Below are positions 1-64,000 of a DNA stretch of 64,000 nt, piece after piece. The stretch is from the NCBI RefSeq assembly GCF_013416325.1, contig NZ_JACCGK010000007.1, positions 1 to 64,000 of the forward strand, given 5' to 3'. This DNA comes from Vreelandella sedimenti (GTDB taxonomy: Bacteria; Pseudomonadota; Gammaproteobacteria; Pseudomonadales; Halomonadaceae). Each line of letters opens with the position of its first letter. Position 1 is the first letter of the stretch. Position numbers and translations under genes: made by a program. The notes under the pieces were generated by a model. The model saw only the letters and a program-made list of their open reading frames with translations, was not told the DNA's origin and did not search any database.

Positions 1-362
1 TGCAGGGCGGCGAGATCGATATCGCCATTTCCCCCCAGCAGGCGACCATCGGCAGCCTGCTCACCCACGTGCGCCGGGGCGATATCGTCAACGTTCACTC
101 GCTGCGCCGGGGCGCCGCCGAGGCCATCGAAGCCATTGCCCACGGCGATAAGCAGTCCTCCAAGGTAGTGGGCCGTACCATCCGAGAGATCGACCTGCCC
201 GAGGGCACCACCATCGGTGCGATTGTGCGTGGCAAGGAAGTCATCATCGCCCACGGCGATGTGATGGTTGAAAGCGGCGACCACGTGATTCTATTCGTGA
301 TCGACAAGCGACGTATTCGCGATGTGGAGCGCCTGTTCCAAGTCGGCTTAACGTTCTTTTGA
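1..362 (+). CDS. trkA: Trk potassium uptake protein TrkA, C-terminal part
   Basis: This is the 3' end of a gene that begins outside the window; the open frame runs from base 3 to the TGA at 360-362, giving about 119 residues. The visible part matches the second RCK (TrkA-C) module of the peripheral NAD(H)-binding subunit that gates the Trk potassium channel. It ends with the typical stretch around [17 protein letters not shown] and a C-terminal [12 protein letters not shown]. The membrane subunit trkH follows 52 bases downstream on the same strand, which supports the call. TrkA is a cytoplasmic regulator, important for osmotic response in a halophile. The nucleotide-binding N-terminal half is not visible here. 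Confidence 0.93.
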
Positions 363-414
363 TAACCCTCGAACCACGGCCACTGGCTGCTAATAACAGG
401 AGCATGCGACAACC

Positions 415-1863
415 ATGAGTTTGCGGGTTATTTTGCGTATTTTAGGGCTGCTGCTGATGCTCTTCAGCCTTACCATGCTCCCCCCAACGCTGATTTCACT
501 CTGGTTTCGTGACGGCGTGTGGAGTGCCTTTATTAGCGGCATTGCGATTTCGGTGGCGACGGGATTACTGCTTTACCTGCCCAATCGACGCTCGCAAAAA
601 GAGCTGCGTATCCGCGACGGTTTTATTATCGCCGCGATGTTCTGGACGGTGCTGGCACTGTTCGGCTCGCTGCCGCTGATGCTATTCGGCGAAGGCTCGC
701 TCGGCATCACCGATGCGGTATTTGAGTCGTTCTCCGGTTTAACCACTACCGGCGCCACGGTAATTACCGGCATCGATTTTTTACCCGAATCGATTCTCTA
801 CTATCGCCAGCAGCTCCAGTGGCTGGGCGGCATGGGTATCGTCGTTCTGGCCGTCGCCATTTTGCCCACCCTAGGCGTGGGCGGTATGGCGCTGTATCGC
901 ACCGAGATTCCTGGGCCGCTGAAAGACTCCAAGCTCACCCCTCGCATCACCGAAACCGCCAAGGCGCTGTGGTATATCTACGCCACGCTCACCCTGGCCT
1001 GCATGATCGCCTATATGTTAGCGGGCATGAGCTGGTTCGATGCCTTGAGTCATAGCTTCTCAACCGTCGCCCTCGGCGGCTTTTCCACTTACGATGCCAG
1101 CATCGGTTATTTCGATAGCGCTACCATCGAGATGATATGTGTGGGCTTTATGCTGATTTCGGCATTCAGCTTTAGCCTGCACTTTATCGCCTGGCGTGAA
1201 AAAAGCCTGATGCACTACTTTCACGACCCCGAAGCGCGCTTTTTAATGCTATTTCTGCTCGCCCTGTCCGTGGTCACCGTGCTCTCCCTGTGGCTCACCG
1301 ATACCTACGACACGCTACGCGGCCTGCGCCACGGGGTCTTCCAGGTGGTTTCCGTTGCCACCACGGCTGGTTACAGTGTCGCTGATTTTTCCATGTGGCC
1401 GGGCGCCCTGCCCTTCCTGCTATTTGTGGCGGCCTTCGTCGGTGGCTGTTCCGGCTCTACCGGTGGCGGCATGAAGGTGATAAGGATCATTCTGATCCTC
1501 AAGCAGGGCATGCGTGAAATCATGCGATTGATCCACCCCAATGCGGTGATTGCGGTCAAAGTGGGCAAAGTCAGTGTCCCCGACAGCATTGCTCAAGCGG
1601 TATGGGGGTTCTTTTCAGTCTACGTGATGCTGTTCTTTTTAATGCTGGTGGGCGTCATGGCGACCGGGGTTGACCAGGTTACCGCTTGGTCGACGGTGGG
1701 CTCGGCCCTCAACAATCTCGGCCCTGCACTGGGTGAATCCCACACTCACTATGGCGACATGCCCAGCTTGGCGAAATGGATACTGGTCATGGCCATGCTG
1801 CTCGGTCGCCTGGAAATTTTTACGGTGCTCGTGCTGTTTACCCCCGCTTTCTGGCGGCGTTAA
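415..1863 (+). CDS. trkH: Trk system potassium uptake protein TrkH (membrane subunit)
   Basis: A 482-residue polytopic inner-membrane protein, the usual length for TrkH/TrkG. It is the potassium-translocating subunit, with four pore-loop repeats. Selectivity-filter-like glycine segments are visible, for example SGLTTTGATVITG near residue 110, TVALGGFSTYDASIG near 220, VATTAGYSVADFS near 315 and a last loop near 435 (ALNNLGPALG). The GGCSGSTGGGMKVIR segment near residue 345 is characteristic of the family. It lies directly after trkA and is probably co-transcribed with it. The ATG at 415 follows an AGGAG with a rather long gap of 12 bases. No odd residues were noticed. Confidence 0.96.
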   Translation: MSLRVILRILGLLLMLFSLTMLPPTLISLWFRDGVWSAFISGIAISVATGLLLYLPNRRSQKELRIRDGFIIAAMFWTVLALFGSLPLMLFGEGSLGITDAVFESFSGLTTTGATVITGIDFLPESILYYRQQLQWLGGMGIVVLAVAILPTLGVGGMALYRTEIPGPLKDSKLTPRITETAKALWYIYATLTLACMIAYMLAGMSWFDALSHSFSTVALGGFSTYDASIGYFDSATIEMICVGFMLISAFSFSLHFIAWREKSLMHYFHDPEARFLMLFLLALSVVTVLSLWLTDTYDTLRGLRHGVFQVVSVATTAGYSVADFSMWPGALPFLLFVAAFVGGCSGSTGGGMKVIRIILILKQGMREIMRLIHPNAVIAVKVGKVSVPDSIAQAVWGFFSVYVMLFFLMLVGVMATGVDQVTAWSTVGSALNNLGPALGESHTHYGDMPSLAKWILVMAMLLGRLEIFTVLVLFTPAFWRR

Positions 1864-1906
1864 GCACTTCACGCCTACCCCTTATTGATCGATTTGAGAG
1901 CTGTTA

Positions 1907-3181
1907 ATGAACCACGAAGATACATCTCACGAAGAAACGCCCAACGCAGAAGCAGGGTCGCTGGCTGAAACACCGACTTCGCTGCCAGCCACCAGCGGGC
2001 CGTTAAAAACAATCACTGTCGGTGAAACCCGCTACACGCTGCTGGGCACGGCCCATGTGTCGGCGGAAAGTGCCGACGACGTGCATGCGCTATTGGCAAG
2101 CGGCGCCTTTGATGCAGTGGCCATTGAGTTATGTGACGCCCGCCACCACAGCATGTCCAACCCGGATGCCATGGGCGAGCAGGATCTGTTTCAAGTCTTT
2201 AAACAAGGTAAAGCGGGCATGGTGGCCGCAAGCCTGGCGCTGGGCGCTTTTCAGCAACGGATTGCCGATCAATCCGGCATTCAGCCTGGGGCCGAAATGC
2301 GCGCCGCCGTTGAAGAAGCCAGCCGCCGCCAGCTACCGCTACTGCTGGTTGATCGCGATGTTGGTATAACGCTGAAACGCATTTACAGCAATGTGCCCTG
2401 GTGGCAGCGCTTCTCGCTGTTTTCAGGCCTGCTTGGCAGCGTGTTATCGCGCCAGGATGTCTCCAAAGAGGACATCGAGAAGCTCAAAGAGGGCGATATG
2501 CTGGAAGCCACCTTCAGCGAATTCGCAGCCGAATCGGAAGCGCTCTATACCCCACTGATTCGCGAACGCGACCGTTACATGGCGTTGCGGCTGGCCGAGG
2601 ACGCGCCGCCGGGACGCTACCAGCACGTGTTAGTGGTGCTCGGCGCAGGCCACCTCAAAGGCACCGGCGAGCATCTTGAAGCCCCACTGCCCGCCGAGCC
2701 AAAAGTAGAGCGCGAATCACTGGAAGCCACCCCACCGCCATCCAAGCTTTGGAAAGCGCTGCCGTGGCTGATTACCGCGTTGGTGCTTACCGGCTTTGCG
2801 ATTGGTTTTTCACGTAACACCGACCTTGGCTGGCAATTGGTGCTTGAGTGGTTCTTGATTAACGGCATTCTCTCTGGCGGTGCGACGATTATCGCCATGG
2901 CGCATCCGGTGACCGTGATTGCCACCTTCTTTGCCGCCCCGCTCACCTCGCTGAACCCCACTATCGGTGCTGGCTTTGTGGCCGCTGGGGTTGAACTCTA
3001 TATGCGCAAACCCAAAGTGCGCGATTTTTCATCGCTTCGCCACGATGTCACGCAGTTGAAAGGCTGGTGGAAAAACCGCGTATCGCGCACCCTGCTGGTA
3101 TTTATTCTCGCCACGCTAGGCTCCGCGGTGGGCACCTGGGTGGCCGGGTTCAGAATCGCCGGCGCTCTGTTTGGCGGTTAG
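1907..3181 (+). CDS. TraB-family membrane protein
   Basis: A 424-residue protein of the TraB family, named after the enterococcal pheromone-shutdown protein. The N-terminal part carries the family signature GTAHVSAESADDV near residue 47 and the IELCDARH segment near residue 80. These belong to a fold related to haem-binding Tiki/EreA-like hydrolases. The C-terminal third has several hydrophobic segments (roughly 285-305, 315-340, 345-365 and 395-420), so it is probably anchored in the inner membrane. The biochemical role in bacteria is not established and I do not assign one. It starts 43 bases after trkH and may share its transcript. Its last 66 bases overlap the 3' end of the convergent tapT-like gene. 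Confidence 0.85.
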   Translation: MNHEDTSHEETPNAEAGSLAETPTSLPATSGPLKTITVGETRYTLLGTAHVSAESADDVHALLASGAFDAVAIELCDARHHSMSNPDAMGEQDLFQVFKQGKAGMVAASLALGAFQQRIADQSGIQPGAEMRAAVEEASRRQLPLLLVDRDVGITLKRIYSNVPWWQRFSLFSGLLGSVLSRQDVSKEDIEKLKEGDMLEATFSEFAAESEALYTPLIRERDRYMALRLAEDAPPGRYQHVLVVLGAGHLKGTGEHLEAPLPAEPKVERESLEATPPPSKLWKALPWLITALVLTGFAIGFSRNTDLGWQLVLEWFLINGILSGGATIIAMAHPVTVIATFFAAPLTSLNPTIGAGFVAAGVELYMRKPKVRDFSSLRHDVTQLKGWWKNRVSRTLLVFILATLGSAVGTWVAGFRIAGALFGG

Positions 3182-3916
3182 GCGCCGCATCGCTGCAGTA
3201 GGCGGGTCGATTTTGTGATGCAGTCGGCTCGCCGCGTAGCTATCGTTAAACACCTCAAAGTAGTCATCCAGCACGTCCGCAGCAACCATATCCCCGCCTT
3301 GGCGCAGCAGCTCGATCGCCACCTCGGCAGTGCATAAGTGCGCTTTCGACGCTGGCTTGCGCAGCCGGTAGCGTGTCTCACGCTCGGTTCTCAATGGCAG
3401 CACAGGCAATGCATCCAGATAGGCGCTTTTACGAAACATTCGCCGCGCCTGACGCCAGGTGCCATCCAGAATGATAAACACCGGAATGCGCGCCTGCTCT
3501 TTCGCCGAGTGAACCGCTTCGATATCCACCACACGATCCGCGTAGTCGGGTTGATCATCGGGAAAAATCACAAAGGGCGCGTAACGAGGGTCTTTTAGCA
3601 ATCCTGCTAACTGGGCATCCGGCGCCGTGCGGTACCAGGTAAACACCTGGGTCGTCGTAATCACGTCACCAATCAAACGCCCGGTATTGGTCGGCTTGTA
3701 ATGCTCCAAAGGATGGGTCAATAACCACACCTGAGCATGGCTCACCGCCTCCACCTGATAGGGGCATAGGCAGTTCAGTACGGGTAACTGGCAGTTATCG
3801 CAGCGCGTAACAAAACTGCCCCGCGCCTTGAACTCGCGCCGCGGCGGACGCGGATGTTCGGCGGCTGAATCATCATTCACAGAGCTCTCGTCAACAGAGC
3901 TATCAACATCAGACAT
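3116..3916 (-). CDS. tapT: DTW-domain tRNA-uridine aminocarboxypropyltransferase (TapT-like)
   Basis: A 266-residue DTW-domain protein. Family knowledge: TapT (YfiP) adds a 3-amino-3-carboxypropyl group from S-adenosylmethionine to uridine 47 of tRNA (acp3U). Visible features are a four-cysteine zinc cluster (C39, C42, C49, C51 within RCDNCQLPVLNCLCPY) and the family D-x-T-W motif as DGTW at residues 151-154. The frame is open further upstream, but the ATG at 3916 is preferred because a GGAG lies 5 bases before it and the residues upstream look non-conserved. The 3' end overlaps the end of the convergent TraB-family gene by 66 bases. The acidic, serine-rich first 25 residues are probably disordered. 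Confidence 0.88.
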   Translation of the reverse strand: MSDVDSSVDESSVNDDSAAEHPRPPRREFKARGSFVTRCDNCQLPVLNCLCPYQVEAVSHAQVWLLTHPLEHYKPTNTGRLIGDVITTTQVFTWYRTAPDAQLAGLLKDPRYAPFVIFPDDQPDYADRVVDIEAVHSAKEQARIPVFIILDGTWRQARRMFRKSAYLDALPVLPLRTERETRYRLRKPASKAHLCTAEVAIELLRQGGDMVAADVLDDYFEVFNDSYAASRLHHKIDPPTAAMRRLTAKQSAGDSEPGHPGAHRGA

Positions 3917-4016
3917 CCGCGCTCCAGAATGTGGAAAAGGGTGCAGAGTATAAATGAGCGCGTCGTCTTTTGACGAATGTTTCCACCACCACCGTAAACC
4001 TAAAAAACCTCCAACG

Positions 4017-4046
4017 TTGACACCCAAAGCGCAACGCCGCTAAAGT
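4017..4046 (+). promoter_or_regulatory. candidate sigma70 promoter of the bio operon
   Basis: A perfect -35 box TTGACA (4017-4022) is followed after 18 bases by TAAAGT (4041-4046), which matches four of six positions of the -10 consensus. It lies 35 bases before the bioB start codon. The half-sites GTAAACC (3994-4000) and GGTTTAC (4071-4077) flank it symmetrically, but their 70-base spacing is not that of a known BirA operator. Confidence 0.5.
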
Positions 4047-4080
4047 CTCGTCAACTATTAAAAGTAAAAAGGTTTACACC

Positions 4081-5160
4081 ATGACTGTGCATCACGAACA
4101 GCTTCTTCATGAGCAGCGCCACGACTGGACGCTGGATGAGATCAACGCGCTTTTCGCGCTGCCGTTCAATGACCTGCTGTTTCAAGCCCAGCAGGTTCAC
4201 CGCGCCCACTTCGACGTTAACGCGGTGCAGGTCTCTACCCTGCTGTCGATCAAGACCGGCGCCTGCCCGGAGGATTGCAAATACTGTCCGCAGTCCGGCC
4301 ACTACAACACCCAGCTTGAAAAAGAGAAACTGCTGGAAATTGAGAAGGTCGTCGAACAAGCCAAGGCAGCGAAAGAGGCAGGCGCCAGCCGGTTTTGCAT
4401 GGGCGCGGCGTGGCGAAGCCCGCGGGATAAAGATCTACTGCTGGTCGAAGAGATGGTTCGTCAAGTGAAAGCCGTGGGCCTTGAAACCTGCATGACGCTG
4501 GGGATGGTCGACGGCGAACAGGCCAGTCGACTGGCCACAGCGGGGCTCGATTACTACAACCACAACCTGGATACCTCGCCGGAGTACTACGGCGAAATCA
4601 TCACCACCCGCACCTACAGCGACCGGCTGGAAACGCTCTCCAACGTGCGTGATGCAGGCATGAAAGTGTGCTCCGGCGGGATTCTCGGCATGGGCGAAGA
4701 TGCCAAAGATCGTAGTGCCCTGCTGCAACAGCTGGCCAAGCTCTCTCCGCACCCTGAATCCGTGCCGATCAATATGCTGGTGAAAGTGCCCGGCACACCG
4801 CTGGAAAATGTTGAAGATTTAGACCCGATCGAGTTCATACGCGCCATTGCGGTCGCCCGCATCATGATGCCGCAAAGCCATGTGCGGCTCTCCGCTGGCC
4901 GCGAGCAGATGAACGAATCGACCCAGGCGCTGGCGTTTTTGGCAGGCGCCAACTCGATCTTCTACGGCGATAAACTGCTGACCACCGGCAACCCCCAAGT
5001 GGATCGCGACCGTGCGCTGTTTGCCAAGCTGGGCCTGCACCCTGAAAAGCGCGAGACCTGCCAAAGCGAAGCTACCCAAGCGGCACGCCTTGCCCAACAG
5101 GCACAGCAGCAGGTGCACGCCGAAAGGGTTTCCGAGCTAGCGGTAGACGCCAGTGTCTGA
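4081..5160 (+). CDS. bioB: biotin synthase BioB
   Basis: A 359-residue radical SAM enzyme that inserts sulfur into dethiobiotin, the last step of biotin synthesis. The radical SAM cysteine motif is C62, C66 and C69 (ACPEDCKYC), which bind the [4Fe-4S] cluster. Downstream features include [12 protein letters not shown] near residue 101, [11 protein letters not shown] near 158 and the [10 protein letters not shown] segment near 272. The first gene of a six-gene operon, it ends by overlapping bioF by 8 bases. An AAGG lies 8 bases before the ATG. Length and motifs are normal. Confidence 0.98.
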
Positions 5161-6310
5161 AGCATGGCAACAGCTTCTGGCCGACGCCCGCGCTCATCGT
5201 CAACAGACGGAGCGCTGGCGAACTCGTCAGGTAGCCAAAAGCAATACCCTCAACTTTGCAGGTAATGACTACCTAGGCCTCGCTCAAGACCCGCGCGTTA
5301 GCGAGGCCCAGGCAGCGGGCGCTCGCCGTTACGGTGCAGGTGCAGGCGCTTCGCATTTAGTCAGCGGTCATCTGGAGATTCACGACGCCCTGGAAGAAAC
5401 GTTAGCGCGCTGGACAGGCCGCGAACGTGCGCTGCTGTTTTCTACCGGCTATATGGCCAATCTCGGTGTGCTGCAAGCGCTGGCTGATCGCCATACCGCT
5501 ATTTTCCAGGATCGCCTCAACCACGCATCGCTAATTGATGGCGCCGCATTAAGCGGTGCCCGCTCGCGGCGCTTTCATCACCGCGATGCCATTGATCTGA
5601 AAAGCCTGCTGGCGCGCAGTGAGTGCGCGCACAAGCTCGTGGTCAGCGATGGTGTTTTCAGTATGGATGGCGATATCGCCGACATCGCCACGCTGGTCGA
5701 AGTCAGTCAGCAGCACAGCGCCTGGCTGATGATCGATGATGCCCACGGCGTAGGCGTGCTAGGCGACAATGCCAGCGGCTGCGTGGGCAGCACCTGGAAT
5801 AGTACGGACGTGCCGATTCTTGTCGGCACGTTAGGAAAAGCATTAGGCACCGCCGGGGCGTTTGTTGCTGGCGATACCGAGTTAATCGATCACCTGATCC
5901 AGTTTTCACGCAGCTATGTCTATACCACCGCCCAGCCTCCGGCCATCGCCGCCGCGACTATAAAAGCGCTGGAGATCGTTCAGGGCGAACCGGCACTCCG
6001 CGCTCAGCTAAACGCCAATATCGCTTACTTTCGCCATGAGGCGCTGCACTTGGGGCTACCTCTCAGCGATTCGGCCACCCCCATTCAGCCGCTGATCCTG
6101 GGCGATGAAACACGCACCCTAGGCTGGGCGTTGCAGCTCCAGCACAAAGGTATACAGGTGGGGGCGATTAGACCTCCAACGGTGCCCAAGGGTGAATCCC
6201 GTCTGCGTGTAACTTTAAGCGCGCGCCATCAGCACGACGATATTGATCAACTGTTAGCCGCGCTCCACCACTGCCAGCACCAAGAGGCGTTATGCAGCCC
6301 CTGCGCTTAA
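5153..6310 (+). CDS. bioF: 8-amino-7-oxononanoate synthase BioF
   Basis: A 385-residue PLP enzyme of the alpha-oxoamine synthase family. It condenses pimeloyl-ACP with alanine to give 8-amino-7-oxononanoate. The PLP-binding lysine is K229 in [12 protein letters not shown], the DDAHG motif is at 195-199 and the SGHLEIH substrate loop is near residue 71. Translation starts at a GTG inside the end of bioB (8-base overlap), so it is likely coupled. Its end overlaps bioH by 19 bases. The length matches the family. Confidence 0.97.
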
Positions 6311-7038
6311 TTCTGCTCTCCGGCTGGGGAATCGACCAGCGTATTTGGCAGCCACTCGAGGCGCACTGGCCCACCGACCTAGCCGCCCAGGCGGTAGAGT
6401 GGCCCGGCTACGGCGATACGCCCTCGCTTGAGGCCAACGCGACGCTGGAAGAGCTGGCCGACACTATGGCCGAGCCGTTAGCCAGCGATGCCGTCTGGGT
6501 CAGTTGGTCATTGGGCGGGCTACTTGCTACGGCGCTACTAGCGTATCTCACCCCACCACGAGGCCTGATTCTGCTCGGTGCGGGGGAGGCGTTTTGTGTC
6601 AAAGACGATGTGAGCGCCAAAGGGGGTGTCACTAGCGCCGAACTGAGCGCCTTCCAACGCGCCTTTCAACGCGACCCCACCGCGACCTGGCAACACTTTT
6701 TGCGCTGGCAGACCCAAGGGGAGCCCGGCCCCCGGCAGGCTTACCGGCAACTGCGTGATTTATTGGGCGATACACCGCCTGCCGACAGCCCCACCTTGGC
6801 TACCGGCCTACACTGGCTGGCAACCATTGATAATCGCCCACGCCTAGCGGCACCCCCTTGCCCAGTGGTACGTCTCATCGGCGACCATGATCCACTTATC
6901 AGCCCCGCCCAGCGCCGCATCAGCGCCCCCCTAAGCGATGTTGGACACTGTCCGATGCTCTCGCAGCCCCAGGCTCTCGCTACGGCACTTACCCATCATG
7001 CCAGACAGATGGCTAACGTCAGCACGGCGGCTTTATGA
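6292..7038 (+). CDS. bioH: pimeloyl-ACP methyl ester carboxylesterase BioH
   Basis: A 248-residue alpha/beta hydrolase. In the BioC-BioH route it removes the methyl ester from pimeloyl-ACP methyl ester, ending chain elongation. The nucleophile is S73 in SWSLGG. The acid is in GDHDPLISP near residue 202 and the histidine in DVGHCPMLSQP near residue 222, the usual order. The gene overlaps bioF at its start and bioC at its stop (ATGA). BioH is often encoded away from the other bio genes, as in E. coli; here it is inside the operon. Sequence identity to known BioH looks moderate, but position and triad make the call firm. Confidence 0.93.
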   Translation: MQPLRLILLSGWGIDQRIWQPLEAHWPTDLAAQAVEWPGYGDTPSLEANATLEELADTMAEPLASDAVWVSWSLGGLLATALLAYLTPPRGLILLGAGEAFCVKDDVSAKGGVTSAELSAFQRAFQRDPTATWQHFLRWQTQGEPGPRQAYRQLRDLLGDTPPADSPTLATGLHWLATIDNRPRLAAPPCPVVRLIGDHDPLISPAQRRISAPLSDVGHCPMLSQPQALATALTHHARQMANVSTAAL

Positions 7039-7817
7039 ACGATCTAACGCTGAAGACTGAAGCAAACTGGCAGGCACGGGTCGCCCACGCTTTCTCCCGA
7101 GCGGCTCCCCGCTACGATGCGTTAGCCACAGCACAACGCCACATAGGCGAGCTGCTATGGGGGTCGTTACCTCCCCGCGCTTTTAACGTGCTGGATATGG
7201 GGTGCGGTACCGGTTATTGGACACATCGGTTGGATGAACGTTACCCCACTGCTCGTATAACGGGGTTAGATTTAGCCCCCGGCATGCTGGAACAGGCCCG
7301 CCAACGTCACGGCGAAAGTATCCGTTGGCAATTAGGCGATGCCGCAGCGCTACCGTTTGGTAACCATGCCTTTGACTTGGTGTTTTCCAATTTGGCAGTC
7401 CAGTGGTGTCGCGATATTGGCGCGGTGATGGCGGAGCTTTACCGGGTGCTCACGCCCGGCGGGCAGGCGCATATTACGACGCTGCTGCCCGACACCCTGG
7501 AAGAGATCGCCTTTGCCTGGCAGCGCCCCGAAGCGCTGCTGCAAACGCCTGATCGCACCAGCGTCGAGAGGGGCATCGGCGAAAGCGGCTTAGCCATCGT
7601 CCGCCAGACGGCCACCGTTGAGCGCTTCTATTACCCTGACTTGAAGGCGGTAATGGCGTCTATCAAAGGTGTTGGTGCCCAGATTGCCCGGCCACAAGCC
7701 ATCCTCTGCAGAAAGGATATCGCCGCCGCACAAGTGCGCTTTGAGCAACTGCGTGAGTGGAAGGGCTTACCGGTGAGCTACCACTGCTTAACGCTGCACT
7801 TGGAAAAATCGCTATGA
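7035..7817 (+). CDS. bioC: malonyl-ACP O-methyltransferase BioC
   Basis: A 260-residue class I SAM methyltransferase. BioC methylates the free carboxyl of malonyl-ACP so that fatty acid synthase can extend it to a pimeloyl chain. The SAM motif I is VLDMGCGTGYWTHRL near residue 52, and the start RVAHAFSRAAPRYD near residue 15 is typical of BioC. The FSNLAVQWC motif is near residue 119. It starts in an ATGA overlap with bioH and ends in one with bioD, so the four middle genes are tightly coupled. Confidence 0.96.
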   Translation: MNDLTLKTEANWQARVAHAFSRAAPRYDALATAQRHIGELLWGSLPPRAFNVLDMGCGTGYWTHRLDERYPTARITGLDLAPGMLEQARQRHGESIRWQLGDAAALPFGNHAFDLVFSNLAVQWCRDIGAVMAELYRVLTPGGQAHITTLLPDTLEEIAFAWQRPEALLQTPDRTSVERGIGESGLAIVRQTATVERFYYPDLKAVMASIKGVGAQIARPQAILCRKDIAAAQVRFEQLREWKGLPVSYHCLTLHLEKSL

Positions 7818-8503
7818 ACGTCTGGTTCGTGACGGGCACCGATACCGATGCGGGTAAAACATTGGTAACCAGCGGCTTGCTATATACCGCCCGCCAACAG
7901 CAGTTGAACACGCTGGGCTTGAAACCCATCGCCTCGGGCAGCCTAGCGACGCCAGAAGGCCTGCAAAATAGTGATGCCCTCGCCCTTCAGCATCAAAGCG
8001 TGCCGCCGATCGACTACGCCAAGGTGAATCCCATCGCCTTTGCCCCCGCCATTGCGCCTCATCTTGCCGCGTTAGAGGCGGGCCAGCCGCTTGAGGTTAG
8101 CGCCATCGTTAGCTTGCTGAGCGAAACGCTTATCCAAACACCCAGAGACGTCACCCTGATTGAAGGTGCCGGTGGCTGGCGCGTACCGTTAAACGAGCAG
8201 GAAGATTTTGCCGACCTGGCGATGGCGCTTGAGTTGCCGGTGATTCTGGTGGTTGGCCTAAAGCTGGGCTGCTTGAATCATGCCCGCTTAACGGCGGAAG
8301 CCATTCGCACCGACGGTTTGGTAGTAGCCGGCTGGGCAGGCAGCGTGGTAGACCCCGCTTTTGCGACTGACACAGCCCGCTTTGAGGCCAATATTGCCCA
8401 TCTAAACGCCAAACTCGCGGCCCCCTGTTTAGGCATTATTCCCCATCTTGATGCCCCCGACGCCGCGAATGCCGCCCCCTATCTCTCCCTGGAGCCGTTA
8501 TGA
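7814..8503 (+). CDS. bioD: dethiobiotin synthetase BioD
   Basis: A 229-residue ATP-dependent enzyme that forms the ureido ring of dethiobiotin from 7,8-diaminononanoate and CO2. The N-terminus MNVWFVTGTDTDAGKT is the family P-loop, and EGAGGWRVPL near residue 117 is the second conserved motif. The frame is open further upstream, but the ATG at 7814 places the P-loop at the normal distance from the start and makes an ATGA overlap with bioC. It overlaps bioA by 4 bases. Confidence 0.97.
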   Translation: MNVWFVTGTDTDAGKTLVTSGLLYTARQQQLNTLGLKPIASGSLATPEGLQNSDALALQHQSVPPIDYAKVNPIAFAPAIAPHLAALEAGQPLEVSAIVSLLSETLIQTPRDVTLIEGAGGWRVPLNEQEDFADLAMALELPVILVVGLKLGCLNHARLTAEAIRTDGLVVAGWAGSVVDPAFATDTARFEANIAHLNAKLAAPCLGIIPHLDAPDAANAAPYLSLEPL

Positions 8504-9774
8504 AAACGCCAGTTTGGCACCCTTATGCTCACCTAAAAAACCAGACGCCCGCGCCCAAGGTGGTTGGCGGTGACGGCGCTCACTTTGTGCTAGAGAGCGG
8601 CGAGCGTCTGCTGGATGCCACCTGCTCCTGGTGGTGCATGATTCATGGCTACGGCCACCCACGCTTGGTGGCAGCCATTCGCGAACAGGCAGGCGAGCTG
8701 TGCCATGTGATGCTTGGCGGCTTGACGCATGAGCCCGCCGACCGGCTGGCCCGTGAACTGGTACGTATCACACCCGCTGGCCTGAACCACGTTTTCTATT
8801 CGGACAGCGGCTCGGTGGGCATGGAAGTGGCGATGAAAATGGCCCTTCAATACCAGGTACTCACCGGCCACCCCGGCAAGCAAAAGATGCTCTCGTTGAT
8901 GAAGGCCTACCACGGCGACACTACCGGCTGCATGGCAGTGTGCGACCCTGAAGAAGGCATGCACAGCCTGTTTGCTAGCCTGTTGCCAAAGCACCATTTT
9001 GCCCCGGCCCCAACAGCCCCATTTGATGCTACCGCTGAACAGGTCGAGCACGACCTTCACGCCCTGCGTGACGCACTTGAACGCCACCATGATGAGATCG
9101 CTGCCCTGCTGATGGAGCCGCTTTTACAAGCAGCAGGCGGGCTCAATATGACCTCGCCGGACTATGTCACTGGCGCCAGGGAACTGTGCGATGAGTTTGG
9201 TGTGCTGTTGATTTTTGACGAAGTCGCCACCGGCTTTGGCCGCACCGGCAAACTGTTTGCCGCCGACCACGCGGGCATCACGCCAGATATCATGGTGCTC
9301 TCCAAAGGTTTGACCGGCGGCTATTTGGGTCACGCTGCGACGCTCGCCACGGATCGTGTCCATGATGCCTTTATCGGCGACACTCCCCAGCACGCCTTTA
9401 TGCACGGGCCTACCTTTATGGGTAACCCGCTGGCCTGCCGCGTGGCGCTAGAAAGCCTGCGCGTGTTCGAAGAGGAAGACTATCTTGGCAAGATTGCGAC
9501 ACTCAGCCAGCAGCTACAGCGTGAGTTACTTGAAGACCAGGCGCTGAACGCACACCCGCCCGTAGCTGACGTTCGCGTGCTCGGCGCCACCGCTGTGATC
9601 GAAGCGCACTCCGCCGAGGCACTAAAGGGGGTAGGCGTTTTCGCCCGGGAGCGCGGCGTTTGGCTGCGCCCCATTGGCCGCTGGCTGTATACCATGCCCG
9701 CCTACATTACTTCTGAAACGGAAATCTCCCAGATTACCGATGTAATGAAGGCGTGGTTCTTAAGGCCTCAATAA
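8500..9774 (+). CDS. bioA: adenosylmethionine-8-amino-7-oxononanoate aminotransferase BioA
   Basis: A 424-residue class III PLP aminotransferase that converts 8-amino-7-oxononanoate to 7,8-diaminononanoate using SAM as amino donor. The substrate-site tryptophan pair CSWWCMIHGYGHP is near residue 43. The PLP-binding motif is IFDEVATGFGRTG near residue 236, with the Schiff-base lysine in SKGLTGGYLG near residue 268. Last gene of the operon; it begins in an ATGA overlap with bioD. The large inverted repeat at 9796-9955 follows and may end the transcript. Confidence 0.97.
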   Translation: MKTPVWHPYAHLKNQTPAPKVVGGDGAHFVLESGERLLDATCSWWCMIHGYGHPRLVAAIREQAGELCHVMLGGLTHEPADRLARELVRITPAGLNHVFYSDSGSVGMEVAMKMALQYQVLTGHPGKQKMLSLMKAYHGDTTGCMAVCDPEEGMHSLFASLLPKHHFAPAPTAPFDATAEQVEHDLHALRDALERHHDEIAALLMEPLLQAAGGLNMTSPDYVTGARELCDEFGVLLIFDEVATGFGRTGKLFAADHAGITPDIMVLSKGLTGGYLGHAATLATDRVHDAFIGDTPQHAFMHGPTFMGNPLACRVALESLRVFEEEDYLGKIATLSQQLQRELLEDQALNAHPPVADVRVLGATAVIEAHSAEALKGVGVFARERGVWLRPIGRWLYTMPAYITSETEISQITDVMKAWFLRPQ

Positions 9775-9795
9775 AGCCACAATGATTACTAAACA

Positions 9796-9955
9796 CGAGA
9801 CCGGGATCAGCCTGTAGCGCGGGTCTTTTGTCATGACCGGAAAATGTTCCCAACAATTCCGGCATTTCCGCCATCCATGGCGGTCAGATGACAAAAGTAG
9901 CGCCCATGGACGGGTTTACAGCGCCCCCGCAGAAGGCTGTGCCGATCCGGTCTCG
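9796..9955. repeat. composite intergenic inverted repeat, about 160 bp
   Basis: The gap between the convergent bioA and sirtuin genes folds on itself at several levels. Outer arms CGAGACCGG (9796-9804) and CCGGTCTCG (9947-9955) match perfectly. Middle arms CTTTTGTCAT (9825-9834) and ATGACAAAAG (9889-9898) also match perfectly. Inside are two local hairpins: CCGGAA/TTCCGG (9837-9842, 9857-9862) and CCGCCAT/ATGGCGG (9869-9875, 9878-9884). It has the shape of a repetitive extragenic element or non-autonomous mobile element, but no transposase or target duplication is evident. Copies elsewhere in the genome cannot be checked from this window. Confidence 0.65.
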
Positions 9956-9960
9956 AATTT

Positions 9961-10674
9961 TCAAGACAACAGTAAATTACCCTGCTGCTTCCAGCGGTTT
10001 ACCAACGCCGGAACGCCTTCTCCAGCGGTGGTGTTAATTGCCAATACGCCTGGCGGGCTGAGCATATCCGCCTCCGGGTCGACCAGTGCGCAGGGCGTGT
10101 CGTAGTCAATGTACGAGAGCAGCGAAGCGGCGGGCATGACTGCCAGCGACGTGCCGACGACCAGCAAAAAGTCAGCCTGGCTAACAAGGTCACAGGCCTC
10201 CGCAAACAGCGGCACCGACTCGCCAAACCAGACCACGTCGGGTCGCAGTTGGCTGCCCTTATCGCACACGCTGCCCAGTTCTATGCCACCTTTCAGCAGC
10301 GGGTAGCGCATGCGCTCATCGATTGACGAACGTGCTTTTAAAATCTCGCCGTGTAGATGTAATACATGGCGAGAGCCTGCACGTTCATGAAGGTCATCAA
10401 TATTCTGGGTAATAATGCTGACGTTAAACCCCTCTTGCTCCAGGGCAGCCAGCGCCTTGTGCGCCGCGTTGGGCTTGGCGCGACGGATCTGATCACGCCG
10501 TTGATTGTAAAAATCCAACACTTGCTGCGGGTCACGTTGCCACGCCTCGGGAGTGGCAACATCCTCGACAGGATGGTTTTCCCATAGGCCGTCGCTGGCA
10601 CGGAAGGTCTTGATACCACTCTCAGCACTAATCCCCGAGCCGGTAAACACCACCAAATGCGGGCTTGCTGCCAT
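9961..10674 (-). CDS. cobB: NAD-dependent protein deacylase (sirtuin, CobB class)
   Basis: A 237-residue Sir2-family enzyme, which removes acyl groups from lysines using NAD+. Visible features are the NAD motif TGSGISAESGIKTFR (11-25), TQNIDDLHERAG (89-100) and the catalytic histidine H108 in HLHGE. Y56 and R59 (FYNQRR) match the class III signature linked to succinyl/malonyl removal. Oddity: the region that normally carries the zinc-binding cysteines (about 112-142) has only one cysteine (C137), so the structural zinc site appears degenerate. It lies between the inverted repeat and aceK on the minus strand. AceK acts on isocitrate dehydrogenase, a known acylation target, but a functional link here is speculative. 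Confidence 0.9.
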   Translation of the reverse strand: MAASPHLVVFTGSGISAESGIKTFRASDGLWENHPVEDVATPEAWQRDPQQVLDFYNQRRDQIRRAKPNAAHKALAALEQEGFNVSIITQNIDDLHERAGSRHVLHLHGEILKARSSIDERMRYPLLKGGIELGSVCDKGSQLRPDVVWFGESVPLFAEACDLVSQADFLLVVGTSLAVMPAASLLSYIDYDTPCALVDPEADMLSPPGVLAINTTAGEGVPALVNRWKQQGNLLLS

Positions 10675-10717
10675 GATGACCTCGTTGTTTATGTTTCACT
10701 GTTTCTTAAGTAGGACA

Positions 10718-12478
10718 CTAATATACTAGCTGGCCGATACTGCCCGCAAAACGCTGCTTATTGCGGTAAGGATAAACGTCGATGACACGGCCATCGATGA
10801 TGGCCTGCTGCAGTTCAAGCCAGTATTCCGGATCAAATAACTCGGGGTGCTGCGCCATGAACATATCGCGCAGCACCTTATTAGCGAACATAAAAGGCCC
10901 AAACTCCTCTGGAAAAATATCGTTAGGGCCGATGGATAACGTATCCCCCCCCTGGAAGTCATTGCCCTGGGATTTGGGTATATGCCGAAAACGGCACTCG
11001 GTGAGATAGCAGACCTCATCGTAGTCGTAGAAGATCACCCTTCCATGGCGCGTCACGCCAAAGTTTTTCAGCAGCATATCGCCAGGGAAGATATTCGCCG
11101 CGGCCATTTGCTTAATGGCATTGCCGTAATCCTTCAGTACCATCTCCTTCTCTTGGTCGCTGCACTGTTCCAGGTAGATGTTCAGCGGCGTCATCATGCG
11201 CTCGGTATAGCAGTGTTTGATAATCACCTTATCGTCTTTCAACACAACGGTTGAAGGAGCCACTTCCAGTAAGTGCTCCAGACACTCCGGTGCAAAATGA
11301 TCCTGGCGGACAATAAAATTGGAGAACTCTTGAGTATCGGCCATGCGCCCTACCCGGTCATGGCGCTTTACTAGCCGATACTTTTCGCGCACTACGGCGT
11401 GGGTTACGTCTTTGGCCGGGTCGAATTTATCTTTAATGATCTTAAAGACGGTGCGAAAACTGGGCAGCACAAACACTGCCATCACCATGCCACGCACGCC
11501 TGGGGCAATAATAAACTGATCTTCGCGCTTGGCGACCTGACGATTCAGCGCCCGGAAAAGCTCGGTTTTACCATGTTTGAAGAAGCCGATTGAAGCATAG
11601 AGCTCACCTTCTGGCTTATGCGGCATCAACTGCTGAAGGTAATCGACAAACTCCCTGGGTACCGCCACCTCGACTTGAAAGTAAGCGCGGGTGAAGGAGA
11701 AAATAATCGACACCTCGTCGGTTTCGATCAGTACCGTATCCAGGTGTAGGCTGGGATCGCCCCCCTGCTGCTCTCCAAAACCCTCGCCGTGGAGTACAGG
11801 CAGCACCAGTGGCACCTGCTCACCGCCGCCGATAATCCGCCCCACCAAATAAGCCCCTTTATTGCGATAAAAGACGCTATTCAACAGCTCGATTTCAGTA
11901 TCATCAGCGTCCAGCATCGCCGAGGGTAAGTGCTGCTGTAAGAAGGTGGCGCCGAGCTGGGTATCCTGGTCTATTTCCGCAAAGCGATTTTCGAAGGGAG
12001 CGTCGCTAAGCGCCCATTTGAGCGCGGCCTGCCAGTCGCCGTTAACCTGTTTGCGACGGCATAGGTCAATTCCCGAGCGGTGGGCGGCATCCTCACGGGA
12101 GCTATACACAAACATCCAGTCGTTGCGGATATGGCGATGATGGAAAATCGCGCAGAATAGCGAGTTAAAAAAAGTCTCGGCTAGTTCGTAATCCAGCCGG
12201 TGGCTGATCAGTTCGGCGTAGTGGTTGCGTGCCTCGCGCCAGCACTCGCAGCGGAACACCACCTCAGGATCGACAGTGCGCTTCAGGCGCCCAAGCGTAA
12301 CGTCGATCTTTTCCTGATAGAGATTGATTCGCTCCGCCGATGCCTGCTGCGTTTCACGCCACGCCGCGTCACGAAAACGACGGCTGGCATCAGCAGTGAT
12401 CTCTTTAAAACGTGCACGGTACTCATCGAAGCCATGCAGGATCGTCGTCGCTAGTCGGGATGCAGGTGAGTGCTTCAC
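10718..12478 (-). CDS. aceK: isocitrate dehydrogenase kinase/phosphatase AceK
   Basis: A 586-residue bifunctional enzyme, normal length for AceK, that phosphorylates and dephosphorylates isocitrate dehydrogenase. This controls the split between the TCA cycle and the glyoxylate shunt. Recognised from its whole sequence: an N-terminal regulatory half beginning ILHGFDEYRARFKEIT and a C-terminal kinase-like half containing NFGVTRHGRVIFYDYDEV near residue 475. In enterobacteria aceK follows aceBA; here no glyoxylate-shunt gene is adjacent and aceK appears to have its own promoter in the gap to its right. It may be read together with the sirtuin gene 43 bases downstream. Confidence 0.96.
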   Translation of the reverse strand: MKHSPASRLATTILHGFDEYRARFKEITADASRRFRDAAWRETQQASAERINLYQEKIDVTLGRLKRTVDPEVVFRCECWREARNHYAELISHRLDYELAETFFNSLFCAIFHHRHIRNDWMFVYSSREDAAHRSGIDLCRRKQVNGDWQAALKWALSDAPFENRFAEIDQDTQLGATFLQQHLPSAMLDADDTEIELLNSVFYRNKGAYLVGRIIGGGEQVPLVLPVLHGEGFGEQQGGDPSLHLDTVLIETDEVSIIFSFTRAYFQVEVAVPREFVDYLQQLMPHKPEGELYASIGFFKHGKTELFRALNRQVAKREDQFIIAPGVRGMVMAVFVLPSFRTVFKIIKDKFDPAKDVTHAVVREKYRLVKRHDRVGRMADTQEFSNFIVRQDHFAPECLEHLLEVAPSTVVLKDDKVIIKHCYTERMMTPLNIYLEQCSDQEKEMVLKDYGNAIKQMAAANIFPGDMLLKNFGVTRHGRVIFYDYDEVCYLTECRFRHIPKSQGNDFQGGDTLSIGPNDIFPEEFGPFMFANKVLRDMFMAQHPELFDPEYWLELQQAIIDGRVIDVYPYRNKQRFAGSIGQLVY

Positions 12479-12640
12479 GGGCCAGGCTCCTGTTCATTTA
12501 CTAGCGTTGCCTAACGGCAAACTACATGCGAGACGACCTTGGTGGATACCCAACGCCAAGTTACGGAGTACCAGCGCTGCTGCTCGCTGGGACTATCAAA
12601 TGTCAATGCCATGACGATTCCTTATCATTAGCCAAAAAAA

Positions 12641-12666
12641 GCCTCTTTGCCGCAGGGCAAAGAGGC
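12641..12666 (-). terminator. rho-independent terminator after the ethanolamine permease gene
   Basis: A perfect 11-base stem, GCCTCTTTGCC (12641-12651) and GGCAAAGAGGC (12656-12666), encloses a four-base loop. The seven A residues at 12634-12640 read as a U run on the minus strand. It sits 31 bases past the stop of the permease gene, so it ends the eut transcript before aceK. Confidence 0.85.
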
Positions 12667-12696
12667 TTGTTCAGCCTAGGCGATTAGTTTTGTGAA

Positions 12697-14136
12697 TTAC
12701 AGCTTCGCTGTCGTGACCACAGGATCTGAATCACTATCATCCAGCTCTTCAGGTGACGCGACCACCAGCGCAAACTCCTCCTCGGCGGTTTTCGCTACGA
12801 GGTGATTCTTGCTGTAGAGGAAGAAGTAGGCTGCGCCAACAATGAACAGCACGATGGTGTAGTTAAAGGCGCGTGGGTCGAAGGCGTATACCCCGGTGAG
12901 CGCAACCAGGGAAAGCACCAGTGCAATCCCTGAGGTGATGATACCGCCAGGCGTTTTATACGGACGCGGCAGGTCGGGCTGTTTTACCCGCAGTAGAATA
13001 TGGCTGAGCGCCATGAGCGCATAAGAGATCGTCGCACCGACCACGGCCATTCCCAGCATCAGGTCGCCTTCGCCGCTCAACGACACCAGAAAGCCAAACA
13101 CGCCGGGCACGATCAGTGCCAGATAAGGCACTTTACGGCCACTGGTCAGCGACAATGGCTTGGGGAGGTACCCTGCCCTTGAGAGCGCAAACACCAACCG
13201 GCTGTAGCCATAAATAATCGAGAAGAAGGAAGCAATCAGCCCCGCCAGACCCAGCACGTTCACCACGGTTGCCAGGGTCGGATTGCCCGCTGCGTTCAAC
13301 GCATCCACCAGTGGCACGCCGCTTTGACCGATCATCTCGGCGCCCGCCGCACCCGCCAGCAGCACCACGACCAACAGCGCCGTGAACAGCAGGAACAACA
13401 TCGCGCCGATAATGCCTTTGGGCATGTCCCGGGCAGGATCCTTAGCCTCCTCGGCAGCAAGCGGCACGCCTTCTACCGCCAGGAACAGCCACATACCAAA
13501 GGGTAGTGCCGCCCAGACGCCGTACCAGCCAAAGGGCATGAAGGTGCTCGCACCCGCCGCATCGGTAGGGGCAATATCAAACAGGTTGGCGGCATCAAAA
13601 TCACCGATCAGTGCAACGGCAGTGGCCAGGATGGCAAACACTGCCAAGCCACTGATGACCATCATGACTTTTAGCGCTTCCCCCACACCCGCCAGGTGAA
13701 TGCCGATAAACAGCGCGTAGAAAATAAGGTAAACCAGCGGGCCGTTGATACCCAGCAACGACTCTACGGCGGCGCCGATGAAGATCACAATGGCCGCCGG
13801 TGCCAGGGCATACTCGATCAGTACGGCCAGCCCGGTCAGATAGCCGCCGGCAGGCCCCATTGCCTGGCGGGCAAAGCTGTAGCCGCCCCCAGCCGCTGGA
13901 ATCGCCGCCGACATTTCGGCAAGTGACAGCACCAGCGCCAGATACATTAACGCCATCAGACACGCGGCTATCGCAAAGCCACCCCAGCCAGCTTCAGCAA
14001 TACCAAAGTTCCACCCGGCGAAATCACCGGAAATTACGTAGGAAACCCCCAATCCCGCCAGCAGCATCCAGCCAGCGGTGCCTTTGCGCAGTTGGCGTTT
14101 TGCCAGATACGCTTGATCTATCGTTGGTTGTGTCAT
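12697..14136 (-). CDS. eat: ethanolamine permease (APC superfamily)
   Basis: A 479-residue amino acid-polyamine-organocation transporter with about 12 hydrophobic segments. The N-terminal segment LGVSYVISGDFAGWNFGIAEAGWGGF and later FLAVEGVPLAAEEAKDPARDMPKGI are typical of the ethanolamine permease family. It lies downstream of eutBC on the same strand, 115 bases after eutC, so its likely job is to import ethanolamine for the lyase. The C-terminus has an acidic tail of about 25 residues. The substrate is inferred from family and context. Confidence 0.9.
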   Translation of the reverse strand: MTQPTIDQAYLAKRQLRKGTAGWMLLAGLGVSYVISGDFAGWNFGIAEAGWGGFAIAACLMALMYLALVLSLAEMSAAIPAAGGGYSFARQAMGPAGGYLTGLAVLIEYALAPAAIVIFIGAAVESLLGINGPLVYLIFYALFIGIHLAGVGEALKVMMVISGLAVFAILATAVALIGDFDAANLFDIAPTDAAGASTFMPFGWYGVWAALPFGMWLFLAVEGVPLAAEEAKDPARDMPKGIIGAMLFLLFTALLVVVLLAGAAGAEMIGQSGVPLVDALNAAGNPTLATVVNVLGLAGLIASFFSIIYGYSRLVFALSRAGYLPKPLSLTSGRKVPYLALIVPGVFGFLVSLSGEGDLMLGMAVVGATISYALMALSHILLRVKQPDLPRPYKTPGGIITSGIALVLSLVALTGVYAFDPRAFNYTIVLFIVGAAYFFLYSKNHLVAKTAEEEFALVVASPEELDDSDSDPVVTTAKL

Positions 14137-14251
14137 CGTTTTACCCTTTCAGTGTGGAACGAAATCGTCGTCAGCGGCGTGCTGTGGTTTACCAACGTTG
14201 TTCCGTTTTGTTGTGTGATCGCTGTTATAGGGTGTCGCTTGTTGGGTGACG

Positions 14252-15076
14252 TTAATCCGCCACCAGGAAGTTACGCGTCGAGCCTGATGCTGAGTCACCT
14301 TCCAGCACATCGTCTTCACTGCGGTCTTTCAACTTAACGCCCGACAATTTGAGCTGACGGGCCTCTTTTAACAGCAGAAAGAAGCGTCTGGCGGCCTCTT
14401 CCACTTGCAAACCTGCCGGACGCACATTGGAAATGCAGTTGCGTCGATCATCCTTGAGCCCCGGCTCCGGCGCCCAGGTCATATACAACCCCAGGCTATC
14501 CGGCGAACTCAGCCCTGGTCGTTCGCCGATCATGACGAGCACGGCGTCGGCATTGAGCAGTGCGCCAATTTCGTCACCAATCGCCACCCGCCCCTGCTCG
14601 ACAAGCGTCAGTGGTGCTAGCTGCCAATCAGCAGCATCGCTGCTCAGCATCTGATAAAGCGTGCCAAGAAACGGGGCACTGTTTTGCTGTACAGCCAACG
14701 CAGAAAGCCCATCGACCACGACGATCGCAAGGTCATAGCGCTGCTGGGACGCGGCGGCTTTCTGCAGGTGCTCACGGGTCTCGTCGTTAAGGCGACGGCC
14801 ATAGTCGGGCCGCTGCAGGTACGTGGCGCGATCCTGGGCATGGCTGTGCAGGCGCAGCGGTGCCTCAGACAAATCCAGGGCTTGGGTCAGCTCGGAGGAT
14901 AGTGCTTCCACATCCAGCGGACAGTGAACCGCATCCTGTGCTTGGGCGTGAGCCAACTGAAACGCCAGCAGTTTGCTGGTCGGCAGGCTGACCCCAGCGC
15001 GCCCCAGGCCAATTCGCGCGTCGGTAAAGGCATTCAGCCATTCCCAGGGGTTCTCCACCACGGGATCATGTGCCAT
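14252..15076 (-). CDS. eutC: ethanolamine ammonia-lyase small subunit EutC
   Basis: A 274-residue small subunit of the adenosylcobalamin-dependent ethanolamine ammonia-lyase, which turns ethanolamine into acetaldehyde and ammonia. Family features include RIGLGRAGVSLPTSKLLAF near residue 18, DLAIVVVDGLSALAVQ near 115, GEIGALLNADAVLVMIGERPGL near 170 and the terminal NVRPAGLQVEEAA. The frame is open 39 codons further upstream, inside eutB. The ATG at 15076 is chosen because the conserved sequence starts there; it overlaps eutB by 11 bases. Confidence 0.96.
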   Translation of the reverse strand: MAHDPVVENPWEWLNAFTDARIGLGRAGVSLPTSKLLAFQLAHAQAQDAVHCPLDVEALSSELTQALDLSEAPLRLHSHAQDRATYLQRPDYGRRLNDETREHLQKAAASQQRYDLAIVVVDGLSALAVQQNSAPFLGTLYQMLSSDAADWQLAPLTLVEQGRVAIGDEIGALLNADAVLVMIGERPGLSSPDSLGLYMTWAPEPGLKDDRRNCISNVRPAGLQVEEAARRFFLLLKEARQLKLSGVKLKDRSEDDVLEGDSASGSTRNFLVAD

Positions 15077-16481
15077 GGCGCGGCTCCTTGGGCAGGTGGC
15101 GCAAGCTGTTGGCAAAGGCAGCCGGAAGCTGGTCGTTGAGCCGGTGGGTGCTGACATCCTGGAAAATCTGCATCTCTTCGAGCCAGCGCTCAAATTCCGG
15201 CGCGGCCTTCAGCCCCAGCACCCGCCGTGCATAGAGCGCGTCGTGGAAAGAGGTGGTCTGGTAGTTGAGCATGATGTCGTCAGAGCCAGGGATACCCATG
15301 ATGAAGTTGCAGCCCGCCACGCCGAGCAGCGTGAGCAGGTTATCCATATCATTCTGGTCGGCTTCGGCGTGATTGGTGTAGCAGACATCGCAGCCCATGG
15401 GCACGCCCAACAACTTGCCGCAGAAGTGGTCTTCAAGGCCTGCACGGGTAATCTCTTTGCCGTCGAACAGGTACTCCGGGCCGATAAAGCCCACCACGGT
15501 GTTCACTAGCAAGGGCTTGAACTTGCGTGCGACGGCGTAGGCGCGGGCTTCGCAGGATTGCTGGTCGAGCCCGTGATGGGCGTCGGCGGAAAGCGAGCTG
15601 CCCTGGCCGGTTTCGAAATACATCACGTTGCGACCTACCGTGCCACGATTGAGCGACTGCGCCGCCGCTTCGGCTTCAGCGAGAGTGCTCAAGTCAAAGC
15701 CAAAGCTGCGGTTGGTGGCCTCGGTGCCGCCGATCGACTGGAAGACCAGATCGACCGGGGCGCCCTGCTCGATCGCTTCCAGTGTGTTCGTTACGTGGGT
15801 AAGCACGCAGGACTGGGTAGGGATTTGATACTTCTGGATCACTTCATCCATCAGGCGCATCAGCTTGACGCTCTGGGCAACATTATCGGTGGCAGGATTG
15901 ATGCCAATGACCGCGTCGCCGCTGCCGTAGAGCAGGCCATCCAGGATGCTCGCCGCAATCCCGGTCACGTCGTCGGTAGGGTGATTGGGCTGCAGCCGGG
16001 TGGAAAGCCGCCCCGGAAGGCCAATCGTGTTGCGAAAAGCGGTGGTAACCCGGCACTTCTTGGCCACCAGAATCAAATCCTGATTGCGCATCAGCTTGCT
16101 GACGGCAGCGGCCATTTCGGGGGTTATCCCCGCTTTCAACTCCGTTAATACGTCACTAGTCGCGTGATCAGAGAGTAGCCAGTTACGAAAATCGCCCACG
16201 GTAAGGTGGCGAATGGGGGCGAAGGCATCTGCATCGTGATCATCAATGATCAGCCGGGTGATCTCATCCTCTTCGTATGGAATCAGGGCTTCATTCAAAA
16301 AAGTGGTAAGCGGGAGCTCGGCGAGTACCATCTGGGCGACCACCCTCTCTTCGGCACTCTCCGCCATTACTCCGGCCAAACGGTCGCCTGAACGGGGAGG
16401 CGTGGCTTTAGCCATCAGCTCTGCCAGGTTTGCAAAGCGATAACTGCGACTCCCCACCGTCGTGTGATAGGTCTGCGCCAT
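15066..16481 (-). CDS. eutB: ethanolamine ammonia-lyase large subunit EutB
   Basis: A 471-residue catalytic subunit that binds ethanolamine and adenosylcobalamin. Recognisable segments are GRLSTRLQPNHPTDD near residue 158, GDAVIGINPATDN near 190 and YFETGQGSSLSADAHHG near 285. The start is set at 16481 (MAQTYHTTVGSRSYRF): AAGGAT lies about 7 bases upstream, and the extra 21 residues of the longer frame look non-coding. First gene of eutB-eutC-permease. No eut microcompartment, reactivase (eutA) or aldehyde dehydrogenase gene lies nearby, so this is the simple non-compartment type. The cell must make or import cobalamin. Confidence 0.96.
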   Translation of the reverse strand: MAQTYHTTVGSRSYRFANLAELMAKATPPRSGDRLAGVMAESAEERVVAQMVLAELPLTTFLNEALIPYEEDEITRLIIDDHDADAFAPIRHLTVGDFRNWLLSDHATSDVLTELKAGITPEMAAAVSKLMRNQDLILVAKKCRVTTAFRNTIGLPGRLSTRLQPNHPTDDVTGIAASILDGLLYGSGDAVIGINPATDNVAQSVKLMRLMDEVIQKYQIPTQSCVLTHVTNTLEAIEQGAPVDLVFQSIGGTEATNRSFGFDLSTLAEAEAAAQSLNRGTVGRNVMYFETGQGSSLSADAHHGLDQQSCEARAYAVARKFKPLLVNTVVGFIGPEYLFDGKEITRAGLEDHFCGKLLGVPMGCDVCYTNHAEADQNDMDNLLTLLGVAGCNFIMGIPGSDDIMLNYQTTSFHDALYARRVLGLKAAPEFERWLEEMQIFQDVSTHRLNDQLPAAFANSLRHLPKEPRHGT

Positions 16482-16695
16482 GGGGCTATCCTTTTTTATT
16501 ACGATGGCTGTTGTTGATCGCGTTGACATCGCGCTGAAGTACAAAACTTGCTTGTTTCCACCATAGCGTTATCAATAGAGAGGGAGTATCAAGTTTTGGC
16601 AAACTCACTAACTTTCGCTTAACTCAAGTAAATACAAAAAGTTAAGGCGTTACATAAATTATGATTAGCCAACTTATCACTGCGAGGGGCGCTTC

Positions 16696-17643
16696 ATGAC
16701 CACGCTCGAAAGCTCATTTGCACCAAAAAGGTGCATCCAAGAGGCCTTTGATGCCGATGAGCACGCGCAGAACCTAACGCGATGGCAACAGGAGTACGAT
16801 CAGCTCAGCCCAGGGAGTTTCTACGGGCGGCTAGATGAGGTGGCACTGGAAACCATGCAGGTCTTCAAGGAGCATACCGGGCAAGCGCTACGTCAGGACT
16901 GCCGGGTATGGCCTGAGTCGCTGTGGATCGGTATTCCCACTACCCATCAAGGCTCGCGCATCAATGGACAAGCGCTCGGTGCGGGCGAGGTGATGTGCCG
17001 CCCGGGTGGACGTGATTTTGAACTGGTGACACCGGAACGATTCGACATCTATGGGCTGGTGATCCAGTTGCCCGCCTTGACGGCGGCGGCCAAGCGGCAG
17101 GGGTTCAGTCTGGATACACACTGGCACGCCATGCCCCGTCGCCAAGCGGCCGGTGACACCCTTCGCGCCGTGTCGTTCCTCATTGAACGTCTACTCACCA
17201 GTCAAACGCTGGCTATCGCCAGCCATATCCATCAAGACATTCTGCTGATGGCGCTACTGGAGTTATTGCAGGTCGAGCAGTCCAGTGCTGAGCTGCCACC
17301 CAGCTATGCCCATCGCAAGGAAGTGGTTGATCGCGTCAAGCGCTACGTGGATGAGCATCTGGAAGGCCCCGTGACAATGGAGGAGCTTTGTCAGCTTACC
17401 CACGTCAGCCGCCGCACACTGCAGTACAGCTTCACCACCATCCTGGGCATCAGCCCTCTGCAGTTCTTACGCCTGACTCGGCTGAACCGCGTGCGCCGGG
17501 CGCTGAGGGCGGCATCTCCGCAGCAATCGGTCACGGAAATAGCCACCTACTGGGGATTTTGGCACTTGGGTCAGTTCGCCCACGACTACAAACAGCAGTT
17601 CGGAGAGAGCCCATCACAAACGCTCAGTACGAAAACGTTATGA
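16696..17643 (+). CDS. eutR: AraC-family regulator, EutR-like
   Basis: A 315-residue transcription factor. The N-terminal half is an effector domain with GSFYGRLDEVALETMQVF near residue 34. The C-terminal AraC/XylS domain (about 215-310) has two helix-turn-helix units (MEELCQLTHVSRRTLQYSF near 230 and VTEIATYWGFWHLGQFAHDY near 277). It is divergent from eutB, with a 214-base shared gap, and resembles EutR, which activates eut genes in response to ethanolamine and cobalamin. AGGGGC lies 5 to 6 bases before the ATG. Regulation of eutB from the shared gap is inferred. Confidence 0.85.
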   Translation: MTTLESSFAPKRCIQEAFDADEHAQNLTRWQQEYDQLSPGSFYGRLDEVALETMQVFKEHTGQALRQDCRVWPESLWIGIPTTHQGSRINGQALGAGEVMCRPGGRDFELVTPERFDIYGLVIQLPALTAAAKRQGFSLDTHWHAMPRRQAAGDTLRAVSFLIERLLTSQTLAIASHIHQDILLMALLELLQVEQSSAELPPSYAHRKEVVDRVKRYVDEHLEGPVTMEELCQLTHVSRRTLQYSFTTILGISPLQFLRLTRLNRVRRALRAASPQQSVTEIATYWGFWHLGQFAHDYKQQFGESPSQTLSTKTL

Positions 17644-17726
17644 GCGAGTCAGTGATAGCGGCAAATACAAACCAGCCTCTCAGCCGGCCTGATTAAATGC
17701 GAGAGTAGCTAAAAAAGATCGTCTGC

Positions 17727-20246
17727 TTAGTTGAAGGTTGGGAGATGCTTGGATTCACGGCCTGGCAGACCACAGTCAAACCAACTGTGATGCGCCTTGC
17801 TGTCTTCCCAAACGTGGTAGTGCAGTTGCGACATCATCACCGGGTCATCTAGAAAATCCAAACGCTCCAGCTTACTCATTGCCGCTGGCCCCATCCTGGC
17901 TCCGCGTGCAACCCGCTCGACCCGACGTTTGCGTATTGGCTCGGCATCGGTATGCCGTGATGTGCCTAAAGCAGTAGCCAACGCATTCGGCACAGGATCT
18001 ACCACCATTTGGGCAAAAGATGGCGCCGCCATTCCTGTATTCATGCGGGAAAGCAACCTCACCATGCGCCGCAGCACACGGGGCGGCTGTGTTTCTTCGG
18101 GAATCCGGAAAAGCCGCTTTTGAAAGCAGAACCACCCTAACGAGACACGGCTCGACAGTGCCGATACCGGGATAGACAGCATCAAAGCAACGACGATGGG
18201 CGAGAGCCACCAAAGAAATGTAGGCTCCATAACGTAAACACCCGCAGCCCAAACCGCCCCTATTAGGGTTTGACTCCAATGTGCACGGAAAGCATCCCCC
18301 CACGTCGTGTCGCTATTTTCACGTGATGGTGAGCGCCATTGAACCGCCCAGCCCATCAATGACGTCAGTACAAAGCGGGTGTGAAACAGCATCCTTACCG
18401 GCGCTAATAGCATCGAGAATAGCGACTCGAGAATCATACTTTCCAATACCTTGAGAGGCCCGCCAAATTGACGACTCCCCTGTATCCACACCAGCAACAC
18501 GCTGAGCAGCTTAGGCAAGAAAAGGAGTAACGCCGTAACACCGAACAACCCCACCGCTAAGGTTGGATTCCATTGTGGCCAAACAGGAAACAACATTCCC
18601 GGCTCAGGAAAGTAGTCGGGAGTGCTAAAGGTATGCACTGCTAAAAGTGCAGTAGAAAGAACTAAAAAAAGACACCATAGCGGCGCTGAAAGATAAGACA
18701 TTAAACCGGTCAGGAAAACGGCACGGTGGACGGGGTGGATGCCTTGCGAGAAAAACAGCCGGAAGTTCATCAAGTTTCCATGGCACCAGCGCCTGTCGCG
18801 ATTGAGCTCATCGAGCAGGTTAGGTGGCATTTCTTCAAAGCTGCCTTCCAGTTTATAGGCAATCCATACCCCCCAACCCGCGCGCCGCATCAGTGCCGCC
18901 TCGACAAAATCATGGGATAATATCTCCCCCGACATCGAGCCTTTACCGGGCAGTGGCGCCAGGATGCAGTGCTGCATAAACGGAGCGAGTCGAATGATCG
19001 CGTTATGGCCCCAGTAATGCGACTCACCCAATTGCCAAAAATGCAGCCCAGCGGTAAACAGCGGTCCGTACACCCGTGTCGCAAACTGCTGCATCCGAGC
19101 GTACAGGTTGAGGCGCCCCGAAGCGCGTGGCGCTGTTTGGATAATGCCGACCCTGGAGTGCACCTCCATCATTTGCACCAGTCGGGTAAGGCATTTGCCG
19201 CTCATGACACTATCGGCATCCAACACCACCATATAACGATAGAGCGCCCCCCAGCGGCGGCAAAAATCGTCGAGATTACCGCTCTTGCGTTTGACTCGAC
19301 GCTGTCGACGGCGATAGAAAACCTGACCGAAAGCATCCAGATCACGACACAACACCAGCCAGGCATAGGTTTCTTGAATGGCAGTATCGGGATCGGACGT
19401 ATCGCTCAGAATAAAGATGTCGAAATGCCGGTCATTGCCCGTACTGCGCAGGGATTCCAGGGTGGCGCGCACCCCAGCAAAGACTCTGGCAACATCCTCG
19501 TTACAGATTGGCACCAATAGCGCTGTGCGTGCCTCATCATCAATCGGCTCGTCGCCCACCTCGCTGTCAATGGCGTAGCGGTCATGGCTTCGTAATAGCT
19601 GGAAAAACCCCATCAAGGCAGTCCAAAACCCGGCGGACACCCAGGCGAATAGCAATACAAACAACGACAGGATAGTTATCTCAAGCCACTGCAGGCCCTG
19701 GCCGGGGAGGACAGTACGCATCTGATTGGCGGCGATGATACTTTGGCCGAAAATCAGCACCAGCAAAACCCAGCGTCGCCTGGTGGCGACCCACTTCCAG
19801 GACGCGGAGGGTGACTCTCTTCTGCGCCGACGAAAATCACCATTTGCCCAGCGCTTGAAGCGGCGACCAATATTCACGAAGGGATTGGTCGACCACTGCT
19901 GAGGTGCCAACGGCGTTCGTTTCATCGGTGGCGCAGTTTGCAGGCGGGTAATGCCGGAGGTGTCCGTAGACAGCACGTCTGGAGGCGCTAGCGGCGGCTC
20001 TGCATAGGCAAGCGCCAGACGTCGACCTACTGACAGCGCAGCCGGATCATTATTGCCATCACTCTGCCAATTACCATACCCATCACTATCCTCGTTCAAC
20101 GCAGCGTGTAGCGACGCCATATCGTGTTTATCAATATCACCGACCAGTAACTTGTAGCGCTCCTTACGATTCTGGGTCTCCAACGCCAAGCGCTCTAAAT
20201 AAATATCCGTTGGCGTTGCCTGCGATAAAGACATCATTTCAGCCAT
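17727..20246 (-). CDS. opgH: glucans biosynthesis glucosyltransferase OpgH (MdoH)
   Basis: An 839-residue inner-membrane family 2 glycosyltransferase that makes the linear backbone of osmoregulated periplasmic glucans from UDP-glucose. After a long cytoplasmic N-terminus come two membrane segments near 160-220, then the catalytic domain. That domain has D343-A-D345 as the metal motif and RDRRWCHGNL near residue 480 as the QxxRW-type motif. More membrane segments follow (about 505-740). The ATG at 20246 overlaps the stop of opgG (ATGGCTGA). The frame extends 15 codons upstream and other ATGs lie at 20237 and 20234, so the exact start is uncertain. Translation is probably coupled to opgG. Confidence 0.95.
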   Translation of the reverse strand: MAEMMSLSQATPTDIYLERLALETQNRKERYKLLVGDIDKHDMASLHAALNEDSDGYGNWQSDGNNDPAALSVGRRLALAYAEPPLAPPDVLSTDTSGITRLQTAPPMKRTPLAPQQWSTNPFVNIGRRFKRWANGDFRRRRRESPSASWKWVATRRRWVLLVLIFGQSIIAANQMRTVLPGQGLQWLEITILSLFVLLFAWVSAGFWTALMGFFQLLRSHDRYAIDSEVGDEPIDDEARTALLVPICNEDVARVFAGVRATLESLRSTGNDRHFDIFILSDTSDPDTAIQETYAWLVLCRDLDAFGQVFYRRRQRRVKRKSGNLDDFCRRWGALYRYMVVLDADSVMSGKCLTRLVQMMEVHSRVGIIQTAPRASGRLNLYARMQQFATRVYGPLFTAGLHFWQLGESHYWGHNAIIRLAPFMQHCILAPLPGKGSMSGEILSHDFVEAALMRRAGWGVWIAYKLEGSFEEMPPNLLDELNRDRRWCHGNLMNFRLFFSQGIHPVHRAVFLTGLMSYLSAPLWCLFLVLSTALLAVHTFSTPDYFPEPGMLFPVWPQWNPTLAVGLFGVTALLLFLPKLLSVLLVWIQGSRQFGGPLKVLESMILESLFSMLLAPVRMLFHTRFVLTSLMGWAVQWRSPSRENSDTTWGDAFRAHWSQTLIGAVWAAGVYVMEPTFLWWLSPIVVALMLSIPVSALSSRVSLGWFCFQKRLFRIPEETQPPRVLRRMVRLLSRMNTGMAAPSFAQMVVDPVPNALATALGTSRHTDAEPIRKRRVERVARGARMGPAAMSKLERLDFLDDPVMMSQLHYHVWEDSKAHHSWFDCGLPGRESKHLPTFN

Positions 20247-21825
20247 TAGCGGGCAGCCTGTAGTACCAGGTTTCGGACATTTGCTTGCCATCGAGCATTA
20301 GCCTGGCCCTGATATCCAAGGGCTGGCTGCCATTATTCCGCTTCACATTGACAAATACACGCCAACCGTTGGTCGCTGGGTTATGAACAACTCGGCTAGT
20401 CGCCAATTCTCCATTATCGCCCACGCTTGCCTCAACGGTCATATTTGCATCGCTGCCGATACCGGAAAGCGAGGGGCCGACAAAATCGAGAACGAAAGCG
20501 AGTGTCCCATCGGGCTCACGTACCAGGTTGTCGCGAACTACCTCTCCGCGTGAGCGACGTGTCTCTTCAACCCACGCAAGCTGAGGGTCAAGATGACGGC
20601 TTTCATTGGTTGTGAACGTAATGCGGTAATCGAATGCCAGCGGTGTTCCCGGCTCATGCGCTTCATCAGCCAACCACATCGATACGATGTTGTCGTTGGT
20701 CTCGTTGTCTGTTGGAATCTGAATCAGCTCGACACTCCCGGCCCCCCATTCGTTTTGTGGCTCAATCCAGGCACTTGGGCGCAGATCATAGCGTGAGGCA
20801 ATATCCTGATAATCGCTAAAATTGTGACCACGTTGCATCAAGCCATAACCGCGTAACTGAGGCGTTGCCTGTCTATTCATCATCAATCTGGCTGGATTGG
20901 CCAGCGGGCGCCACAGCCAGCCATTCTGTGCATCATTGATCAAGAGGCCATTAGAGTCGTGGATTGCCGGGATATAGTGTTGTGTCGAAGAGGGCTGTTC
21001 TGGGCCATAAAGGTACATGCTGGTTAGCGGCGCTATCCCTAGTTTCTCGACAGCCCGGCGCAAGTATAGGCGCGACTGTACGTCTACCAGGGTGTCTTCT
21101 CCGGGACGTAGCACGAAGCGGTATGCACCGGTCACGCTAGGTGAGTCAAGCAGTGCGAAAAGAGTCAAGTACTGGCTTTCCGGGCCAGGTTCGACGATCC
21201 ACATTTCCTTGAAGCGAGGGAACTCCTCGCCCGAAGGTAGCCCTGTATCAACGGCAAGTCCTCGCCCGGAAAGCCCATAAACCTGCCCTTCGCCAATAGC
21301 GCGAAAATAGCTAGCCCCAAGAAAGACCATCACCTCATCTTTGCGATCACCCTCATTGAGTGCATGGTTGATCCTGACACCGGCAATACCCATGCCATCG
21401 CTATTCTTCACTTCGTCGGAGATGCCTAAATCACCGTAGGTAAAGTCATCGGGATTATAGGCAAAGCCATGTACCCCCCCCTCTTGATCAATGCTGTTTA
21501 ATTGGACTGCACTGTCATAATGCATCCCTTCGTGGATAAAGCTCAGTGTGAAAGGTGCGCCTTTACCGCTCCACACATCGCGGTCTCGCTTGAACTGTAT
21601 CTGTGAATACTCTGTATAGCTGAGTTCGCGTAGCTCATCAGGCAGAGCTGTTTCCGGGGCTCGGTAGCCCTGCTGGGCTAGCTCCTCTGCCTTTCTAGCG
21701 ACATCATCAAAGCCAAATGCAAAGGCCTCAAGAGGAATGCTTCCAACCAGCAGGCCACCAAGAACGGCGACTGAAAAAAAACCTTTGCAGCTTGAAAATT
21801 TAGTTAACCGGGTCGATTCACTCAT
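20239..21825 (-). CDS. opgG: glucans biosynthesis protein OpgG (MdoG), periplasmic
   Basis: A 528-residue periplasmic protein needed for branching and maturation of osmoregulated periplasmic glucans. A signal peptide is visible, with a hydrophobic core at about 16-30 and probable cleavage after AFA at residue 36. The mature protein begins FGFDDVARKAEELA, typical of OpgG. Family segments RDVWSGKGAPFTL near residue 80 and PSAWIEPQNEWGAGSVELIQ near 345 are present. First gene of opgGH. AGGAG lies 11 bases before the ATG, a long spacing. The genes are usually osmotically controlled, but I see no specific operator. Confidence 0.95.
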   Translation of the reverse strand: MSESTRLTKFSSCKGFFSVAVLGGLLVGSIPLEAFAFGFDDVARKAEELAQQGYRAPETALPDELRELSYTEYSQIQFKRDRDVWSGKGAPFTLSFIHEGMHYDSAVQLNSIDQEGGVHGFAYNPDDFTYGDLGISDEVKNSDGMGIAGVRINHALNEGDRKDEVMVFLGASYFRAIGEGQVYGLSGRGLAVDTGLPSGEEFPRFKEMWIVEPGPESQYLTLFALLDSPSVTGAYRFVLRPGEDTLVDVQSRLYLRRAVEKLGIAPLTSMYLYGPEQPSSTQHYIPAIHDSNGLLINDAQNGWLWRPLANPARLMMNRQATPQLRGYGLMQRGHNFSDYQDIASRYDLRPSAWIEPQNEWGAGSVELIQIPTDNETNDNIVSMWLADEAHEPGTPLAFDYRITFTTNESRHLDPQLAWVEETRRSRGEVVRDNLVREPDGTLAFVLDFVGPSLSGIGSDANMTVEASVGDNGELATSRVVHNPATNGWRVFVNVKRNNGSQPLDIRARLMLDGKQMSETWYYRLPANG

Positions 21826-22066
21826 TTAGCGTCATGCTCCTGTACAATCCTTTGACTAAATTCAAATTCGCTTATTTGCCGAATCGACATACGATAGAGT
21901 CCATTCGATCAGCTAAATGCGTCCTTTTGATTTTCTCACCATCGCTAAAGCGCGCACCTTGAGCATATATGAAGATGAGGTTACGTTTTAGGTATAGCAT
22001 GAGTCTAGACTACTTGGCACCCTGACTAACCGGGCTTTTTGAAAGGACTGAGGAAAAAATTAGAAC

Positions 22067-22086
22067 TTGCTCAACATGTTGAGCAA
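22067..22086. promoter_or_regulatory. 20-bp perfect palindrome, candidate operator
   Basis: TTGCTCAACATGTTGAGCAA is a perfect palindrome. Its right arm contains TTGAGC (22079-22084), followed after 16 bases by TATAGT (22101-22106). These look like the -35 and -10 boxes of a rightward promoter overlapped by the operator. The cognate regulator is unknown, and no gene on the plus strand follows within the gap. Confidence 0.5.
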
Positions 22087-22106
22087 TTGTGATTAGGCGC
22101 TATAGT
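22079..22106 (+). promoter_or_regulatory. candidate rightward promoter without an obvious gene
   Basis: TTGAGC (22079-22084) and TATAGT (22101-22106) are separated by 16 bases. They match 4 of 6 (-35) and 5 of 6 (-10) consensus positions. A purine-rich AAGGAGG follows at 22107-22113, but no open frame longer than a few codons follows it, so a transcript would be non-coding or antisense to the GGDEF/EAL gene. Confidence 0.35.
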
Positions 22107-22206
22107 AAGGAGGTCGTCTACAGGCTTAAGCCTTTTCTCTGAAAACTATTGTAAGCCGGAGTAGCCATATTGGCATGCATAATCTTTCATGACCTAGCTG
22201 CCTAGG

Positions 22207-24552
22207 CTAACTGAGCCAACGCTGGGCAAACGGTGCAGCTGCCAATGGCCGATCAAAGTAGTAGCCTTGGCCCTGGGCACAGCCCATTGCGAGCAATGCG
22301 TTAATCTGGTTTTGGTTCTCAATCCCTTCCGCAATGGTTTCAAGGCCCAGCGTGTTCGCCATGGCAATGATCGTTGCCACAATGACACGGTCGTTGTCGC
22401 TGGTGAGCATATCGCGGACGAAGGAGATATCGATTTTAATTTTATCGGCGGCGAAGCGCTTTAGGTAGGCAAGCGACGAATACCCGGTGCCAAAGTCATC
22501 AATGGAAAGCCCTAACCCTTTGCTCTTTAAAACTTCGGTCATAGCAATCGCTTTTTCAGGATTCTCCATGATACCACTTTCGGTAATTTCCAGGCTAAGT
22601 TGTGACGCCTCAACGCCGAAGTGGGCACAGCAACCGAGCAGGCCAGTCATCAAGTCATCCTCTTCAAACTGTTGGGCGGCAATATTAATCGCTAACTGTC
22701 CAGGCATAGAGCACCCTTGCTCTCGCCATGCGGCAAGTTGCCTGCAGGCTTCCTCTATCACCCAACTGCCGAGCGCGACGATCATGCCGCGTTCCTCGGC
22801 AATAGGAATAAATTTACCCGGTGAAACGTCACCCAGCTCCTCATCCTGCCACCGACACAGCGCCTCAGCGCCAATCAACTGACCGGTGTGTAAATCTAAC
22901 TGGGGCTGAAAGTGCAGGCTCAGCTGTTTTTCGGCAATGGCTGATGCCAGGCGTTTAGCGATATGCAGCTGTTCAGCCACGATGCGTCCCATCCAGGGCT
23001 CAAATACACATACGGGAAGCTTTTGCCGCTTGGCTTGATACATGGCAATGTCGGCGTGTTTCAACAGTTCTAATGGCGTTGCCGCATGCTGAGGATAAAG
23101 TGCCAGACCGATTCCCACAGAAAGTTCAAAGGAGTGTTGCTCAACAATAAACGGCTGCGCGATGCTGTCGCACAGTTGCTGAACTGTCACTAACGCGCTG
23201 CTTGCCTCAACACCCGGGCAAACCACCACAAACTCATCACCACCTAACCGTGCTAAATACTGCCCCTCCGTCAACGAAGCTGCAAAGCGCTCGGCCACGG
23301 CCTTAAGGACTAAATCGCCCAGGTCGTGCCCAGCGGTATCATTGATCTCTTTGAAATGATTAAGATCCAGTAGCAATAGCGCCAATTCAGTGGTCTGCGT
23401 ATCGGCAACCACTCGCTCTAAGTAGCGCATAAAGGCAGCTCGATTGGGCAATTGAGTCCCCGAATCAGAAAAAGCCAATTGGCGAATGCGCACTTCGTCT
23501 TGTTGGCGTTCAAGCTCTGAAGCGGCCCGCGCAGCGAATATCTGCAATACATTACGCACAACATCCACATCGTCCAGCGGCTTCTTAAACATTACGCCAA
23601 TAAGCCCCATCGGCTGACCATGGCTATCATCCAGCCGTCGTCCAACATAGCCGTTTACCCACGAAAGCGCCCCGTTGGTTTCAGCAGGTAGCATAATGGC
23701 GGCGCCCTCGTGAACGATACACTCTTGCTCCACCATTACCTTATGACAAGGAACGCCGGGAAGATAATAAGCAAAATTATCCTGGCACTGGCCATTTACA
23801 TACAGCGTTAAAGTATGCGCGAAATCGGAATCCTGCTCGTCCAGTAGCGCAATAAACCCCACTTCAGCGGATAACGCTTCGGCCATATGGGCGGTTAGCT
23901 GGCGCAGAAACGCTTCGCCATTCTCCGCTGAGACAGCAGTTGCCACGCTAACAACGGCGTGTTGAAAGCGCTGCTGCTCATTAATGGTGTTGATCAAGGC
24001 GGTGTTGTGTCGGCCAATGCGTTTCAACGCCTGTTGTTTATGTAACAGACGTTCACGCGTTTGGCTTTCCGCTAACTGACGCGCCAACTCTGCGCCAGCC
24101 AACGCCGCAGAGATACGTAACACTGCATCGGCATAAGGAGGAAGCTCCAGGGCGGATGAGTGCATTAGCGCAATAGCCCCTAAAAAGCCGCCGCCAGGAG
24201 CGGCTATGGAGGTACCCAAATACCCCTCAACTCTCAGGGCGGCCAGCCGCTGATCATCTGGAAACTGCTGACGAGTATGAGAAGATATAAACAGCTGTGA
24301 GTGTTCCGCGACCTGTTGGCAAGGCGTGCTTTGTAGTGAATACGTAGCTGTCTCAATGAACTCACCCTGAGACCACGCTGCCAATGTGCTCACAGTGCCC
24401 TGGTGGCTATCGACATATTCTACAACGGCATGATCAACGCCAAGGATACCCGCCAGGGATCGCACAAGGTGTTGAAAAAAACCCTCTTGACTGATGCAGG
24501 ACAACTTATCCGCTAACTGTCGAAAAATCTCTGGTGTAGAAGTAGGGAGCAT
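22207..24552 (-). CDS. GAF-GAF-GGDEF-EAL cyclic di-GMP protein
   Basis: A 781-residue cytoplasmic protein without membrane segments. Two GAF-like sensory regions cover about 10-165 and 190-345. A GGDEF domain follows (about 355-515) with an intact RLGGDEF motif (GGDEF at 437-441), then an EAL domain (about 525-778) with EAL at 563-565 and DDFGTGYSSLAYLK near 690. Both enzyme motifs are intact, so it could make or break cyclic di-GMP; which activity dominates cannot be read from the sequence. The GAF regions suggest control by a small ligand or redox signal. It stands alone, with no partner gene nearby. Confidence 0.92.
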   Translation of the reverse strand: MLPTSTPEIFRQLADKLSCISQEGFFQHLVRSLAGILGVDHAVVEYVDSHQGTVSTLAAWSQGEFIETATYSLQSTPCQQVAEHSQLFISSHTRQQFPDDQRLAALRVEGYLGTSIAAPGGGFLGAIALMHSSALELPPYADAVLRISAALAGAELARQLAESQTRERLLHKQQALKRIGRHNTALINTINEQQRFQHAVVSVATAVSAENGEAFLRQLTAHMAEALSAEVGFIALLDEQDSDFAHTLTLYVNGQCQDNFAYYLPGVPCHKVMVEQECIVHEGAAIMLPAETNGALSWVNGYVGRRLDDSHGQPMGLIGVMFKKPLDDVDVVRNVLQIFAARAASELERQQDEVRIRQLAFSDSGTQLPNRAAFMRYLERVVADTQTTELALLLLDLNHFKEINDTAGHDLGDLVLKAVAERFAASLTEGQYLARLGGDEFVVVCPGVEASSALVTVQQLCDSIAQPFIVEQHSFELSVGIGLALYPQHAATPLELLKHADIAMYQAKRQKLPVCVFEPWMGRIVAEQLHIAKRLASAIAEKQLSLHFQPQLDLHTGQLIGAEALCRWQDEELGDVSPGKFIPIAEERGMIVALGSWVIEEACRQLAAWREQGCSMPGQLAINIAAQQFEEDDLMTGLLGCCAHFGVEASQLSLEITESGIMENPEKAIAMTEVLKSKGLGLSIDDFGTGYSSLAYLKRFAADKIKIDISFVRDMLTSDNDRVIVATIIAMANTLGLETIAEGIENQNQINALLAMGCAQGQGYYFDRPLAAAPFAQRWLS

Positions 24553-25061
24553 GTTATTAAGCGCCTTCGGATTTACACATCAAGCTTCTCTCCCGCTCTT
24601 GCTGAACAGTATTTAAAAAACACACCGATCCGCCGCATAAACGCCACTCGGTAACCGATCAACGCCTAAAATCTATAAACGCCTAAAGCTTACAAAAGAA
24701 AACCACCCAACATTCAACACCACACAATCTTCTTTTATAAGCTTTTAAACAACTTTCAAACAAACAACAAACGCAACTTGAACATTAACACTGGAAACAT
24801 ATTGATAACTTATACCTCTAAAACCGCCCTCAGTTATATGTTTTATAGCTTTGGGCATGCCCACCGATCTACCTATGTTTTTTATTTTTTTGAATACCCA
24901 ATTAAATTATTACCTCTTAATTACACATTGCACGGCGTAACCAAACGAAACAAAAAGTAACTACAGGCATCCAAATCAACCTTAGAAGATGATATTCAAC
25001 CTAAACAGTCCTTCATGTCAATAGGTCGTTCCTCAACCATCTAGGTCTAATGGAGGACATT
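24553..25061. other. AT-rich intergenic region before the XRE regulator gene
   Basis: About 509 bases without a convincing gene. From about 24600 to 25020 the sequence is much richer in A and T than the flanking genes, with runs such as the T stretch near 24875-24895. A 60-codon open frame at 24778-24960 starts with TTG, lacks a ribosome site and resembles no family, so it is not called. The divergent promoters of the GGDEF/EAL gene and the XRE gene must lie here. Confidence 0.6.
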
Positions 25062-25409
25062 GTGAATAAAACAGAACAGAAACGGCTTGCGGGCAGTATT
25101 GGCCGGGCAATTGCCAAACAGCGGGTTCGTAGTCAATTGACCCAAGAGGAAGTTGCTGAGCGCCTAGGTGTTGGTAACGAAGCCGTTTCGCGCATCGAGC
25201 GCGGGCGAGTGATCCCCAATATTGTGCGCTTAATAGAGCTTGCTGAAATTTTCAACTGCGAGGCAGCTGAGTTATTTGGGCAAGCCAGTTTTCATATCGA
25301 TGATCAGTCAAGCAGAATGAAACAGCTTTTAGAGCCTTTAAATCAAAATGATCGCCAGCTAGTTATCGATATTATTGAAAACTTAACTACACGTCTACAA
25401 AAAGGATAA
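25062..25409 (+). CDS. XRE-family helix-turn-helix regulator
   Basis: A 115-residue small DNA-binding protein with a Cro/C1-type helix-turn-helix at about residues 11-66 (LTQEEVAERLGVGNEAVSRI with ERGRVIPNIVRLIELAEIF). A short C-terminal helical part, LLEPLNQNDRQLVIDIIENL, may dimerise. The GTG at 25062 is preferred because GGAGG lies 7 bases upstream; an in-frame ATG at 25050 has a weaker site. It sits alone in an AT-rich islet with no toxin, phage or mobility gene beside it. Targets are unknown; self-regulation would be typical. Base composition suggests acquisition by transfer. Confidence 0.85.
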   Translation: MNKTEQKRLAGSIGRAIAKQRVRSQLTQEEVAERLGVGNEAVSRIERGRVIPNIVRLIELAEIFNCEAAELFGQASFHIDDQSSRMKQLLEPLNQNDRQLVIDIIENLTTRLQKG

Positions 25410-25681
25410 TCAAATACAATGACAAAACCTTATATCTACAACTTTAATATCAATCAAAATAACTACAAAAAATCAACAAAAAGATCATTACAACGTTTGC
25501 TATCTTATATAGCTCCACACAGTAAATTTGATAGGATAATAATATTAGATATATAAAATAAACCATCCAACATGAGCACGCTTTATTGGTTGAATGATTG
25601 TTTTCATGCTATAGGTAGTCTGATGTAAATAGTCGACACCCGGCATTCAGCAATCGCAGCGTTGAGCTGCAAAGAGGCGTT

Positions 25682-26314
25682 ATGTTCAACACTACCGCGT
25701 GGAATCGCCTTCGCTATACCGTTTACGCGCCTTTCTACGATGCAGTCGCCGCCCGTACGTTTCGAAGGCCACGGCGTATTGCGCTTGGGCAGGTGGATTG
25801 GGAGCCCGGTATGCGGGTGCTGCTGGTAGGGGCTGGCACAGGATTAGACCTGCCTTTTCTGCCTCATGACATCGAGTTGCACGCCACCGATATCGCTCCG
25901 GCCATGGTGAAGCGCACGGCAAAAAGAGCCGAGGAGCTTCGCCACGATGTGGAGTGTAGTGTGATGGATGCCGAGGCGCTCAACTATCCCGATGAGCACT
26001 TTGAGGCCGTCATCATGCATCTGATTATTGCGGTAATGCCTGACCCTCAGCAAGGGCTTGCCGAAGCGTACCGCGTGCTAAAACCCGGTGGGCAGCTGTG
26101 CGTAATGGATAAGTTCCAGCCAGACGGTCAATCTGTGGGTGCAGGCCGACGTCTTTTGAATGGAGTCACCTCGGCACTTGCCACCGACATTACGCGCCAA
26201 GCACAGCCACTGCTCAGCGAAGCTGGGTTTCAGATTCGCCACGACGAACCGGTGCTAATGAATGGGCTGTTCCGTGCACTCCTGGCCGTCAAGCCCGCTT
26301 CTTCTAGCCGCTAA
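25682..26314 (+). CDS. class I SAM-dependent methyltransferase
   Basis: A 210-residue Methyltransf_11-type enzyme. Motif I is VLLVGAGTGLDLPFL near residue 47. The acidic residue after strand 2 is in LHATDIAPAMV near 71, and the post-motif LKPGGQLCVMDKF is near 138. The N-terminus WNRLRYTVYAPFYDAVA resembles the UbiE and phosphatidylethanolamine N-methyltransferase group. The substrate cannot be fixed from sequence; a lipid or quinone head group is a reasonable guess. GAGG lies 4 bases before the ATG. The PepSY gene follows 97 bases downstream. Confidence 0.85.
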   Translation: MFNTTAWNRLRYTVYAPFYDAVAARTFRRPRRIALGQVDWEPGMRVLLVGAGTGLDLPFLPHDIELHATDIAPAMVKRTAKRAEELRHDVECSVMDAEALNYPDEHFEAVIMHLIIAVMPDPQQGLAEAYRVLKPGGQLCVMDKFQPDGQSVGAGRRLLNGVTSALATDITRQAQPLLSEAGFQIRHDEPVLMNGLFRALLAVKPASSSR

Positions 26315-26328
26315 GCGTGTGACTTTTT

Positions 26329-26351
26329 ACCGCTACGCACAGGCTAGCGGT
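26329..26351. other. small intergenic hairpin
   Basis: ACCGCTA (26329-26335) and TAGCGGT (26345-26351) form a perfect 7-base stem with a 9-base loop just after the methyltransferase gene. No clear T run follows, so it is at best a weak terminator. Confidence 0.3.
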
Positions 26352-26411
26352 TGCTAATTAAACTATCTAAGCTGTCTGACTAATTTACCGATATCACTCG
26401 GATTCAAGCCA

Positions 26412-27785
26412 ATGACAGCCCACTCCTCTAACCGCACCGGCAAGCTGCTTTTTGCCCTGCTTAGCCGCTTACACCTGTATATTGGCCTCTTCATCGGCCC
26501 TTTTATCCTTATCGCGGCACTGTCTGGTATCGCTTACTTACTCAGCCCGCCACTTGAAGAGTGGTTCTACCATGACACCCTGTATGGCGTTACTCAGGGC
26601 GAACCTCATTCACTTGCCGAACAGATCACTATGGCCCAGCAATACCTGGGCGCACCAACCCTGCCCAGCGCAGTGCGCCCTGCACCGGCGTTAGGCGACA
26701 CCACCCGACTCATGTTTAGCGAGCCAGGGCTGGGGGCTTCCGAACATCGGGCGCTGTTTATCGATCCCATTACCCTGAAAGTGATCGGTGATACAACGGT
26801 TTACGGCACTAGTGGCATCTTGCCATTACGCACCGCGATTGATCACTTTCACCGTCAACTGTTAATAGGCAACGTAGGGCGTCTCTACAGCGAGCTGACG
26901 GCCTCATGGCTATGGGTTGCCGCACTAGGCGGTATAACGCTGTGGAGTCGCCAACGCCGCGCACTGAAAGCCCTTTCAGGCGCCCAAGCCACACGCCGAC
27001 GCCACGCAACACTAGGCTTAGTGCTTTCCCTAGGGCTGCTGTTCTTTTCGGCAACGGGGCTCACTTGGTCACAGTGGGCAGGAAGCAATATTGCGGAACT
27101 TCGTCATGCCTGGGGCTGGGGTACGCCAAGTGCTTCAACGGCACTGACCGATACCGATAGCCAGGTAGCCGATGAACATGCAGAGCATCACGGCCATATG
27201 GCAATGGTGGCCACGTCTATTACGCTAGAGGACTTTGACCGGGCGCTGAGCGCTGCCCGTAAGGCGGGACTCTGCGCAGCGCGCATCCAACTAACGCCTC
27301 CGCGCAGTTCCCAGGAGGCATGGCGGGTAGCGGAAATTGACCGCCAGTGGCCTACGCAGGTAGACCAAGTGGCGCTGCATCCGCAAAGCATGGCGGTGAC
27401 CGATCAAACCGACTTTGCCACCTTCCCACTAGCCGCCAAGCTCACCCGCTGGGGGATTGATCTGCATATGGGCGTACTGTTTGGTATCGCTAATCAAATA
27501 GTGCTGGCGTTGATCGCCGCTGGGCTTGCGATGCTGATGGTGTGGGGTTACGTAATGGCATGGCGGCGGCTACGCACGGCGAGTGGTCAGCGCTTCCCAA
27601 CGGTAACTGAACCCTGGCTAATGCTTCCGCTTACGGCCCAATTCAGCGTGCTGTTCGTCGCTATCGCGCTTGGCGTAGCAATGCCCGTACTGGGTGTAAG
27701 CTTGGCATGTTTCATCGTGATTGATGCGCTGCGCTGGTCTATTAAAAAGCGCTACTCTGCCCGCAGTCTTGATGCCCACCAATGA
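26412..27785 (+). CDS. PepSY-associated membrane protein
   Basis: A 457-residue inner-membrane protein of the PepSY-TM family. A first membrane helix near residues 16-41 (LHLYIGLFIGPFILIAALSGIAYLL) is followed by a periplasmic loop with a PepSY domain. Further helices lie near 165-180, 197-215, 360-385 and 400-440. Such proteins often accompany siderophore receptors or act as ferric or flavin-linked reductases. A histidine-rich loop (DEHAEHHGHMAM near residue 257) could bind metal. No receptor gene is adjacent; a metal-related COG0523 gene lies 400 bases downstream. Role in metal reduction is inferred only. Confidence 0.8.
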   Translation: MTAHSSNRTGKLLFALLSRLHLYIGLFIGPFILIAALSGIAYLLSPPLEEWFYHDTLYGVTQGEPHSLAEQITMAQQYLGAPTLPSAVRPAPALGDTTRLMFSEPGLGASEHRALFIDPITLKVIGDTTVYGTSGILPLRTAIDHFHRQLLIGNVGRLYSELTASWLWVAALGGITLWSRQRRALKALSGAQATRRRHATLGLVLSLGLLFFSATGLTWSQWAGSNIAELRHAWGWGTPSASTALTDTDSQVADEHAEHHGHMAMVATSITLEDFDRALSAARKAGLCAARIQLTPPRSSQEAWRVAEIDRQWPTQVDQVALHPQSMAVTDQTDFATFPLAAKLTRWGIDLHMGVLFGIANQIVLALIAAGLAMLMVWGYVMAWRRLRTASGQRFPTVTEPWLMLPLTAQFSVLFVAIALGVAMPVLGVSLACFIVIDALRWSIKKRYSARSLDAHQ

Positions 27786-27803
27786 CATACCTTGAGGTGA
27801 ACG

Positions 27804-28079
27804 ATGCCAAAAGCCCCCGTTAAGCGCTTTCGCCGCTTACCCAATGACGAACAATCACGCGTTATAGAAATGGCCTGGGAAGACCGCACGCCGTTTGAAG
27901 CAATCGAAACGCTGTTTGGCATGAGCGAGCCGGATGTGATTGAGGTGATGCGCCACCAGCTTAAGTCGGCCTCGTATCGGCTCTGGCGCATGCGTGTCAC
28001 CGGCCGCGCCACCAAACACCAAGCCCTGCGCTCGCCGGATGTTCTACGTGGATATTGCCCAACGCAATATAAGCGCTGA
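27804..28079 (+). CDS. TIGR03643 family small protein, function unknown
   Basis: A 91-residue basic protein. The conserved core SRVIEMAWEDRTPFEAIETL near residue 18, with LWRMRVTGRATKHQALR near 64, matches the small family TIGR03643, found widely in proteobacteria. The core looks like a short helix-turn-helix, so nucleic-acid binding is possible but unproven. No membrane segment or signal is present. It starts 18 bases after the PepSY gene with a GAGGTG ribosome site, so the two are probably co-transcribed. Confidence 0.8.
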   Translation: MPKAPVKRFRRLPNDEQSRVIEMAWEDRTPFEAIETLFGMSEPDVIEVMRHQLKSASYRLWRMRVTGRATKHQALRSPDVLRGYCPTQYKR

Positions 28080-28146
28080 AATCCACTAGTGGATACGAAA
28101 CTGACTCGACTTCCTCTGAAACAAACCTTCCTCTAAGTGCCCTTAT

Positions 28147-28166
28147 TGTTATATTATTACATAACA
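28147..28166. promoter_or_regulatory. Zur-like operator upstream of the COG0523 gene
   Basis: TGTTATATTATTACATAACA is an imperfect palindrome with perfect TGTTAT/ATAACA arms and an AT-rich centre, close to zinc-uptake regulator (Zur) boxes of gammaproteobacteria. It lies 26 bases before the start of the COG0523 gene and includes a TATATT that could be its -10 box. Zur binding is inferred from motif and context. Confidence 0.55.
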
Positions 28167-28191
28167 TAGACCGCTTAGAGGTGTACTAGCA

Positions 28192-29418
28192 ATGACTGCG
28201 TTTTCTCCCCTGCCCGTCACCGTGCTGTCGGGCTTTCTAGGTGCCGGTAAAACCACCGTCCTCAATCATATTCTCGCCAACCGTGAAGGCCGCCGGGTGG
28301 CGGTGATTATTAACGATATGAGTGAGGTGAATATCGACGGTGCACTGGTGCGCGGTGGCCCTGGTGAGTCGACGCTGGATGGCGATGTTGCATTGAACCG
28401 ATCAGAAGAGCGCTTGGTAGAGATGAGTAACGGCTGCATCTGCTGCACATTGCGCGAAGACTTGCTGGAAGAAGTCAGCCAGTTGGCCCGAGAGGGCAAG
28501 TTCGATTACCTGGTCATTGAGTCCACCGGGATCTCCGAACCCCTTCCCGTGGCAGAAACCTTCACCTTTGCAGATGAAAGCGGCCAGAGCCTCTCCCACG
28601 TCGCCCGGCTGGATACGCTAGTGACCGTAGTGGATGGCGCCAACTTTCTTGAACAGTACCGCGAAGCGCAAAGCCTCGCTGAAGCGGGCGAAAGTTTAGG
28701 CGAAGACGACGAGCGCAATGTCGCCGACCTGCTGGTCGATCAAATCGAGTTTTGCGACGTGCTGTTGATCAGCAAAACGGACCTGATCAGTGCGAAAGAG
28801 TTGGAGGTGCTGAAGGCTATTCTGCTCTCGCTGAACCCCGACGCGGAACTGGTGCCGATCGCTCAAGGCGGCGTGCCACTCGATAAAGTACTGGATACCG
28901 GCAAGTTCAATTTCGAGCGCGCCCAGCTGGCACCGGGCTGGCTAAAAGAGATGCGCGGAGAGCATGTGCCAGAGACCGAAGAGTACGGGATTGGCAGCTT
29001 TGCTTATCATGCCCGTCGTCCCTTCCATCCGCAGAAATTCCACGACTTGCTCAACCAGGAGTGGTTCGGAAAAGGCTTATTACGCTCGAAGGGCTTCTTC
29101 TGGCTGGCTACTCGCCCACAGGCCGCTGGTCAGTGGAGCCAGGCAGGCGGCATCGCCCACCACGGCCCAGCAGGCGTGTTCTGGAAGGCAATTCCCGAAG
29201 AACGCTGGCCAACGGATCCTGAAACGCGTCAGTTTATTATGGAGAAGTGGCAGGAGCCGTTCGGGGATATGCGCCAGGAACTGGTCTTTATCGGCCAGAA
29301 CCTGGATCAACCGCGGATGCACGCAGCGTTGGACGCCTGCCTTTTGAGCGAAGACGAGCTTGTGGAAGGCATAGAGGCGTGGAAACAGCTACCCGACCCC
29401 TTCCCTGCCTGGGAGTAA
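28192..29418 (+). CDS. COG0523/CobW-family GTPase, putative zinc metallochaperone
   Basis: A 408-residue G3E GTPase. The Walker A motif GFLGAGKTT is at residues 14-22, the metal-binding GCICC motif at 81-85, [11 protein letters not shown] near 110 and the guanine-specificity SKTD near 194. A C-terminal CobW domain starts near 260. Members under Zur control (ZigA, YeiR, ZagA types) deliver zinc to client enzymes when zinc is scarce. The Zur-like box just upstream supports a zinc rather than a cobalamin role, and no cobalamin synthesis gene is nearby. The first 13 residues precede the P-loop directly, as usual. Confidence 0.88.
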
Positions 29419-29462
29419 ACCATTGTAGGGTGAACAAATTGTAGTGATGTATAAAATAGCAG

Positions 29463-29482
29463 AGAGAGGCCGTAGCCTCTCT
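29463..29482. terminator. hairpin between convergent COG0523 and TRAP genes
   Basis: AGAGAGGC (29463-29470) and GCCTCTCT (29475-29482) form a perfect 8-base stem with a 4-base loop. The T runs on either side are short, so termination in either direction is plausible but not certain. Confidence 0.45.
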
Positions 29483-29512
29483 TTGGTTACTCATTTTTAA
29501 CCAGCAAAGACC

Positions 29513-30826
29513 TTACTGCAACATGCTGGGCAACCAAGTCGCCAAGCTTGGGAACACGATCAGTACCGCGACCAGCAGCATCGAACAGAGGATATAGGGA
29601 ATCGCCGCCGAGTATATTTCTCTCATGGTAGTACCCGCGGGCGCGACACCTTTCATCACAAAAAGCAGCAGTCCTAACGGTGGCGTTGAGAAACTGATTT
29701 CCAGAGCCAATAAAACCACAATACCGAACCACACTAGATCAAACCCCAGCGCCTGGGCGAGTGGGAAAAAGATCGGCACGGTCAGCATCATGATAGAGAT
29801 CTGTTCCATAAAGGTGCCCAGCACCAGTAGCACCGCAAACATCGCCAAAAGCATCAGAATCGGCGACAGATCAAAACTGGTCGCCCAGCCGATCAAGCCA
29901 CCCGAAGCGCCAGAGAAGCCGAGCAACTGACTGAAGGTAGCCGAGCCAAACACGATCAGGTAGGCCATCAGCGTGACTTTTAATGCCCCGGTGACCGAAA
30001 GGTTAAACGCCTCCCAGGTCATGCAGCGGAAAATAAACGCCAGGATAATCACACCTAGCGCGCCAAAGGCTGCAGCCTCTGACGGCGTGGCAAACCCAAT
30101 CAGCATTAGTGTGACGATAATCACCATCACGCTGAGCATGGGTAGAATATCGGTCACGATCAGTTTGAGCTTCGCGCTCAGCGGCACCGGCTCAAGCTCA
30201 TAATTCGGGGCGGCCTGAGGATCCAGCTTGGTCTGAATAAAAATGGTCGCGATATAGAACCCCGCCAGCGTTAGCCCCGGCAATATACCGGCGATAAGCA
30301 GCGCGCCAATATCCACTTTTGCCAAGGTTGCTAACAGCACTGCCAGCGCAGAAGGCGGAATAATAATCGCCAGACCGCCGGTACCCAGAATCGGGCCAAT
30401 CGCCATTTTCTTTTTATAGCCCCGCCGCTCCATTTCTGGGACCAGTAGCGAACCCATTAATGCCGTAGAGCCCATGGAGGAGCCACTTAGAGTGGAGAAC
30501 GCCGTCCCACCCACCACTGTTACGTAAGATAAACGCCCCGGCACCTTGCCCATTAGCTGGTCAATAGCGTTGAACATTTTCATGCCTAGACCAGTGCGGA
30601 AAAACAGCTCGCCCATCAACAGAAAGAGCGGAATGGGCACCAAATTAAAACTGGATAGTGCGCCGAAACCGTTGTTGAGCATCTGCAAGATGCCGGTTTG
30701 GCCACCCATAAAGTGCCAGGCACCGATCACATTGGCGGCCAAAAAGGCCAGGGCAATGGGGGTGCCAATCGCCATAAAGATCAAAATCAACGAGAGTAGG
30801 AAAGCGAGCGCAAAGTACCATTCCAT
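29513..30826 (-). CDS. TRAP transporter large permease subunit (DctM type)
   Basis: A 437-residue inner-membrane protein with about 12 hydrophobic segments, the ion-coupled translocating subunit of a tripartite ATP-independent periplasmic transporter. Family segments include FLLMGELFFRTGLG near residue 67, GGTAFSTLSGSSMGSTALMG near 105 and GTGGLAIIIPPSALAVLLAT near 147. It overlaps the small-subunit gene by one base (TAATG). The substrate is probably an organic acid connected to the neighbouring leuCD-lyase cluster; this is inferred from position and a shared strand. Confidence 0.93.
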   Translation of the reverse strand: MEWYFALAFLLSLILIFMAIGTPIALAFLAANVIGAWHFMGGQTGILQMLNNGFGALSSFNLVPIPLFLLMGELFFRTGLGMKMFNAIDQLMGKVPGRLSYVTVVGGTAFSTLSGSSMGSTALMGSLLVPEMERRGYKKKMAIGPILGTGGLAIIIPPSALAVLLATLAKVDIGALLIAGILPGLTLAGFYIATIFIQTKLDPQAAPNYELEPVPLSAKLKLIVTDILPMLSVMVIIVTLMLIGFATPSEAAAFGALGVIILAFIFRCMTWEAFNLSVTGALKVTLMAYLIVFGSATFSQLLGFSGASGGLIGWATSFDLSPILMLLAMFAVLLVLGTFMEQISIMMLTVPIFFPLAQALGFDLVWFGIVVLLALEISFSTPPLGLLLFVMKGVAPAGTTMREIYSAAIPYILCSMLLVAVLIVFPSLATWLPSMLQ

Positions 30827-31332
30827 TATTCTTTAATCCCCGCTTCGCCGCTGTGAAGAATTTCATGGCCCACCACAAAGCGGCCAAATTCGATCGCCAT
30901 CAGGGAAAAGCTGATGGGGAAGACGATGGTTAGTATCCATTTCGGCACAAAGAAAGCCCGCACGTCATAGTCAGTGCGCTCGATATTGAGCAGCACCAGA
31001 TCAAGCCCCTTCCACGCCAGCACGCCGCACACCACGACACAGAGTAGCGACACCCCACGGCTGAGGATATTCAGCGCTGCTGGTGGCAACACCGAGGTCA
31101 GCAGCTCGATATGCACATGCCCTTTTTGGCGCACCAGCCAGGGAGCTCCGAGCAGAGTGAGGTAGAACATGGCGTATTCGGTGGAGAGGAAAAACCACGC
31201 AGAAGGCTGAAGGCCTAAGTTACGAATCACCACCGAAAGCACCACGGCCACCATCAGCCAGACCAGCATGATGGCGGCCAGCAGGGCCATGCCGTTGAGC
31301 AGCAGCAGATAGCCGCGTTGTGCGTAGCGCAT
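30826..31332 (-). CDS. TRAP transporter small permease subunit (DctQ type)
   Basis: A 168-residue protein with four membrane helices (about residues 9-32, 45-65, 84-106 and 128-150). It has the family pattern WFFLSTEYAMFYLTLLGAPWLVRQKGHVHIELL near 45-77, in which the EYAMFY and RQKGHV segments are typical. It pairs with the large permease gene, which it overlaps by one base. The solute-binding gene lies upstream across a hairpin. Confidence 0.9.
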   Translation of the reverse strand: MRYAQRGYLLLLNGMALLAAIMLVWLMVAVVLSVVIRNLGLQPSAWFFLSTEYAMFYLTLLGAPWLVRQKGHVHIELLTSVLPPAALNILSRGVSLLCVVVCGVLAWKGLDLVLLNIERTDYDVRAFFVPKWILTIVFPISFSLMAIEFGRFVVGHEILHSGEAGIKE

Positions 31333-31362
31333 AAAAAAACCCTAGAAAATAAGCCACACAAA

Positions 31363-31390
31363 TAGGGCGCTCGATCGCTCGGCGCCCCTA
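31363..31390 (-). terminator. hairpin between solute-binding and permease genes, possible attenuator
   Basis: TAGGGCGC (31363-31370) pairs imperfectly with GCGCCCCTA (31382-31390), with one bulged base, around an 11-base loop. It lies in the 63-base gap downstream of the solute-binding gene. Such hairpins often lower expression of permease genes relative to the binding protein. An A run at 31332-31338 reads as U on the minus strand but lies about 24 bases beyond the stem. Confidence 0.4.
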
Positions 31391-31395
31391 CGTTT

Positions 31396-32394
31396 CTATA
31401 GATCGTTGAATTTTTCGATCAGCGTATCGTAGTGCTCAAGCCCCATGGGGTGGCGCTCCATCTGGCCGCGCATACGTTCCCAGGTGGCATCCCGGGCAGC
31501 GTCTGAGAAGCGCTGTGCTGCTTCGCCTTCCAGGGTGATGACCTGCATGCCATCGGCCTCAAGCTGAGCCTGTTGCTCCTTGGCTAATTCAGCCAGTTGT
31601 TCGGCGCTATCGCGCTCATGCTCAATGGCGACTTCCTGAAGAATTTGCTGCGACTCTTCGCTGAGTTGGTTCCACTTATCCAGGTTAACGATCACCCCCA
31701 TATCGGTAGAGAAGAAGGCAGGGTCAACCCGGTAGTTAAGAAAACGATCCCAATTGAGGTCTTTCAGGCCAATTTGAGTCCAGCCGGTCGCATTCACCAC
31801 ACCCCGCTCCAGGGCCGCGTAAACATCGGTGGTCGGCAGGCTGATTGGCTGTGCGCCCAGGTAGTCCTGGAAGAAGGCGTCATACACCGGGTTACTGCGT
31901 AGGCGAAGGCCCGAAACGTTTAGATTACCTTCGCCATCGACGCTGGGCCCATCAATGGTGTAGAAGTTGTAGCTGACCCCGCTGTCGAACCAGCCCAGAT
32001 AGTAGGTGCCCATCTTCTCCTGATGAATTTCATTAAGCAGGTCGATACCGCCATTTTCGCGTGCGTAGATGGCATTAGTGTTCGAGGCAACCATGGCATC
32101 GCGCTCTGGTACGGTGCCTGCGTAGAAGCTCGCTGCGGTGTAGGCCATATCCACCACGCCGTTGCGCACTGCGTCGGGCTGCTCGGAAAGGCCAATCACT
32201 TCAGGGCCGCCGCGTACGTTAATTTGCACCACACCTTCACCGCGTTCGTTCACCTTATCGACGAACTCTAAAAAGCTCTGGGTATAGATCAACGAGGGGG
32301 GAAACGCATGCACTGCGTTAATTTGATCAACGGCCAGCACTTGAGTGGAAGCCAGGGCAGTTAGCACGCCCAGGGTAAGGGTTACTTTTTTCAT
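31396..32394 (-). CDS. TRAP transporter solute-binding protein (DctP type)
   Basis: A 332-residue periplasmic binding protein. The signal peptide MKKVTLTLGVLTALASTQVLA is cleaved after residue 21. The mature part has the TRAP pattern, with the carboxylate-clamping arginine in SGLRLRSNPVYDAFF near residue 170 and the family segment LPTTDVYAALERGVVNATG near 190. Substrates of this family are mostly carboxylates. CAGGAGAC lies 5 to 8 bases before the start codon. It is on the same strand as leuCD, 145 bases downstream of leuD with no terminator in between. It may belong to the same GntR-controlled transcript or have its own promoter. Confidence 0.93.
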   Translation of the reverse strand: MKKVTLTLGVLTALASTQVLAVDQINAVHAFPPSLIYTQSFLEFVDKVNERGEGVVQINVRGGPEVIGLSEQPDAVRNGVVDMAYTAASFYAGTVPERDAMVASNTNAIYARENGGIDLLNEIHQEKMGTYYLGWFDSGVSYNFYTIDGPSVDGEGNLNVSGLRLRSNPVYDAFFQDYLGAQPISLPTTDVYAALERGVVNATGWTQIGLKDLNWDRFLNYRVDPAFFSTDMGVIVNLDKWNQLSEESQQILQEVAIEHERDSAEQLAELAKEQQAQLEADGMQVITLEGEAAQRFSDAARDATWERMRGQMERHPMGLEHYDTLIEKFNDL

Positions 32395-32539
32395 TAGTTT
32401 GTCTCCTGCACAAGATAATTTGCGTTATAGCGTTTTTTGTTTCTAAACCGTTTTTATAAGCTGCTGTTTATTAACCCTTCTTATAAACGTCTGCTGCAAA
32501 CGTGCGTGCTGTTGTTAGCAATATACTTCCAGGCCGTTT

Positions 32540-33178
32540 CTACCCCTTGCTGATAAGGGTACTCTCTGGCGGCTGAGCCGCTGTCCAGGGGAACTGTGCC
32601 GTGTACTGTGCTGAGAAATCGGTAATGGTGTCGGCATGCTGGCGAGTCATATCGATATCATCCCAACCGTTAAGCAGCTTGGTGCGCCAAACGGGGCTAA
32701 TTGAAAAGCTGACTTCTACTTCGGCGACACGGATAGCCTGCTTGTCTAAGTCAACGTGTATCGCTGCCGGCGCATCGCCAAGCGCTGATAACAAACGCTC
32801 GGCGTCATCCTCTTCCACCATCGCAGGCAGTAAGCCATTATTGACGGCGTTAGAAGCAAAAATATCGCCAAAGCTCGGCGCCACCACACAGCGGAAGCCA
32901 TAATCAACCAGCGCATAAACGGCTGCCTCACGGGATGACCCCGCTCCGAAGTTCCGGCGGCTAACCATTACTTCAGCATCCCCCGCGCCGGGACGATGAA
33001 GAATGAAACTTGCGTCCGGTGTGCCCTGCTCGTCGTGGCGAACGTCATAAAGTAAAAACTGACCGTAGCCGACGCTGCGCGGCTCTTTCATAAAGCGCGC
33101 GGGAATCAACTGATCGGTATCCACGTTAGCCGCGGCAAGGGCAACGCCAAGGGTGTCTAGGACGGTAATCGGTTGCAT
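32540..33178 (-). CDS. leuD: LeuD-type hydratase small subunit (3-isopropylmalate dehydratase family)
   Basis: A 212-residue aconitase-family swivel domain. The start VANVDTDQLIPARFMKEPR near residue 17 and the segment RRNFGAGSSREAAVYALVDYGFR near 75 hold the conserved GSSRE loop. By family it forms a heterodimer with LeuC and isomerises isopropylmalate. Here no leuB or leuA is adjacent. The neighbours are a GntR regulator, a C-C lyase and a TRAP importer, so a catabolic hydratase for another maleate- or citraconate-like acid (as in DmdAB of nicotinate fermenters) should be considered. It overlaps leuC by one base. Confidence 0.85.
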   Translation of the reverse strand: MQPITVLDTLGVALAAANVDTDQLIPARFMKEPRSVGYGQFLLYDVRHDEQGTPDASFILHRPGAGDAEVMVSRRNFGAGSSREAAVYALVDYGFRCVVAPSFGDIFASNAVNNGLLPAMVEEDDAERLLSALGDAPAAIHVDLDKQAIRVAEVEVSFSISPVWRTKLLNGWDDIDMTRQHADTITDFSAQYTAQFPWTAAQPPESTLISKG

Positions 33179-34617
33179 TAGTGCGCTCCTGAAGCCTGAA
33201 CGGATGAATCAGCGCCCGCTGTTAACGTACGCACATCGGCTAGCCGCCCACTCACCGCCGCTGCGGCCACCATGGCGGGTGACATCAGATGAGTGCGTGC
33301 GCCTGGCCCTTGGCGGCCCTTGAAGTTGCGATTGGTGGTCGAGGCGCAGCGCTCGCCGCTGGCCACTAAATCACCGTTCATGCCTACGCACATAGAGCAG
33401 CCCGAGTGTCGCCACTCAAGCCCTGCGTCGATAAAGATACGGTCTAACCCTTCGGCTTCGGCCTGTGTTTTCACTTGCGTTGAGCCGGGAGATACCATGC
33501 CCGGCACACGACTTTTTTGCCCTGCCAGCACTGCTGCGGCAGCGCGCAAGTCTTCAATACGCGCGTTGGTACAAGAGCCAATAAACACCCGATCAATGTT
33601 GATATCAGTGAGCTTTTGCCCCGCCGTTAGTCCCATATAGGCCAAGCTATCCCGAGCCTGGCGAGCTTTCGCGGGATCGTTCAGTTGCTCAGGGTCGGGC
33701 ACAGCGCGATCAATCGGCAGTGCCTCTTCAGGCGAGACACCCCAGGTCACCGTCGGCGCGATTTCGTCCGCATGCAGCGTCACTTCAAGATCAAAACGGG
33801 CGCCTGGGTCGCTGTAGAGCGTGGCCCAATAGGTGCAGGCTTGCTCGAAGGCTCTCCCTTTCGGACTCCAGGGGCGGTCACGCAGATAGTCGAAGGTGGT
33901 TTGGTCTGGAGCAATCATGCCGCAGCGGCCGCCGCCTTCAATGGAGAGATTACACAGCGTGAGACGCGCTTCCATGGAGAGCGAGCGGATCGCCTCGCCA
34001 GCGTACTCAATGGCATAACCCCGTGCGCCGTCGGCGCCTAGCCGCGCAATCCAGGTCAGCGCAATATCTTTGGCGGTGATGCCCTCGGCCAGTTGGCCCT
34101 CGACAGTAATCCGCATCACCTTGGGTTTGCTTTGCCACAAGGTTTGCGTGGCCAGCACGTGGGCCACTTCCGAGGCGCCAATGCCAAAGGCAATGCTGCC
34201 AAAGGCGCCATGGGTGGCGGTATGGCTATCGCCGCACACCATCACCATGCCGGGCTGAGTGAGTCCCTGCTCGGGCCCTAGCACATGCACAATGCCCTGA
34301 CGCGGGTCATCGAGACCAAACAGCGTCACCCCATGCCGCTGGGTATTGTGGGAGAGCAGCTCAATCATCGAGCGCACTTTGGGGTCGGCAACACCTGCCA
34401 AGTCGCGAGTCAGCGTTGGTACGTAGTGGTCAGCAATACCAAAGGTTAAATCGGGCCGTGCAACGGGCAACTGGCGTTCAGCCAACTTATTGAACGCGTG
34501 GAAGGAGCCTTCGTGGACAAAGTGGCGGTCAATCCACAACAGGCTCTGACCGCTTTCACTGCGGTGAACCTCGTGGGCTCGCCAAACTTTGTCAAACAGC
34601 GTTGTTGGGGTACTCAT
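33178..34617 (-). CDS. leuC: LeuC-type hydratase large subunit (3-isopropylmalate dehydratase family)
   Basis: A 479-residue aconitase-family protein binding a [4Fe-4S] cluster. Cluster cysteines are in FIGSCTNARIEDL (near residue 347) and HSGCSMCVGMNGD (near 407). The VCGDSHTATHGAFGSIAFGIGASEVAHVLATQ region near 130 is typical of LeuC. Sequence alone says LeuC. Context (no leuA/leuB, a flanking HutC-type operator, an isocitrate-lyase family gene in the divergent arm) leaves open that this pair hydrates another substituted maleate in a catabolic path. A genome-wide check for a second leuCD set would decide. Confidence 0.88.
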   Translation of the reverse strand: MSTPTTLFDKVWRAHEVHRSESGQSLLWIDRHFVHEGSFHAFNKLAERQLPVARPDLTFGIADHYVPTLTRDLAGVADPKVRSMIELLSHNTQRHGVTLFGLDDPRQGIVHVLGPEQGLTQPGMVMVCGDSHTATHGAFGSIAFGIGASEVAHVLATQTLWQSKPKVMRITVEGQLAEGITAKDIALTWIARLGADGARGYAIEYAGEAIRSLSMEARLTLCNLSIEGGGRCGMIAPDQTTFDYLRDRPWSPKGRAFEQACTYWATLYSDPGARFDLEVTLHADEIAPTVTWGVSPEEALPIDRAVPDPEQLNDPAKARQARDSLAYMGLTAGQKLTDINIDRVFIGSCTNARIEDLRAAAAVLAGQKSRVPGMVSPGSTQVKTQAEAEGLDRIFIDAGLEWRHSGCSMCVGMNGDLVASGERCASTTNRNFKGRQGPGARTHLMSPAMVAAAAVSGRLADVRTLTAGADSSVQASGAH

Positions 34618-34723
34618 GGTCGTCGCTCGTTGCCTCAGCCTTCGTTGGACTTATCATTCTCACCCAATACAACTAGCGCAATTCCACAACACAGGTCAAA
34701 TGTATTTTTTGTAATTTTAAATC

Positions 34724-34741
34724 TGTATTAAATTTAATACA
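34724..34741. promoter_or_regulatory. GntR/HutC-type operator upstream of leuC
   Basis: TGTATTAAATTTAATACA is a perfect 18-base palindrome in the gap between the GntR gene and leuC. The same pattern TGTATTA-N4-TAATACA recurs at 35643-35660 in front of the lyase operon, and nowhere else in the cluster that I found. A degenerate half, TGTATT, lies at 34701-34706. The pair strongly suggests a shared repressor, most simply the GntR protein encoded between them. Confidence 0.7.
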
Positions 34742-34762
34742 TTAAAAAACAACTCAATTACA

Positions 34763-35569
34763 CTACTCAGCCTTCCCGCTGGTCGGCACTCCACCCACCT
34801 TGGGCTCCCAGTAGCGGGAGTTACCGTCACCGTTACGCTCCAGGTCAATTTGAAAGCGATAACGATCAGGACGATAGAGCGCATCCAAGTGCTCGACGCC
34901 TCGGCCCTGCTCATCAAACACCACGCGGGTAAGTGAAATCAGCGGCGAGCCAACGGCAACATCCAGCGCTTCCGCGACCTCATGACTGGCCAGAGTGGCG
35001 GAAATCGATTGGGAAGCGTGATCAACTTTCACGCCGCTACGCTCCAGTAGTACAAACAGCGGCGTATTGGCTAAATCCATCTCGTTGTAGTGCAGGGCAA
35101 TCGCTTCCGGTACATGGGTCACCAGGTGGGAAAATGGCTTATCGTCGACCATGCGGACACGCACCGAGCGTTGCACCTTACCGCCTTGCCCCATACCCAG
35201 CCGCTCACGAATCATTTCCGGCGGCAGCACATAGGCAAACTCCAGCAGCCGCACCTGGGAAGCCTGGCTCATCTTGACCATATTAGGCATTAGGTTCGAG
35301 ACGCTGGCGGTCATCACCGTGGCGTCCAACGGCTGCTCCAACACCACTGTGCCCACGCCTGCTTTCCGCTCTACCAATCCTGTAGTTTGCAGCGCCTCCA
35401 TCGCACGTCGAACGGTGACGCGTGACACGCCATGCTGCTCTGCCAGTTTATTTTCGCCTGGCAGTTTACTGCCCGCTGGCAGCCGCCCACTCAAAATAGC
35501 GTCTTTCAACAGCAGGTAGATGCGGTGTGATTTGGTGCCGCCCACCGCGGAGGGTTGTGCCTCACTCAT
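34763..35569 (-). CDS. GntR-family regulator, HutC subfamily (UTRA domain)
   Basis: A 268-residue transcription factor. The N-terminal winged helix-turn-helix (about 15-80) contains PGENKLAEQHGVSRVTVRRAMEAL. A UTRA effector-binding domain fills about 100-250, with YVLPPEMIRERLGMGQGGKVQRSVRVR near 113. It is placed between the leuCD-TRAP arm and the lyase operon, and each side has a matching palindrome. Most HutC proteins are repressors released by a pathway metabolite; that mode is inferred here. GAGAGGC lies 5 bases before the start. Confidence 0.9.
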   Translation of the reverse strand: MSEAQPSAVGGTKSHRIYLLLKDAILSGRLPAGSKLPGENKLAEQHGVSRVTVRRAMEALQTTGLVERKAGVGTVVLEQPLDATVMTASVSNLMPNMVKMSQASQVRLLEFAYVLPPEMIRERLGMGQGGKVQRSVRVRMVDDKPFSHLVTHVPEAIALHYNEMDLANTPLFVLLERSGVKVDHASQSISATLASHEVAEALDVAVGSPLISLTRVVFDEQGRGVEHLDALYRPDRYRFQIDLERNGDGNSRYWEPKVGGVPTSGKAE

Positions 35570-35641
35570 CCACGCCTCTCTTTAGAAAATGGTTAAAAAA
35601 TTCAAATCTGGCTTGACGTAGGGATAATAATAGACATAAAA

Positions 35642-35661
35642 ATGTATTATATATAATACAT
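35642..35661. promoter_or_regulatory. GntR/HutC-type operator upstream of the lyase operon
   Basis: ATGTATTATATATAATACAT is a perfect 20-base palindrome in the 226-base divergent gap between the GntR gene and the lyase gene. Its core matches the one at 34724-34741 in 16 of 18 positions. A TTGACA at 35663-35668 starts two bases after it and could be the -35 box of the rightward promoter, though no good -10 follows at the right distance. The TATAAT inside the palindrome could serve either direction. Confidence 0.7.
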
Positions 35662-35795
35662 ATTGACAGCTAATCAATAACACAACTGCTGCTGCCCCTT
35701 GAGAGCCATTATTACAGAACCAGTGCCCTTAAGTATCACTAACTGGGTGGCCTCATAGTCGCCGCTGACGCTTACTTAAAATAGATGAGATCGCT

Positions 35796-36713
35796 ATGTC
35801 ACGCTCACACCGCTCTTCAAACCAGGCTTCACAGCAAGTTTCACAACAGTCCGGCCAGCTTAGACAGCAACTGAAAGATAGCTCCATTGTGGTCGCCCCC
35901 GGTGTGTTTGATGCGTTAGGCGCATCCCTAGCTGAGCAAGCGGGCTTCGATACGGCCTACCTTTCCGGCGCCAGCCTGGCCTATACCCAGCTTGGGCGAC
36001 CGGATATTGGCCTGCTCAGCATTACTGAAATTTGCACCGCCATGTCGCATATTCGTGAGCGCACCAACTTATCCGTGGTCGTGGATTGCGATACCGGCTT
36101 TGGCAATGCCATGAATGTGATGCGCAGCGTTAGACTGCTGGAGCGCGCTGGCGCAAACGCCATTCAGCTTGAGGATCAAACCTACCCCAAGCGCTGCGGC
36201 CACTTGCGCGGTAAAACCCTGGTCTCCAAAAGCGAAATGGTCGGTAAGTTGCATGCCGCACTGGACGCCCGTGAAAATGACAACACGCTTATTATTGGCC
36301 GAACCGATGCGCTGGGGGTGGAAGGCACCGACAGCGCCATTGAGCGTGCCCAAGCCTATTATGAAGCTGGCGTGGATATGCTGTTTATCGAAGGTATCCG
36401 TAGTGACGAAGATATCAGCAAAATCATGACCCAGTTTAAAGGCAAGGTGCCCATCATGGCCAATATGGTCGAGGGGGGTGACACGCCGCTGCAGAACGCT
36501 CAGGCGCTTGAAGACCTAGGCTTCTCGCTGGTGATTTTCCCCGGCGCACTGGTGCGGGCGATTACCCATATGGCCAGCCGTTTCTTCGCCACACTTAAGC
36601 AGGATGGCACCACCGATGCCTTCCGCGACCAAATGCTCGATTTCAAACAGCTTAACGACTATTTAGGCACCCAGGCGATGCTGGAGCTCGGCGAGCAGTA
36701 CGACAATCGCTAG
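35796..36713 (+). CDS. isocitrate lyase/PEP mutase family carbon-carbon lyase
   Basis: A 305-residue beta-barrel enzyme of the ICL/PEPM superfamily. The catalytic loop reads KRCGH (132-136) with cysteine C134, as in 2-methylisocitrate lyase and 2,3-dimethylmalate lyase and unlike PEP mutase. Metal-site acids are in VVDCDTGFG near 95-103 and LEDQ near 125. The expected reaction is reversible cleavage of a 2-hydroxy di- or tricarboxylate to pyruvate or glyoxylate plus an acid. It heads a five-gene plus-strand operon and has a GntR-type operator in front. The first 20 residues are glutamine- and serine-rich and look dispensable. The exact substrate is not assignable. Confidence 0.87.
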   Translation: MSRSHRSSNQASQQVSQQSGQLRQQLKDSSIVVAPGVFDALGASLAEQAGFDTAYLSGASLAYTQLGRPDIGLLSITEICTAMSHIRERTNLSVVVDCDTGFGNAMNVMRSVRLLERAGANAIQLEDQTYPKRCGHLRGKTLVSKSEMVGKLHAALDARENDNTLIIGRTDALGVEGTDSAIERAQAYYEAGVDMLFIEGIRSDEDISKIMTQFKGKVPIMANMVEGGDTPLQNAQALEDLGFSLVIFPGALVRAITHMASRFFATLKQDGTTDAFRDQMLDFKQLNDYLGTQAMLELGEQYDNR

Positions 36714-36777
36714 CGCCTCTCATCAAACCGTGCCCAATATTTATAAGTGCGAATAAATAACTATTCAGGAGACGACG

Positions 36778-37443
36778 ATGCAGACCACCGACAAAACGGC
36801 GAAAGAGATTTTTAACGACGTAATGGCCAACCCTCAGCGGGTACCCTTTGGCTTTGGCAAGAAAGCGGTGCTGGTGAATGTCGACCCACAAAAGGCTTAT
36901 ACCCGCACCGATCTCTTCAAAACCGCCTATGAAACCGACCCCAAGCAGTTGGAGTACACCAACCAATTGGTCCGCGGTTTTCGGGAGAAAGGCTGGCCGG
37001 TGGTTTGGACCCATGTGGCGTTTCTAGACTCCGCCGAAGACGCCGGGGTTTGGGGTACGCGTACCGATACGCCCGATTCGCTGCAAAACATTAAGTATGG
37101 CTCTGAGCGCGCCGAATTCGACGAACGCTGTGAAATCGATCACAGCCGAGATGTGATCTACACCAAGCGCATGCCCTCGGCGTTTTTTGAAACCCCGCTG
37201 CAATCGCTTTTAGTGTGGCATCAGGTCGATACGGTGATCATTACTGGCGGCTCTACCTCTGGCTGCATTCGCGCCACCGCCGTGGAGAGCCTTTCCCGGG
37301 GCTACCGCACCATCGTGCCCATGGAGTGCGTCGCGGATAAGCACGAAAGCTACCACTACGCCAACCTGACCGACCTGCATCTCAAGTATGCCGACGTTCT
37401 GCCAGTTGCCAATGTACTCGAATGGCTGAATGGCAACGCCTAA
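36778..37443 (+). CDS. isochorismatase-like amidohydrolase (N-carbamoylsarcosine/maleamate amidase group)
   Basis: A 221-residue cysteine hydrolase. The catalytic triad is visible as D36 (LVNVDPQKAY), K130 (YTKRMPSAFF) and C163 (GGSTSGCIRAT), with the cis-peptide glycine-rich GGSTSG before the cysteine. Closest groups by pattern are N-carbamoylsarcosine amidase and maleamate amidase, which release ammonia from small linear amides. It sits between the lyase and two cyclic-amidase-like genes, so it may hydrolyse the half-amide they produce. CAGGAGAC lies 4 to 7 bases before the ATG. Confidence 0.87.
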   Translation: MQTTDKTAKEIFNDVMANPQRVPFGFGKKAVLVNVDPQKAYTRTDLFKTAYETDPKQLEYTNQLVRGFREKGWPVVWTHVAFLDSAEDAGVWGTRTDTPDSLQNIKYGSERAEFDERCEIDHSRDVIYTKRMPSAFFETPLQSLLVWHQVDTVIITGGSTSGCIRATAVESLSRGYRTIVPMECVADKHESYHYANLTDLHLKYADVLPVANVLEWLNGNA

Positions 37444-37471
37444 GGCCTACCAAGTTTCAAAGGAGCCGGTT

Positions 37472-38425
37472 ATGAAAGAGTCACTAGGCGTTTACGACTA
37501 CTGGGCCTACGACCAACGCCCTAAAATCGAGTGGCCAGGGGGCGCCAAGGTGGCCTTCTGGGTCGCACCCAATATCGAGTATTACGAACTCGACCCACCG
37601 CTGAACCCGCAGCGTAACCCTTGGCCGCATCCGCACCCTTCGGTGCCCGGCTACAGCATTCGCGACTACGGCAACCGGGTTGGCCACCAGCGCCAGATGG
37701 CTCTGCTGGATAAGTACGGCATTCGCGGCTCGGTGTCGCTGTCGGTGGCGCTGTGCGAGCACCACCCCGAGATTATCCAGATGTGCAAAGAGCGCGACTG
37801 GGAGTTTTTCAGCCACGGTATCTACAACACCCGCTACACCTATGGGTTGAGCGAAGCCCAGGAGCGGACAATGATCCGTGACAGCATGGAAACCATTCAT
37901 CGCCATACCGGCCAGGCTTGTGCAGGTTATCTGGCGCCCGCGCTCTCCCACTCAGAGCGCACTCTGGATCTATTTGCCGAAGTGGGCGAAGAGTTATTCG
38001 GTGACAAAGGAGGGATTTACACCTGTGATCTCTTCCACGATGACCAACCGACGCCGGTCAGCGTTCGCTCCGGCAAACGTTTTATCTCCATGCCTTACTC
38101 GCTGGAGATGAACGACACCATCGTCTACGCGGTGAATAAAGTAGAGCCGCGCCAGTACGCCACCATGCTCAAGCGCCACTTTGACCGTCTGTATGCCGAG
38201 GGCGCGGAGTCCGGCACGGTGATGTGCATTCCCACTCACAACTATCAGGTGAGCTGCCCGCATCGTATCAAGGCGTTTGAAGAGGCGCTGGAGTACATCA
38301 CCGACCACCCGGATGTGTGGGTCGCTACCGGGCGCGAGATTGCCGACTACTACTTGGCCAACTATTACGATGCCGCCCTCGACAGTATTGCGGCCCAGGC
38401 CGCCACCGCAGGCAAACAGGGGTAA
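37472..38425 (+). CDS. polysaccharide-deacetylase-fold hydrolase, PuuE-related (first copy)
   Basis: A 317-residue protein of the NodB/PuuE fold. It has YSIRDYGNRVGHQRQMALLDKYGIR near residue 67, EFFSHGIYNTRY near 112 (metal-binding histidine) and APALSHSERTLDLFAEVGE near 151. PuuE-type members open cyclic amides such as allantoin, and cyclic imide hydrolases belong to the same group. The start is set at 37472, where AAGGAG lies 6 bases upstream; the longer frame begins inside the previous gene. The second copy follows 4 bases downstream. The catalytic segments differ between the two (HDDQP and THNYQVSCPHR here), so they probably act on different substrates or form a heteromer. Confidence 0.83.
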   Translation: MKESLGVYDYWAYDQRPKIEWPGGAKVAFWVAPNIEYYELDPPLNPQRNPWPHPHPSVPGYSIRDYGNRVGHQRQMALLDKYGIRGSVSLSVALCEHHPEIIQMCKERDWEFFSHGIYNTRYTYGLSEAQERTMIRDSMETIHRHTGQACAGYLAPALSHSERTLDLFAEVGEELFGDKGGIYTCDLFHDDQPTPVSVRSGKRFISMPYSLEMNDTIVYAVNKVEPRQYATMLKRHFDRLYAEGAESGTVMCIPTHNYQVSCPHRIKAFEEALEYITDHPDVWVATGREIADYYLANYYDAALDSIAAQAATAGKQG

Positions 38426-38429
38426 CGCT

Positions 38430-39377
38430 ATGACGCTTAACGACGACTATCTCGACTACCCCCGCCGCCACCACGGCTACGATCACAAGCGCTATGAATG
38501 GTCGATGCTGAGCGAACGCGCTCCGGTCACCTGGCCTGAAGGCAAAAGCCTGGCGGTGTGGGTCAATATTTCGCTGCAGTTTTACCCGTTAAACCAGCGC
38601 GGCAAGCCGTTTAAAGTACCTAACGGCATGACAATGCCTTACCCGGACTTGCGCCACTTCTCACTGCGGGATTACGGCAACCGCGTGGGGATATATCGGG
38701 TGCTCAAAGCTCTGGCGGCGCACAACATCACGCCCACTTTTGCAATCAACGCCCAGCTCGCGGAGCAAACGCCCTATCTGGTGCAGCGCCTGAAAGAGCA
38801 CGGCGGTGAATTTATCGCCCACGGCTGGAACATGGATCATCTGCACTACGGCGGCCAGCCAATCGAAGAGGAGGCCGAGCTGGTCAAACGCTCTGTTGAC
38901 ACTCTGCGTCGGGTGACCGGTCAACCCGTTCGCGGCTGGCTGAGCCCCGCCAAGCACCAGAGCTTCAAGACCCCTGACCTGCTGGCCGACAATGGCATCG
39001 AGTACTGCGCCGACTGGGTGAACGACGATATGCCCTATCGATGCTTCACACAAACAGGCCACACCCAAGCGGGCAACCTGACCATGATGCCCTTGGCTAC
39101 AGAGATCGAAGATCAGTTCGTGATGAGCCAAAACCTGCACTCGGAAGATTCGTGGGTGACACAGGTAAAAGACGCCTTCGATTTCCTGCTGGAAGAGTCA
39201 CGCGAACAAGGCGGGCGGCTGTTTGCGCTGAACCTGCACCCCTGGTTGGTGGGCCAGCCCCACCGCATTGCCTGCCTGGAAGAAGTGCTGGCCCATATCA
39301 GCGGGCATCCAGAAGTGTGGCAGGCACCGGCGGGCGAGATTCTGGATGCCTTTCACCATGCAACGGAGCAGGCGTAA
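38430..39377 (+). CDS. polysaccharide-deacetylase-fold hydrolase, PuuE-related (second copy)
   Basis: A 315-residue paralogue of the preceding gene product and the closer match to PuuE allantoinase. It has HFSLRDYGNRVGIYRVLKAL near residue 74, FIAHGWNMDHLHY near 127, the NDDMPY motif near 207 and LHPWLVGQPHR near 270. Expected chemistry is metal-assisted ring opening of a cyclic amide or imide. The frame is open 51 codons further upstream, but the ATG at 38430 lies 4 bases after the previous stop and fits the homologous N-terminus. The flavoprotein gene overlaps its stop codon by one base. Confidence 0.84.
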   Translation: MTLNDDYLDYPRRHHGYDHKRYEWSMLSERAPVTWPEGKSLAVWVNISLQFYPLNQRGKPFKVPNGMTMPYPDLRHFSLRDYGNRVGIYRVLKALAAHNITPTFAINAQLAEQTPYLVQRLKEHGGEFIAHGWNMDHLHYGGQPIEEEAELVKRSVDTLRRVTGQPVRGWLSPAKHQSFKTPDLLADNGIEYCADWVNDDMPYRCFTQTGHTQAGNLTMMPLATEIEDQFVMSQNLHSEDSWVTQVKDAFDFLLEESREQGGRLFALNLHPWLVGQPHRIACLEEVLAHISGHPEVWQAPAGEILDAFHHATEQA

Positions 39378-40798
39378 TGGCGATACTCCCTTATACTCAT
39401 GATCGCCTTGATGCCCATTTACCTCTGCTAATTATCGGCGCGGGGGCCTGCGGGTTAGTGGCAGCGTTAGCGGCCCAGGAGGCGGGTGTTGAGCTGGCAG
39501 TGCTGGAGCGCGACGCACTGCCTCGCGGCAGCACGGCGATGTCGTCGGGCTTTATTCCCGCCGCCAATACGCGCTTTCAGCATGAACTAGGGGTCAGCGA
39601 TTCCGCTGAGGCCATGGCTGAGGATATTCAAAAGAAGAATGGCTTTGAGGCAGACCCGGCCATTGTCGAACTACTTGCTACTCAATCAGGCCAAACCATC
39701 GAGTGGTTGGCGGATCAGCACGGCGTGCCTTTTGAGCTGGTAGAGGGCTTTCTCTACCCCGGCCACCGCCACCTGCGCATGCATGCTACGCCACGACGAA
39801 CCGGTGAAGAGCTCATGGGGGCGCTGCTCAATGCCGCCGAAGCGGCAGGCATTGATATTTTGACCCAGGCGCGAGTAGTGGATTTGCACGTTGATGATAC
39901 TCAGCGAGTGCGAGGCGTAACCCTTGAGCGCCCGGATGGCAGTCGCGAAAGCGTTGGCTGCGACGCGCTGATTCTGGCCTGCAACGGCTATGGCGGTAAC
40001 GTAGAGCTGGTGGAGCGCTACCTGCCGACACTCAAACACGCGCTCTACTACGGCCATGAGGGAAACCAGGGCGATGCTCTGCTATGGGGCCAGGCCATGG
40101 GTGCCAGCACTAAGGATTTGGGTGCCTGCCAGGGGCACGGTTCACTGGCAACACCCCATCAGGTCTTGATCAGTTGGGCGCTGATGATGCAGGGCGGCAT
40201 TCAGGTCAATCTAAACGGCAAGCGATTTTCTAATGAGCATGGGGGCTACTCCGAGCAGGCGGCCAAAGTCTTGGCCCAGCCGGAGAAAATTGCCTGGAAT
40301 CTTTATGACGCCCGTATTCATGAATCCGCACAGGCGTTTGAAGATTACCGTAATGCCCAGGAGAGCGGCGCGTTGCGCAGCTTTGCCAGCATTGAAGAGA
40401 TAGCGGCTGGTTTGAATCTGCCGCTAACAGCGCTGCAGGCTACCTTTGCGGAGATGCAGCAGCATGCCAAACAGCAAACGGTAGATACCTTTGGTCGCCG
40501 TTTTGAACCCGCCAACCTCCTCAAAGCTCCCTACTACGCCATTCGTGTCACGGGTGCGCTGTTTCACACCCAGGGCGGTTTAGAGGTCAACACCGCTGCA
40601 CGGGTACTCAATACTCAGGGGCAGGCGCTACCCAACCTGTTTGCCGCAGGCGGTGCCGCCCGCGGTGTTTCGGGCTCCAACGACAGCGGCTATCTTTCTG
40701 GCAACGGCCTGCTTAGCGCCGTGGTGCTGGGTGCCGTAGCGGGTAAAAGTGCCGCGGAGTTGCTGCACTTAAAGTTAAGCTCAGCGGCACTCCCTTGA
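39377..40798 (+). CDS. FAD-dependent oxidoreductase (fumarate reductase/KSTD flavoprotein type)
   Basis: A 473-residue FAD_binding_2 protein. The dinucleotide motif GAGACG is at 21-26 (LLIIGAGACGLVAALAA) with the ribose-binding acid in VLERD. The C-terminal FAD segment NLFAAGGAARGVSGSN near residue 420 is followed by LSGNGLLSAVVLGAVAG. The YYAIRVTGALFHTQGGL segment near 378 is the usual substrate-domain closure. Members oxidise CH-CH to C=C or the reverse (succinate, tricarballylate, steroids). In this operon it could desaturate an alkyl succinate to feed the LeuCD-type hydratase. GGAG lies 8 bases before the ATG at 39377. Confidence 0.85.
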   Translation: MAILPYTHDRLDAHLPLLIIGAGACGLVAALAAQEAGVELAVLERDALPRGSTAMSSGFIPAANTRFQHELGVSDSAEAMAEDIQKKNGFEADPAIVELLATQSGQTIEWLADQHGVPFELVEGFLYPGHRHLRMHATPRRTGEELMGALLNAAEAAGIDILTQARVVDLHVDDTQRVRGVTLERPDGSRESVGCDALILACNGYGGNVELVERYLPTLKHALYYGHEGNQGDALLWGQAMGASTKDLGACQGHGSLATPHQVLISWALMMQGGIQVNLNGKRFSNEHGGYSEQAAKVLAQPEKIAWNLYDARIHESAQAFEDYRNAQESGALRSFASIEEIAAGLNLPLTALQATFAEMQQHAKQQTVDTFGRRFEPANLLKAPYYAIRVTGALFHTQGGLEVNTAARVLNTQGQALPNLFAAGGAARGVSGSNDSGYLSGNGLLSAVVLGAVAGKSAAELLHLKLSSAALP

Positions 40799-40817
40799 GC
40801 CACTACACCACTAAGTA

Positions 40818-40842
40818 CAGGGCGCCACCCGTTGGCGCCCTG
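40818..40842. terminator. hairpin between convergent flavoprotein and LysR genes
   Basis: CAGGGCGCCA (40818-40827) and TGGCGCCCTG (40833-40842) make a perfect 10-base GC-rich stem with a 5-base loop in the 82-base convergent gap. No T run follows on either strand, so it may act as an RNA-stabilising or rho-assisted end. Confidence 0.5.
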
Positions 40843-40880
40843 CCTGACAGGCGCGCCTTGAGCTGGGTAAAGGTCAGTTG

Positions 40881-41804
40881 CTAGCCAACTATTTTGAGGC
40901 TTTCGAAAATTTTCTGCTCGACTAACGCGATCAACTCAGCATTGATGTTGTTGATGGCGGGTTCAAGATCTTTTTCCAGCGGCAAAATAATTTGAAAGTC
41001 ATAACGAATATCAAACGCGAGCGGGCGAACCACCACGCCCACTCGCTTTGCATCACAGGCCGATACGGCGTTTAACACGGCAAGACCGGCACCGTTAGCT
41101 ACTAGTCGGATCGCCATCTCCCCCAGCGAGACTGTCCATATTTTTTTGGGCGAAACGGCATGTTTCCTCAGTCGCTGAGTAATCCGATTACGGCTTTGCT
41201 CATTAGGCTCACCACAAATCAGCGTTTCATTGGCGAAATCTTCAATGTTAATAAGCGCTTTAGCTTCCAGCGGATGCCCTGGCGGAATCAAGCACATGCC
41301 AGGTAGAGAGTACTGAAAGCTCTGGTAGCGCGGATCGATTCGAGTATCGGTGGTAATGCCAAAATCGAAGCGCTGGGCCACCATTTCCTCCGCTATCTGG
41401 CTGGATCGGTAGGAGTAGAGACTAATTTCAAGGTCGGGAAACTGCTCGGCAAGCAGCGTAGCGGCATCTGGCACCAGGCTCATGGCAAAAGACGGCATGC
41501 TGACCACTCTCAATTGGCCTGCCGCTCTCTCTTTTAGCCGTTCGGCAAACTGACGCAAATGCTGTAAGCCAATATAAACCCGCTCCACCTCGTCATAAAA
41601 AAGCGTGCCACGCCGGGTCGGCAGTAGGCGATTATTGTGGCGTTCGAACAGATCAAATCCAAGCCGCGCCTCCAACTGTTTTATCAAACGGCTAATCGCC
41701 GGTTGTGAAATCAGCATCTTACTGGCTGCTTCCGTAGCGCTACTGGTTTTCATAATCCACATGAAGGCTTCTATCTGGCTGTCCGTAAATCCTCGATAAG
41801 CCAT
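40881..41804 (-). CDS. LysR-family transcriptional regulator
   Basis: A 307-residue LysR protein. The winged helix-turn-helix is at about 5-65 (SSATEAASKMLISQPAISRL, then IKQLEARLGFDLFERHNNRL). The effector domain runs from about 92 to 300. It is divergent from the M20 amidohydrolase-AbgT pair with a 158-base gap and most likely controls it. The inducer is unknown. Its 3' end faces the flavoprotein operon, so it is unlikely to be part of that regulon. Confidence 0.88.
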   Translation of the reverse strand: MAYRGFTDSQIEAFMWIMKTSSATEAASKMLISQPAISRLIKQLEARLGFDLFERHNNRLLPTRRGTLFYDEVERVYIGLQHLRQFAERLKERAAGQLRVVSMPSFAMSLVPDAATLLAEQFPDLEISLYSYRSSQIAEEMVAQRFDFGITTDTRIDPRYQSFQYSLPGMCLIPPGHPLEAKALINIEDFANETLICGEPNEQSRNRITQRLRKHAVSPKKIWTVSLGEMAIRLVANGAGLAVLNAVSACDAKRVGVVVRPLAFDIRYDFQIILPLEKDLEPAINNINAELIALVEQKIFESLKIVG

Positions 41805-41962
41805 AACATTTCGTCATCCTTCGATAAGCAAAAATCAATATATCTGACTAAAAAAGCCAGTATACAGTTAAAGGTAGCTAAAAGACTTCGTCCCAACACT
41901 CAAAGCATAATATTTAGCTATAGCTTAAGTGCTATCGTTTCAAGAAACCTAAAGGGCTACCT

Positions 41963-43144
41963 ATGATCGATGAAATTGCGGGTAACAACGCACAGTTCAC
42001 CGCTTGGCGACAGGATATTCATCAGCACCCGGAGCTGGGCTTTGAGGAGCAGCGCACCGCCAAGTTAGTGGCGGACAAGCTCACAGAGTGGGGATTTGAC
42101 GAGGTTCATACCGGCATCGCTAAAACCGGGGTCGTCGGCGTACTGCGCGGCAAAACGCCCGTCGCTCGTGCCATCGGGCTGCGCGCCGATATGGATGCCC
42201 TCGCCATGACGGAAAACAATCAGTTCGCTCATGCGTCTCTTAACCAGGGCAAAATGCACGGCTGCGGCCACGACGGTCACACCACCATGCTGTTAGCCGC
42301 CGCATGGTATCTGGCTAAACATCGTGATTTTTCCGGCACCGTACACTTTATTTTTCAGCCCGCTGAGGAGGGCTTAGCCGGCGCTAAGGCGATGATCAAT
42401 GATGGTTTGTTTGAACGCTTCCCCTGTGACCGCGTTTACGGTATCCACAATATGCCGGGCATTCCTCAAGGCGAATTCTGGCTGCGCGCAGGCCCCCTGC
42501 TGGCCAGCTCAGACCGCTTCACCATTGACGTTCACGGTAAAGGCGGCCATGCGGCAATGCCGCAGCACGCCGTTGATCCGATGCTGATCGTGAGCGCGAT
42601 TATCAGCGGCGCGCAGTCTATCGTTAGCCGCAATACTGCCCCGCTCGATTCCGCCGTGCTGTCCTTTACCGACCTGCATGCCGGCACGGGCACCTTCAAC
42701 GTCATTCCCGATACCGCCACCATGCGGGGCTGCATTCGCTCCTTTAATGACGCAGTACGAGAGCATGTGATTCAACGACTGGAACAACTGGTTGCCAGTA
42801 CTGCCCAGGCCTACGGCGCCACGGCAACGCTCACCATTCGCCCCGGAAACTACCCGGCCACGGTCAACGACCCGCAAGCCACCCAACTCGCCACCGATGT
42901 TGCCCGCGCAGTCGTCGGCGATGCAAAAGTGAACTCTGATTGCTTACCGATTTCTGGCAGCGAAGACTTCTCCTTCATGCTGCAAGCCGTTCCGGGGTGC
43001 TATGTGTTTCTGGGCAATGGTGTTGAAGGCGAAACCGGTGGCGTGAGTGTTCACAACCCCAGCTATGACTTTAACGACAACATTATCCCGGTGGGCGCTT
43101 CTTATTTTGTTCAGCTAATACAGCGTGAACTCCCCTCTCCCTAA
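41963..43144 (+). CDS. M20-family amidohydrolase (hippurate hydrolase/AbgB type)
   Basis: A 393-residue zinc-dependent amidohydrolase. Metal-binding residues are in HGCGHDGHTTM near residue 100 (cysteine and histidine ligands) and FQPAEEGLAGAKAMINDG near 135. QDIHQHPELGFEE near residue 17 is the typical start. Such enzymes remove acyl groups from N-acyl amino acids, hippurate or p-aminobenzoyl-glutamate. The adjacent AbgT transporter supports a scavenging module for an aromatic amide or folate breakdown product, but other N-acyl amino acids are possible. It is cytoplasmic, with no signal peptide. Confidence 0.9.
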   Translation: MIDEIAGNNAQFTAWRQDIHQHPELGFEEQRTAKLVADKLTEWGFDEVHTGIAKTGVVGVLRGKTPVARAIGLRADMDALAMTENNQFAHASLNQGKMHGCGHDGHTTMLLAAAWYLAKHRDFSGTVHFIFQPAEEGLAGAKAMINDGLFERFPCDRVYGIHNMPGIPQGEFWLRAGPLLASSDRFTIDVHGKGGHAAMPQHAVDPMLIVSAIISGAQSIVSRNTAPLDSAVLSFTDLHAGTGTFNVIPDTATMRGCIRSFNDAVREHVIQRLEQLVASTAQAYGATATLTIRPGNYPATVNDPQATQLATDVARAVVGDAKVNSDCLPISGSEDFSFMLQAVPGCYVFLGNGVEGETGGVSVHNPSYDFNDNIIPVGASYFVQLIQRELPSP

Positions 43145-43203
43145 GCAGTTCAAGAAAGCACACTTCAATAAACAGCACTTCCAGATATAAAGCGGAGAAC
43201 AAC

Positions 43204-44718
43204 ATGGAAGCGAACAAACTCTCAACGTCCGGTGGCAACACCGGATTAATGCACCGGATAGCGCGAATCGCCGATGCACTGCCCCACCCTTTTATTATGT
43301 TTTTTATACTTTTTGTCGTCACGCTAGGCCTGTCGGCATTGATGAGCGTTTGGGTCGAGCCTGTGCGCCACCCGGCCACCGACGAGTTCGTTCAGGTTCG
43401 TTCGCTGCTTAGCTGGGACGGGCTAAGATTTATGGTGACCGGGGCAGTCACTAACTTCACCAGTTTCCGCCCGCTAGGGCTGGTACTGGTGATGGTATTA
43501 GCACTGGGGCTAATTCAGAAAACTGGCCTCGCCGATGCCACCATTCGACGCATGTTGAGTAATGTGGCGCCGCGCTTTATTACCCCGGCGGTGGTCATCA
43601 CCTCGATCATCGGCAATCTGGTTTCGGATGCGGCAGTTTTCCTGATTCCCCCTTTGGCCGCCATCATGTTTAAAACCGTTGGCCGAAACCCGATTGCCGG
43701 CATTATGGTGGCCTTTATCGCCGTTTTTGCTGGTTTTAGCGCCAATTTCTTTATTGCGGGCACGGATCTGCTGCTATCCGGTATCTCGACGGAAGTCGTT
43801 CAGAGCGTTAGCCCCGGCCACGAAGTCAGCGTGGTGGCCAACTGGTTCTTTATGTGTGCCTCGGTGCCGTTAATTACCCTAATTATCACCGTCATGAACG
43901 ACAAGTATGTCGAGCCCATGCTGGCGCGCTTTCAGGATCAGAGTGATGATGAAGACAAAAGCCACGGCGTACAGTTAACCGACACGGAACGGCGTGCGCT
44001 GCGCTACACCGGCATAGCGGCACTGGCCTATATTGCGGTTATCCTGCTGCTTATTCTGCCAGCGGGTTCCGGTTTACGCAGTGCTGAAGGGGGTCTGTTA
44101 CCTTCGCCCTTTATGAGTGGTTTGGTGCCCATCATCGTGCTGTTCTTTAGCCTGTGCGGCATTGTGTACGGCGTTTCGGTAGGTAAGATCAAACAATCCA
44201 GCGATGTACCACGCTTAATGGAAGCGGCGATGCGGGATATGTGTGGGTTTATTGTCATCGTCTTTATGGTGGCGCAATTTATTGCCATCTTTAACTGGTC
44301 AAACTTGGCGATTGTCAGCGCAGTGAATGGCGCTGACCTACTGCTACAAATCAATATGCCTACGGCGCTGGCTTTAGTGTGCTTTATTCTACTGGCCGCC
44401 GTCGTGAACCTATTTCTTTACAGCGGCTCGGCGCAGTGGGCGCTGATGGCGCCGATTTTTCTACCCATGCTGATGCTGTTGGGCCTTGAGCCAGAAGCCA
44501 TCCAAGCGGCTTACCGGATAGCCGATTCATCGACTAACGTGATCTCGCCCATTAACCCCTACCTGCCGTTAGTGCTCGCGGTCATCCACCTGTACAACAA
44601 GTCGTTTACCCTCGGCCATCTACTGACCATGGCCATGCCCTACTCCCTCGCCGTGTTAACCGGCTGGAGCAGCCTGTTCTTTATTTGGTACTGGCTGGGG
44701 TTACCGTTCGGACTTTGA
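43204..44718 (+). CDS. AbgT-family transporter
   Basis: A 504-residue inner-membrane protein with about 11-13 hydrophobic segments. Family features are the N-terminal IARIADALPHPFIMFFILF near residue 22, the GNLVSDAAVFLIPPLAAIMF segment near 139 and the C-terminal IADSSTNVISPINPYLPL near 437. AbgT proteins import p-aminobenzoyl-glutamate and some export antimetabolites (MtrF type). The preceding M20 amidohydrolase, 59 bases upstream, suggests import of the hydrolase substrate. It ends only 7 bases from the convergent recQ-like gene. Confidence 0.9.
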   Translation: MEANKLSTSGGNTGLMHRIARIADALPHPFIMFFILFVVTLGLSALMSVWVEPVRHPATDEFVQVRSLLSWDGLRFMVTGAVTNFTSFRPLGLVLVMVLALGLIQKTGLADATIRRMLSNVAPRFITPAVVITSIIGNLVSDAAVFLIPPLAAIMFKTVGRNPIAGIMVAFIAVFAGFSANFFIAGTDLLLSGISTEVVQSVSPGHEVSVVANWFFMCASVPLITLIITVMNDKYVEPMLARFQDQSDDEDKSHGVQLTDTERRALRYTGIAALAYIAVILLLILPAGSGLRSAEGGLLPSPFMSGLVPIIVLFFSLCGIVYGVSVGKIKQSSDVPRLMEAAMRDMCGFIVIVFMVAQFIAIFNWSNLAIVSAVNGADLLLQINMPTALALVCFILLAAVVNLFLYSGSAQWALMAPIFLPMLMLLGLEPEAIQAAYRIADSSTNVISPINPYLPLVLAVIHLYNKSFTLGHLLTMAMPYSLAVLTGWSSLFFIWYWLGLPFGL

Positions 44719-44725
44719 TCGGCCT

Positions 44726-46741
44726 TTATTGTCCCAGCATCGCCTCCGCCCACTCACGCACTTCTGGATAGGCGCGCTGTTCAAAGACCGCGAAGCCGTT
44801 CAGGCTGCGGGCTTTGAGCGGGGTAAACACCGGCATGGTCAAGCCACACAAAAAGTGCGCCAGCCGCTGGGCATTGGGCGGCTGGCCGAGCTGTTCGCTG
44901 TGGTGCTCAATCAGCGGTGTGGCGTAGCGCTGAAAATCGGCCGCCGTTAGCGGTGGCTCGGGCGGCGCATCAGGTAGTTTTACCGGGTGGCCATAACACA
45001 CCGAGCAATGTCCGCAGCGCCACTGTTCAGTATTGGATGGTGTATCAAAGGTGCTGTCACCAAAGGTACTATCACCAAAGTGCATGGTTAGCCGTCGTGT
45101 CAGGCAGTCCTCTGACTCGAACAGTGCCAGCATGGCCTGCAGCCGCTCAATCTCGATTCGCTCTCGATTCAGGCAATCGTCGTATAGCTGGCTCGCCAGC
45201 GCCTCAATGGTAAAATTCGGCTGGCAGATCTCGTAGACGTCGGTCATCCGCTTGCCTTCCAGGGTCAGCCAGCCCTTATCTTGAAAGTACTCAAGGGCGG
45301 TAATGACGCGAGCACGGGAAGCGTCAATCTGCTGCGCCTGCCCCGCCTGATTTAGACGGTCAAAATCTACCGTTCCCCAAATTCGCGCGATCGGAATATT
45401 GTCGATTATAAGGCGCACAAAGGCCGCCCGCTCGCCTTCAAAGCGGCTAACTAATTCACTAGGCTCAAGGTGGTAGCGCAGCCGGTACTCGGCTAGAAAT
45501 GCGAAGCGCGGTGCGATAATGCCATGCATCTCTAGCCGCACCAGCAGCGTCTTTAGCGGCAGAGGACGGATATTGGTATCACGGGAAAGCGTGTTGAGCA
45601 GCACCTCCCACTGGCGATCTGGCGCTTGGCCTGCCGCCGCTATCTCTTCCAACAAACGATAGATGCCCGCGTATTCAGGGGTATCGCCGTAAACGAAGTT
45701 TTCCAGCACCCGCAAGCCATCCCGCCCGGCCAGGGTCAGGCACGTGGAAGGCAGGCCGTCGCGTCCCGCCCGGCCAATCTCCTGGCTGTAGTTCTCGATG
45801 GATTTGGGCAGGTCATAATGCACCACATTGCGGATATCGCCCTTATCAATGCCCATGCCAAAGGCGATAGTGGCCACGATGCAGGGCGACTCGCCGCTCA
45901 TAAATTGCCGCTGAATCTCATCCCGTCGCTGGGAATCTAGCCCTGCATGGTAAGCCTGGGCAGCGATTCCCTGGGCCGCTAACGCCTTCGCCACCCGCTC
46001 GGCGGTTTGTTGCAGGGTGACGTAAATAATCGTCGGTGCTTCGCTACCCGGCTGCATCTGCGGTTTTAGCCAGTTGATCAGCTGCTGCGGGCGATCTTCC
46101 ATGGCCGGAGATACCAGCAGTTCAAGATTTGAACGGTAAAAGCCGGTGGCAATCACGTTCTCCGGCGCAATGGCAAACTTCTCACCCATATCGGCAATTA
46201 CTGCCGGGGTCGCCGTGGCGGTAAGCAGCAGCACCTGGGGAATGGCAAAGTCGCCCTGGTAGTCCGGCAGCTTGAGGTAGTCAGGGCGGAAGTTATGCCC
46301 CCACTCAGAGAGGCAGTGGGCTTCATCAACCACCATAAGTGAAATATGCACTTGGCGCAGAAAGTGGCGAAAGCGCTCATTCTTGAGCCGCTCCACCGAG
46401 ACCATAAGGATTTTCAGCTCGCCGCTTTTAGCGCGCTCCATCACTTCCCGGGTAGCATCACGGTCTTGGGTGGAATCAATGCTTGCCGCTGCCACGCCGT
46501 GGCGGGCCAGAAACGCCAGTTGATCCTGCATCAGCGCCAGCAACGGTGACACCACCAGGGTTAAGTGCGGTAGGTGCAGCGCTGGAAGCTGGTAGCACAA
46601 TGACTTCCCCGCGCCGGTAGCAAAAATCGCCGCCGTGGAGTGCCCCGCCAACACTTTGGTCACCACTGCCTGCTGGCCGCCACGAAAGTCGTCAAAACCA
46701 AATACGTCTTTCAGCGTTTGCTGCGGTGATATAGGGGGCAT
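44726..46741 (-). CDS. recQ: RecQ-family ATP-dependent DNA helicase
   Basis: A 671-residue superfamily 2 helicase that unwinds DNA 3' to 5' in repair. Walker A is ATGAGKS at 41-47 and DEAH at 139-142. Motif VI is in YSQEIGRAGRDGLPSTCLTL near 330. The zinc cluster (CLTRRLTMHFGD, then CGHCSVCYG near 578) comes after a winged-helix-like part, and I see no HRDC domain after it. So the arrangement differs from E. coli RecQ and this is probably the second RecQ type of proteobacteria. A 15-base tandem duplication at 45046-45075 gives GDSTF twice in the zinc region. Last gene of the truC-tcdA-DUF1653-recQ run. Confidence 0.9.
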   Translation of the reverse strand: MPPISPQQTLKDVFGFDDFRGGQQAVVTKVLAGHSTAAIFATGAGKSLCYQLPALHLPHLTLVVSPLLALMQDQLAFLARHGVAAASIDSTQDRDATREVMERAKSGELKILMVSVERLKNERFRHFLRQVHISLMVVDEAHCLSEWGHNFRPDYLKLPDYQGDFAIPQVLLLTATATPAVIADMGEKFAIAPENVIATGFYRSNLELLVSPAMEDRPQQLINWLKPQMQPGSEAPTIIYVTLQQTAERVAKALAAQGIAAQAYHAGLDSQRRDEIQRQFMSGESPCIVATIAFGMGIDKGDIRNVVHYDLPKSIENYSQEIGRAGRDGLPSTCLTLAGRDGLRVLENFVYGDTPEYAGIYRLLEEIAAAGQAPDRQWEVLLNTLSRDTNIRPLPLKTLLVRLEMHGIIAPRFAFLAEYRLRYHLEPSELVSRFEGERAAFVRLIIDNIPIARIWGTVDFDRLNQAGQAQQIDASRARVITALEYFQDKGWLTLEGKRMTDVYEICQPNFTIEALASQLYDDCLNRERIEIERLQAMLALFESEDCLTRRLTMHFGDSTFGDSTFDTPSNTEQWRCGHCSVCYGHPVKLPDAPPEPPLTAADFQRYATPLIEHHSEQLGQPPNAQRLAHFLCGLTMPVFTPLKARSLNGFAVFEQRAYPEVREWAEAMLGQ

Positions 46742-46768
46742 GAATACTCCTTGATAGCGAAATTCCGG

Positions 46769-46987
46769 CTAAAACGCCTTTTCCAGCGCAAAGCGCGGCT
46801 GGGTGTGGCCCTCTTTCGTCACTGTTTCCGTAAACATCTCAAGCGGACGCACCCAGAGGTCGTAGTCACCGTAAAGGGCACGATACACCACCAGCGGCTC
46901 TTGGTTTTCGCTGTGCTGGGCGGTGCCAAGCACTTCGTAAAGGCTGCCTTTGTAGTGGCGATAAATACCGGGAACGGGGGCAGTCAT
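46769..46987 (-). CDS. DUF1653 small protein
   Basis: A 72-residue protein that matches DUF1653 over its whole length: GIYRHYKGSLYEVLG near residue 6, then PLVVYRALYGDYDLWVRPLEMF near 30. The fold is a small beta-rich domain and the function is unknown. It starts in an ATGA overlap with tcdA and lies 27 bases before the recQ-like gene, so it is part of the same transcript. Confidence 0.85.
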   Translation of the reverse strand: MTAPVPGIYRHYKGSLYEVLGTAQHSENQEPLVVYRALYGDYDLWVRPLEMFTETVTKEGHTQPRFALEKAF

Positions 46988-47889
46988 TGGCTCTCCTCTT
47001 GAGGTGCGTTTGTGGCGGCTGGCTGGTTGGCTTTTTTGGCGAGGCGTTCGAGCACTTTTGACGCGGCGACAAAGCCAAAGGTGCCGGTTAAAAAAGTCGC
47101 AGCACCGAAACCGGAAGCGCAGTCCAAGCGCGTGGCATCACCACTGCCAGGCTTTTGCAAGCACACTTCACCGTCGGTGCCGGGATACACCAATTGCTCG
47201 TCGGAGTAGACGCACTCTACCGAGAAGCGCCGTTTGGGGTTGCGGGAAAAGCCGTAATCCCGACGCAGCCGCGAGCGCACTTTGGATAGCAGCGGGTCGT
47301 GCTCGGTGCGGGTGAGGTCCGCGACCTGAATACGTGTGGGGTCAGTTTGCCCGCCCGCCGCGCCGGTCACGGTAATGGGGATTTTGCGCCGCTTGCACCA
47401 AGCAATCAGCGCGGCTTTGGCGATCACGCTGTCGATGGCATCCACCACGTGATCGGCATCATCGGGAATCCGCTCGGCCAGGTTGGTGGGTGTCACGAAG
47501 GCAGTGTCAGCCACAATCTCAATTTCCGGGGCAATCAAGCGGCAGCGCTCGGCCAGCACATCAACCTTGGGCTGACCGATAGTACCATCCAGCGCATGGA
47601 GCTGGCGGTTGACGTTGGAAACGCAGACGTCGTCCAGGTCAATCAACGTCAGCTTGCCAATGCCCGAGCGTGCCAGCGCCTCTACCGTCCAACTGCCTAC
47701 CCCGCCGACACCCACCACCACCACGTGGGCATGACGAAACACCTCGGCTGCACGCTGGCCATAAAGACGGCGAATGCCGCCAAAGCGAAAATCATAATCT
47801 GCAGAAGGAGGTTTCACGTTAGCCGTAGGCACAGGCGAAGCGGACGGCATGCTCGATGGAGTAGCTGAGGACATCACAAACTCACTCAT
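46984..47889 (-). CDS. tcdA: tRNA threonylcarbamoyladenosine dehydratase TcdA
   Basis: A 301-residue E1-like enzyme (CsdL/YgdL) that cyclises t6A37 of tRNA to ct6A with ATP. It has FGGIRRLYG near residue 36, the nucleotide loop VVGVGGVGSWTVEALARSG at about 58-76 and IDLDDVCVSNVNRQ near 83. The first 30 residues are a serine/proline-rich extension not usual for the family. An internal ATG at codon 6 is an alternative start. The first ATG is preferred for its ATGA overlap with truC. It overlaps the DUF1653 gene in the same way. Confidence 0.93.
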   Translation of the reverse strand: MSEFVMSSATPSSMPSASPVPTANVKPPSADYDFRFGGIRRLYGQRAAEVFRHAHVVVVGVGGVGSWTVEALARSGIGKLTLIDLDDVCVSNVNRQLHALDGTIGQPKVDVLAERCRLIAPEIEIVADTAFVTPTNLAERIPDDADHVVDAIDSVIAKAALIAWCKRRKIPITVTGAAGGQTDPTRIQVADLTRTEHDPLLSKVRSRLRRDYGFSRNPKRRFSVECVYSDEQLVYPGTDGEVCLQKPGSGDATRLDCASGFGAATFLTGTFGFVAASKVLERLAKKANQPAATNAPQEESQ

Positions 47890-48659
47890 AACGCTTGAAG
47901 GGCGGAAGGCTTGGTGTGGGGCGGCGTGCGCACGCTATCCAGCGGTAAATGCCCCGCCCAGCCAAGCTGGTTAAACAGGGCGATCATGGTGTCATCCAAG
48001 GCACAGCTCAATTGTACACGCTTGTCTAGCAGCGGATGGTCAAAGGCCAAATAGGTCGCGGCGAGCAGCAAGCGCGGAGCACTCATCTGCTCAGCAAAAA
48101 AGCGATTGTGGACACTTTTACCGTGCTTGGCATCACCAATAATTGGGTAGCCACGCCGGGAAAGATGGCGGCGAATTTGATGGCGGCGCCCGGTCAGCGG
48201 CCGCGCCTCTACCAGGGAGTAGCGCGCCACCGGGTAGCGGTCGACCTGCACGGGCAGCTCGACGCTATCCAGGCGGCGAATATCGGTCATCGCGGGCATG
48301 GCGGGCATTTCCGCCTTGGGGCGCGTACCGTCCTCTTCCCTTAGCGGGTAATCCAAACGATCATTTTCCGGTGCTTTACCGCGCACCACTGCCAGGTAGC
48401 GCTTTTCCACCTGGCGCTCGCTAAACGCATCGCTGAGCAGACCAGCCACTGCCGACGAGAGAGCAAATACCATTACCCCCGAGGTCGGCCGATCCAGCCG
48501 GTGAACGGGATATACCCGCTTGCCAAGCTGGTCGCGTAAGCGCTGAAGCAGAAATTCGGTTTCACCGCGCGCCAACGCCGAGCGATGCACCAAAAGCCCT
48601 GACGGCTTATGCACCGCGACGAGATACTCATCCTGATAGAGGATGTTGAGTGGCGTCAT
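47886..48659 (-). CDS. truC: tRNA pseudouridine(65) synthase TruC
   Basis: A 257-residue RluA-family pseudouridine synthase. The catalytic motif is VHRLDRPTSGVMVFA near residue 53, with the aspartate in HRLDR. The KPSGLLVHRS motif near residue 18 fits TruC, as does GRRHQIRRHLSRRGYPIIGD near 157. It modifies U65 of some tRNAs. It is followed by tcdA in an ATGA overlap, so two tRNA-modification genes are translationally coupled. The C-terminus carries a short extra tail. Confidence 0.9.
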   Translation of the reverse strand: MTPLNILYQDEYLVAVHKPSGLLVHRSALARGETEFLLQRLRDQLGKRVYPVHRLDRPTSGVMVFALSSAVAGLLSDAFSERQVEKRYLAVVRGKAPENDRLDYPLREEDGTRPKAEMPAMPAMTDIRRLDSVELPVQVDRYPVARYSLVEARPLTGRRHQIRRHLSRRGYPIIGDAKHGKSVHNRFFAEQMSAPRLLLAATYLAFDHPLLDKRVQLSCALDDTMIALFNQLGWAGHLPLDSVRTPPHTKPSALQAL

Positions 48660-48775
48660 AACGCTCCCCGGTTAAAGCTAACAATCTAAACAGGGCGCCA
48701 TTGTCGCGGCTTGGCCGTGAGATGTCATCCGCGCAATACGCTATTCACGACAGCGCTTGCTAAGAAGGTAGGTGA

Positions 48776-49723
48776 TCAGCAGTTCATTGTTGGTGGAGTA
48801 GGAAAAAGCGGCAGCTGCCCAGGCGGGATATGCTCTTTTAGAAACGCTAAAAATGCCTGCGTCGCCGTCGGCAATGTGCGCTTGGCTAGGGTCTGGACTT
48901 CAATAAAGCGGGAATCCATGCCCTGGTCTCGAATAGGAATCGCCACTAAGCGCTGTTGCTGAATGCGGTAGCGCACTGATATTTCCCCTGCCAGCGCCAC
49001 ACCGCCCCCGAGCATGGCGAAGTTAATCAAAGCCTCGGTGTAATCGCTGCTAAAAATGGATTCAAACGCCAGGTTTTGACGGCTACAGCAGATATCAAAC
49101 AGCTGGCGCAGGGTCGTGTCTGGCGAGGGTAACGCCAGCGGATAGCCCTGAAGCTGCGCCAGCGAGATATGTTTTTTAACGGCAAGCTCATGGTGCGGAG
49201 AAACCAGCGCCATAATTGGCGCTGGCTGCCTAAGGGCAACGGTAATATCCGCCTCAGGCTTGAGGCTAAAGGTAATGCCGATATCTGCATCGCCTTCCCT
49301 GACATACCGAGTCGCTTGGGCGGGCGCCCCCACCATCAGGTGGAAATGAATACCGCTGTAACGCTTGCGAAAAGCCGCAATTGCCGCGGGTAAAAAATCC
49401 ACGGCAAAGCCTTCCGAACTAGCCAAACGAACCTTGCCCCGCTGTAACCCACGCAAGGCCATTATTTCGCTGCCAATACGGTCTGCCTCAAGCTGCATAT
49501 GGCGGGCATGCATCGCCAGTAACTCCCCTGCCGCGCTGGGCACCATACCCCGCGCACGGCGCTCAAACAGCAGCGTATCCAGCTCGCTTTCCAACCGGGC
49601 AATCTGACGGCTGATGGCTGAGGGCGCCACATTTAGCTTCCCTGAGGCTTCACTAATAGAGCCACAGCGAACCACTTCGAGAAAGTAGCGTAACGCCGTT
49701 TCTTGTAATACGCGTGGATTCAT
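48776..49723 (-). CDS. LysR-family transcriptional regulator
   Basis: A 315-residue LysR protein. The helix-turn-helix is near residues 19-40 (ISEASGKLNVAPSAISRQIARLE), followed by the effector domain from about 92 on. The start is set at 49723 because a GGGGGAG lies 5 bases upstream and conserved sequence begins there; the longer frame adds 27 unlikely residues. It is divergent from the peptide-type ABC importer with a 185-base gap. A dyad at 49747-49765 with T-N11-A form lies directly upstream of its start. Control of the importer and peptidases is inferred. Confidence 0.88.
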   Translation of the reverse strand: MNPRVLQETALRYFLEVVRCGSISEASGKLNVAPSAISRQIARLESELDTLLFERRARGMVPSAAGELLAMHARHMQLEADRIGSEIMALRGLQRGKVRLASSEGFAVDFLPAAIAAFRKRYSGIHFHLMVGAPAQATRYVREGDADIGITFSLKPEADITVALRQPAPIMALVSPHHELAVKKHISLAQLQGYPLALPSPDTTLRQLFDICCSRQNLAFESIFSSDYTEALINFAMLGGGVALAGEISVRYRIQQQRLVAIPIRDQGMDSRFIEVQTLAKRTLPTATQAFLAFLKEHIPPGQLPLFPTPPTMNC

Positions 49724-49746
49724 AGTGGCTCCCCCTTCGCCATAAG

Positions 49747-49765
49747 CATTGCCAAAACGGCAATG
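49747..49765. promoter_or_regulatory. LysR-type dyad in the divergent gap
   Basis: CATTGCCAAAACGGCAATG has perfect 7-base arms around a 5-base centre. It contains T-N11-A (T 49750, A 49762), the classic LysR box. It lies 24 bases upstream of the LysR start and within the shared promoter region with the ABC importer. Confidence 0.55.
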
Positions 49766-49908
49766 ATAAGTTCTAAACATTGCACTTGTGGCACTCCTAA
49801 GCAATAGATTAGTTTTAATTCAAGGCGGCGGCTCATCTAACAAAATAACAGCCTCGCCGGTACGCCAAACGCTCATAACCTTCCTTTATTAAAAAAACGA
49901 GGTATGGC

Positions 49909-51426
49909 ATGCAAACACCCAAAACTCTCTACTGCGTTACATCACTTGCTTTACTCAGCATCGCGACACCCGCCTTGGCTGGCAAAGCCAACGATACGTT
50001 GGTCTATGCATCTGACAGCGAACCCGAGAACGTTAGCCCCTACCACAACAATCTGCGTGAAGGGGTTATCCTTGCCCATTTGGCCTGGGACACGTTGATC
50101 TATCGCAACCCGCAAACCAACGAGTACGAGCCGCGTTTGGCAACCGAATGGGAGTGGACCGATGATAAGAGCCTGGATCTTGTGCTGCGCGAAGGAGTGA
50201 CCTTTCACAACGGCGAGACCTTCAATGCCGACGATGTGGCATTCACCTTCAACTACGCGGTGTCCCCCGAATCACGGGTGGTGACGCGCCAAAATGTTGA
50301 CTGGATCGAAAGCGTTGAGAAGCTTGATGAGTACCAAGTCCGCATTCACCTCAAAGAGCCTTTCCCCGCAGCCCTTGAGTACCTTTCCGGCCCAATGCCA
50401 ATTTACCCCGATGAGTATTTCCAGGAAGTGGGTATCGAGGGTTTTAGTCGTGAGCCCGTAGGTACCGGCCCTTACCGGATTACCAACGTCCGCCCTGGGG
50501 ATGGCGTTAGCCTAACGCGCTTTGATGACTACTTTGCCGACAGTCCTATTGGTCAGCCGGAGATCGCTAATATCGAGTTCAAGGCCATTGCCGATGCGGA
50601 CTCACGTATGGCGCAATTAATGTCCGGTCAAGTCGATTGGATCTGGCGCGTGCCGTCGGATCAAGCTGAGTCGTTAAACGCTATGCCACAGCTTAGCGTG
50701 CTAGGCGGCGAAACCATGCGAGTCGGTTATATCGGCCTGGATGCCGCGACCCGAGAAGATTCACCGCTAAATGACATCCGCGTACGCCAAGCCATCAATC
50801 ATGCGATGAACCGGGAAGGGCTCGCTAACGACCTAGTGCGCGGCGGCAGCCAGCCCCTCTACGCCCCCTGCTTCCCGACTCAGTTTGGCTGTGAAACACA
50901 AGACGTTATTGAGTATGAGTACGACCCTGAAAAAGCCCGTGAACTACTTGCTGAAGCCGGTTACGCCGATGGCTTCGACATTGACCTTCACGCCTACCGT
51001 GAACGGAATTACGCCGAAGCAATGATTGGCGACCTGCGTGCAGTGGGCATTAATGCCAATCTGCGCTTTATGACCTCCCCCGCGTTGCTGGAGCTTCAGC
51101 GCAACGGTCAAACCGATATGTCGTTCAAAGCCTGGGGCTCCTTCTCTATTAATGATGTCTCGGCTTTCGTTAGCGTCTATTTCACAGGCGGCATTGACGA
51201 TCTCTGGCAGGACACTCAGGTGCAGGAGTGGCTGCAGGTCGCCGATACCTCGGTAGATCCTGATGTGCGCTTAGAGCACTACCAAAAAGCTTTCGCCCGC
51301 ATTTCCGAGCAAGCGTACTGGGCACCGCTGTTCTCCTACTCCACCTACTACGCCCACACCGCTGATCTCGACTTCACTGCCTACCCTGATGAACTCCCCC
51401 GCTTCTACGAGGCGAGCTGGAAATAA
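49909..51426 (+). CDS. ABC transporter substrate-binding protein, family 5 (peptide type)
   Basis: A 505-residue periplasmic binding protein. A signal peptide with core SLALLSIATPALA is probably cleaved after residue 24. The family 5 body includes ATEWEWTDDKSLDLVLREGVTFHNGETFNADDVAFTFNYAV near 64-104, its most diagnostic stretch. Related proteins bind di- or oligopeptides, glutathione or nickel. It is followed by two permeases, two ATPases and two M20 peptidases, so a peptide or N-acyl amino acid is the likely ligand. It is the first gene of the run; an A-rich segment precedes the ATG, with only a weak GAGG-type ribosome site. Confidence 0.92.
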   Translation: MQTPKTLYCVTSLALLSIATPALAGKANDTLVYASDSEPENVSPYHNNLREGVILAHLAWDTLIYRNPQTNEYEPRLATEWEWTDDKSLDLVLREGVTFHNGETFNADDVAFTFNYAVSPESRVVTRQNVDWIESVEKLDEYQVRIHLKEPFPAALEYLSGPMPIYPDEYFQEVGIEGFSREPVGTGPYRITNVRPGDGVSLTRFDDYFADSPIGQPEIANIEFKAIADADSRMAQLMSGQVDWIWRVPSDQAESLNAMPQLSVLGGETMRVGYIGLDAATREDSPLNDIRVRQAINHAMNREGLANDLVRGGSQPLYAPCFPTQFGCETQDVIEYEYDPEKARELLAEAGYADGFDIDLHAYRERNYAEAMIGDLRAVGINANLRFMTSPALLELQRNGQTDMSFKAWGSFSINDVSAFVSVYFTGGIDDLWQDTQVQEWLQVADTSVDPDVRLEHYQKAFARISEQAYWAPLFSYSTYYAHTADLDFTAYPDELPRFYEASWK

Positions 51427-51509
51427 CGTTACCGATGGCATCTGATCGAGTTAACGGCAGCCGTGGAAATCACCACGGCTAGCCTTCCACAGCGAGGGAG
51501 TGATGCTTT

Positions 51510-52427
51510 ATGTGGGCATTTGTTTTCAAGCGCACGCTGATAGCGCTTAGCGTCGCGCTAACTATTTCGGTGCTCTGCTTTAGTCTGCTGCAGCTCTCGG
51601 GTGACTTGGCACTCTCCATTGGCGGCCCCGAGGCCACCGCCGAACAGGTCGAGCAAATTCGTATTGAGTACGGCCTGGATCGCCCGGTGATTGAGCAATT
51701 TACGACGTGGATATGGGGAGCTGTGCAGCTCGACTTTGGACGCTCTTACTACTACCAGAGCGAGGTCATGGACTTAGTCGTTGAGCGCCTACCGGTAACG
51801 ATGACCCTGGGAATGTTGGCCTTGGCGATTGCTCTGGGCGTTTCTATTCCGCTCGGCGTTGTGGCCGCGCTCAAGCGTGGCAGCTGGATAGACCGCGCGG
51901 CCATGGCGATTGCGGTCACCGGCCAGGCAATGCCCAACTTCTGGTTTGGCTTAACGCTGATCATCCTGTTTGCCGTCAAGTTGCAGTGGTTTCCCGCCGC
52001 AGGTAGTGATAGCTGGCAAGGCTTTGTGCTACCCGCCATTGCGCTGGGCTATTACGCCACCCCCGCCATGATGCGGCTAACCCGCAGCGGCATGCTGGAA
52101 GTACTGGAGGCAGATTACATTCGCACCGCCCGGGCAAAAGGGCTGCGCACCGGCACGGTGATTTTCAAACACGCGCTACGCAATGCGGTGATTCCAGTGG
52201 TGGCACTGGCCGCCGTGGAGCTGGGATTTATGCTCGGCGGCTCGGTGGTGATAGAGACTGTCTTTTCGCTGCGTGGGCTGGGGCAACTGGCCTGGAATGC
52301 GATTTCCCGTAACGACTATCCGGTGGTTCAAGCCATCGTTCTGATCATTGCGCTGTTCTATATCGTGCTGACGCTAATTGCCGACATTCTCAACGCAGTA
52401 CTCGACCCACGATTACGTGCGCGCTAA
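51510..52427 (+). CDS. ABC transporter permease, DppB type
   Basis: A 305-residue inner-membrane permease with six hydrophobic segments (first near 10-28). The EAA loop ADYIRTARAKGLRTGTVIFKHALRNAVIPV near residue 202 contacts the ATPases. The N-terminal segment and GLDRPVIEQFTTWIWGAVQLDFGRS near 53 are typical of DppB/OppB. It forms the channel with the DppC-type permease encoded 11 bases downstream. Confidence 0.94.
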   Translation: MWAFVFKRTLIALSVALTISVLCFSLLQLSGDLALSIGGPEATAEQVEQIRIEYGLDRPVIEQFTTWIWGAVQLDFGRSYYYQSEVMDLVVERLPVTMTLGMLALAIALGVSIPLGVVAALKRGSWIDRAAMAIAVTGQAMPNFWFGLTLIILFAVKLQWFPAAGSDSWQGFVLPAIALGYYATPAMMRLTRSGMLEVLEADYIRTARAKGLRTGTVIFKHALRNAVIPVVALAAVELGFMLGGSVVIETVFSLRGLGQLAWNAISRNDYPVVQAIVLIIALFYIVLTLIADILNAVLDPRLRAR

Positions 52428-52438
52428 CGGAGAACACC

Positions 52439-53347
52439 ATGGCACAACTACTTTCCTCACCGGTGGCGGCCACGCACCACCCGGCAAATACTTGGCTGTC
52501 GCGGCTGGTTCACAGCACGTTCAAAAACCGCAGCTTAGCCATCGGATTATTGATCATCACTTCACTAGGCATTGTGGCGCTTCTGGCCCCTTGGCTAGCC
52601 CCCCATGATCCCTATTTACAGAATACCGCTAACCGCATGGTGCCACCTATTTGGCACGAAACCGGTAGTTGGACTCATCCATTAGGCACTGACCGTCTTG
52701 GCCGTGACTATCTGAGCCGACTGATTTATGGCACCCGGATTTCACTCTTTATCGGGCTGGTGGTTGCGCTGATTTCAGGGTTGATTGGCACCACCCTTGG
52801 TGTGCTGGCAGGCTATTTCGGCGGTCGCGTCGATGCCGTAGTGAGTTATCTGCTCACCACTCGCCTAGCCATGCCCGTGGTGTTAGTGGCGCTGGCCATG
52901 GCTTCGCTGATGGGCGGCTCGATGCTGACCGTCACGCTACTGCTGGGGCTGCTGCTGTGGGATCGCTTTGCCGTCGTTGCCCGCTCGGCTACTCAGCAAT
53001 TGCGCGATGCTGAGTATGTGCAGGCAGCCCAGGCACTGGGCTGCCCGCTGCCGTATATTTTGCTGCGCGAAGTGCTCCCTAATATTGCTGGCGCCCTCAT
53101 TGTGGTGGCCACCCTCGAAGTCGCCAACGCTATTTTGCTCGAAGCAACGCTGTCGTTTCTGGGCATGGGCGTGCAGCCACCCTCACCCTCATGGGGGCTG
53201 ATGATCGCCGAAGGCAAAGCCTATATGTTCTTTCAGCCCTGGGTGATTACGATTCCCGGCAGCGCGCTGTTTGTTCTGGTGCTGGCGATTAACTTGCTGG
53301 GTGACGGACTGCGCGACCTCAGCGCACCGGGAGGCCGCAATGAATAA
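52439..53347 (+). CDS. ABC transporter permease, DppC type
   Basis: A 302-residue inner-membrane permease. A DppC/OppC N-terminal domain (about 25-80) ends in PLGTDRLGRDYLSRLIYGTRISL. The permease domain carries the EAA loop DAEYVQAAQALGCPLPYILLREVLPNI near residue 188. It is the partner of the DppB-type subunit. Its stop overlaps the next ATPase gene by 8 bases. An ATP-binding-protein frame is also open inside its end but is not used. Confidence 0.94.
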   Translation: MAQLLSSPVAATHHPANTWLSRLVHSTFKNRSLAIGLLIITSLGIVALLAPWLAPHDPYLQNTANRMVPPIWHETGSWTHPLGTDRLGRDYLSRLIYGTRISLFIGLVVALISGLIGTTLGVLAGYFGGRVDAVVSYLLTTRLAMPVVLVALAMASLMGGSMLTVTLLLGLLLWDRFAVVARSATQQLRDAEYVQAAQALGCPLPYILLREVLPNIAGALIVVATLEVANAILLEATLSFLGMGVQPPSPSWGLMIAEGKAYMFFQPWVITIPGSALFVLVLAINLLGDGLRDLSAPGGRNE

Positions 53348-54389
53348 TCTATCTTCAACTGAGCGCTCAACAGCGCCAGCCTCACCGCTTCTCAGCGTTA
53401 AGCAGTTACGGGTTGATTTACCCGTAGCCAAGGGCACGCTACACGCCGTGCGGGGTATCGACTTTCACGTTGAGCGCGGTGAAATGCTCTGCCTGGTAGG
53501 CGAATCAGGGTGTGGTAAATCCATGACCTCGCTGGCATTAATGGGCCTACTGCCGCGCAAGGCGCAGGTAAACGCCGACTGCCTCAACTTTGACGGCGTT
53601 GATCTCCTTACGGTGCCAGAACGCGAGCGCAGCAACCTTCGCGGTGCACGCATGGCGATGATTTTCCAAGAGCCCATGACCGCCCTCAACCCCGCCTACA
53701 CCCTGGGCAATCAGCTCTGCGAAGCCCTGCGCCGCCACCAGCAGGTATCTCGTAAAGCGGCCCACGACCGCGCCCTCTATTTGCTTAAACGAGTAGGCAT
53801 CAGCGCCGCCGAAGAGCGTATGCGCCAATATCCTCACCAGCTTTCGGGCGGGCTGCGCCAACGGGTGATGATCGCCATGGCGCTAATGTGTGAGCCCGAC
53901 CTGATCATCGCCGATGAACCCACCACGGCCCTGGACGTCACCATTCAGGCGCAAATTCTGCACCTGCTGCGCGACTTACAGCAGGAGTTTGGCACGGCGG
54001 TTATCTTCATCACCCACGACCTGGGCGTCGTGGCACGCATCGCCGACCGGGTCGCCGTGATGTATGCCGGCGAGGTCATTGAAACCGCCTCTGCACAGGC
54101 ACTCTTTCAAGCCCCCAGCCATCCTTACACCCAAGGGTTACTGCGCTGCATACCAACACCCGGCAAAACGCTGCCAGGCAGCCGCTTGCAGGCAATTCCA
54201 GGGGTAGTACCCAACTTGGTAGAAAAGGTTGATGGCTGTGCCTTTTGTAATCGCTGCGACCAAGCGGCCGAGCTTTGTCGCACCACACCGCCCTTGCAAA
54301 CCGTTGCAGATGGGCACTTGTCGCGCTGCCACTTTGCTCATCAGCTATCAAACCCAGCGCAGCTAAACGCTCAGGAGGTAACGCTATGA
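53340..54389 (+). CDS. ABC transporter ATP-binding protein, DppD type
   Basis: A 349-residue ATPase. Walker A is [11 protein letters not shown] near residue 56, the signature [10 protein letters not shown] near 169 and Walker [13 protein letters not shown] near 190. An oligopeptide-ABC C-terminal domain follows, with three cysteines in the [14 protein letters not shown] region near residue 300, as in DppD proteins that bind an iron-sulfur cluster. The ATG at 53340 overlaps the DppC-type gene; a longer frame upstream is not used. It ends in an ATGA overlap with the second ATPase. Confidence 0.94.
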
Positions 54390-55414
54390 ACAGTGCCGCC
54401 AGTAGTCGTGACCCTCTCGCGCTGGAACTCTGCGCGCTGTCCAAAACGTTCAAGCTGGGCGGCGGAATGCTGCATAAAAGCCGTACCTTAAAAGCAGTCA
54501 ATGATGTATCCCTGCGCGTTCCCCGCGGCCAGGTGATGGGGCTGGTGGGTGAGTCAGGCTGTGGCAAGAGCACCTTGGCCAAAGTGCTACTAGGACTGAC
54601 ACCTCCTAGTGCGGGCGATGTACTGATCAATGGCAAAGCGATCGTTAACGCTAACCAAAAGGCACTCGCCCGCCATATACAACCAATTTTCCAAGACCCT
54701 TACTCGTCGCTTAACCCCCGCCAACGGATTGAACAGATCGTCGGTTTACCGCTGCGCATTCACGCCATGGGCACAGCCAAGGAGCAGGCAGCCAAGGTAG
54801 ATGAGATGCTCGAGTTGGTCGGGTTGCCTAAACGCGCGGCCCAGCAATACCCGGGGCAAATGTCCGGTGGGCAGCGTCAGCGGGTAGCGATTGCACGGGC
54901 GCTGATTATGCGCCCTGACCTAGTGATCTGTGACGAACCCACCTCTGCGTTGGATGTGTCGGTTCAGGCCCAGATACTCAATTTACTGCTCGACCTGAAA
55001 GATGAGTTTGGCCTTACCTACCTGTTTATTAGTCACGACCTGGCCGTGGTTGAACACTTGGCGGACCGGATCGCGGTGATGTACCTGGGGCGGATTGTCG
55101 AAGAGGGTACCCGTGAGCAAATTTTCTCAGCTCCTCGCCACCCTTATACCCAAGCGCTGCTGGCTTCTGCGCTTACCCCAGAACCTGGTTTAGGCGTACC
55201 TGATATCGGCCTTGGGGCAGGCCAGCCCGACCCCACGCAGCCACCTTCAGGCTGCGCCTTCCACCCTCGCTGCCCGATAGCTCAGCCTGAGTGTGCCCAG
55301 CAAGCACCCGCACTGAGTCCTATAGCTCAGAGTGCTGGTCCAGGTACGTCTCAAGGTACGTCTCAAGGTACTTCTCAAGGCAATCCGACGCGTGTCGCCT
55401 GTCACTTTGCCTAA
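54386..55414 (+). CDS. ABC transporter ATP-binding protein, DppF type
   Basis: A 342-residue ATPase. Walker A is [16 protein letters not shown] near residue 54, the signature MSGGQRQRVAI near 160 and Walker B LVICDEPTSALD near 180. The cysteines of the C-terminal peptide-ABC domain are in GCAFHPRCPIAQPEC near residue 290. AGGAGG lies 7 bases before the ATG. Oddity: the tail contains three in-frame copies of a 12-base unit (55343-55378) encoding GTSQ, a likely disordered, length-variable end. Confidence 0.94.
   Translation: MNSAASSRDPLALELCALSKTFKLGGGMLHKSRTLKAVNDVSLRVPRGQVMGLVGESGCGKSTLAKVLLGLTPPSAGDVLINGKAIVNANQKALARHIQPIFQDPYSSLNPRQRIEQIVGLPLRIHAMGTAKEQAAKVDEMLELVGLPKRAAQQYPGQMSGGQRQRVAIARALIMRPDLVICDEPTSALDVSVQAQILNLLLDLKDEFGLTYLFISHDLAVVEHLADRIAVMYLGRIVEEGTREQIFSAPRHPYTQALLASALTPEPGLGVPDIGLGAGQPDPTQPPSGCAFHPRCPIAQPECAQQAPALSPIAQSAGPGTSQGTSQGTSQGNPTRVACHFA
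55343..55378 (+). repeat. 3 x 12-bp tandem repeat in the DppF-type gene
   Basis: Three consecutive units GGTACGTCTCAA, the third with one change (ACTT for ACGT), encode GTSQ repeated. Being in frame and near the C-terminus, copy-number change would alter only the length of the tail. Confidence 0.85.
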
Positions 55415-55453
55415 ATACGGTGAACCAATACCTAACGTTAAAAAGGAATGTTT

Positions 55454-56875
55454 ATGTCGCGCCAACACGCCTTAGACAATGCTAAAGCCTATTTTGATAG
55501 TGGCGAGTTTTATAATCAGCTTTCGCCGCGTATTGCCATTCGCAGCGAAAGCCAGGAACCCCATCGGCTGGAAGAGCTTCAACGCTACCTTACTGAACAG
55601 ATTATTCCCGATATTGAGCAGCTCGGTTTCACATGGGAAATTGTCGATAATCCAGTGGCAGGGTTTGGGCCTTTTCTGATCGCTGAACGCCTTGAAACCG
55701 GGGCCATGTTCAGCGTATTGACCTACGGCCATGGCGATGTAATACGCGGCTATGACGACCAGTGGGCCGAAGGGCTGTCGCCATGGCAAATCACCCAGCG
55801 GGGAGATCGCTGGTATGGGCGCGGCACCGCTGATAACAAAGGCCAGCACACGATTAATTTAGCTGCGCTCGGCTGTGTGCTGAAAGCCAGCGGCGGGCAC
55901 CTGGGCTATAACGTTAAGCTGGTGCTGGAGATGGGCGAAGAGACCGGTTCGCCGGGGCTAAAGGAGGTTTGCAACCGCTATCGGGAGCGTTTAGCGGCCG
56001 ATGTGTTTATTGGTTCGGACGGGCCCCGCCTGGACGCCGAATCGCCGACGCTATTTTTAGGCTCACGGGGATCGTTCAACTTCGACCTAAAGCTGCAGGC
56101 CCGGGAAGGTGCCCACCACTCGGGCAACTGGGGCGGGGTATTGAAAAACCCGGCGGTGCGATTAACCAATGCCCTGGCCACGCTGGTGGATGCCAACGGC
56201 GTGATCCAGATTCAGGGGCTACGCCCTGAGCCGATTCCTGACGCCGTGCGCAGCGCTCTTGCCTCACTCGAGGTAGGCGTCGGTGACAATGCCCCGACGA
56301 TTGACACTGACTGGGGCGAGCCAGGGCTCTCCCCCGCGGAGCGGTTATTCGGTTGGAACACCTTAGAAGTGCTGGCCATAAAGGCCGGAAACCCGGACGC
56401 CCCGGCCAATGCGATTCCGCCCTACGCCTACGCCCACTGCCAGCTGCGCTTTGTGGTGGGCAGCGATCAGGATAACTTTCTTGCCCATTTACGCCGCCAT
56501 CTGGATCAACACGGCTATAGCGATATTGAAGTGAGCGCGGCGCGCATGTCACAGATGAATGCTACACGGCTTGACCCTGAAGACCCTTGGGTGAGCTGGG
56601 CATTAACCTCGATGCAACTCTCTACGCACAAACAACCCACGCTATTACCTAACTTAGGCGGATCATTACCCAATGATGTATTTGCCGAAACGCTGGGCTT
56701 ACCTACCCTGTGGGTGCCGCACTCCTACCCCGCCTGTTCTCAGCATGCTCCTGACGAACACCTGCTGGGCAGCATCGCCGCCGAGGCACTGCTTTTGATG
56801 GCAGGGCTTTTCTGGGATCTTACGACTCAGGGCGCAGAGATTAATAAGGAGCGAGCGTCATGCAAGAGCCACTAA
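55454..56875 (+). CDS. M20-family metallopeptidase (first copy after the ABC importer)
   Basis: A 473-residue zinc peptidase. Metal-binding and catalytic residues are in TYGHGDV near residue 93, GRGTADNKGQH near 123 and EMGEETGSPG near 157 (Glu-Glu pair). A dimerisation domain occupies about 205-340. The ATG at 55454 is preferred over the one at 55448, because the AAAAGGA ribosome site ends next to the earlier ATG. It probably hydrolyses a dipeptide or N-acyl amino acid brought in by the ABC importer 39 bases upstream. It overlaps the next gene by 16 bases. Confidence 0.9.
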   Translation: MSRQHALDNAKAYFDSGEFYNQLSPRIAIRSESQEPHRLEELQRYLTEQIIPDIEQLGFTWEIVDNPVAGFGPFLIAERLETGAMFSVLTYGHGDVIRGYDDQWAEGLSPWQITQRGDRWYGRGTADNKGQHTINLAALGCVLKASGGHLGYNVKLVLEMGEETGSPGLKEVCNRYRERLAADVFIGSDGPRLDAESPTLFLGSRGSFNFDLKLQAREGAHHSGNWGGVLKNPAVRLTNALATLVDANGVIQIQGLRPEPIPDAVRSALASLEVGVGDNAPTIDTDWGEPGLSPAERLFGWNTLEVLAIKAGNPDAPANAIPPYAYAHCQLRFVVGSDQDNFLAHLRRHLDQHGYSDIEVSAARMSQMNATRLDPEDPWVSWALTSMQLSTHKQPTLLPNLGGSLPNDVFAETLGLPTLWVPHSYPACSQHAPDEHLLGSIAAEALLLMAGLFWDLTTQGAEINKERASCKSH

Positions 56876-58011
56876 TACAGCAAGCCTGTGATTGGCTGGA
56901 TGGGCAGCAGCAAGCGATGGTTGACTGCTTAGCGGCCCTGGTCAATATCGATTCCAACAGCTACGACAAAGCAGGCACGGATGCGGTTGCCGATCAGATC
57001 ACCCAATGGCTTGAGCAAGATGGCATCACCGTCATACGCCACCAACGCCCTGATTCAGGGGATATTTTAGAAGCACAACTGGGGAGAACTGACCAAGGTC
57101 ATGTGCTCTTAATGGGGCACCGTGATACGGTTTTTCCGACCGGCACAGTGGCTAGCAGAGGTTATACCCAGCAAGACAACGTCGGCTTTGGCCCCGGCGT
57201 GGCCGATATGAAAAGTGGCCTAGTGATGAACTGCTTTGTTCTGCGCGCGCTAAGCCGCCTGCCCAATTGCCCACTGCCCGTTCGTGCCCTGTTTACCGCC
57301 GATGAGGAGATTGGCTCGCCAGATGGTCGGGCGTTCATCGAAGCCACCGCCCAGGGGGCACGTGCAGTCTTGAACGTCGAGCCTGGGCGCGTCAGCGGCA
57401 ATGTGGTCACTGGCCGAAAAGGAGGTGCTGGCTTTTTGATCAACGTCACCGGCAAAGCCGCTCACTCCGGCGTGAGCCATGCCGATGGGGCCAGTGCGAT
57501 CGAAGCAATTGCCCGAAAAATCATCAAACTGCATGCTTTGACCAATTACGAGGCAGGTATCACCACCAATGTGGGCACCATCACCGGCGGGGTATCACGC
57601 AACACTGTCGCGCCTTTCGCGTCTGCTCAGTTGGATATTCGCTTTGTAACCACAGTACAGCGTGAACAGCTGTATAAAGCCATTGAGGCGATTATCGCCG
57701 AATCCGATATTCCTGGCACCCAGGCAACCATTGAGCAGACATCGGAGTTCTACCCTCTCGAAGAGCGTATGAGCAGCGAACTGTTTGCTCTTTACCAGTC
57801 TCAGGCTAAAAACGTTGGCTTTGATGTTGATGGTGAATTCACCGGCGGCTGTTCTGATGCTGGCTGGACGGCCAGCTTGGGCATTCCCACCTTGTGTGGA
57901 CTTGGCCCGGTCGGCGCCAAAATGCACACTGACGAGGAGTACTGCTTACTGACTACGCTGGTACCGCGCACTCAAGCACTCACTGCTACTTTATTAAGCT
58001 TAAAAGATTGA
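56860..58011 (+). CDS. M20-family metallopeptidase (glutamate carboxypeptidase/ArgE-DapE type)
   Basis: A 383-residue zinc peptidase. It shows LMGHRDTVFP near residue 84, GPGVADMKSGLVM near 111 and TADEEIGSPDGR near 147, the ligand set of the M20A group that includes carboxypeptidase G2. The dimerisation domain lies at about 185-295. No signal peptide is present. It overlaps the other M20 gene, so two differing peptidases are co-expressed with the importer. Likely substrates are acylated or gamma-linked glutamyl compounds, by family resemblance only. Confidence 0.9.
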   Translation: MQEPLIQQACDWLDGQQQAMVDCLAALVNIDSNSYDKAGTDAVADQITQWLEQDGITVIRHQRPDSGDILEAQLGRTDQGHVLLMGHRDTVFPTGTVASRGYTQQDNVGFGPGVADMKSGLVMNCFVLRALSRLPNCPLPVRALFTADEEIGSPDGRAFIEATAQGARAVLNVEPGRVSGNVVTGRKGGAGFLINVTGKAAHSGVSHADGASAIEAIARKIIKLHALTNYEAGITTNVGTITGGVSRNTVAPFASAQLDIRFVTTVQREQLYKAIEAIIAESDIPGTQATIEQTSEFYPLEERMSSELFALYQSQAKNVGFDVDGEFTGGCSDAGWTASLGIPTLCGLGPVGAKMHTDEEYCLLTTLVPRTQALTATLLSLKD

Positions 58012-58143
58012 ATTTAAAAGGATGCTTTTACACAACATCGTGGTTGCCTATCACTAGCCGGGTGGCGAAGAAGCAGCTCGGCAGCTACCTTAAATAAGCA
58101 ACGCTACAGACGCGTTTCCATGGAGTAGGAAGGAGAGATCAAT

Positions 58144-58689
58144 ATGCGCTATACAACTGCACGCTATTCACTTACCGCTATGGCTGCCTCGCTGCTACTC
58201 GCCACCTCGGCGGCGCAAGCGAATGAAACGCTCGATGTGGAGATGCATAAAGTCAGCGCTGAAGGAGTCGAAGAGTCGATTGGTACCGTATCTCTGGAGC
58301 ATACGGATCATGGCTTACTGCTGACACCCTCGCTGACGGATCTTGAGCCCGGTGTTTACGGTTTTCACGTCCACCAGAACGCCAGTTGCGACCCTGCCGA
58401 GAATGATAGTGGCGAAATGACCGCTGCGCTGTCAGCAGGTGGTCACTATGACCCCGAAGAAACCGGCACGCACCAAGGCCCTTACGGTGAAGGTCATTTA
58501 GGCGATCTGCCGGTGTTAACCGTTAATGAAGAGGGCGAAGCCAATCTACCCGTTCTAGCCCCACGCCTAAGCATGGAAGATATGCCGGGGCGCAGCCTGA
58601 TGATTCATGAAGGTGGCGACACCTACAAAGATGAGCCCCACCTGGGCGGCGGCGGCACCCGGATGGCCTGCGGCGTCGTTGAGTCTTAA
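58144..58689 (+). CDS. sodC: periplasmic Cu,Zn superoxide dismutase SodC
   Basis: A 181-residue enzyme that dismutes superoxide in the periplasm. The signal peptide has a hydrophobic core near 10-24 and likely cleavage after AQA at residue 27. Copper and zinc ligands are in GFHVHQNASC near residue 76, GGHYDPEETGTHQGPYGEGHLGDLP near 102 and LMIHEGGDTY near 155. Cysteines near residues 83 and 177 form the conserved disulfide. A strong ribosome site GGAAGGAGAG precedes the ATG. A rho-independent terminator follows, so it is probably monocistronic. Confidence 0.96.
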   Translation: MRYTTARYSLTAMAASLLLATSAAQANETLDVEMHKVSAEGVEESIGTVSLEHTDHGLLLTPSLTDLEPGVYGFHVHQNASCDPAENDSGEMTAALSAGGHYDPEETGTHQGPYGEGHLGDLPVLTVNEEGEANLPVLAPRLSMEDMPGRSLMIHEGGDTYKDEPHLGGGGTRMACGVVES

Positions 58690-58716
58690 CCTTTACCGTT
58701 GTTGTTAATCGACACA

Positions 58717-58746
58717 ATGGGCAGCCACTCGGCTGTCCATTTTTTT
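58717..58746 (+). terminator. rho-independent terminator of sodC
   Basis: ATGGGCAGCC (58717-58726) pairs with GGCTGTCCAT (58731-58740), ten pairs including one G-T, around a 4-base loop. It is followed by a T run (58740-58746). It lies 28 bases after the sodC stop. Confidence 0.85.
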
Positions 58747-58876
58747 GCTTACGGCCCACTAAAGTCTAGCTGTGATTTTATAGTGGTTATCTGTACATTC
58801 AGCCCTGCTAAAGAAGTGCCTGCTGCATGCTCTCCGGCATGCAAGCTCATCCTCCTCACTGCTCTAGGTACCTTAG

Positions 58877-60346
58877 ATGATCACCTTTATCGTATCGATC
58901 CTGCTGCTGATAGCGGGCTACTTTACCTATGGGAAATTCGTTGAGCGTGTGTTTGTAACTGACCGCAAGCGTCAGACGCCCGCTTTCAGCATGCGCGACA
59001 ACATCGACTATGTGCCGATGAACACTACGCGCAATTCACTCATTCAATTATTAAACATTGCCGGTGTCGGCCCTATTTTTGGCCCGATTCTCGGCGCGCT
59101 GTATGGGCCGGTGGCGTTTGTGTGGATTGTGATTGGCTGTATTTTTGCCGGTGCTGTTCACGATTACCTGACCGGCATGATCTCGATCCGCAACCATGGC
59201 GCTCACTTGCCGCAACTGGCCGGCAAGTTCCTGGGTAAAGCGATGAAGCATGTGGTCAATGGTTTCGCGATTCTGCTGCTGCTTTTAGTCGGTACGGTAT
59301 TCGTCACCTCGCCTGCGGCGCTGCTGGCCAATATGACCTCGCTGTCGTTAACGCTGATCATCGTCGCTATCTTTATTTATTACTTGATTGCCACCCTGCT
59401 GCCGATTGATAAGGTCATTGGTCGTATCTACCCCTATTTTGGCGCCCTGCTGCTGTTCAGCGCGGCGGGTATCGGTATCGGCTTGATCATCACGGGCGCT
59501 CCGATCCCCGAGCTCTCGTTCCAGAACATGCACCCTGACGCTGCACCGATTTTCCCGCTGCTGTTTTTAACCATCTCCTGCGGCGCGCTTTCCGGTTTTC
59601 ACGCCACCCAAACGCCGATTATTTCGCGCACCACTCAAAACGAAACCAATGGTCGCAAAATTTTCTACGGCATGATGATCACCGAAGGCATTATCGCGAT
59701 GATCTGGGCGGCCGCCGCCATGAGCCTGTTCTATGGCGACCAGTCGCTTTCCGATGTGCTGGCGGCCGGTGGCCCTGCCGCGGTGGTAAGCGAAGTTTCT
59801 ACCACCATGCTCGGCGCTATAGGCGGCACCCTGGCGGTACTTGGCGTTATTGTGCTGCCGATCACCTCGGGCGATACCGCTTTCCGCAGCGCGCGCATGA
59901 TCATCGCCGACTACATTAAGATCGATCAAAAGCCGATTATGAAGCGCGTCATGGTCGCTCTACCGCTATTTGTGGTGTCTTACGCGTTAACGCACATGGA
60001 CTTCACACTGCTGTGGCGCTACTTCTCCTGGGCGAACCAAACCACCGCCGTGATCGCGCTGTGGGTAGGCACCATGTACCTAGTGCTGTCGCGTAAGCCT
60101 CACTGGATTACCTCGATCCCAGCCACCTTTATGACCATGGCCACGTTTACCTACTTAGCCTACGCGCCGATCGGTTTTGGTCTACCGCTGCAGCTAAGCT
60201 ATATGGTGGCCGCTCTAGGTACGCTTCTTTGCATTGCGCTGTTTATGAAGCGTGTCCGTCGCCTAAGCCGGGCAACTTTTGCCGTTGATGAGCCGCCGGT
60301 ACCGAGCCAGTTTGTGGACAGCGGTGAGGCGATTGCAGCTAAATAG
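58877..60346 (+). CDS. carbon starvation protein CstA family transporter (short form)
   Basis: A 489-residue inner-membrane protein with about 13 hydrophobic segments. It carries the CstA signature LLNIAGVGPIFGPILGALYGP near residue 56 and VHDYLTGMISIRNHGAHLPQLAGKFLG near 94. E. coli CstA and BtsT are about 700 residues; this is the shorter family found in many bacteria, which keeps the core. Family members take up pyruvate or peptides under starvation. The ATG at 58877 has little room for a ribosome site upstream (no clear GGAGG). A tandem repeat and a bidirectional terminator follow. Confidence 0.87.
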   Translation: MITFIVSILLLIAGYFTYGKFVERVFVTDRKRQTPAFSMRDNIDYVPMNTTRNSLIQLLNIAGVGPIFGPILGALYGPVAFVWIVIGCIFAGAVHDYLTGMISIRNHGAHLPQLAGKFLGKAMKHVVNGFAILLLLLVGTVFVTSPAALLANMTSLSLTLIIVAIFIYYLIATLLPIDKVIGRIYPYFGALLLFSAAGIGIGLIITGAPIPELSFQNMHPDAAPIFPLLFLTISCGALSGFHATQTPIISRTTQNETNGRKIFYGMMITEGIIAMIWAAAAMSLFYGDQSLSDVLAAGGPAAVVSEVSTTMLGAIGGTLAVLGVIVLPITSGDTAFRSARMIIADYIKIDQKPIMKRVMVALPLFVVSYALTHMDFTLLWRYFSWANQTTAVIALWVGTMYLVLSRKPHWITSIPATFMTMATFTYLAYAPIGFGLPLQLSYMVAALGTLLCIALFMKRVRRLSRATFAVDEPPVPSQFVDSGEAIAAK

Positions 60347-60376
60347 TTAGGCGCTCCATAACGTTACCGCCATACT

Positions 60377-60418
60377 CTCTTCACAGGACGCTCTTCACAG
60401 GACGCTCTTCACAGGACG
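60377..60418. repeat. 3 x 14-bp tandem repeat
   Basis: Three identical consecutive units of CTCTTCACAGGACG (60377-60390, 60391-60404, 60405-60418), then a degenerate fourth (CTCTCCACACAAGA). It lies in the gap after the CstA-type gene and before the terminator. No protein frame is involved. Too short and without spacers, so not a CRISPR array. Confidence 0.9.
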
Positions 60419-60448
60419 CTCTCCACACAAGAGCCACGCTACAAAAAA

Positions 60449-60488
60449 GGGCACACATCAGCCACATAACCGTGTTTGATGCGTGCCC
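60449..60488. terminator. bidirectional terminator between convergent genes
   Basis: GGGCACACATCA (60449-60460) pairs with TGATGCGTGCCC (60477-60488), 11 of 12 positions. On the plus strand a short T run follows (60493-60497). On the minus strand the A run at 60443-60448 reads as U. It suits both the CstA-type gene and the convergent phytase-like gene. Confidence 0.7.
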
Positions 60489-60586
60489 TCGCTTTTTCTC
60501 CTATCTCTTTTATCCTACCTTTTCTCCCCTACTCCTCATGTTTATCTCTTCCATGCTGCTGCGGTATAGACGAATACAGGCAGGGA

Positions 60587-62758
60587 CTACTCCAGCGGTA
60601 TCGACCAGAAGTAGGTCTCGCCGGAACTATCGTCCACACCGTCGTTGTCGCTGACCAGCCAGGCGTTGCCATTATCGTTGACCGCCATTCCTTCAACCTT
60701 GTCCACCACAAAGCCGTTGTAGCTGGCTAGGTCGGGAATCAGGTCGCGTACTAGCTGTTTCTCGACCACCGGCAGCTCACCGCCCAGCGGGGCGGGTTCC
60801 AGGCCGTCCAGGGCAATGCGGGTCACTTGCTTGACCTTCGCCTCGGCGCCGATCTGGTTGTCACGCTCAATCAAATACAGCCAATCGCCATGGGCGGTGA
60901 TTTCGGAGAGGCCAATCCAACCCTGTTCCACGTTATCCAGCGGGTAGTGAACAGCGCCCCACTCGCCACTGTCGATATCAAAACGCAGCAGCTTGGCCAT
61001 GCCTTCGGGGTCATCCTGCCAGGGGCGCTGTACCGCCAGCCAGAGCTGATTATCAATCCGCGTAACGCCTTCCAGCCCCCACTTCAGCGACTGCTGCGCG
61101 AGCACATCGGGCAACGCAATTCCCTGATCAATCTCGCCGTCGGCGTCAGCATGATAGAGGGTGTTGGCAAGGCCTTTAGCATTGCCTTCAGATGCGATCC
61201 AGAAGCCACCCTTGCCATCGGTGGTGATACCTTCCATATCCAGGCCCAAGGCAGACTCACCGTTGCGGGTCACATCCAGCGCCTGGGTAATTCGCGCTGG
61301 CGATGCTGATGGGTCGATTGTGAAGATGCGCGGCTGGGCGCTGTAGAAGCTATCGTTGACCGCATAAAGTACGTCGTCAGCGGCGACTAACCCGGAAAGC
61401 GCGCCCCAGCCGATCAGTTCATCGGCGCCCGCCGAGGTCAGGGTGGGGTAGACCGCTGGCGCATCCTGGTATTGGTAAATCATGACATGGGCGCGGGGGC
61501 CGCCGTCTTCGCCCAGATCCCCTTCATTGGCGGTGGCTAACAGGCCACGGCTGGGAATCGCCACGGCGCCTTCGGGAGACAGGCCCGAGGGCAGTAGCTG
61601 GGTGAGCTGCGGTTCGGCCAGGCTGCTAACGTCATAAACGCCCACCAGCGAGCCGCGCTCGGAAAGCAGGAAGACATAGGGCGTACCTTCGAACACCGCA
61701 AATTCCATCCCTTCCGGCTCGCTGCCTTTGGCATCCGAACGCTTATCGGGATAATGACCCGCTTCAATCACCGCGCGCTCGAATGAAGTACCTGACTCGT
61801 ATACCACCTCGCCGCGCTTGTTGAAGATCGTCCAGCCGCGCGCGCCGCCATCCATATCGCCTTCGTTGGCAATAGCGAAGTGGTCGTTGTCGATCCACTG
61901 CAAAGCGTCCGGCTCGCGCAGGCGCTCGGCTTGCTGCTCGTTGAAAATCAGCGCACCGTCATCGCTGGCGTCAATGCCGTCCAGGTCGACAGTCCCGGCA
62001 CTGAAATCAGCCACCACCTTTCCAGCGTAGTCGAGCACCACCAGGTGGTTGTTCTCCTGCACGGTGACGACGGTCTCACCCAGGGTGTTGATATCGACAA
62101 ACTCCGGCTCTGGATCCTCGGGGGCGATCTCGGCGAGCCCGGTTACGTCAGCGTAGAGCAGGCTATCGCAGTTAACCAGCCCTTCCGCATTGATCGCCAC
62201 CAGTGCCACGGAACCGCCGGGCATCTGCGGTACACGTCCATCACCCGCCTCTTCGTCGCGTTCGTTCTCAATGGCGACAGCGACAAAGCGCCCATCGGGG
62301 GCCGCAGCGGAAGCCACACTATCGGGCTGTCCGTCCAGCGGGCAGGAGGAGAGTATCTCGCCACTGGCTAAATCGACCGTGCGCAGCTCACCGGAAGGTT
62401 CGCTGTAGGAGGCCGATGTATTCACTCCGACATAGGCCATATTGCCGAGCACCGAGACGGCCGTAGGCTCGCCATCCATAACGATATTACCCAGCGGTTG
62501 CGGATTAGCCGGGTCGCTGATATCGATGCGTCCGATCACGCCCAGCGGGCTATCGGTATACACCAGCGTCATGCCATCACCGGAGGCCGCAATGATTTCA
62601 GGCGCGGTCTCGCGTGTACGATCCTCGCCCTCGGCCATATTATCGGGAACCGCGAAGCTGGCGATGCGGTTGAAATGTTTATCTGCCGCGCCTGCTGCTT
62701 GCGTGGCGGCCAGCACAGCAGCCAGCGCCAACAGGATTGGTCTGCGTTTGAGTATCAT
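60587..62758 (-). CDS. periplasmic esterase/phytase-like beta-propeller protein
   Basis: A 723-residue exported protein. A clear signal peptide (core ILLALAAVLAATQAAGA) is probably cleaved near residue 24. The N-terminal half is a beta-propeller-like region with repeated segments such as TVDLASGEILSSCPLDGQPDSVASAAAPDG near 125. The C-terminal half matches the esterase-like activity of phytase domain (GKGGFWIASEGNAKGLANTL near 515, then WYSxIP-type end FWSIPLE). The protein is acidic, as expected for a halophile periplasm. Phosphate- or ester-hydrolase activity is suggested by family only. No partner gene lies near; the last residues FWSIPLE fit the domain end. Confidence 0.8.
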   Translation of the reverse strand: MILKRRPILLALAAVLAATQAAGAADKHFNRIASFAVPDNMAEGEDRTRETAPEIIAASGDGMTLVYTDSPLGVIGRIDISDPANPQPLGNIVMDGEPTAVSVLGNMAYVGVNTSASYSEPSGELRTVDLASGEILSSCPLDGQPDSVASAAAPDGRFVAVAIENERDEEAGDGRVPQMPGGSVALVAINAEGLVNCDSLLYADVTGLAEIAPEDPEPEFVDINTLGETVVTVQENNHLVVLDYAGKVVADFSAGTVDLDGIDASDDGALIFNEQQAERLREPDALQWIDNDHFAIANEGDMDGGARGWTIFNKRGEVVYESGTSFERAVIEAGHYPDKRSDAKGSEPEGMEFAVFEGTPYVFLLSERGSLVGVYDVSSLAEPQLTQLLPSGLSPEGAVAIPSRGLLATANEGDLGEDGGPRAHVMIYQYQDAPAVYPTLTSAGADELIGWGALSGLVAADDVLYAVNDSFYSAQPRIFTIDPSASPARITQALDVTRNGESALGLDMEGITTDGKGGFWIASEGNAKGLANTLYHADADGEIDQGIALPDVLAQQSLKWGLEGVTRIDNQLWLAVQRPWQDDPEGMAKLLRFDIDSGEWGAVHYPLDNVEQGWIGLSEITAHGDWLYLIERDNQIGAEAKVKQVTRIALDGLEPAPLGGELPVVEKQLVRDLIPDLASYNGFVVDKVEGMAVNDNGNAWLVSDNDGVDDSSGETYFWSIPLE

Positions 62759-63099
62759 GATGGAGTTAATCCCTTGCTTAAGCTTAAGAAACGACTGATT
62801 AAGTTATTAAACTTGCTATGTCCGATTAACTATCCAACACCATGGCGATGTCAGGCTTATGACACTCACAGGCTAAGTTAGCGCCGTTGGCTATCGGCCA
62901 CACCTCAGCGCTAAACGCAGGTTGCCGCGAAAATGTTAGATGGGTAAGCAGTGAAGGAACACATAGGGGAAAAGGGAAGCGGGGAAATCGATAGGTTAAA
63001 AGGGGCTTTAGAACAAAAGCAGCCAGTCAGCACTGACTGGCTGCTTTTTAGCTAGTTTTGGTTGCTAGCATGCTTCTATACATACGCTCGATAGGCGTT
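62759..63099. other. intergenic region before bfr
   Basis: About 341 bases. It contains the promoter region of the phytase-like gene (at the left, minus strand) and the terminator of bfr (63015-63048). No open frame with a ribosome site and no clear repeat beyond the hairpin was seen. Confidence 0.6.
63015..63048 (-). terminator. strong terminator of bfr, usable in both directions
   Basis: AAAAGCAGCCAGTC (63015-63028) and GACTGGCTGCTTTT (63035-63048) form a perfect 14-pair stem with a 6-base loop. The A run of the left arm reads as a U run for the minus-strand bfr transcript, which stops at 63100. Confidence 0.88.
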
Positions 63100-63582
63100 T
63101 TACTCGTCGCCTGCCATCTGCATTTGGCGTTGCATGTAATTCTGAATACCCACCTTGTCGATCAAACCAAGTTCCGTTTCGATGTGGTCGATATGCTCTT
63201 CTTCGTCGGCGAGCAGATCGCGGAGCATATCGCGGGTAACGTAATCTTTAACGCTTTCGCAATAGGTGATGGCTTCAATGTAGTCGTTGCGGCCATCGTG
63301 CTCAATTTTTAGATCGCTTTCGAGCATCTCTTTGACGTTTTCGCCAATGTGCAGTTTGCCCAGGTCTTGCAGGTTGGGAATGCCTTCCAGGAATAGAATG
63401 CGCTCGATGATCTTGTCAGCGTGCTGCATCTCTTCGATGGACTCATCGTATTCCCACTTGGCGAGTGCTTTTAGGCCCCAGTCTTTGTACATCTTGGCGT
63501 GCAAAAAGTACTGATTGATCGCAACCAGTTCGTTGCCAAGCGCTTTATTGAGATGCTCAATAACTTTCGTATCACCTTTCAT
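63100..63582 (-). CDS. bfr: bacterioferritin Bfr
   Basis: A 160-residue ferritin-fold subunit that stores iron in a 24-mer cage. Ferroxidase ligands are recognisable: E18, E51 with H54 (EEMQHADK), E94 and E127 with H130 in [10 protein letters not shown]. The haem-ligand methionine is M52, so this is a haem-binding Bfr. AAGGTG lies 5 bases before the ATG. The ferredoxin gene bfd lies upstream on the same strand, 191 bases away. No Fur box is convincing in the gap. Confidence 0.96.
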
Positions 63583-63773
63583 GACGTCACCTTTTCTACT
63601 GTAATGCTGATGTTTAATCTAGTTTAGACAATACGATCAAGCAGTTACGTTTGGAGAAGAGTATAGGCACAAATAGCTATACCCCCAGCGTTTCTGAGAG
63701 TATAGATAAGATGACTAAAAGTTCAAGCAAATCAGTTATTTGCTAAAGATAACCCTAACAATAGTGATTCGCG

Positions 63774-63980
63774 TCACACGGCGTAGGCAAGGCCCATATC
63801 GGCTTCTTGACGTGCTTCCTGAACGGCATCGCGGGTAATTGATTTAGCGTAGCACGCGCACTTACCGCACTGCGTTGCGCAGCCGGTTGCCTCGCGTACT
63901 TCTCGCCAGCTGCGCGCTCCGTCGCTAACGTGCTGGCGAATTTGATGATCGGTTACTCCCTTGCACACGCAAACGTACAT
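63774..63980 (-). CDS. bfd: bacterioferritin-associated ferredoxin Bfd
   Basis: A 68-residue [2Fe-2S] protein that reduces and releases iron from bacterioferritin. The four cluster cysteines appear as CVC at residues 4 and 6 (MYVCVCKGVTD) and CxxC near residues 38 and 41 (GCATQCGKC), with one extra cysteine each side. AGGTGTC lies 3 to 6 bases before the ATG near the right edge. Bfr lies just downstream. Together they form an iron storage and release pair. Confidence 0.95.
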   Translation of the reverse strand: MYVCVCKGVTDHQIRQHVSDGARSWREVREATGCATQCGKCACYAKSITRDAVQEARQEADMGLAYAV

Positions 63981-64000
63981 GGCGACACCTCATAAAAATC

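What the first reader, a model, noticed from the sequence alone, without database searches (positions are those of the whole stretch)
29513..40798. Possible undescribed catabolic route for a cyclic imide or amide: hydrolases, amidase, flavoprotein, LeuCD-type hydratase, C-C lyase and TRAP importer under one regulator
Seen: TRAP transporter, leuC/leuD-type pair, GntR/HutC regulator, ICL/PEPM-family lyase with KRCGH, isochorismatase-like amidase with D-K-C triad, two PuuE-type hydrolases and a fumarate-reductase-like flavoprotein, sharing one operator motif. Known: PuuE-type enzymes open cyclic amides, isochorismatase-like enzymes cut small linear amides, and in nicotinate fermenters an aconitase-family hydratase (DmdAB) and an ICL-family lyase (Dml) convert dimethylmaleate to pyruvate and propionate. 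Inference: ring opening, deamidation, desaturation, hydration and cleavage could form one path for an alkyl succinimide/maleimide or similar compound. No published pathway with this gene set is known to me.
Basis: partly seen in the sequence, partly recalled or inferred. Interest (0 to 1): 0.8.

Follow-up and report, generated by a model that had tools for sequence, protein, structure and literature searches.

The report
Cyclic-imide breakdown gene cluster
A set of eleven neighbouring genes under one switch, found in many marine and soil bacteria, looks like a complete and so far undescribed route for opening a nitrogen-containing ring (a cyclic imide) and cutting what remains into ordinary food molecules; a possible natural source is the pyrrole debris left by chlorophyll and haem, but the substrate is not proven.

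Summary
Two perfect 18-bp palindromes flank the regulator; no other perfect copy exists in the 5.06-Mb genome, and both sites recur in 29 of 32 related full clusters. The genome has separate leuC-leuD-leuB and prpB, so the cluster's LeuCD and lyase are extra, altered copies. The arms co-occur: among 390 genomes of the order, all 9 with this lyase carry the PuuE core. Elsewhere that core is joined by unrelated enzymes for single steps (another hydratase subfamily; HMG-CoA-lyase- or RipC-like lyases), supporting one route: ring opening, deamidation, hydration, C-C cleavage. One claim fails: the flavoprotein lacks the dicarboxylate-binding arginines of fumarate reductase in 38 of 38 distinct sequences. 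Unexpectedly, glutaryl-CoA dehydrogenase, sometimes with a glutarate-CoA-transferase-like gene, lies beside the cluster in several different arrangements. This points to glutarate as a product, hence to haematinic acid, the carboxyethyl-methyl-maleimide from haem and chlorophyll. That step is inference; no substrate was tested. No account of this gene set turned up in the open-licence papers searched.

The parts
29513..30826 (-). dctM, TRAP transporter large permease
   Evidence: ORF, named by sight; dctM in 34 of 80 related loci, next to dctQ, dctP and leuD in the full clusters
30826..31332 (-). dctQ, TRAP transporter small permease
   Evidence: ORF, named by sight; conserved order
31396..32394 (-). 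dctP, TRAP solute-binding protein
   Evidence: Pfam DctP 5.6e-30; NCBIfam TRAP_S1 over cut-off
32540..33178 (-). LeuD-type small subunit of an aconitase-family hydratase
   Evidence: TIGR00171 over cut-off; 35% identical to the genome's own LeuD; SREAAVYAL where own housekeeping LeuD has SREHAPWAL
33178..34617 (-). LeuC-type large subunit of an aconitase-family hydratase
   Evidence: TIGR00170 and PRK12466 over cut-off; three cluster-binding cysteines in 55 of 55 distinct sequences; 53% identical to own housekeeping LeuC
34724..34741 (.). operator 1, perfect 18-bp palindrome upstream of leuC
34763..35569 (-). GntR/HutC-family (UTRA) regulator
   Evidence: Pfam GntR and UTRA
35643..35660 (.). 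operator 2, perfect 18-bp palindrome between the divergent gntR and lyase
35796..36713 (+). ICL/PEP-mutase-family C-C lyase, methylisocitrate-lyase-like but not PrpB
   Evidence: prpB model 296 bits against cut-off 354; KRCGH; EGG where own PrpB has EFG
36778..37443 (+). isochorismatase-like amidase, D36-K130-C163
   Evidence: Pfam; triad in 88 of 88 distinct sequences
37430..38425 (+). PuuE-type cyclic amide/imide hydrolase, first paralogue (likely start near 37472)
   Evidence: E50, H129 and H270 in 85 of 85 distinct sequences
38430..39377 (+). PuuE-type second paralogue
   Evidence: present in 80 of 80 loci; Q at the position of E50 in 70 of 86 distinct sequences
39377..40798 (+). FAD_binding_2 flavoprotein, fumarate-reductase fold with a different active site

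Best explanation
The cluster is a one-regulator catabolic regulon for a carbon-substituted, five-membered cyclic imide of the maleimide/succinimide type. The TRAP transporter imports it or an acidic relative. The PuuE pair opens the ring to a half-amide. The isochorismatase-like enzyme removes ammonia, giving a substituted maleate. The LeuCD-like enzyme adds water, giving a substituted malate. The ICL-family lyase cuts this between C2 and C3 into a 2-oxo acid and a carboxylate. The flavoprotein probably interconverts the saturated and unsaturated ring, not the free diacid. The GntR/HutC protein controls (probably represses) both arms from two operators. Shown by sequence: gene content, synteny, operator sites, active-site residues, non-redundancy with leuC-leuD-leuB and prpB. 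Inferred: every reaction, the order of steps and the substrate.
For: Single regulon: the only two perfect operators in the genome lie here; of 32 related full clusters, 29 have both sites (up to 3 mismatches), 2 one, 1 none. Co-occurrence in 390 genomes of the order: core (PuuE1 at 69% identity or more) in 24; lyase in 9, all 9 within the 24; flavoprotein in 9, 8 within the 24; LeuC in 11, 7 within the 24 (hypergeometric 2e-12, 5e-10, 4e-7, ignoring kinship). Replacement of single steps around the same core: LeuD/DmdB-type hydratase in L143 (Maribacter) and L038 (Burkholderia plantarii); HMG-CoA lyase with CoA-transferase in 14 of 80 loci, CitE type in 4 of 80, the one tested being closest to itaconate-route RipC, 244 bits, below cut-off 375. 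More distantly (PuuE1 at 39-48% identity), an asparaginase-family protein (248 bits, below cut-off 314) beside the PuuE pair in Arthrobacter pLDW-10 and an annotated amidase beside it in Agrobacterium. Precedent: HxnM, more than 60% identical to the Pseudomonas cyclic-imide hydrolase, belongs to the CE4_HpPgdA-like group, and HxnM is followed by the amidase HxnN (passages of PMC8478523 and PMC9304392).
Against: No biochemistry. PuuE1 is nearer to PuuE allantoinase (80 bits) than to the HpPgdA/imidase group (42 bits), so hydantoin-type substrates are not excluded. The amidase's best solved relatives include N-carbamoylsarcosine amidases. 32 of the 80 nearest loci show no LeuC-type hydratase within about 10 kb and 19 none of the tested downstream markers, some of them on short contigs, so the core may work without this lower part nearby. 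The Agrobacterium locus also has an isochorismatase-family gene about 8 kb away, so the amidase swap is not clean there. The flavoprotein's role is a guess.
Confidence: 0.6

Rival explanations
1. The core degrades a hydantoin or other cyclic ureide: PuuE-type enzymes open the ring as in allantoin and the isochorismatase-like enzyme cuts an N-carbamoyl product. LeuCD and lyase handle a separate acid.
For: PuuE allantoinase is the top solved relative of PuuE1 and third for PuuE2, after 3s6o and 1z7a; N-carbamoylsarcosine amidase is among the best hits of the amidase; hydantoinase/oxoprolinase genes lie close to the core in Salipiger and about 11 kb away in Acidiphilium.
Against: An N-carbamoyl amino acid gives no substrate for an aconitase-family hydratase plus a malate-type lyase, yet those are tied to the core by operator and by repeated recruitment. 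An asparaginase-like or other amidase as partner fits a half-amide better than a carbamoyl group.
Confidence: 0.15
2. The ring is a six-membered imide (glutarimide type, for instance from pyridines, as in the fungal HxnM/HxnN route) and gives glutarate directly.
For: HxnM/HxnN precedent; glutaryl-CoA dehydrogenase beside the core, with no hydratase or ICL-type lyase found in the locus, in L131, L136 and L140.
Against: An ICL-type lyase needs a carboxylate on the carbon next to the carbinol carbon, that is a malate backbone (established mechanism), and lyase, hydratase and glutaryl-CoA dehydrogenase genes occur together in L038, L047, L092, L099, L109, L111 and L130.
Confidence: 0.1
3. Two unrelated functions share a regulator: an amide-nitrogen scavenging arm and an alkylmalate or itaconate-like acid arm with the TRAP importer.
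For: The core occurs without LeuCD or lyase nearby in many loci.
Against: Both arms carry the same operator; lyase and flavoprotein lie on the same strand as the core with gaps of at most 64 bp, presumably co-transcribed; close lyase orthologues occur only in core-positive genomes, 9 of 9.
Confidence: 0.12

Closest known systems
Cyclic-imide metabolism: imidase plus half-amidase (Blastobacter, Pseudomonas putida YZ-26; recalled), and HxnM/HxnN of Aspergillus nidulans (PMC9304392, passages)
   Same: Hydrolytic opening of an imide by a CE4-fold enzyme followed by an amidase; genes clustered
   Different: Here a pair of PuuE-type proteins from another subgroup, an isochorismatase-like amidase, and a dedicated hydratase plus C-C lyase under one regulator
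Dimethylmaleate hydratase DmdAB and 2,3-dimethylmalate lyase Dml of nicotinate fermenters (recalled)
   Same: Aconitase-family hydratase followed by an ICL-family lyase on a substituted maleate/malate
   Different: The window's hydratase is of bacterial LeuCD type (LeuD/DmdB model below cut-off), and it is preceded here by ring-opening and deamidation enzymes. The lyase was not shown to be nearest to dimethylmalate lyase (3fa3 is row 12)
2-Methylcitrate cycle PrpB
   Same: Family and catalytic KRCGH; tertiary-alcohol malate-type substrate likely
   Different: 296 bits against cut-off 354; 35% identical to the genome's own PrpB; EGG in place of EFG near the substrate
PuuE allantoinase
   Same: Family; conserved E, H, H and DD positions in PuuE1
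   Different: TIGR03212 109 and 113 bits against cut-off 425; an unequal pair; none of the eleven genes belongs to a known ureide pathway
Maleamate amidohydrolase NicF / N-carbamoylsarcosine amidase
   Same: Isochorismatase fold, D-K-C triad
   Different: Modest similarity (68-90 bits); none of the eleven genes is a dihydroxypyridine enzyme. That 3ot4/3uao is NicF is recalled

Membership tests
3-isopropylmalate dehydratase (LeuCD) | Family score | tested here: met
   TIGR00170 664 bits (cut-off 560), TIGR00171 174 (cut-off 116)
3-isopropylmalate dehydratase (LeuCD) | Sole or leucine-operon copy | tested here: not met
   leuC, leuD and (by sight) leuB reading frames lie side by side in L001 on another contig
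3-isopropylmalate dehydratase (LeuCD) | Small-subunit loops as in own housekeeping LeuD (RTGFG, SREHAPWAL) | tested here: not met
   RSVGYG and SREAAVYAL in the window; the residue at H of SREH is A in 27, H in 10, Q in 4 of 41 distinct sequences
Methylisocitrate lyase PrpB | NCBIfam equivalog cut-off | tested here: not met
   296 against 354 bits; the genome's own PrpB 420 bits elsewhere
ICL/PEP-mutase superfamily lyase | K-[KR]-C-G-H catalytic motif | tested here: met
   K, C and H in 51 of 51 distinct sequences; second position R in 50, K in 7 of 57 rows
PuuE allantoinase | Equivalog cut-off | tested here: not met
   109 and 113 against 425 bits
Cyclic-imide hydrolase (CE4_HpPgdA-like group) | Closer to that group than to PuuE | tested here: not met
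   PuuE1: 3cl6 80 bits, 3qbu 42 bits; PuuE2: 85 and 44 bits. Works-like claim unaffected
Cyclic-imide hydrolase | Activity on imides | not testable with these tools
   needs enzyme assay
Fumarate reductase / succinate dehydrogenase flavoprotein | Substrate residues (Fcc3 E378, R381, R402, R544; numbering recalled, placed by motif) | tested here: not met
   W 38 of 38; M 36, L 1, T 1; Y 38 of 38; D 34, G/A/N/V 1 each, of 38 distinct sequences
Isochorismatase-like amidase | D-K-C triad | tested here: met
   88 of 88 distinct sequences
DmdAB/Dml route | LeuD/DmdB-type small subunit | tested here: not met
   73 against cut-off 109 bits in the window; met in L038 and L143

The most novel reading that the evidence does not exclude
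The pathway is the missing microbial route for haematinic acid (3-carboxyethyl-4-methyl-maleimide), the monopyrrole left when haem, bilins and chlorophyll are oxidised. Ring opening and deamidation give 2-methyl-cis-homoaconitate; the LeuCD-like (homoaconitase-related) enzyme gives 2-methyl-homoisocitrate; the methylisocitrate-lyase-like enzyme cuts it into pyruvate and glutarate, which glutarate CoA-transferase and glutaryl-CoA dehydrogenase finish. The flavoprotein would bring in the dihydro form from the reduced ring of chlorophyll. Loci with HMG-CoA-lyase- or RipC-like enzymes would do the same through CoA, giving pyruvate and glutaryl-CoA.
Probability: 0.3. Interest if true: 0.82.

Novelty: new variant of a known kind. 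Interest (0 to 1): 0.66.

Why it matters
If right, it adds a complete, widespread and regulated pathway for cyclic imides, assigns functions to proteins now annotated as polysaccharide deacetylase, isopropylmalate dehydratase and FAD-dependent oxidoreductase, and makes a testable link between environmental bacteria and the fate of pyrrole debris. Chlorophyll is made and broken down yearly on a 10^12 kg scale, and maleimides and haematinic acid are cited there as found in senescent leaves and lake sediments (PMC7318184, passages; in that study's own samples haematinic acid was found but maleimides were not). The swapping of non-homologous enzymes at single steps is itself a clear case of pathway convergence.

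Tried and rejected
Rejected: (1) flavoprotein as alkylsuccinate dehydrogenase, because the arginines are absent. (2) PuuE2 as a plain pseudoenzyme: it keeps H131 in 82 and H270 in 81 of 86 distinct sequences but has Q for E50 in 70, so a changed role is all I claim. (3) The LeuCD pair as the leucine enzyme. (4) A structure model of PuuE2 from one sequence: mean pLDDT 45, not used; no fold search was made. (5) Ranking the lyase as dimethylmalate lyase: 3fa3 is row 12 by sequence, and a search with a 56-residue piece did not display its alignment. (6) Rieske, cupin, nitrilase-like and PrpD-like neighbours in marine loci as clues to an upper pathway: suggestive only. (7) GcdH presence alone as a test: 20 of 24 core-positive but also 14 of 19 core-negative genomes have it, so only its position informs.

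Paper searches (PMC open-licence papers only). No paper met the terms: and 24 (the plasmid pJE1). Listings seen with nothing on this gene set: 20 of 344,960 shown; 20 of 32; 4 of 4; 10 of 588; 20 of 32; 1 of 1. So absence from print is only as strong as these. Papers: passages only of PMC8478523, PMC9304392, PMC3084791, PMC9227131, PMC7318184; all others only in search listings.

Row sets: the alignments (puuE1 94, puuE2 94, amidase 98, flavoprotein 40, lyase 57, leuC 60, leuD 46 rows) were filtered by score and length, include the window row, lack genes my simple ORF picker missed, and held duplicates where one contig was fetched twice; one search recounts distinct sequences.
Full report
Observation. 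The eleven genes are present at the stated coordinates (dctM and dctQ named by sight). The left arm (leuC, leuD, dctP, dctQ, dctM) and the regulator run on the minus strand, the right arm (lyase, amidase, puuE1, puuE2, flavoprotein) on the plus strand. The first PuuE gene more likely starts near 37472 than at 37430, since in the two congeners the reading frame begins there. Two perfect 18-bp palindromes lie upstream of leuC and between gntR and lyase. A genome-wide scan finds them as the only perfect matches in 5,057,830 bases; three other places have 2 mismatches. In the window at up to 3 mismatches there are 4 matches, against 0.99 expected. Of 32 related full clusters, 29 have a site with up to 3 mismatches in both of these gaps, 2 (L101, L141) only beside gntR, 1 (L098) none. 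This is direct evidence that both arms form one small regulon.

Redundancy test. The genome has another leuC on contig C16 with leuD and, by sight, leuB reading frames beside it. The cluster LeuC is 53% and LeuD 35% identical to those, and the LeuD loops differ. A true prpB lies on contig C10 at 420 bits; the cluster lyase scores 296 against a cut-off of 354 and is 35% identical to it. So neither is the housekeeping enzyme.

Co-occurrence. In 390 genomes of the order, the first PuuE protein at 69% identity or more occurs in 24. Six further genomes with weaker hits (33-46%) at E up to 1e-40 were dropped. Lyase orthologues (E up to 1e-90) occur in 9 genomes, all among the 24. Flavoprotein orthologues (E up to 1e-100) occur in 9, 8 among the 24; the ninth, G052, has a distant core at 35-44% identity. 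LeuC (E up to 1e-170) occurs in 11, 7 among the 24; the other four, in one small-genome family, may be ordinary LeuC. The complete cluster stands in 8 of these genomes including the window's own; in one, G073, leuC is split into two reading frames. Of these 80, 32 have all eight markers, 80 have puuE2, 79 the amidase, 48 a LeuC-type hydratase, 45 the ICL-type lyase, 44 a gntR, 35 the flavoprotein, and 19 none of the tested downstream markers; some loci are short contigs. Hosts of the core include Halomonas/Vreelandella, Billgrantia, Marinobacter, Saccharospirillum, Shewanella, Alteromonas, Maribacter and MAGs of Burkholderiales.

Convergent replacements. The same core is joined by different enzymes for the same step. 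Hydratase: the LeuC tree shows the window's clade, a Halieaceae/Alteromonadaceae clade, and a third group in Bacteroidota, Alkalimonas and Psychrosphaera; the own housekeeping LeuC branches nearer to the window's clade than the second group does (the tree warns of long branches, so I claim only distinct groups). In L143 (Maribacter) and L038 (Burkholderia plantarii) the small subunit is over the LeuD/DmdB cut-off. C-C lyase: ICL type; HMG-CoA-lyase type with a CaiB CoA-transferase, in Maribacter in one run of same-strand genes with hydratase, amidase and PuuE pair; or CitE type, the one tested being closest to the itaconate-route lyase RipC (244 bits, below its cut-off of 375). Amidase, in more distant loci: an asparaginase-family gene beside the PuuE pair and a molybdenum hydroxylase on an Arthrobacter crystallopoietes plasmid (248 bits, cut-off 314), or an annotated amidase on an Agrobacterium plasmid, where an isochorismatase-family gene also lies about 8 kb off. 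Such swaps keep the reaction type and change the protein, which is what a fixed reaction sequence predicts.

Active sites (distinct sequences). Amidase D36, K130, C163: 88 of 88. PuuE1 E50, H129, H270: 85 of 85. PuuE2 has Q at the E50 position in 70 of 86 and keeps the two histidines in 82 and 81. In HpPgdA the metal ligands are Asp14, His86, His90 (passage of PMC3084791). By motif, PuuE1 has N133 at the place of His90, so like PuuE it is probably metal-free; this mapping is inference. LeuC cysteines: 55 of 55. Lyase K, C, H of KRCGH: 51 of 51; EGG (E in 45, G in 50, G in 50 of 51) where the methylisocitrate lyases displayed and the own PrpB have EFG, and the petal death protein also has EGG. 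Flavoprotein: the positions of fumarate reductase E378, R381, R402, R544 (numbering recalled, placed by motif on the alignment) are W in 38 of 38, M in 36, Y in 38 and D in 34, with no arginine at any of them; both histidines are kept in 38 of 38. It is therefore not a dicarboxylate enzyme of the known kind.

Glutarate link. An acyl-CoA dehydrogenase found beside the core is glutaryl-CoA dehydrogenase by its solved relatives: 9 of the 10 rows are so named (619 bits to 3eom, 572 to 1sir), the top row only 'acyl-CoA dehydrogenase' (one protein tested, L140). NCBIfam has no model over its cut-off for it, and glutaryl-CoA dehydrogenase is only the fourth row. It lies in 8 of the 80 loci (three of them cut by the locus edge) and in L038 and L047 among the 19 other loci tested. 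A CaiB protein whose best model is succinate-glutarate CoA-transferase (three tested: 494-567 bits, cut-off 750, next best 297-318) lies with it in L038, L047, L130, L140 and, in Marinobacter, L188. Arrangements differ: divergent from the amidase gene in L130, L131, L136 and L140; the dehydrogenase-transferase pair ending within about 70 bp of the flavoprotein gene in L047; about 1 kb from dctM with a GntR-like gene (by sight) between in L188; on one plasmid strand with lyase, flavoprotein and hydratase, with electron-transfer flavoprotein genes between, in Burkholderia plantarii. In L188 an operator-like site with 2 mismatches lies between the transferase gene and a porin-like gene (5709-5726, by count; porin by sight); in L189 none was listed with fewer than 4 mismatches, and none lies directly before the dehydrogenase gene in either. 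For one gene copy in 4.2 Mb, 0.36 such loci of 80 would be expected by chance (rough, ignores kinship). Against it: in the window's own genome the gene lies on another contig and the operator does not occur there, 4 of 24 core-positive genomes lack the gene, and it is near the core in 2 of the 20 that have it (distances read).

Mechanism. A hydratase plus an ICL-type lyase demands a malate backbone, hence a five-membered imide. Glutarate as one half demands a carboxyethyl side chain. RipC- and HMG-CoA-lyase-like swaps suggest pyruvate as the other half, hence a methyl group on the carbinol carbon. Haematinic acid has exactly these groups, and its triacid is 2-methyl-cis-homoaconitate, a homologue of the substrates of homoaconitase and, after hydration, of methylisocitrate lyase. 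A TRAP importer, a class mostly for organic acids (recalled), agrees. Natural sources exist: haematinic acid and maleimides from chlorophyll (PMC7318184, passages), 2-ethyl-3-methylmaleimide in Spirulina extracts (PMC9227131, passages). This is inference; ethylmethylmaleimide, citraconimide and others remain open.

Known or not. Imidase plus amidase is known (HxnM/HxnN), and hydratase plus lyase on a substituted maleate is known (Dmd/Dml, recalled). Their union under one regulator was not found in the searches listed in Tried and rejected, which cover only open-licence PMC papers and, for four of them, only a capped part of the hits. I rate it a new variant of a known kind.

Noticed in passing
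L074, L045, L096 and others, between gntR and lyase: A small protein of about 130 aa with no Pfam match (L096 tested) sits between gntR and the lyase in many relatives (a family seen in 26 of the 115 loci clustered, duplicates included), but the window's gap is only 226 bases.
   Followed up: partly
L112, L111, L130, L137, L123, L143, L062: In marine relatives (Shewanella, Alkalimonas, Psychrosphaera, Kordiimonadaceae, Maribacter and others) the core is surrounded by recurrent families: Rieske oxygenase, ChrR-type cupin/DUF4437, DUF1838, nitrilase-like amidase, a methyltransferase with a 125-aa partner, weakly PrpD-like proteins. Possibly an upper pathway feeding the imide.
   Followed up: partly
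L104 7240-7551, L119 7249-7560: A HapK/REDY-like protein (Pfam PF11639, L119 tested) close to CitE-type lyase genes and the core.
   Followed up: no
L156 (Arthrobacter crystallopoietes pLDW-10): PuuE pair with a molybdenum hydroxylase, asparaginase-family protein, SRPBCC protein and acyl-CoA ligase; looks like an N-heterocycle pathway in an actinobacterium.
   Followed up: no
L188 5709-5726: Operator-like site (2 mismatches) before a porin-like gene next to the glutarate genes in Marinobacter; Burkholderia plantarii also has a porin in its cluster.
   Followed up: no
window 28192-29418: ZigA zinc metallochaperone GTPase over its cut-off, next to dctM in ten of the clustered loci.
   Followed up: no
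window 40881-44718: By sight, a LysR regulator, an M20-type amidohydrolase and an AbgT-like transporter follow the cluster. In the seven full-cluster loci the first two found no match except a 23% LysR hit in L044.
   Followed up: no
L044 12806-14244: LeuC of one close relative (G073) is split into two reading frames.
   Followed up: no
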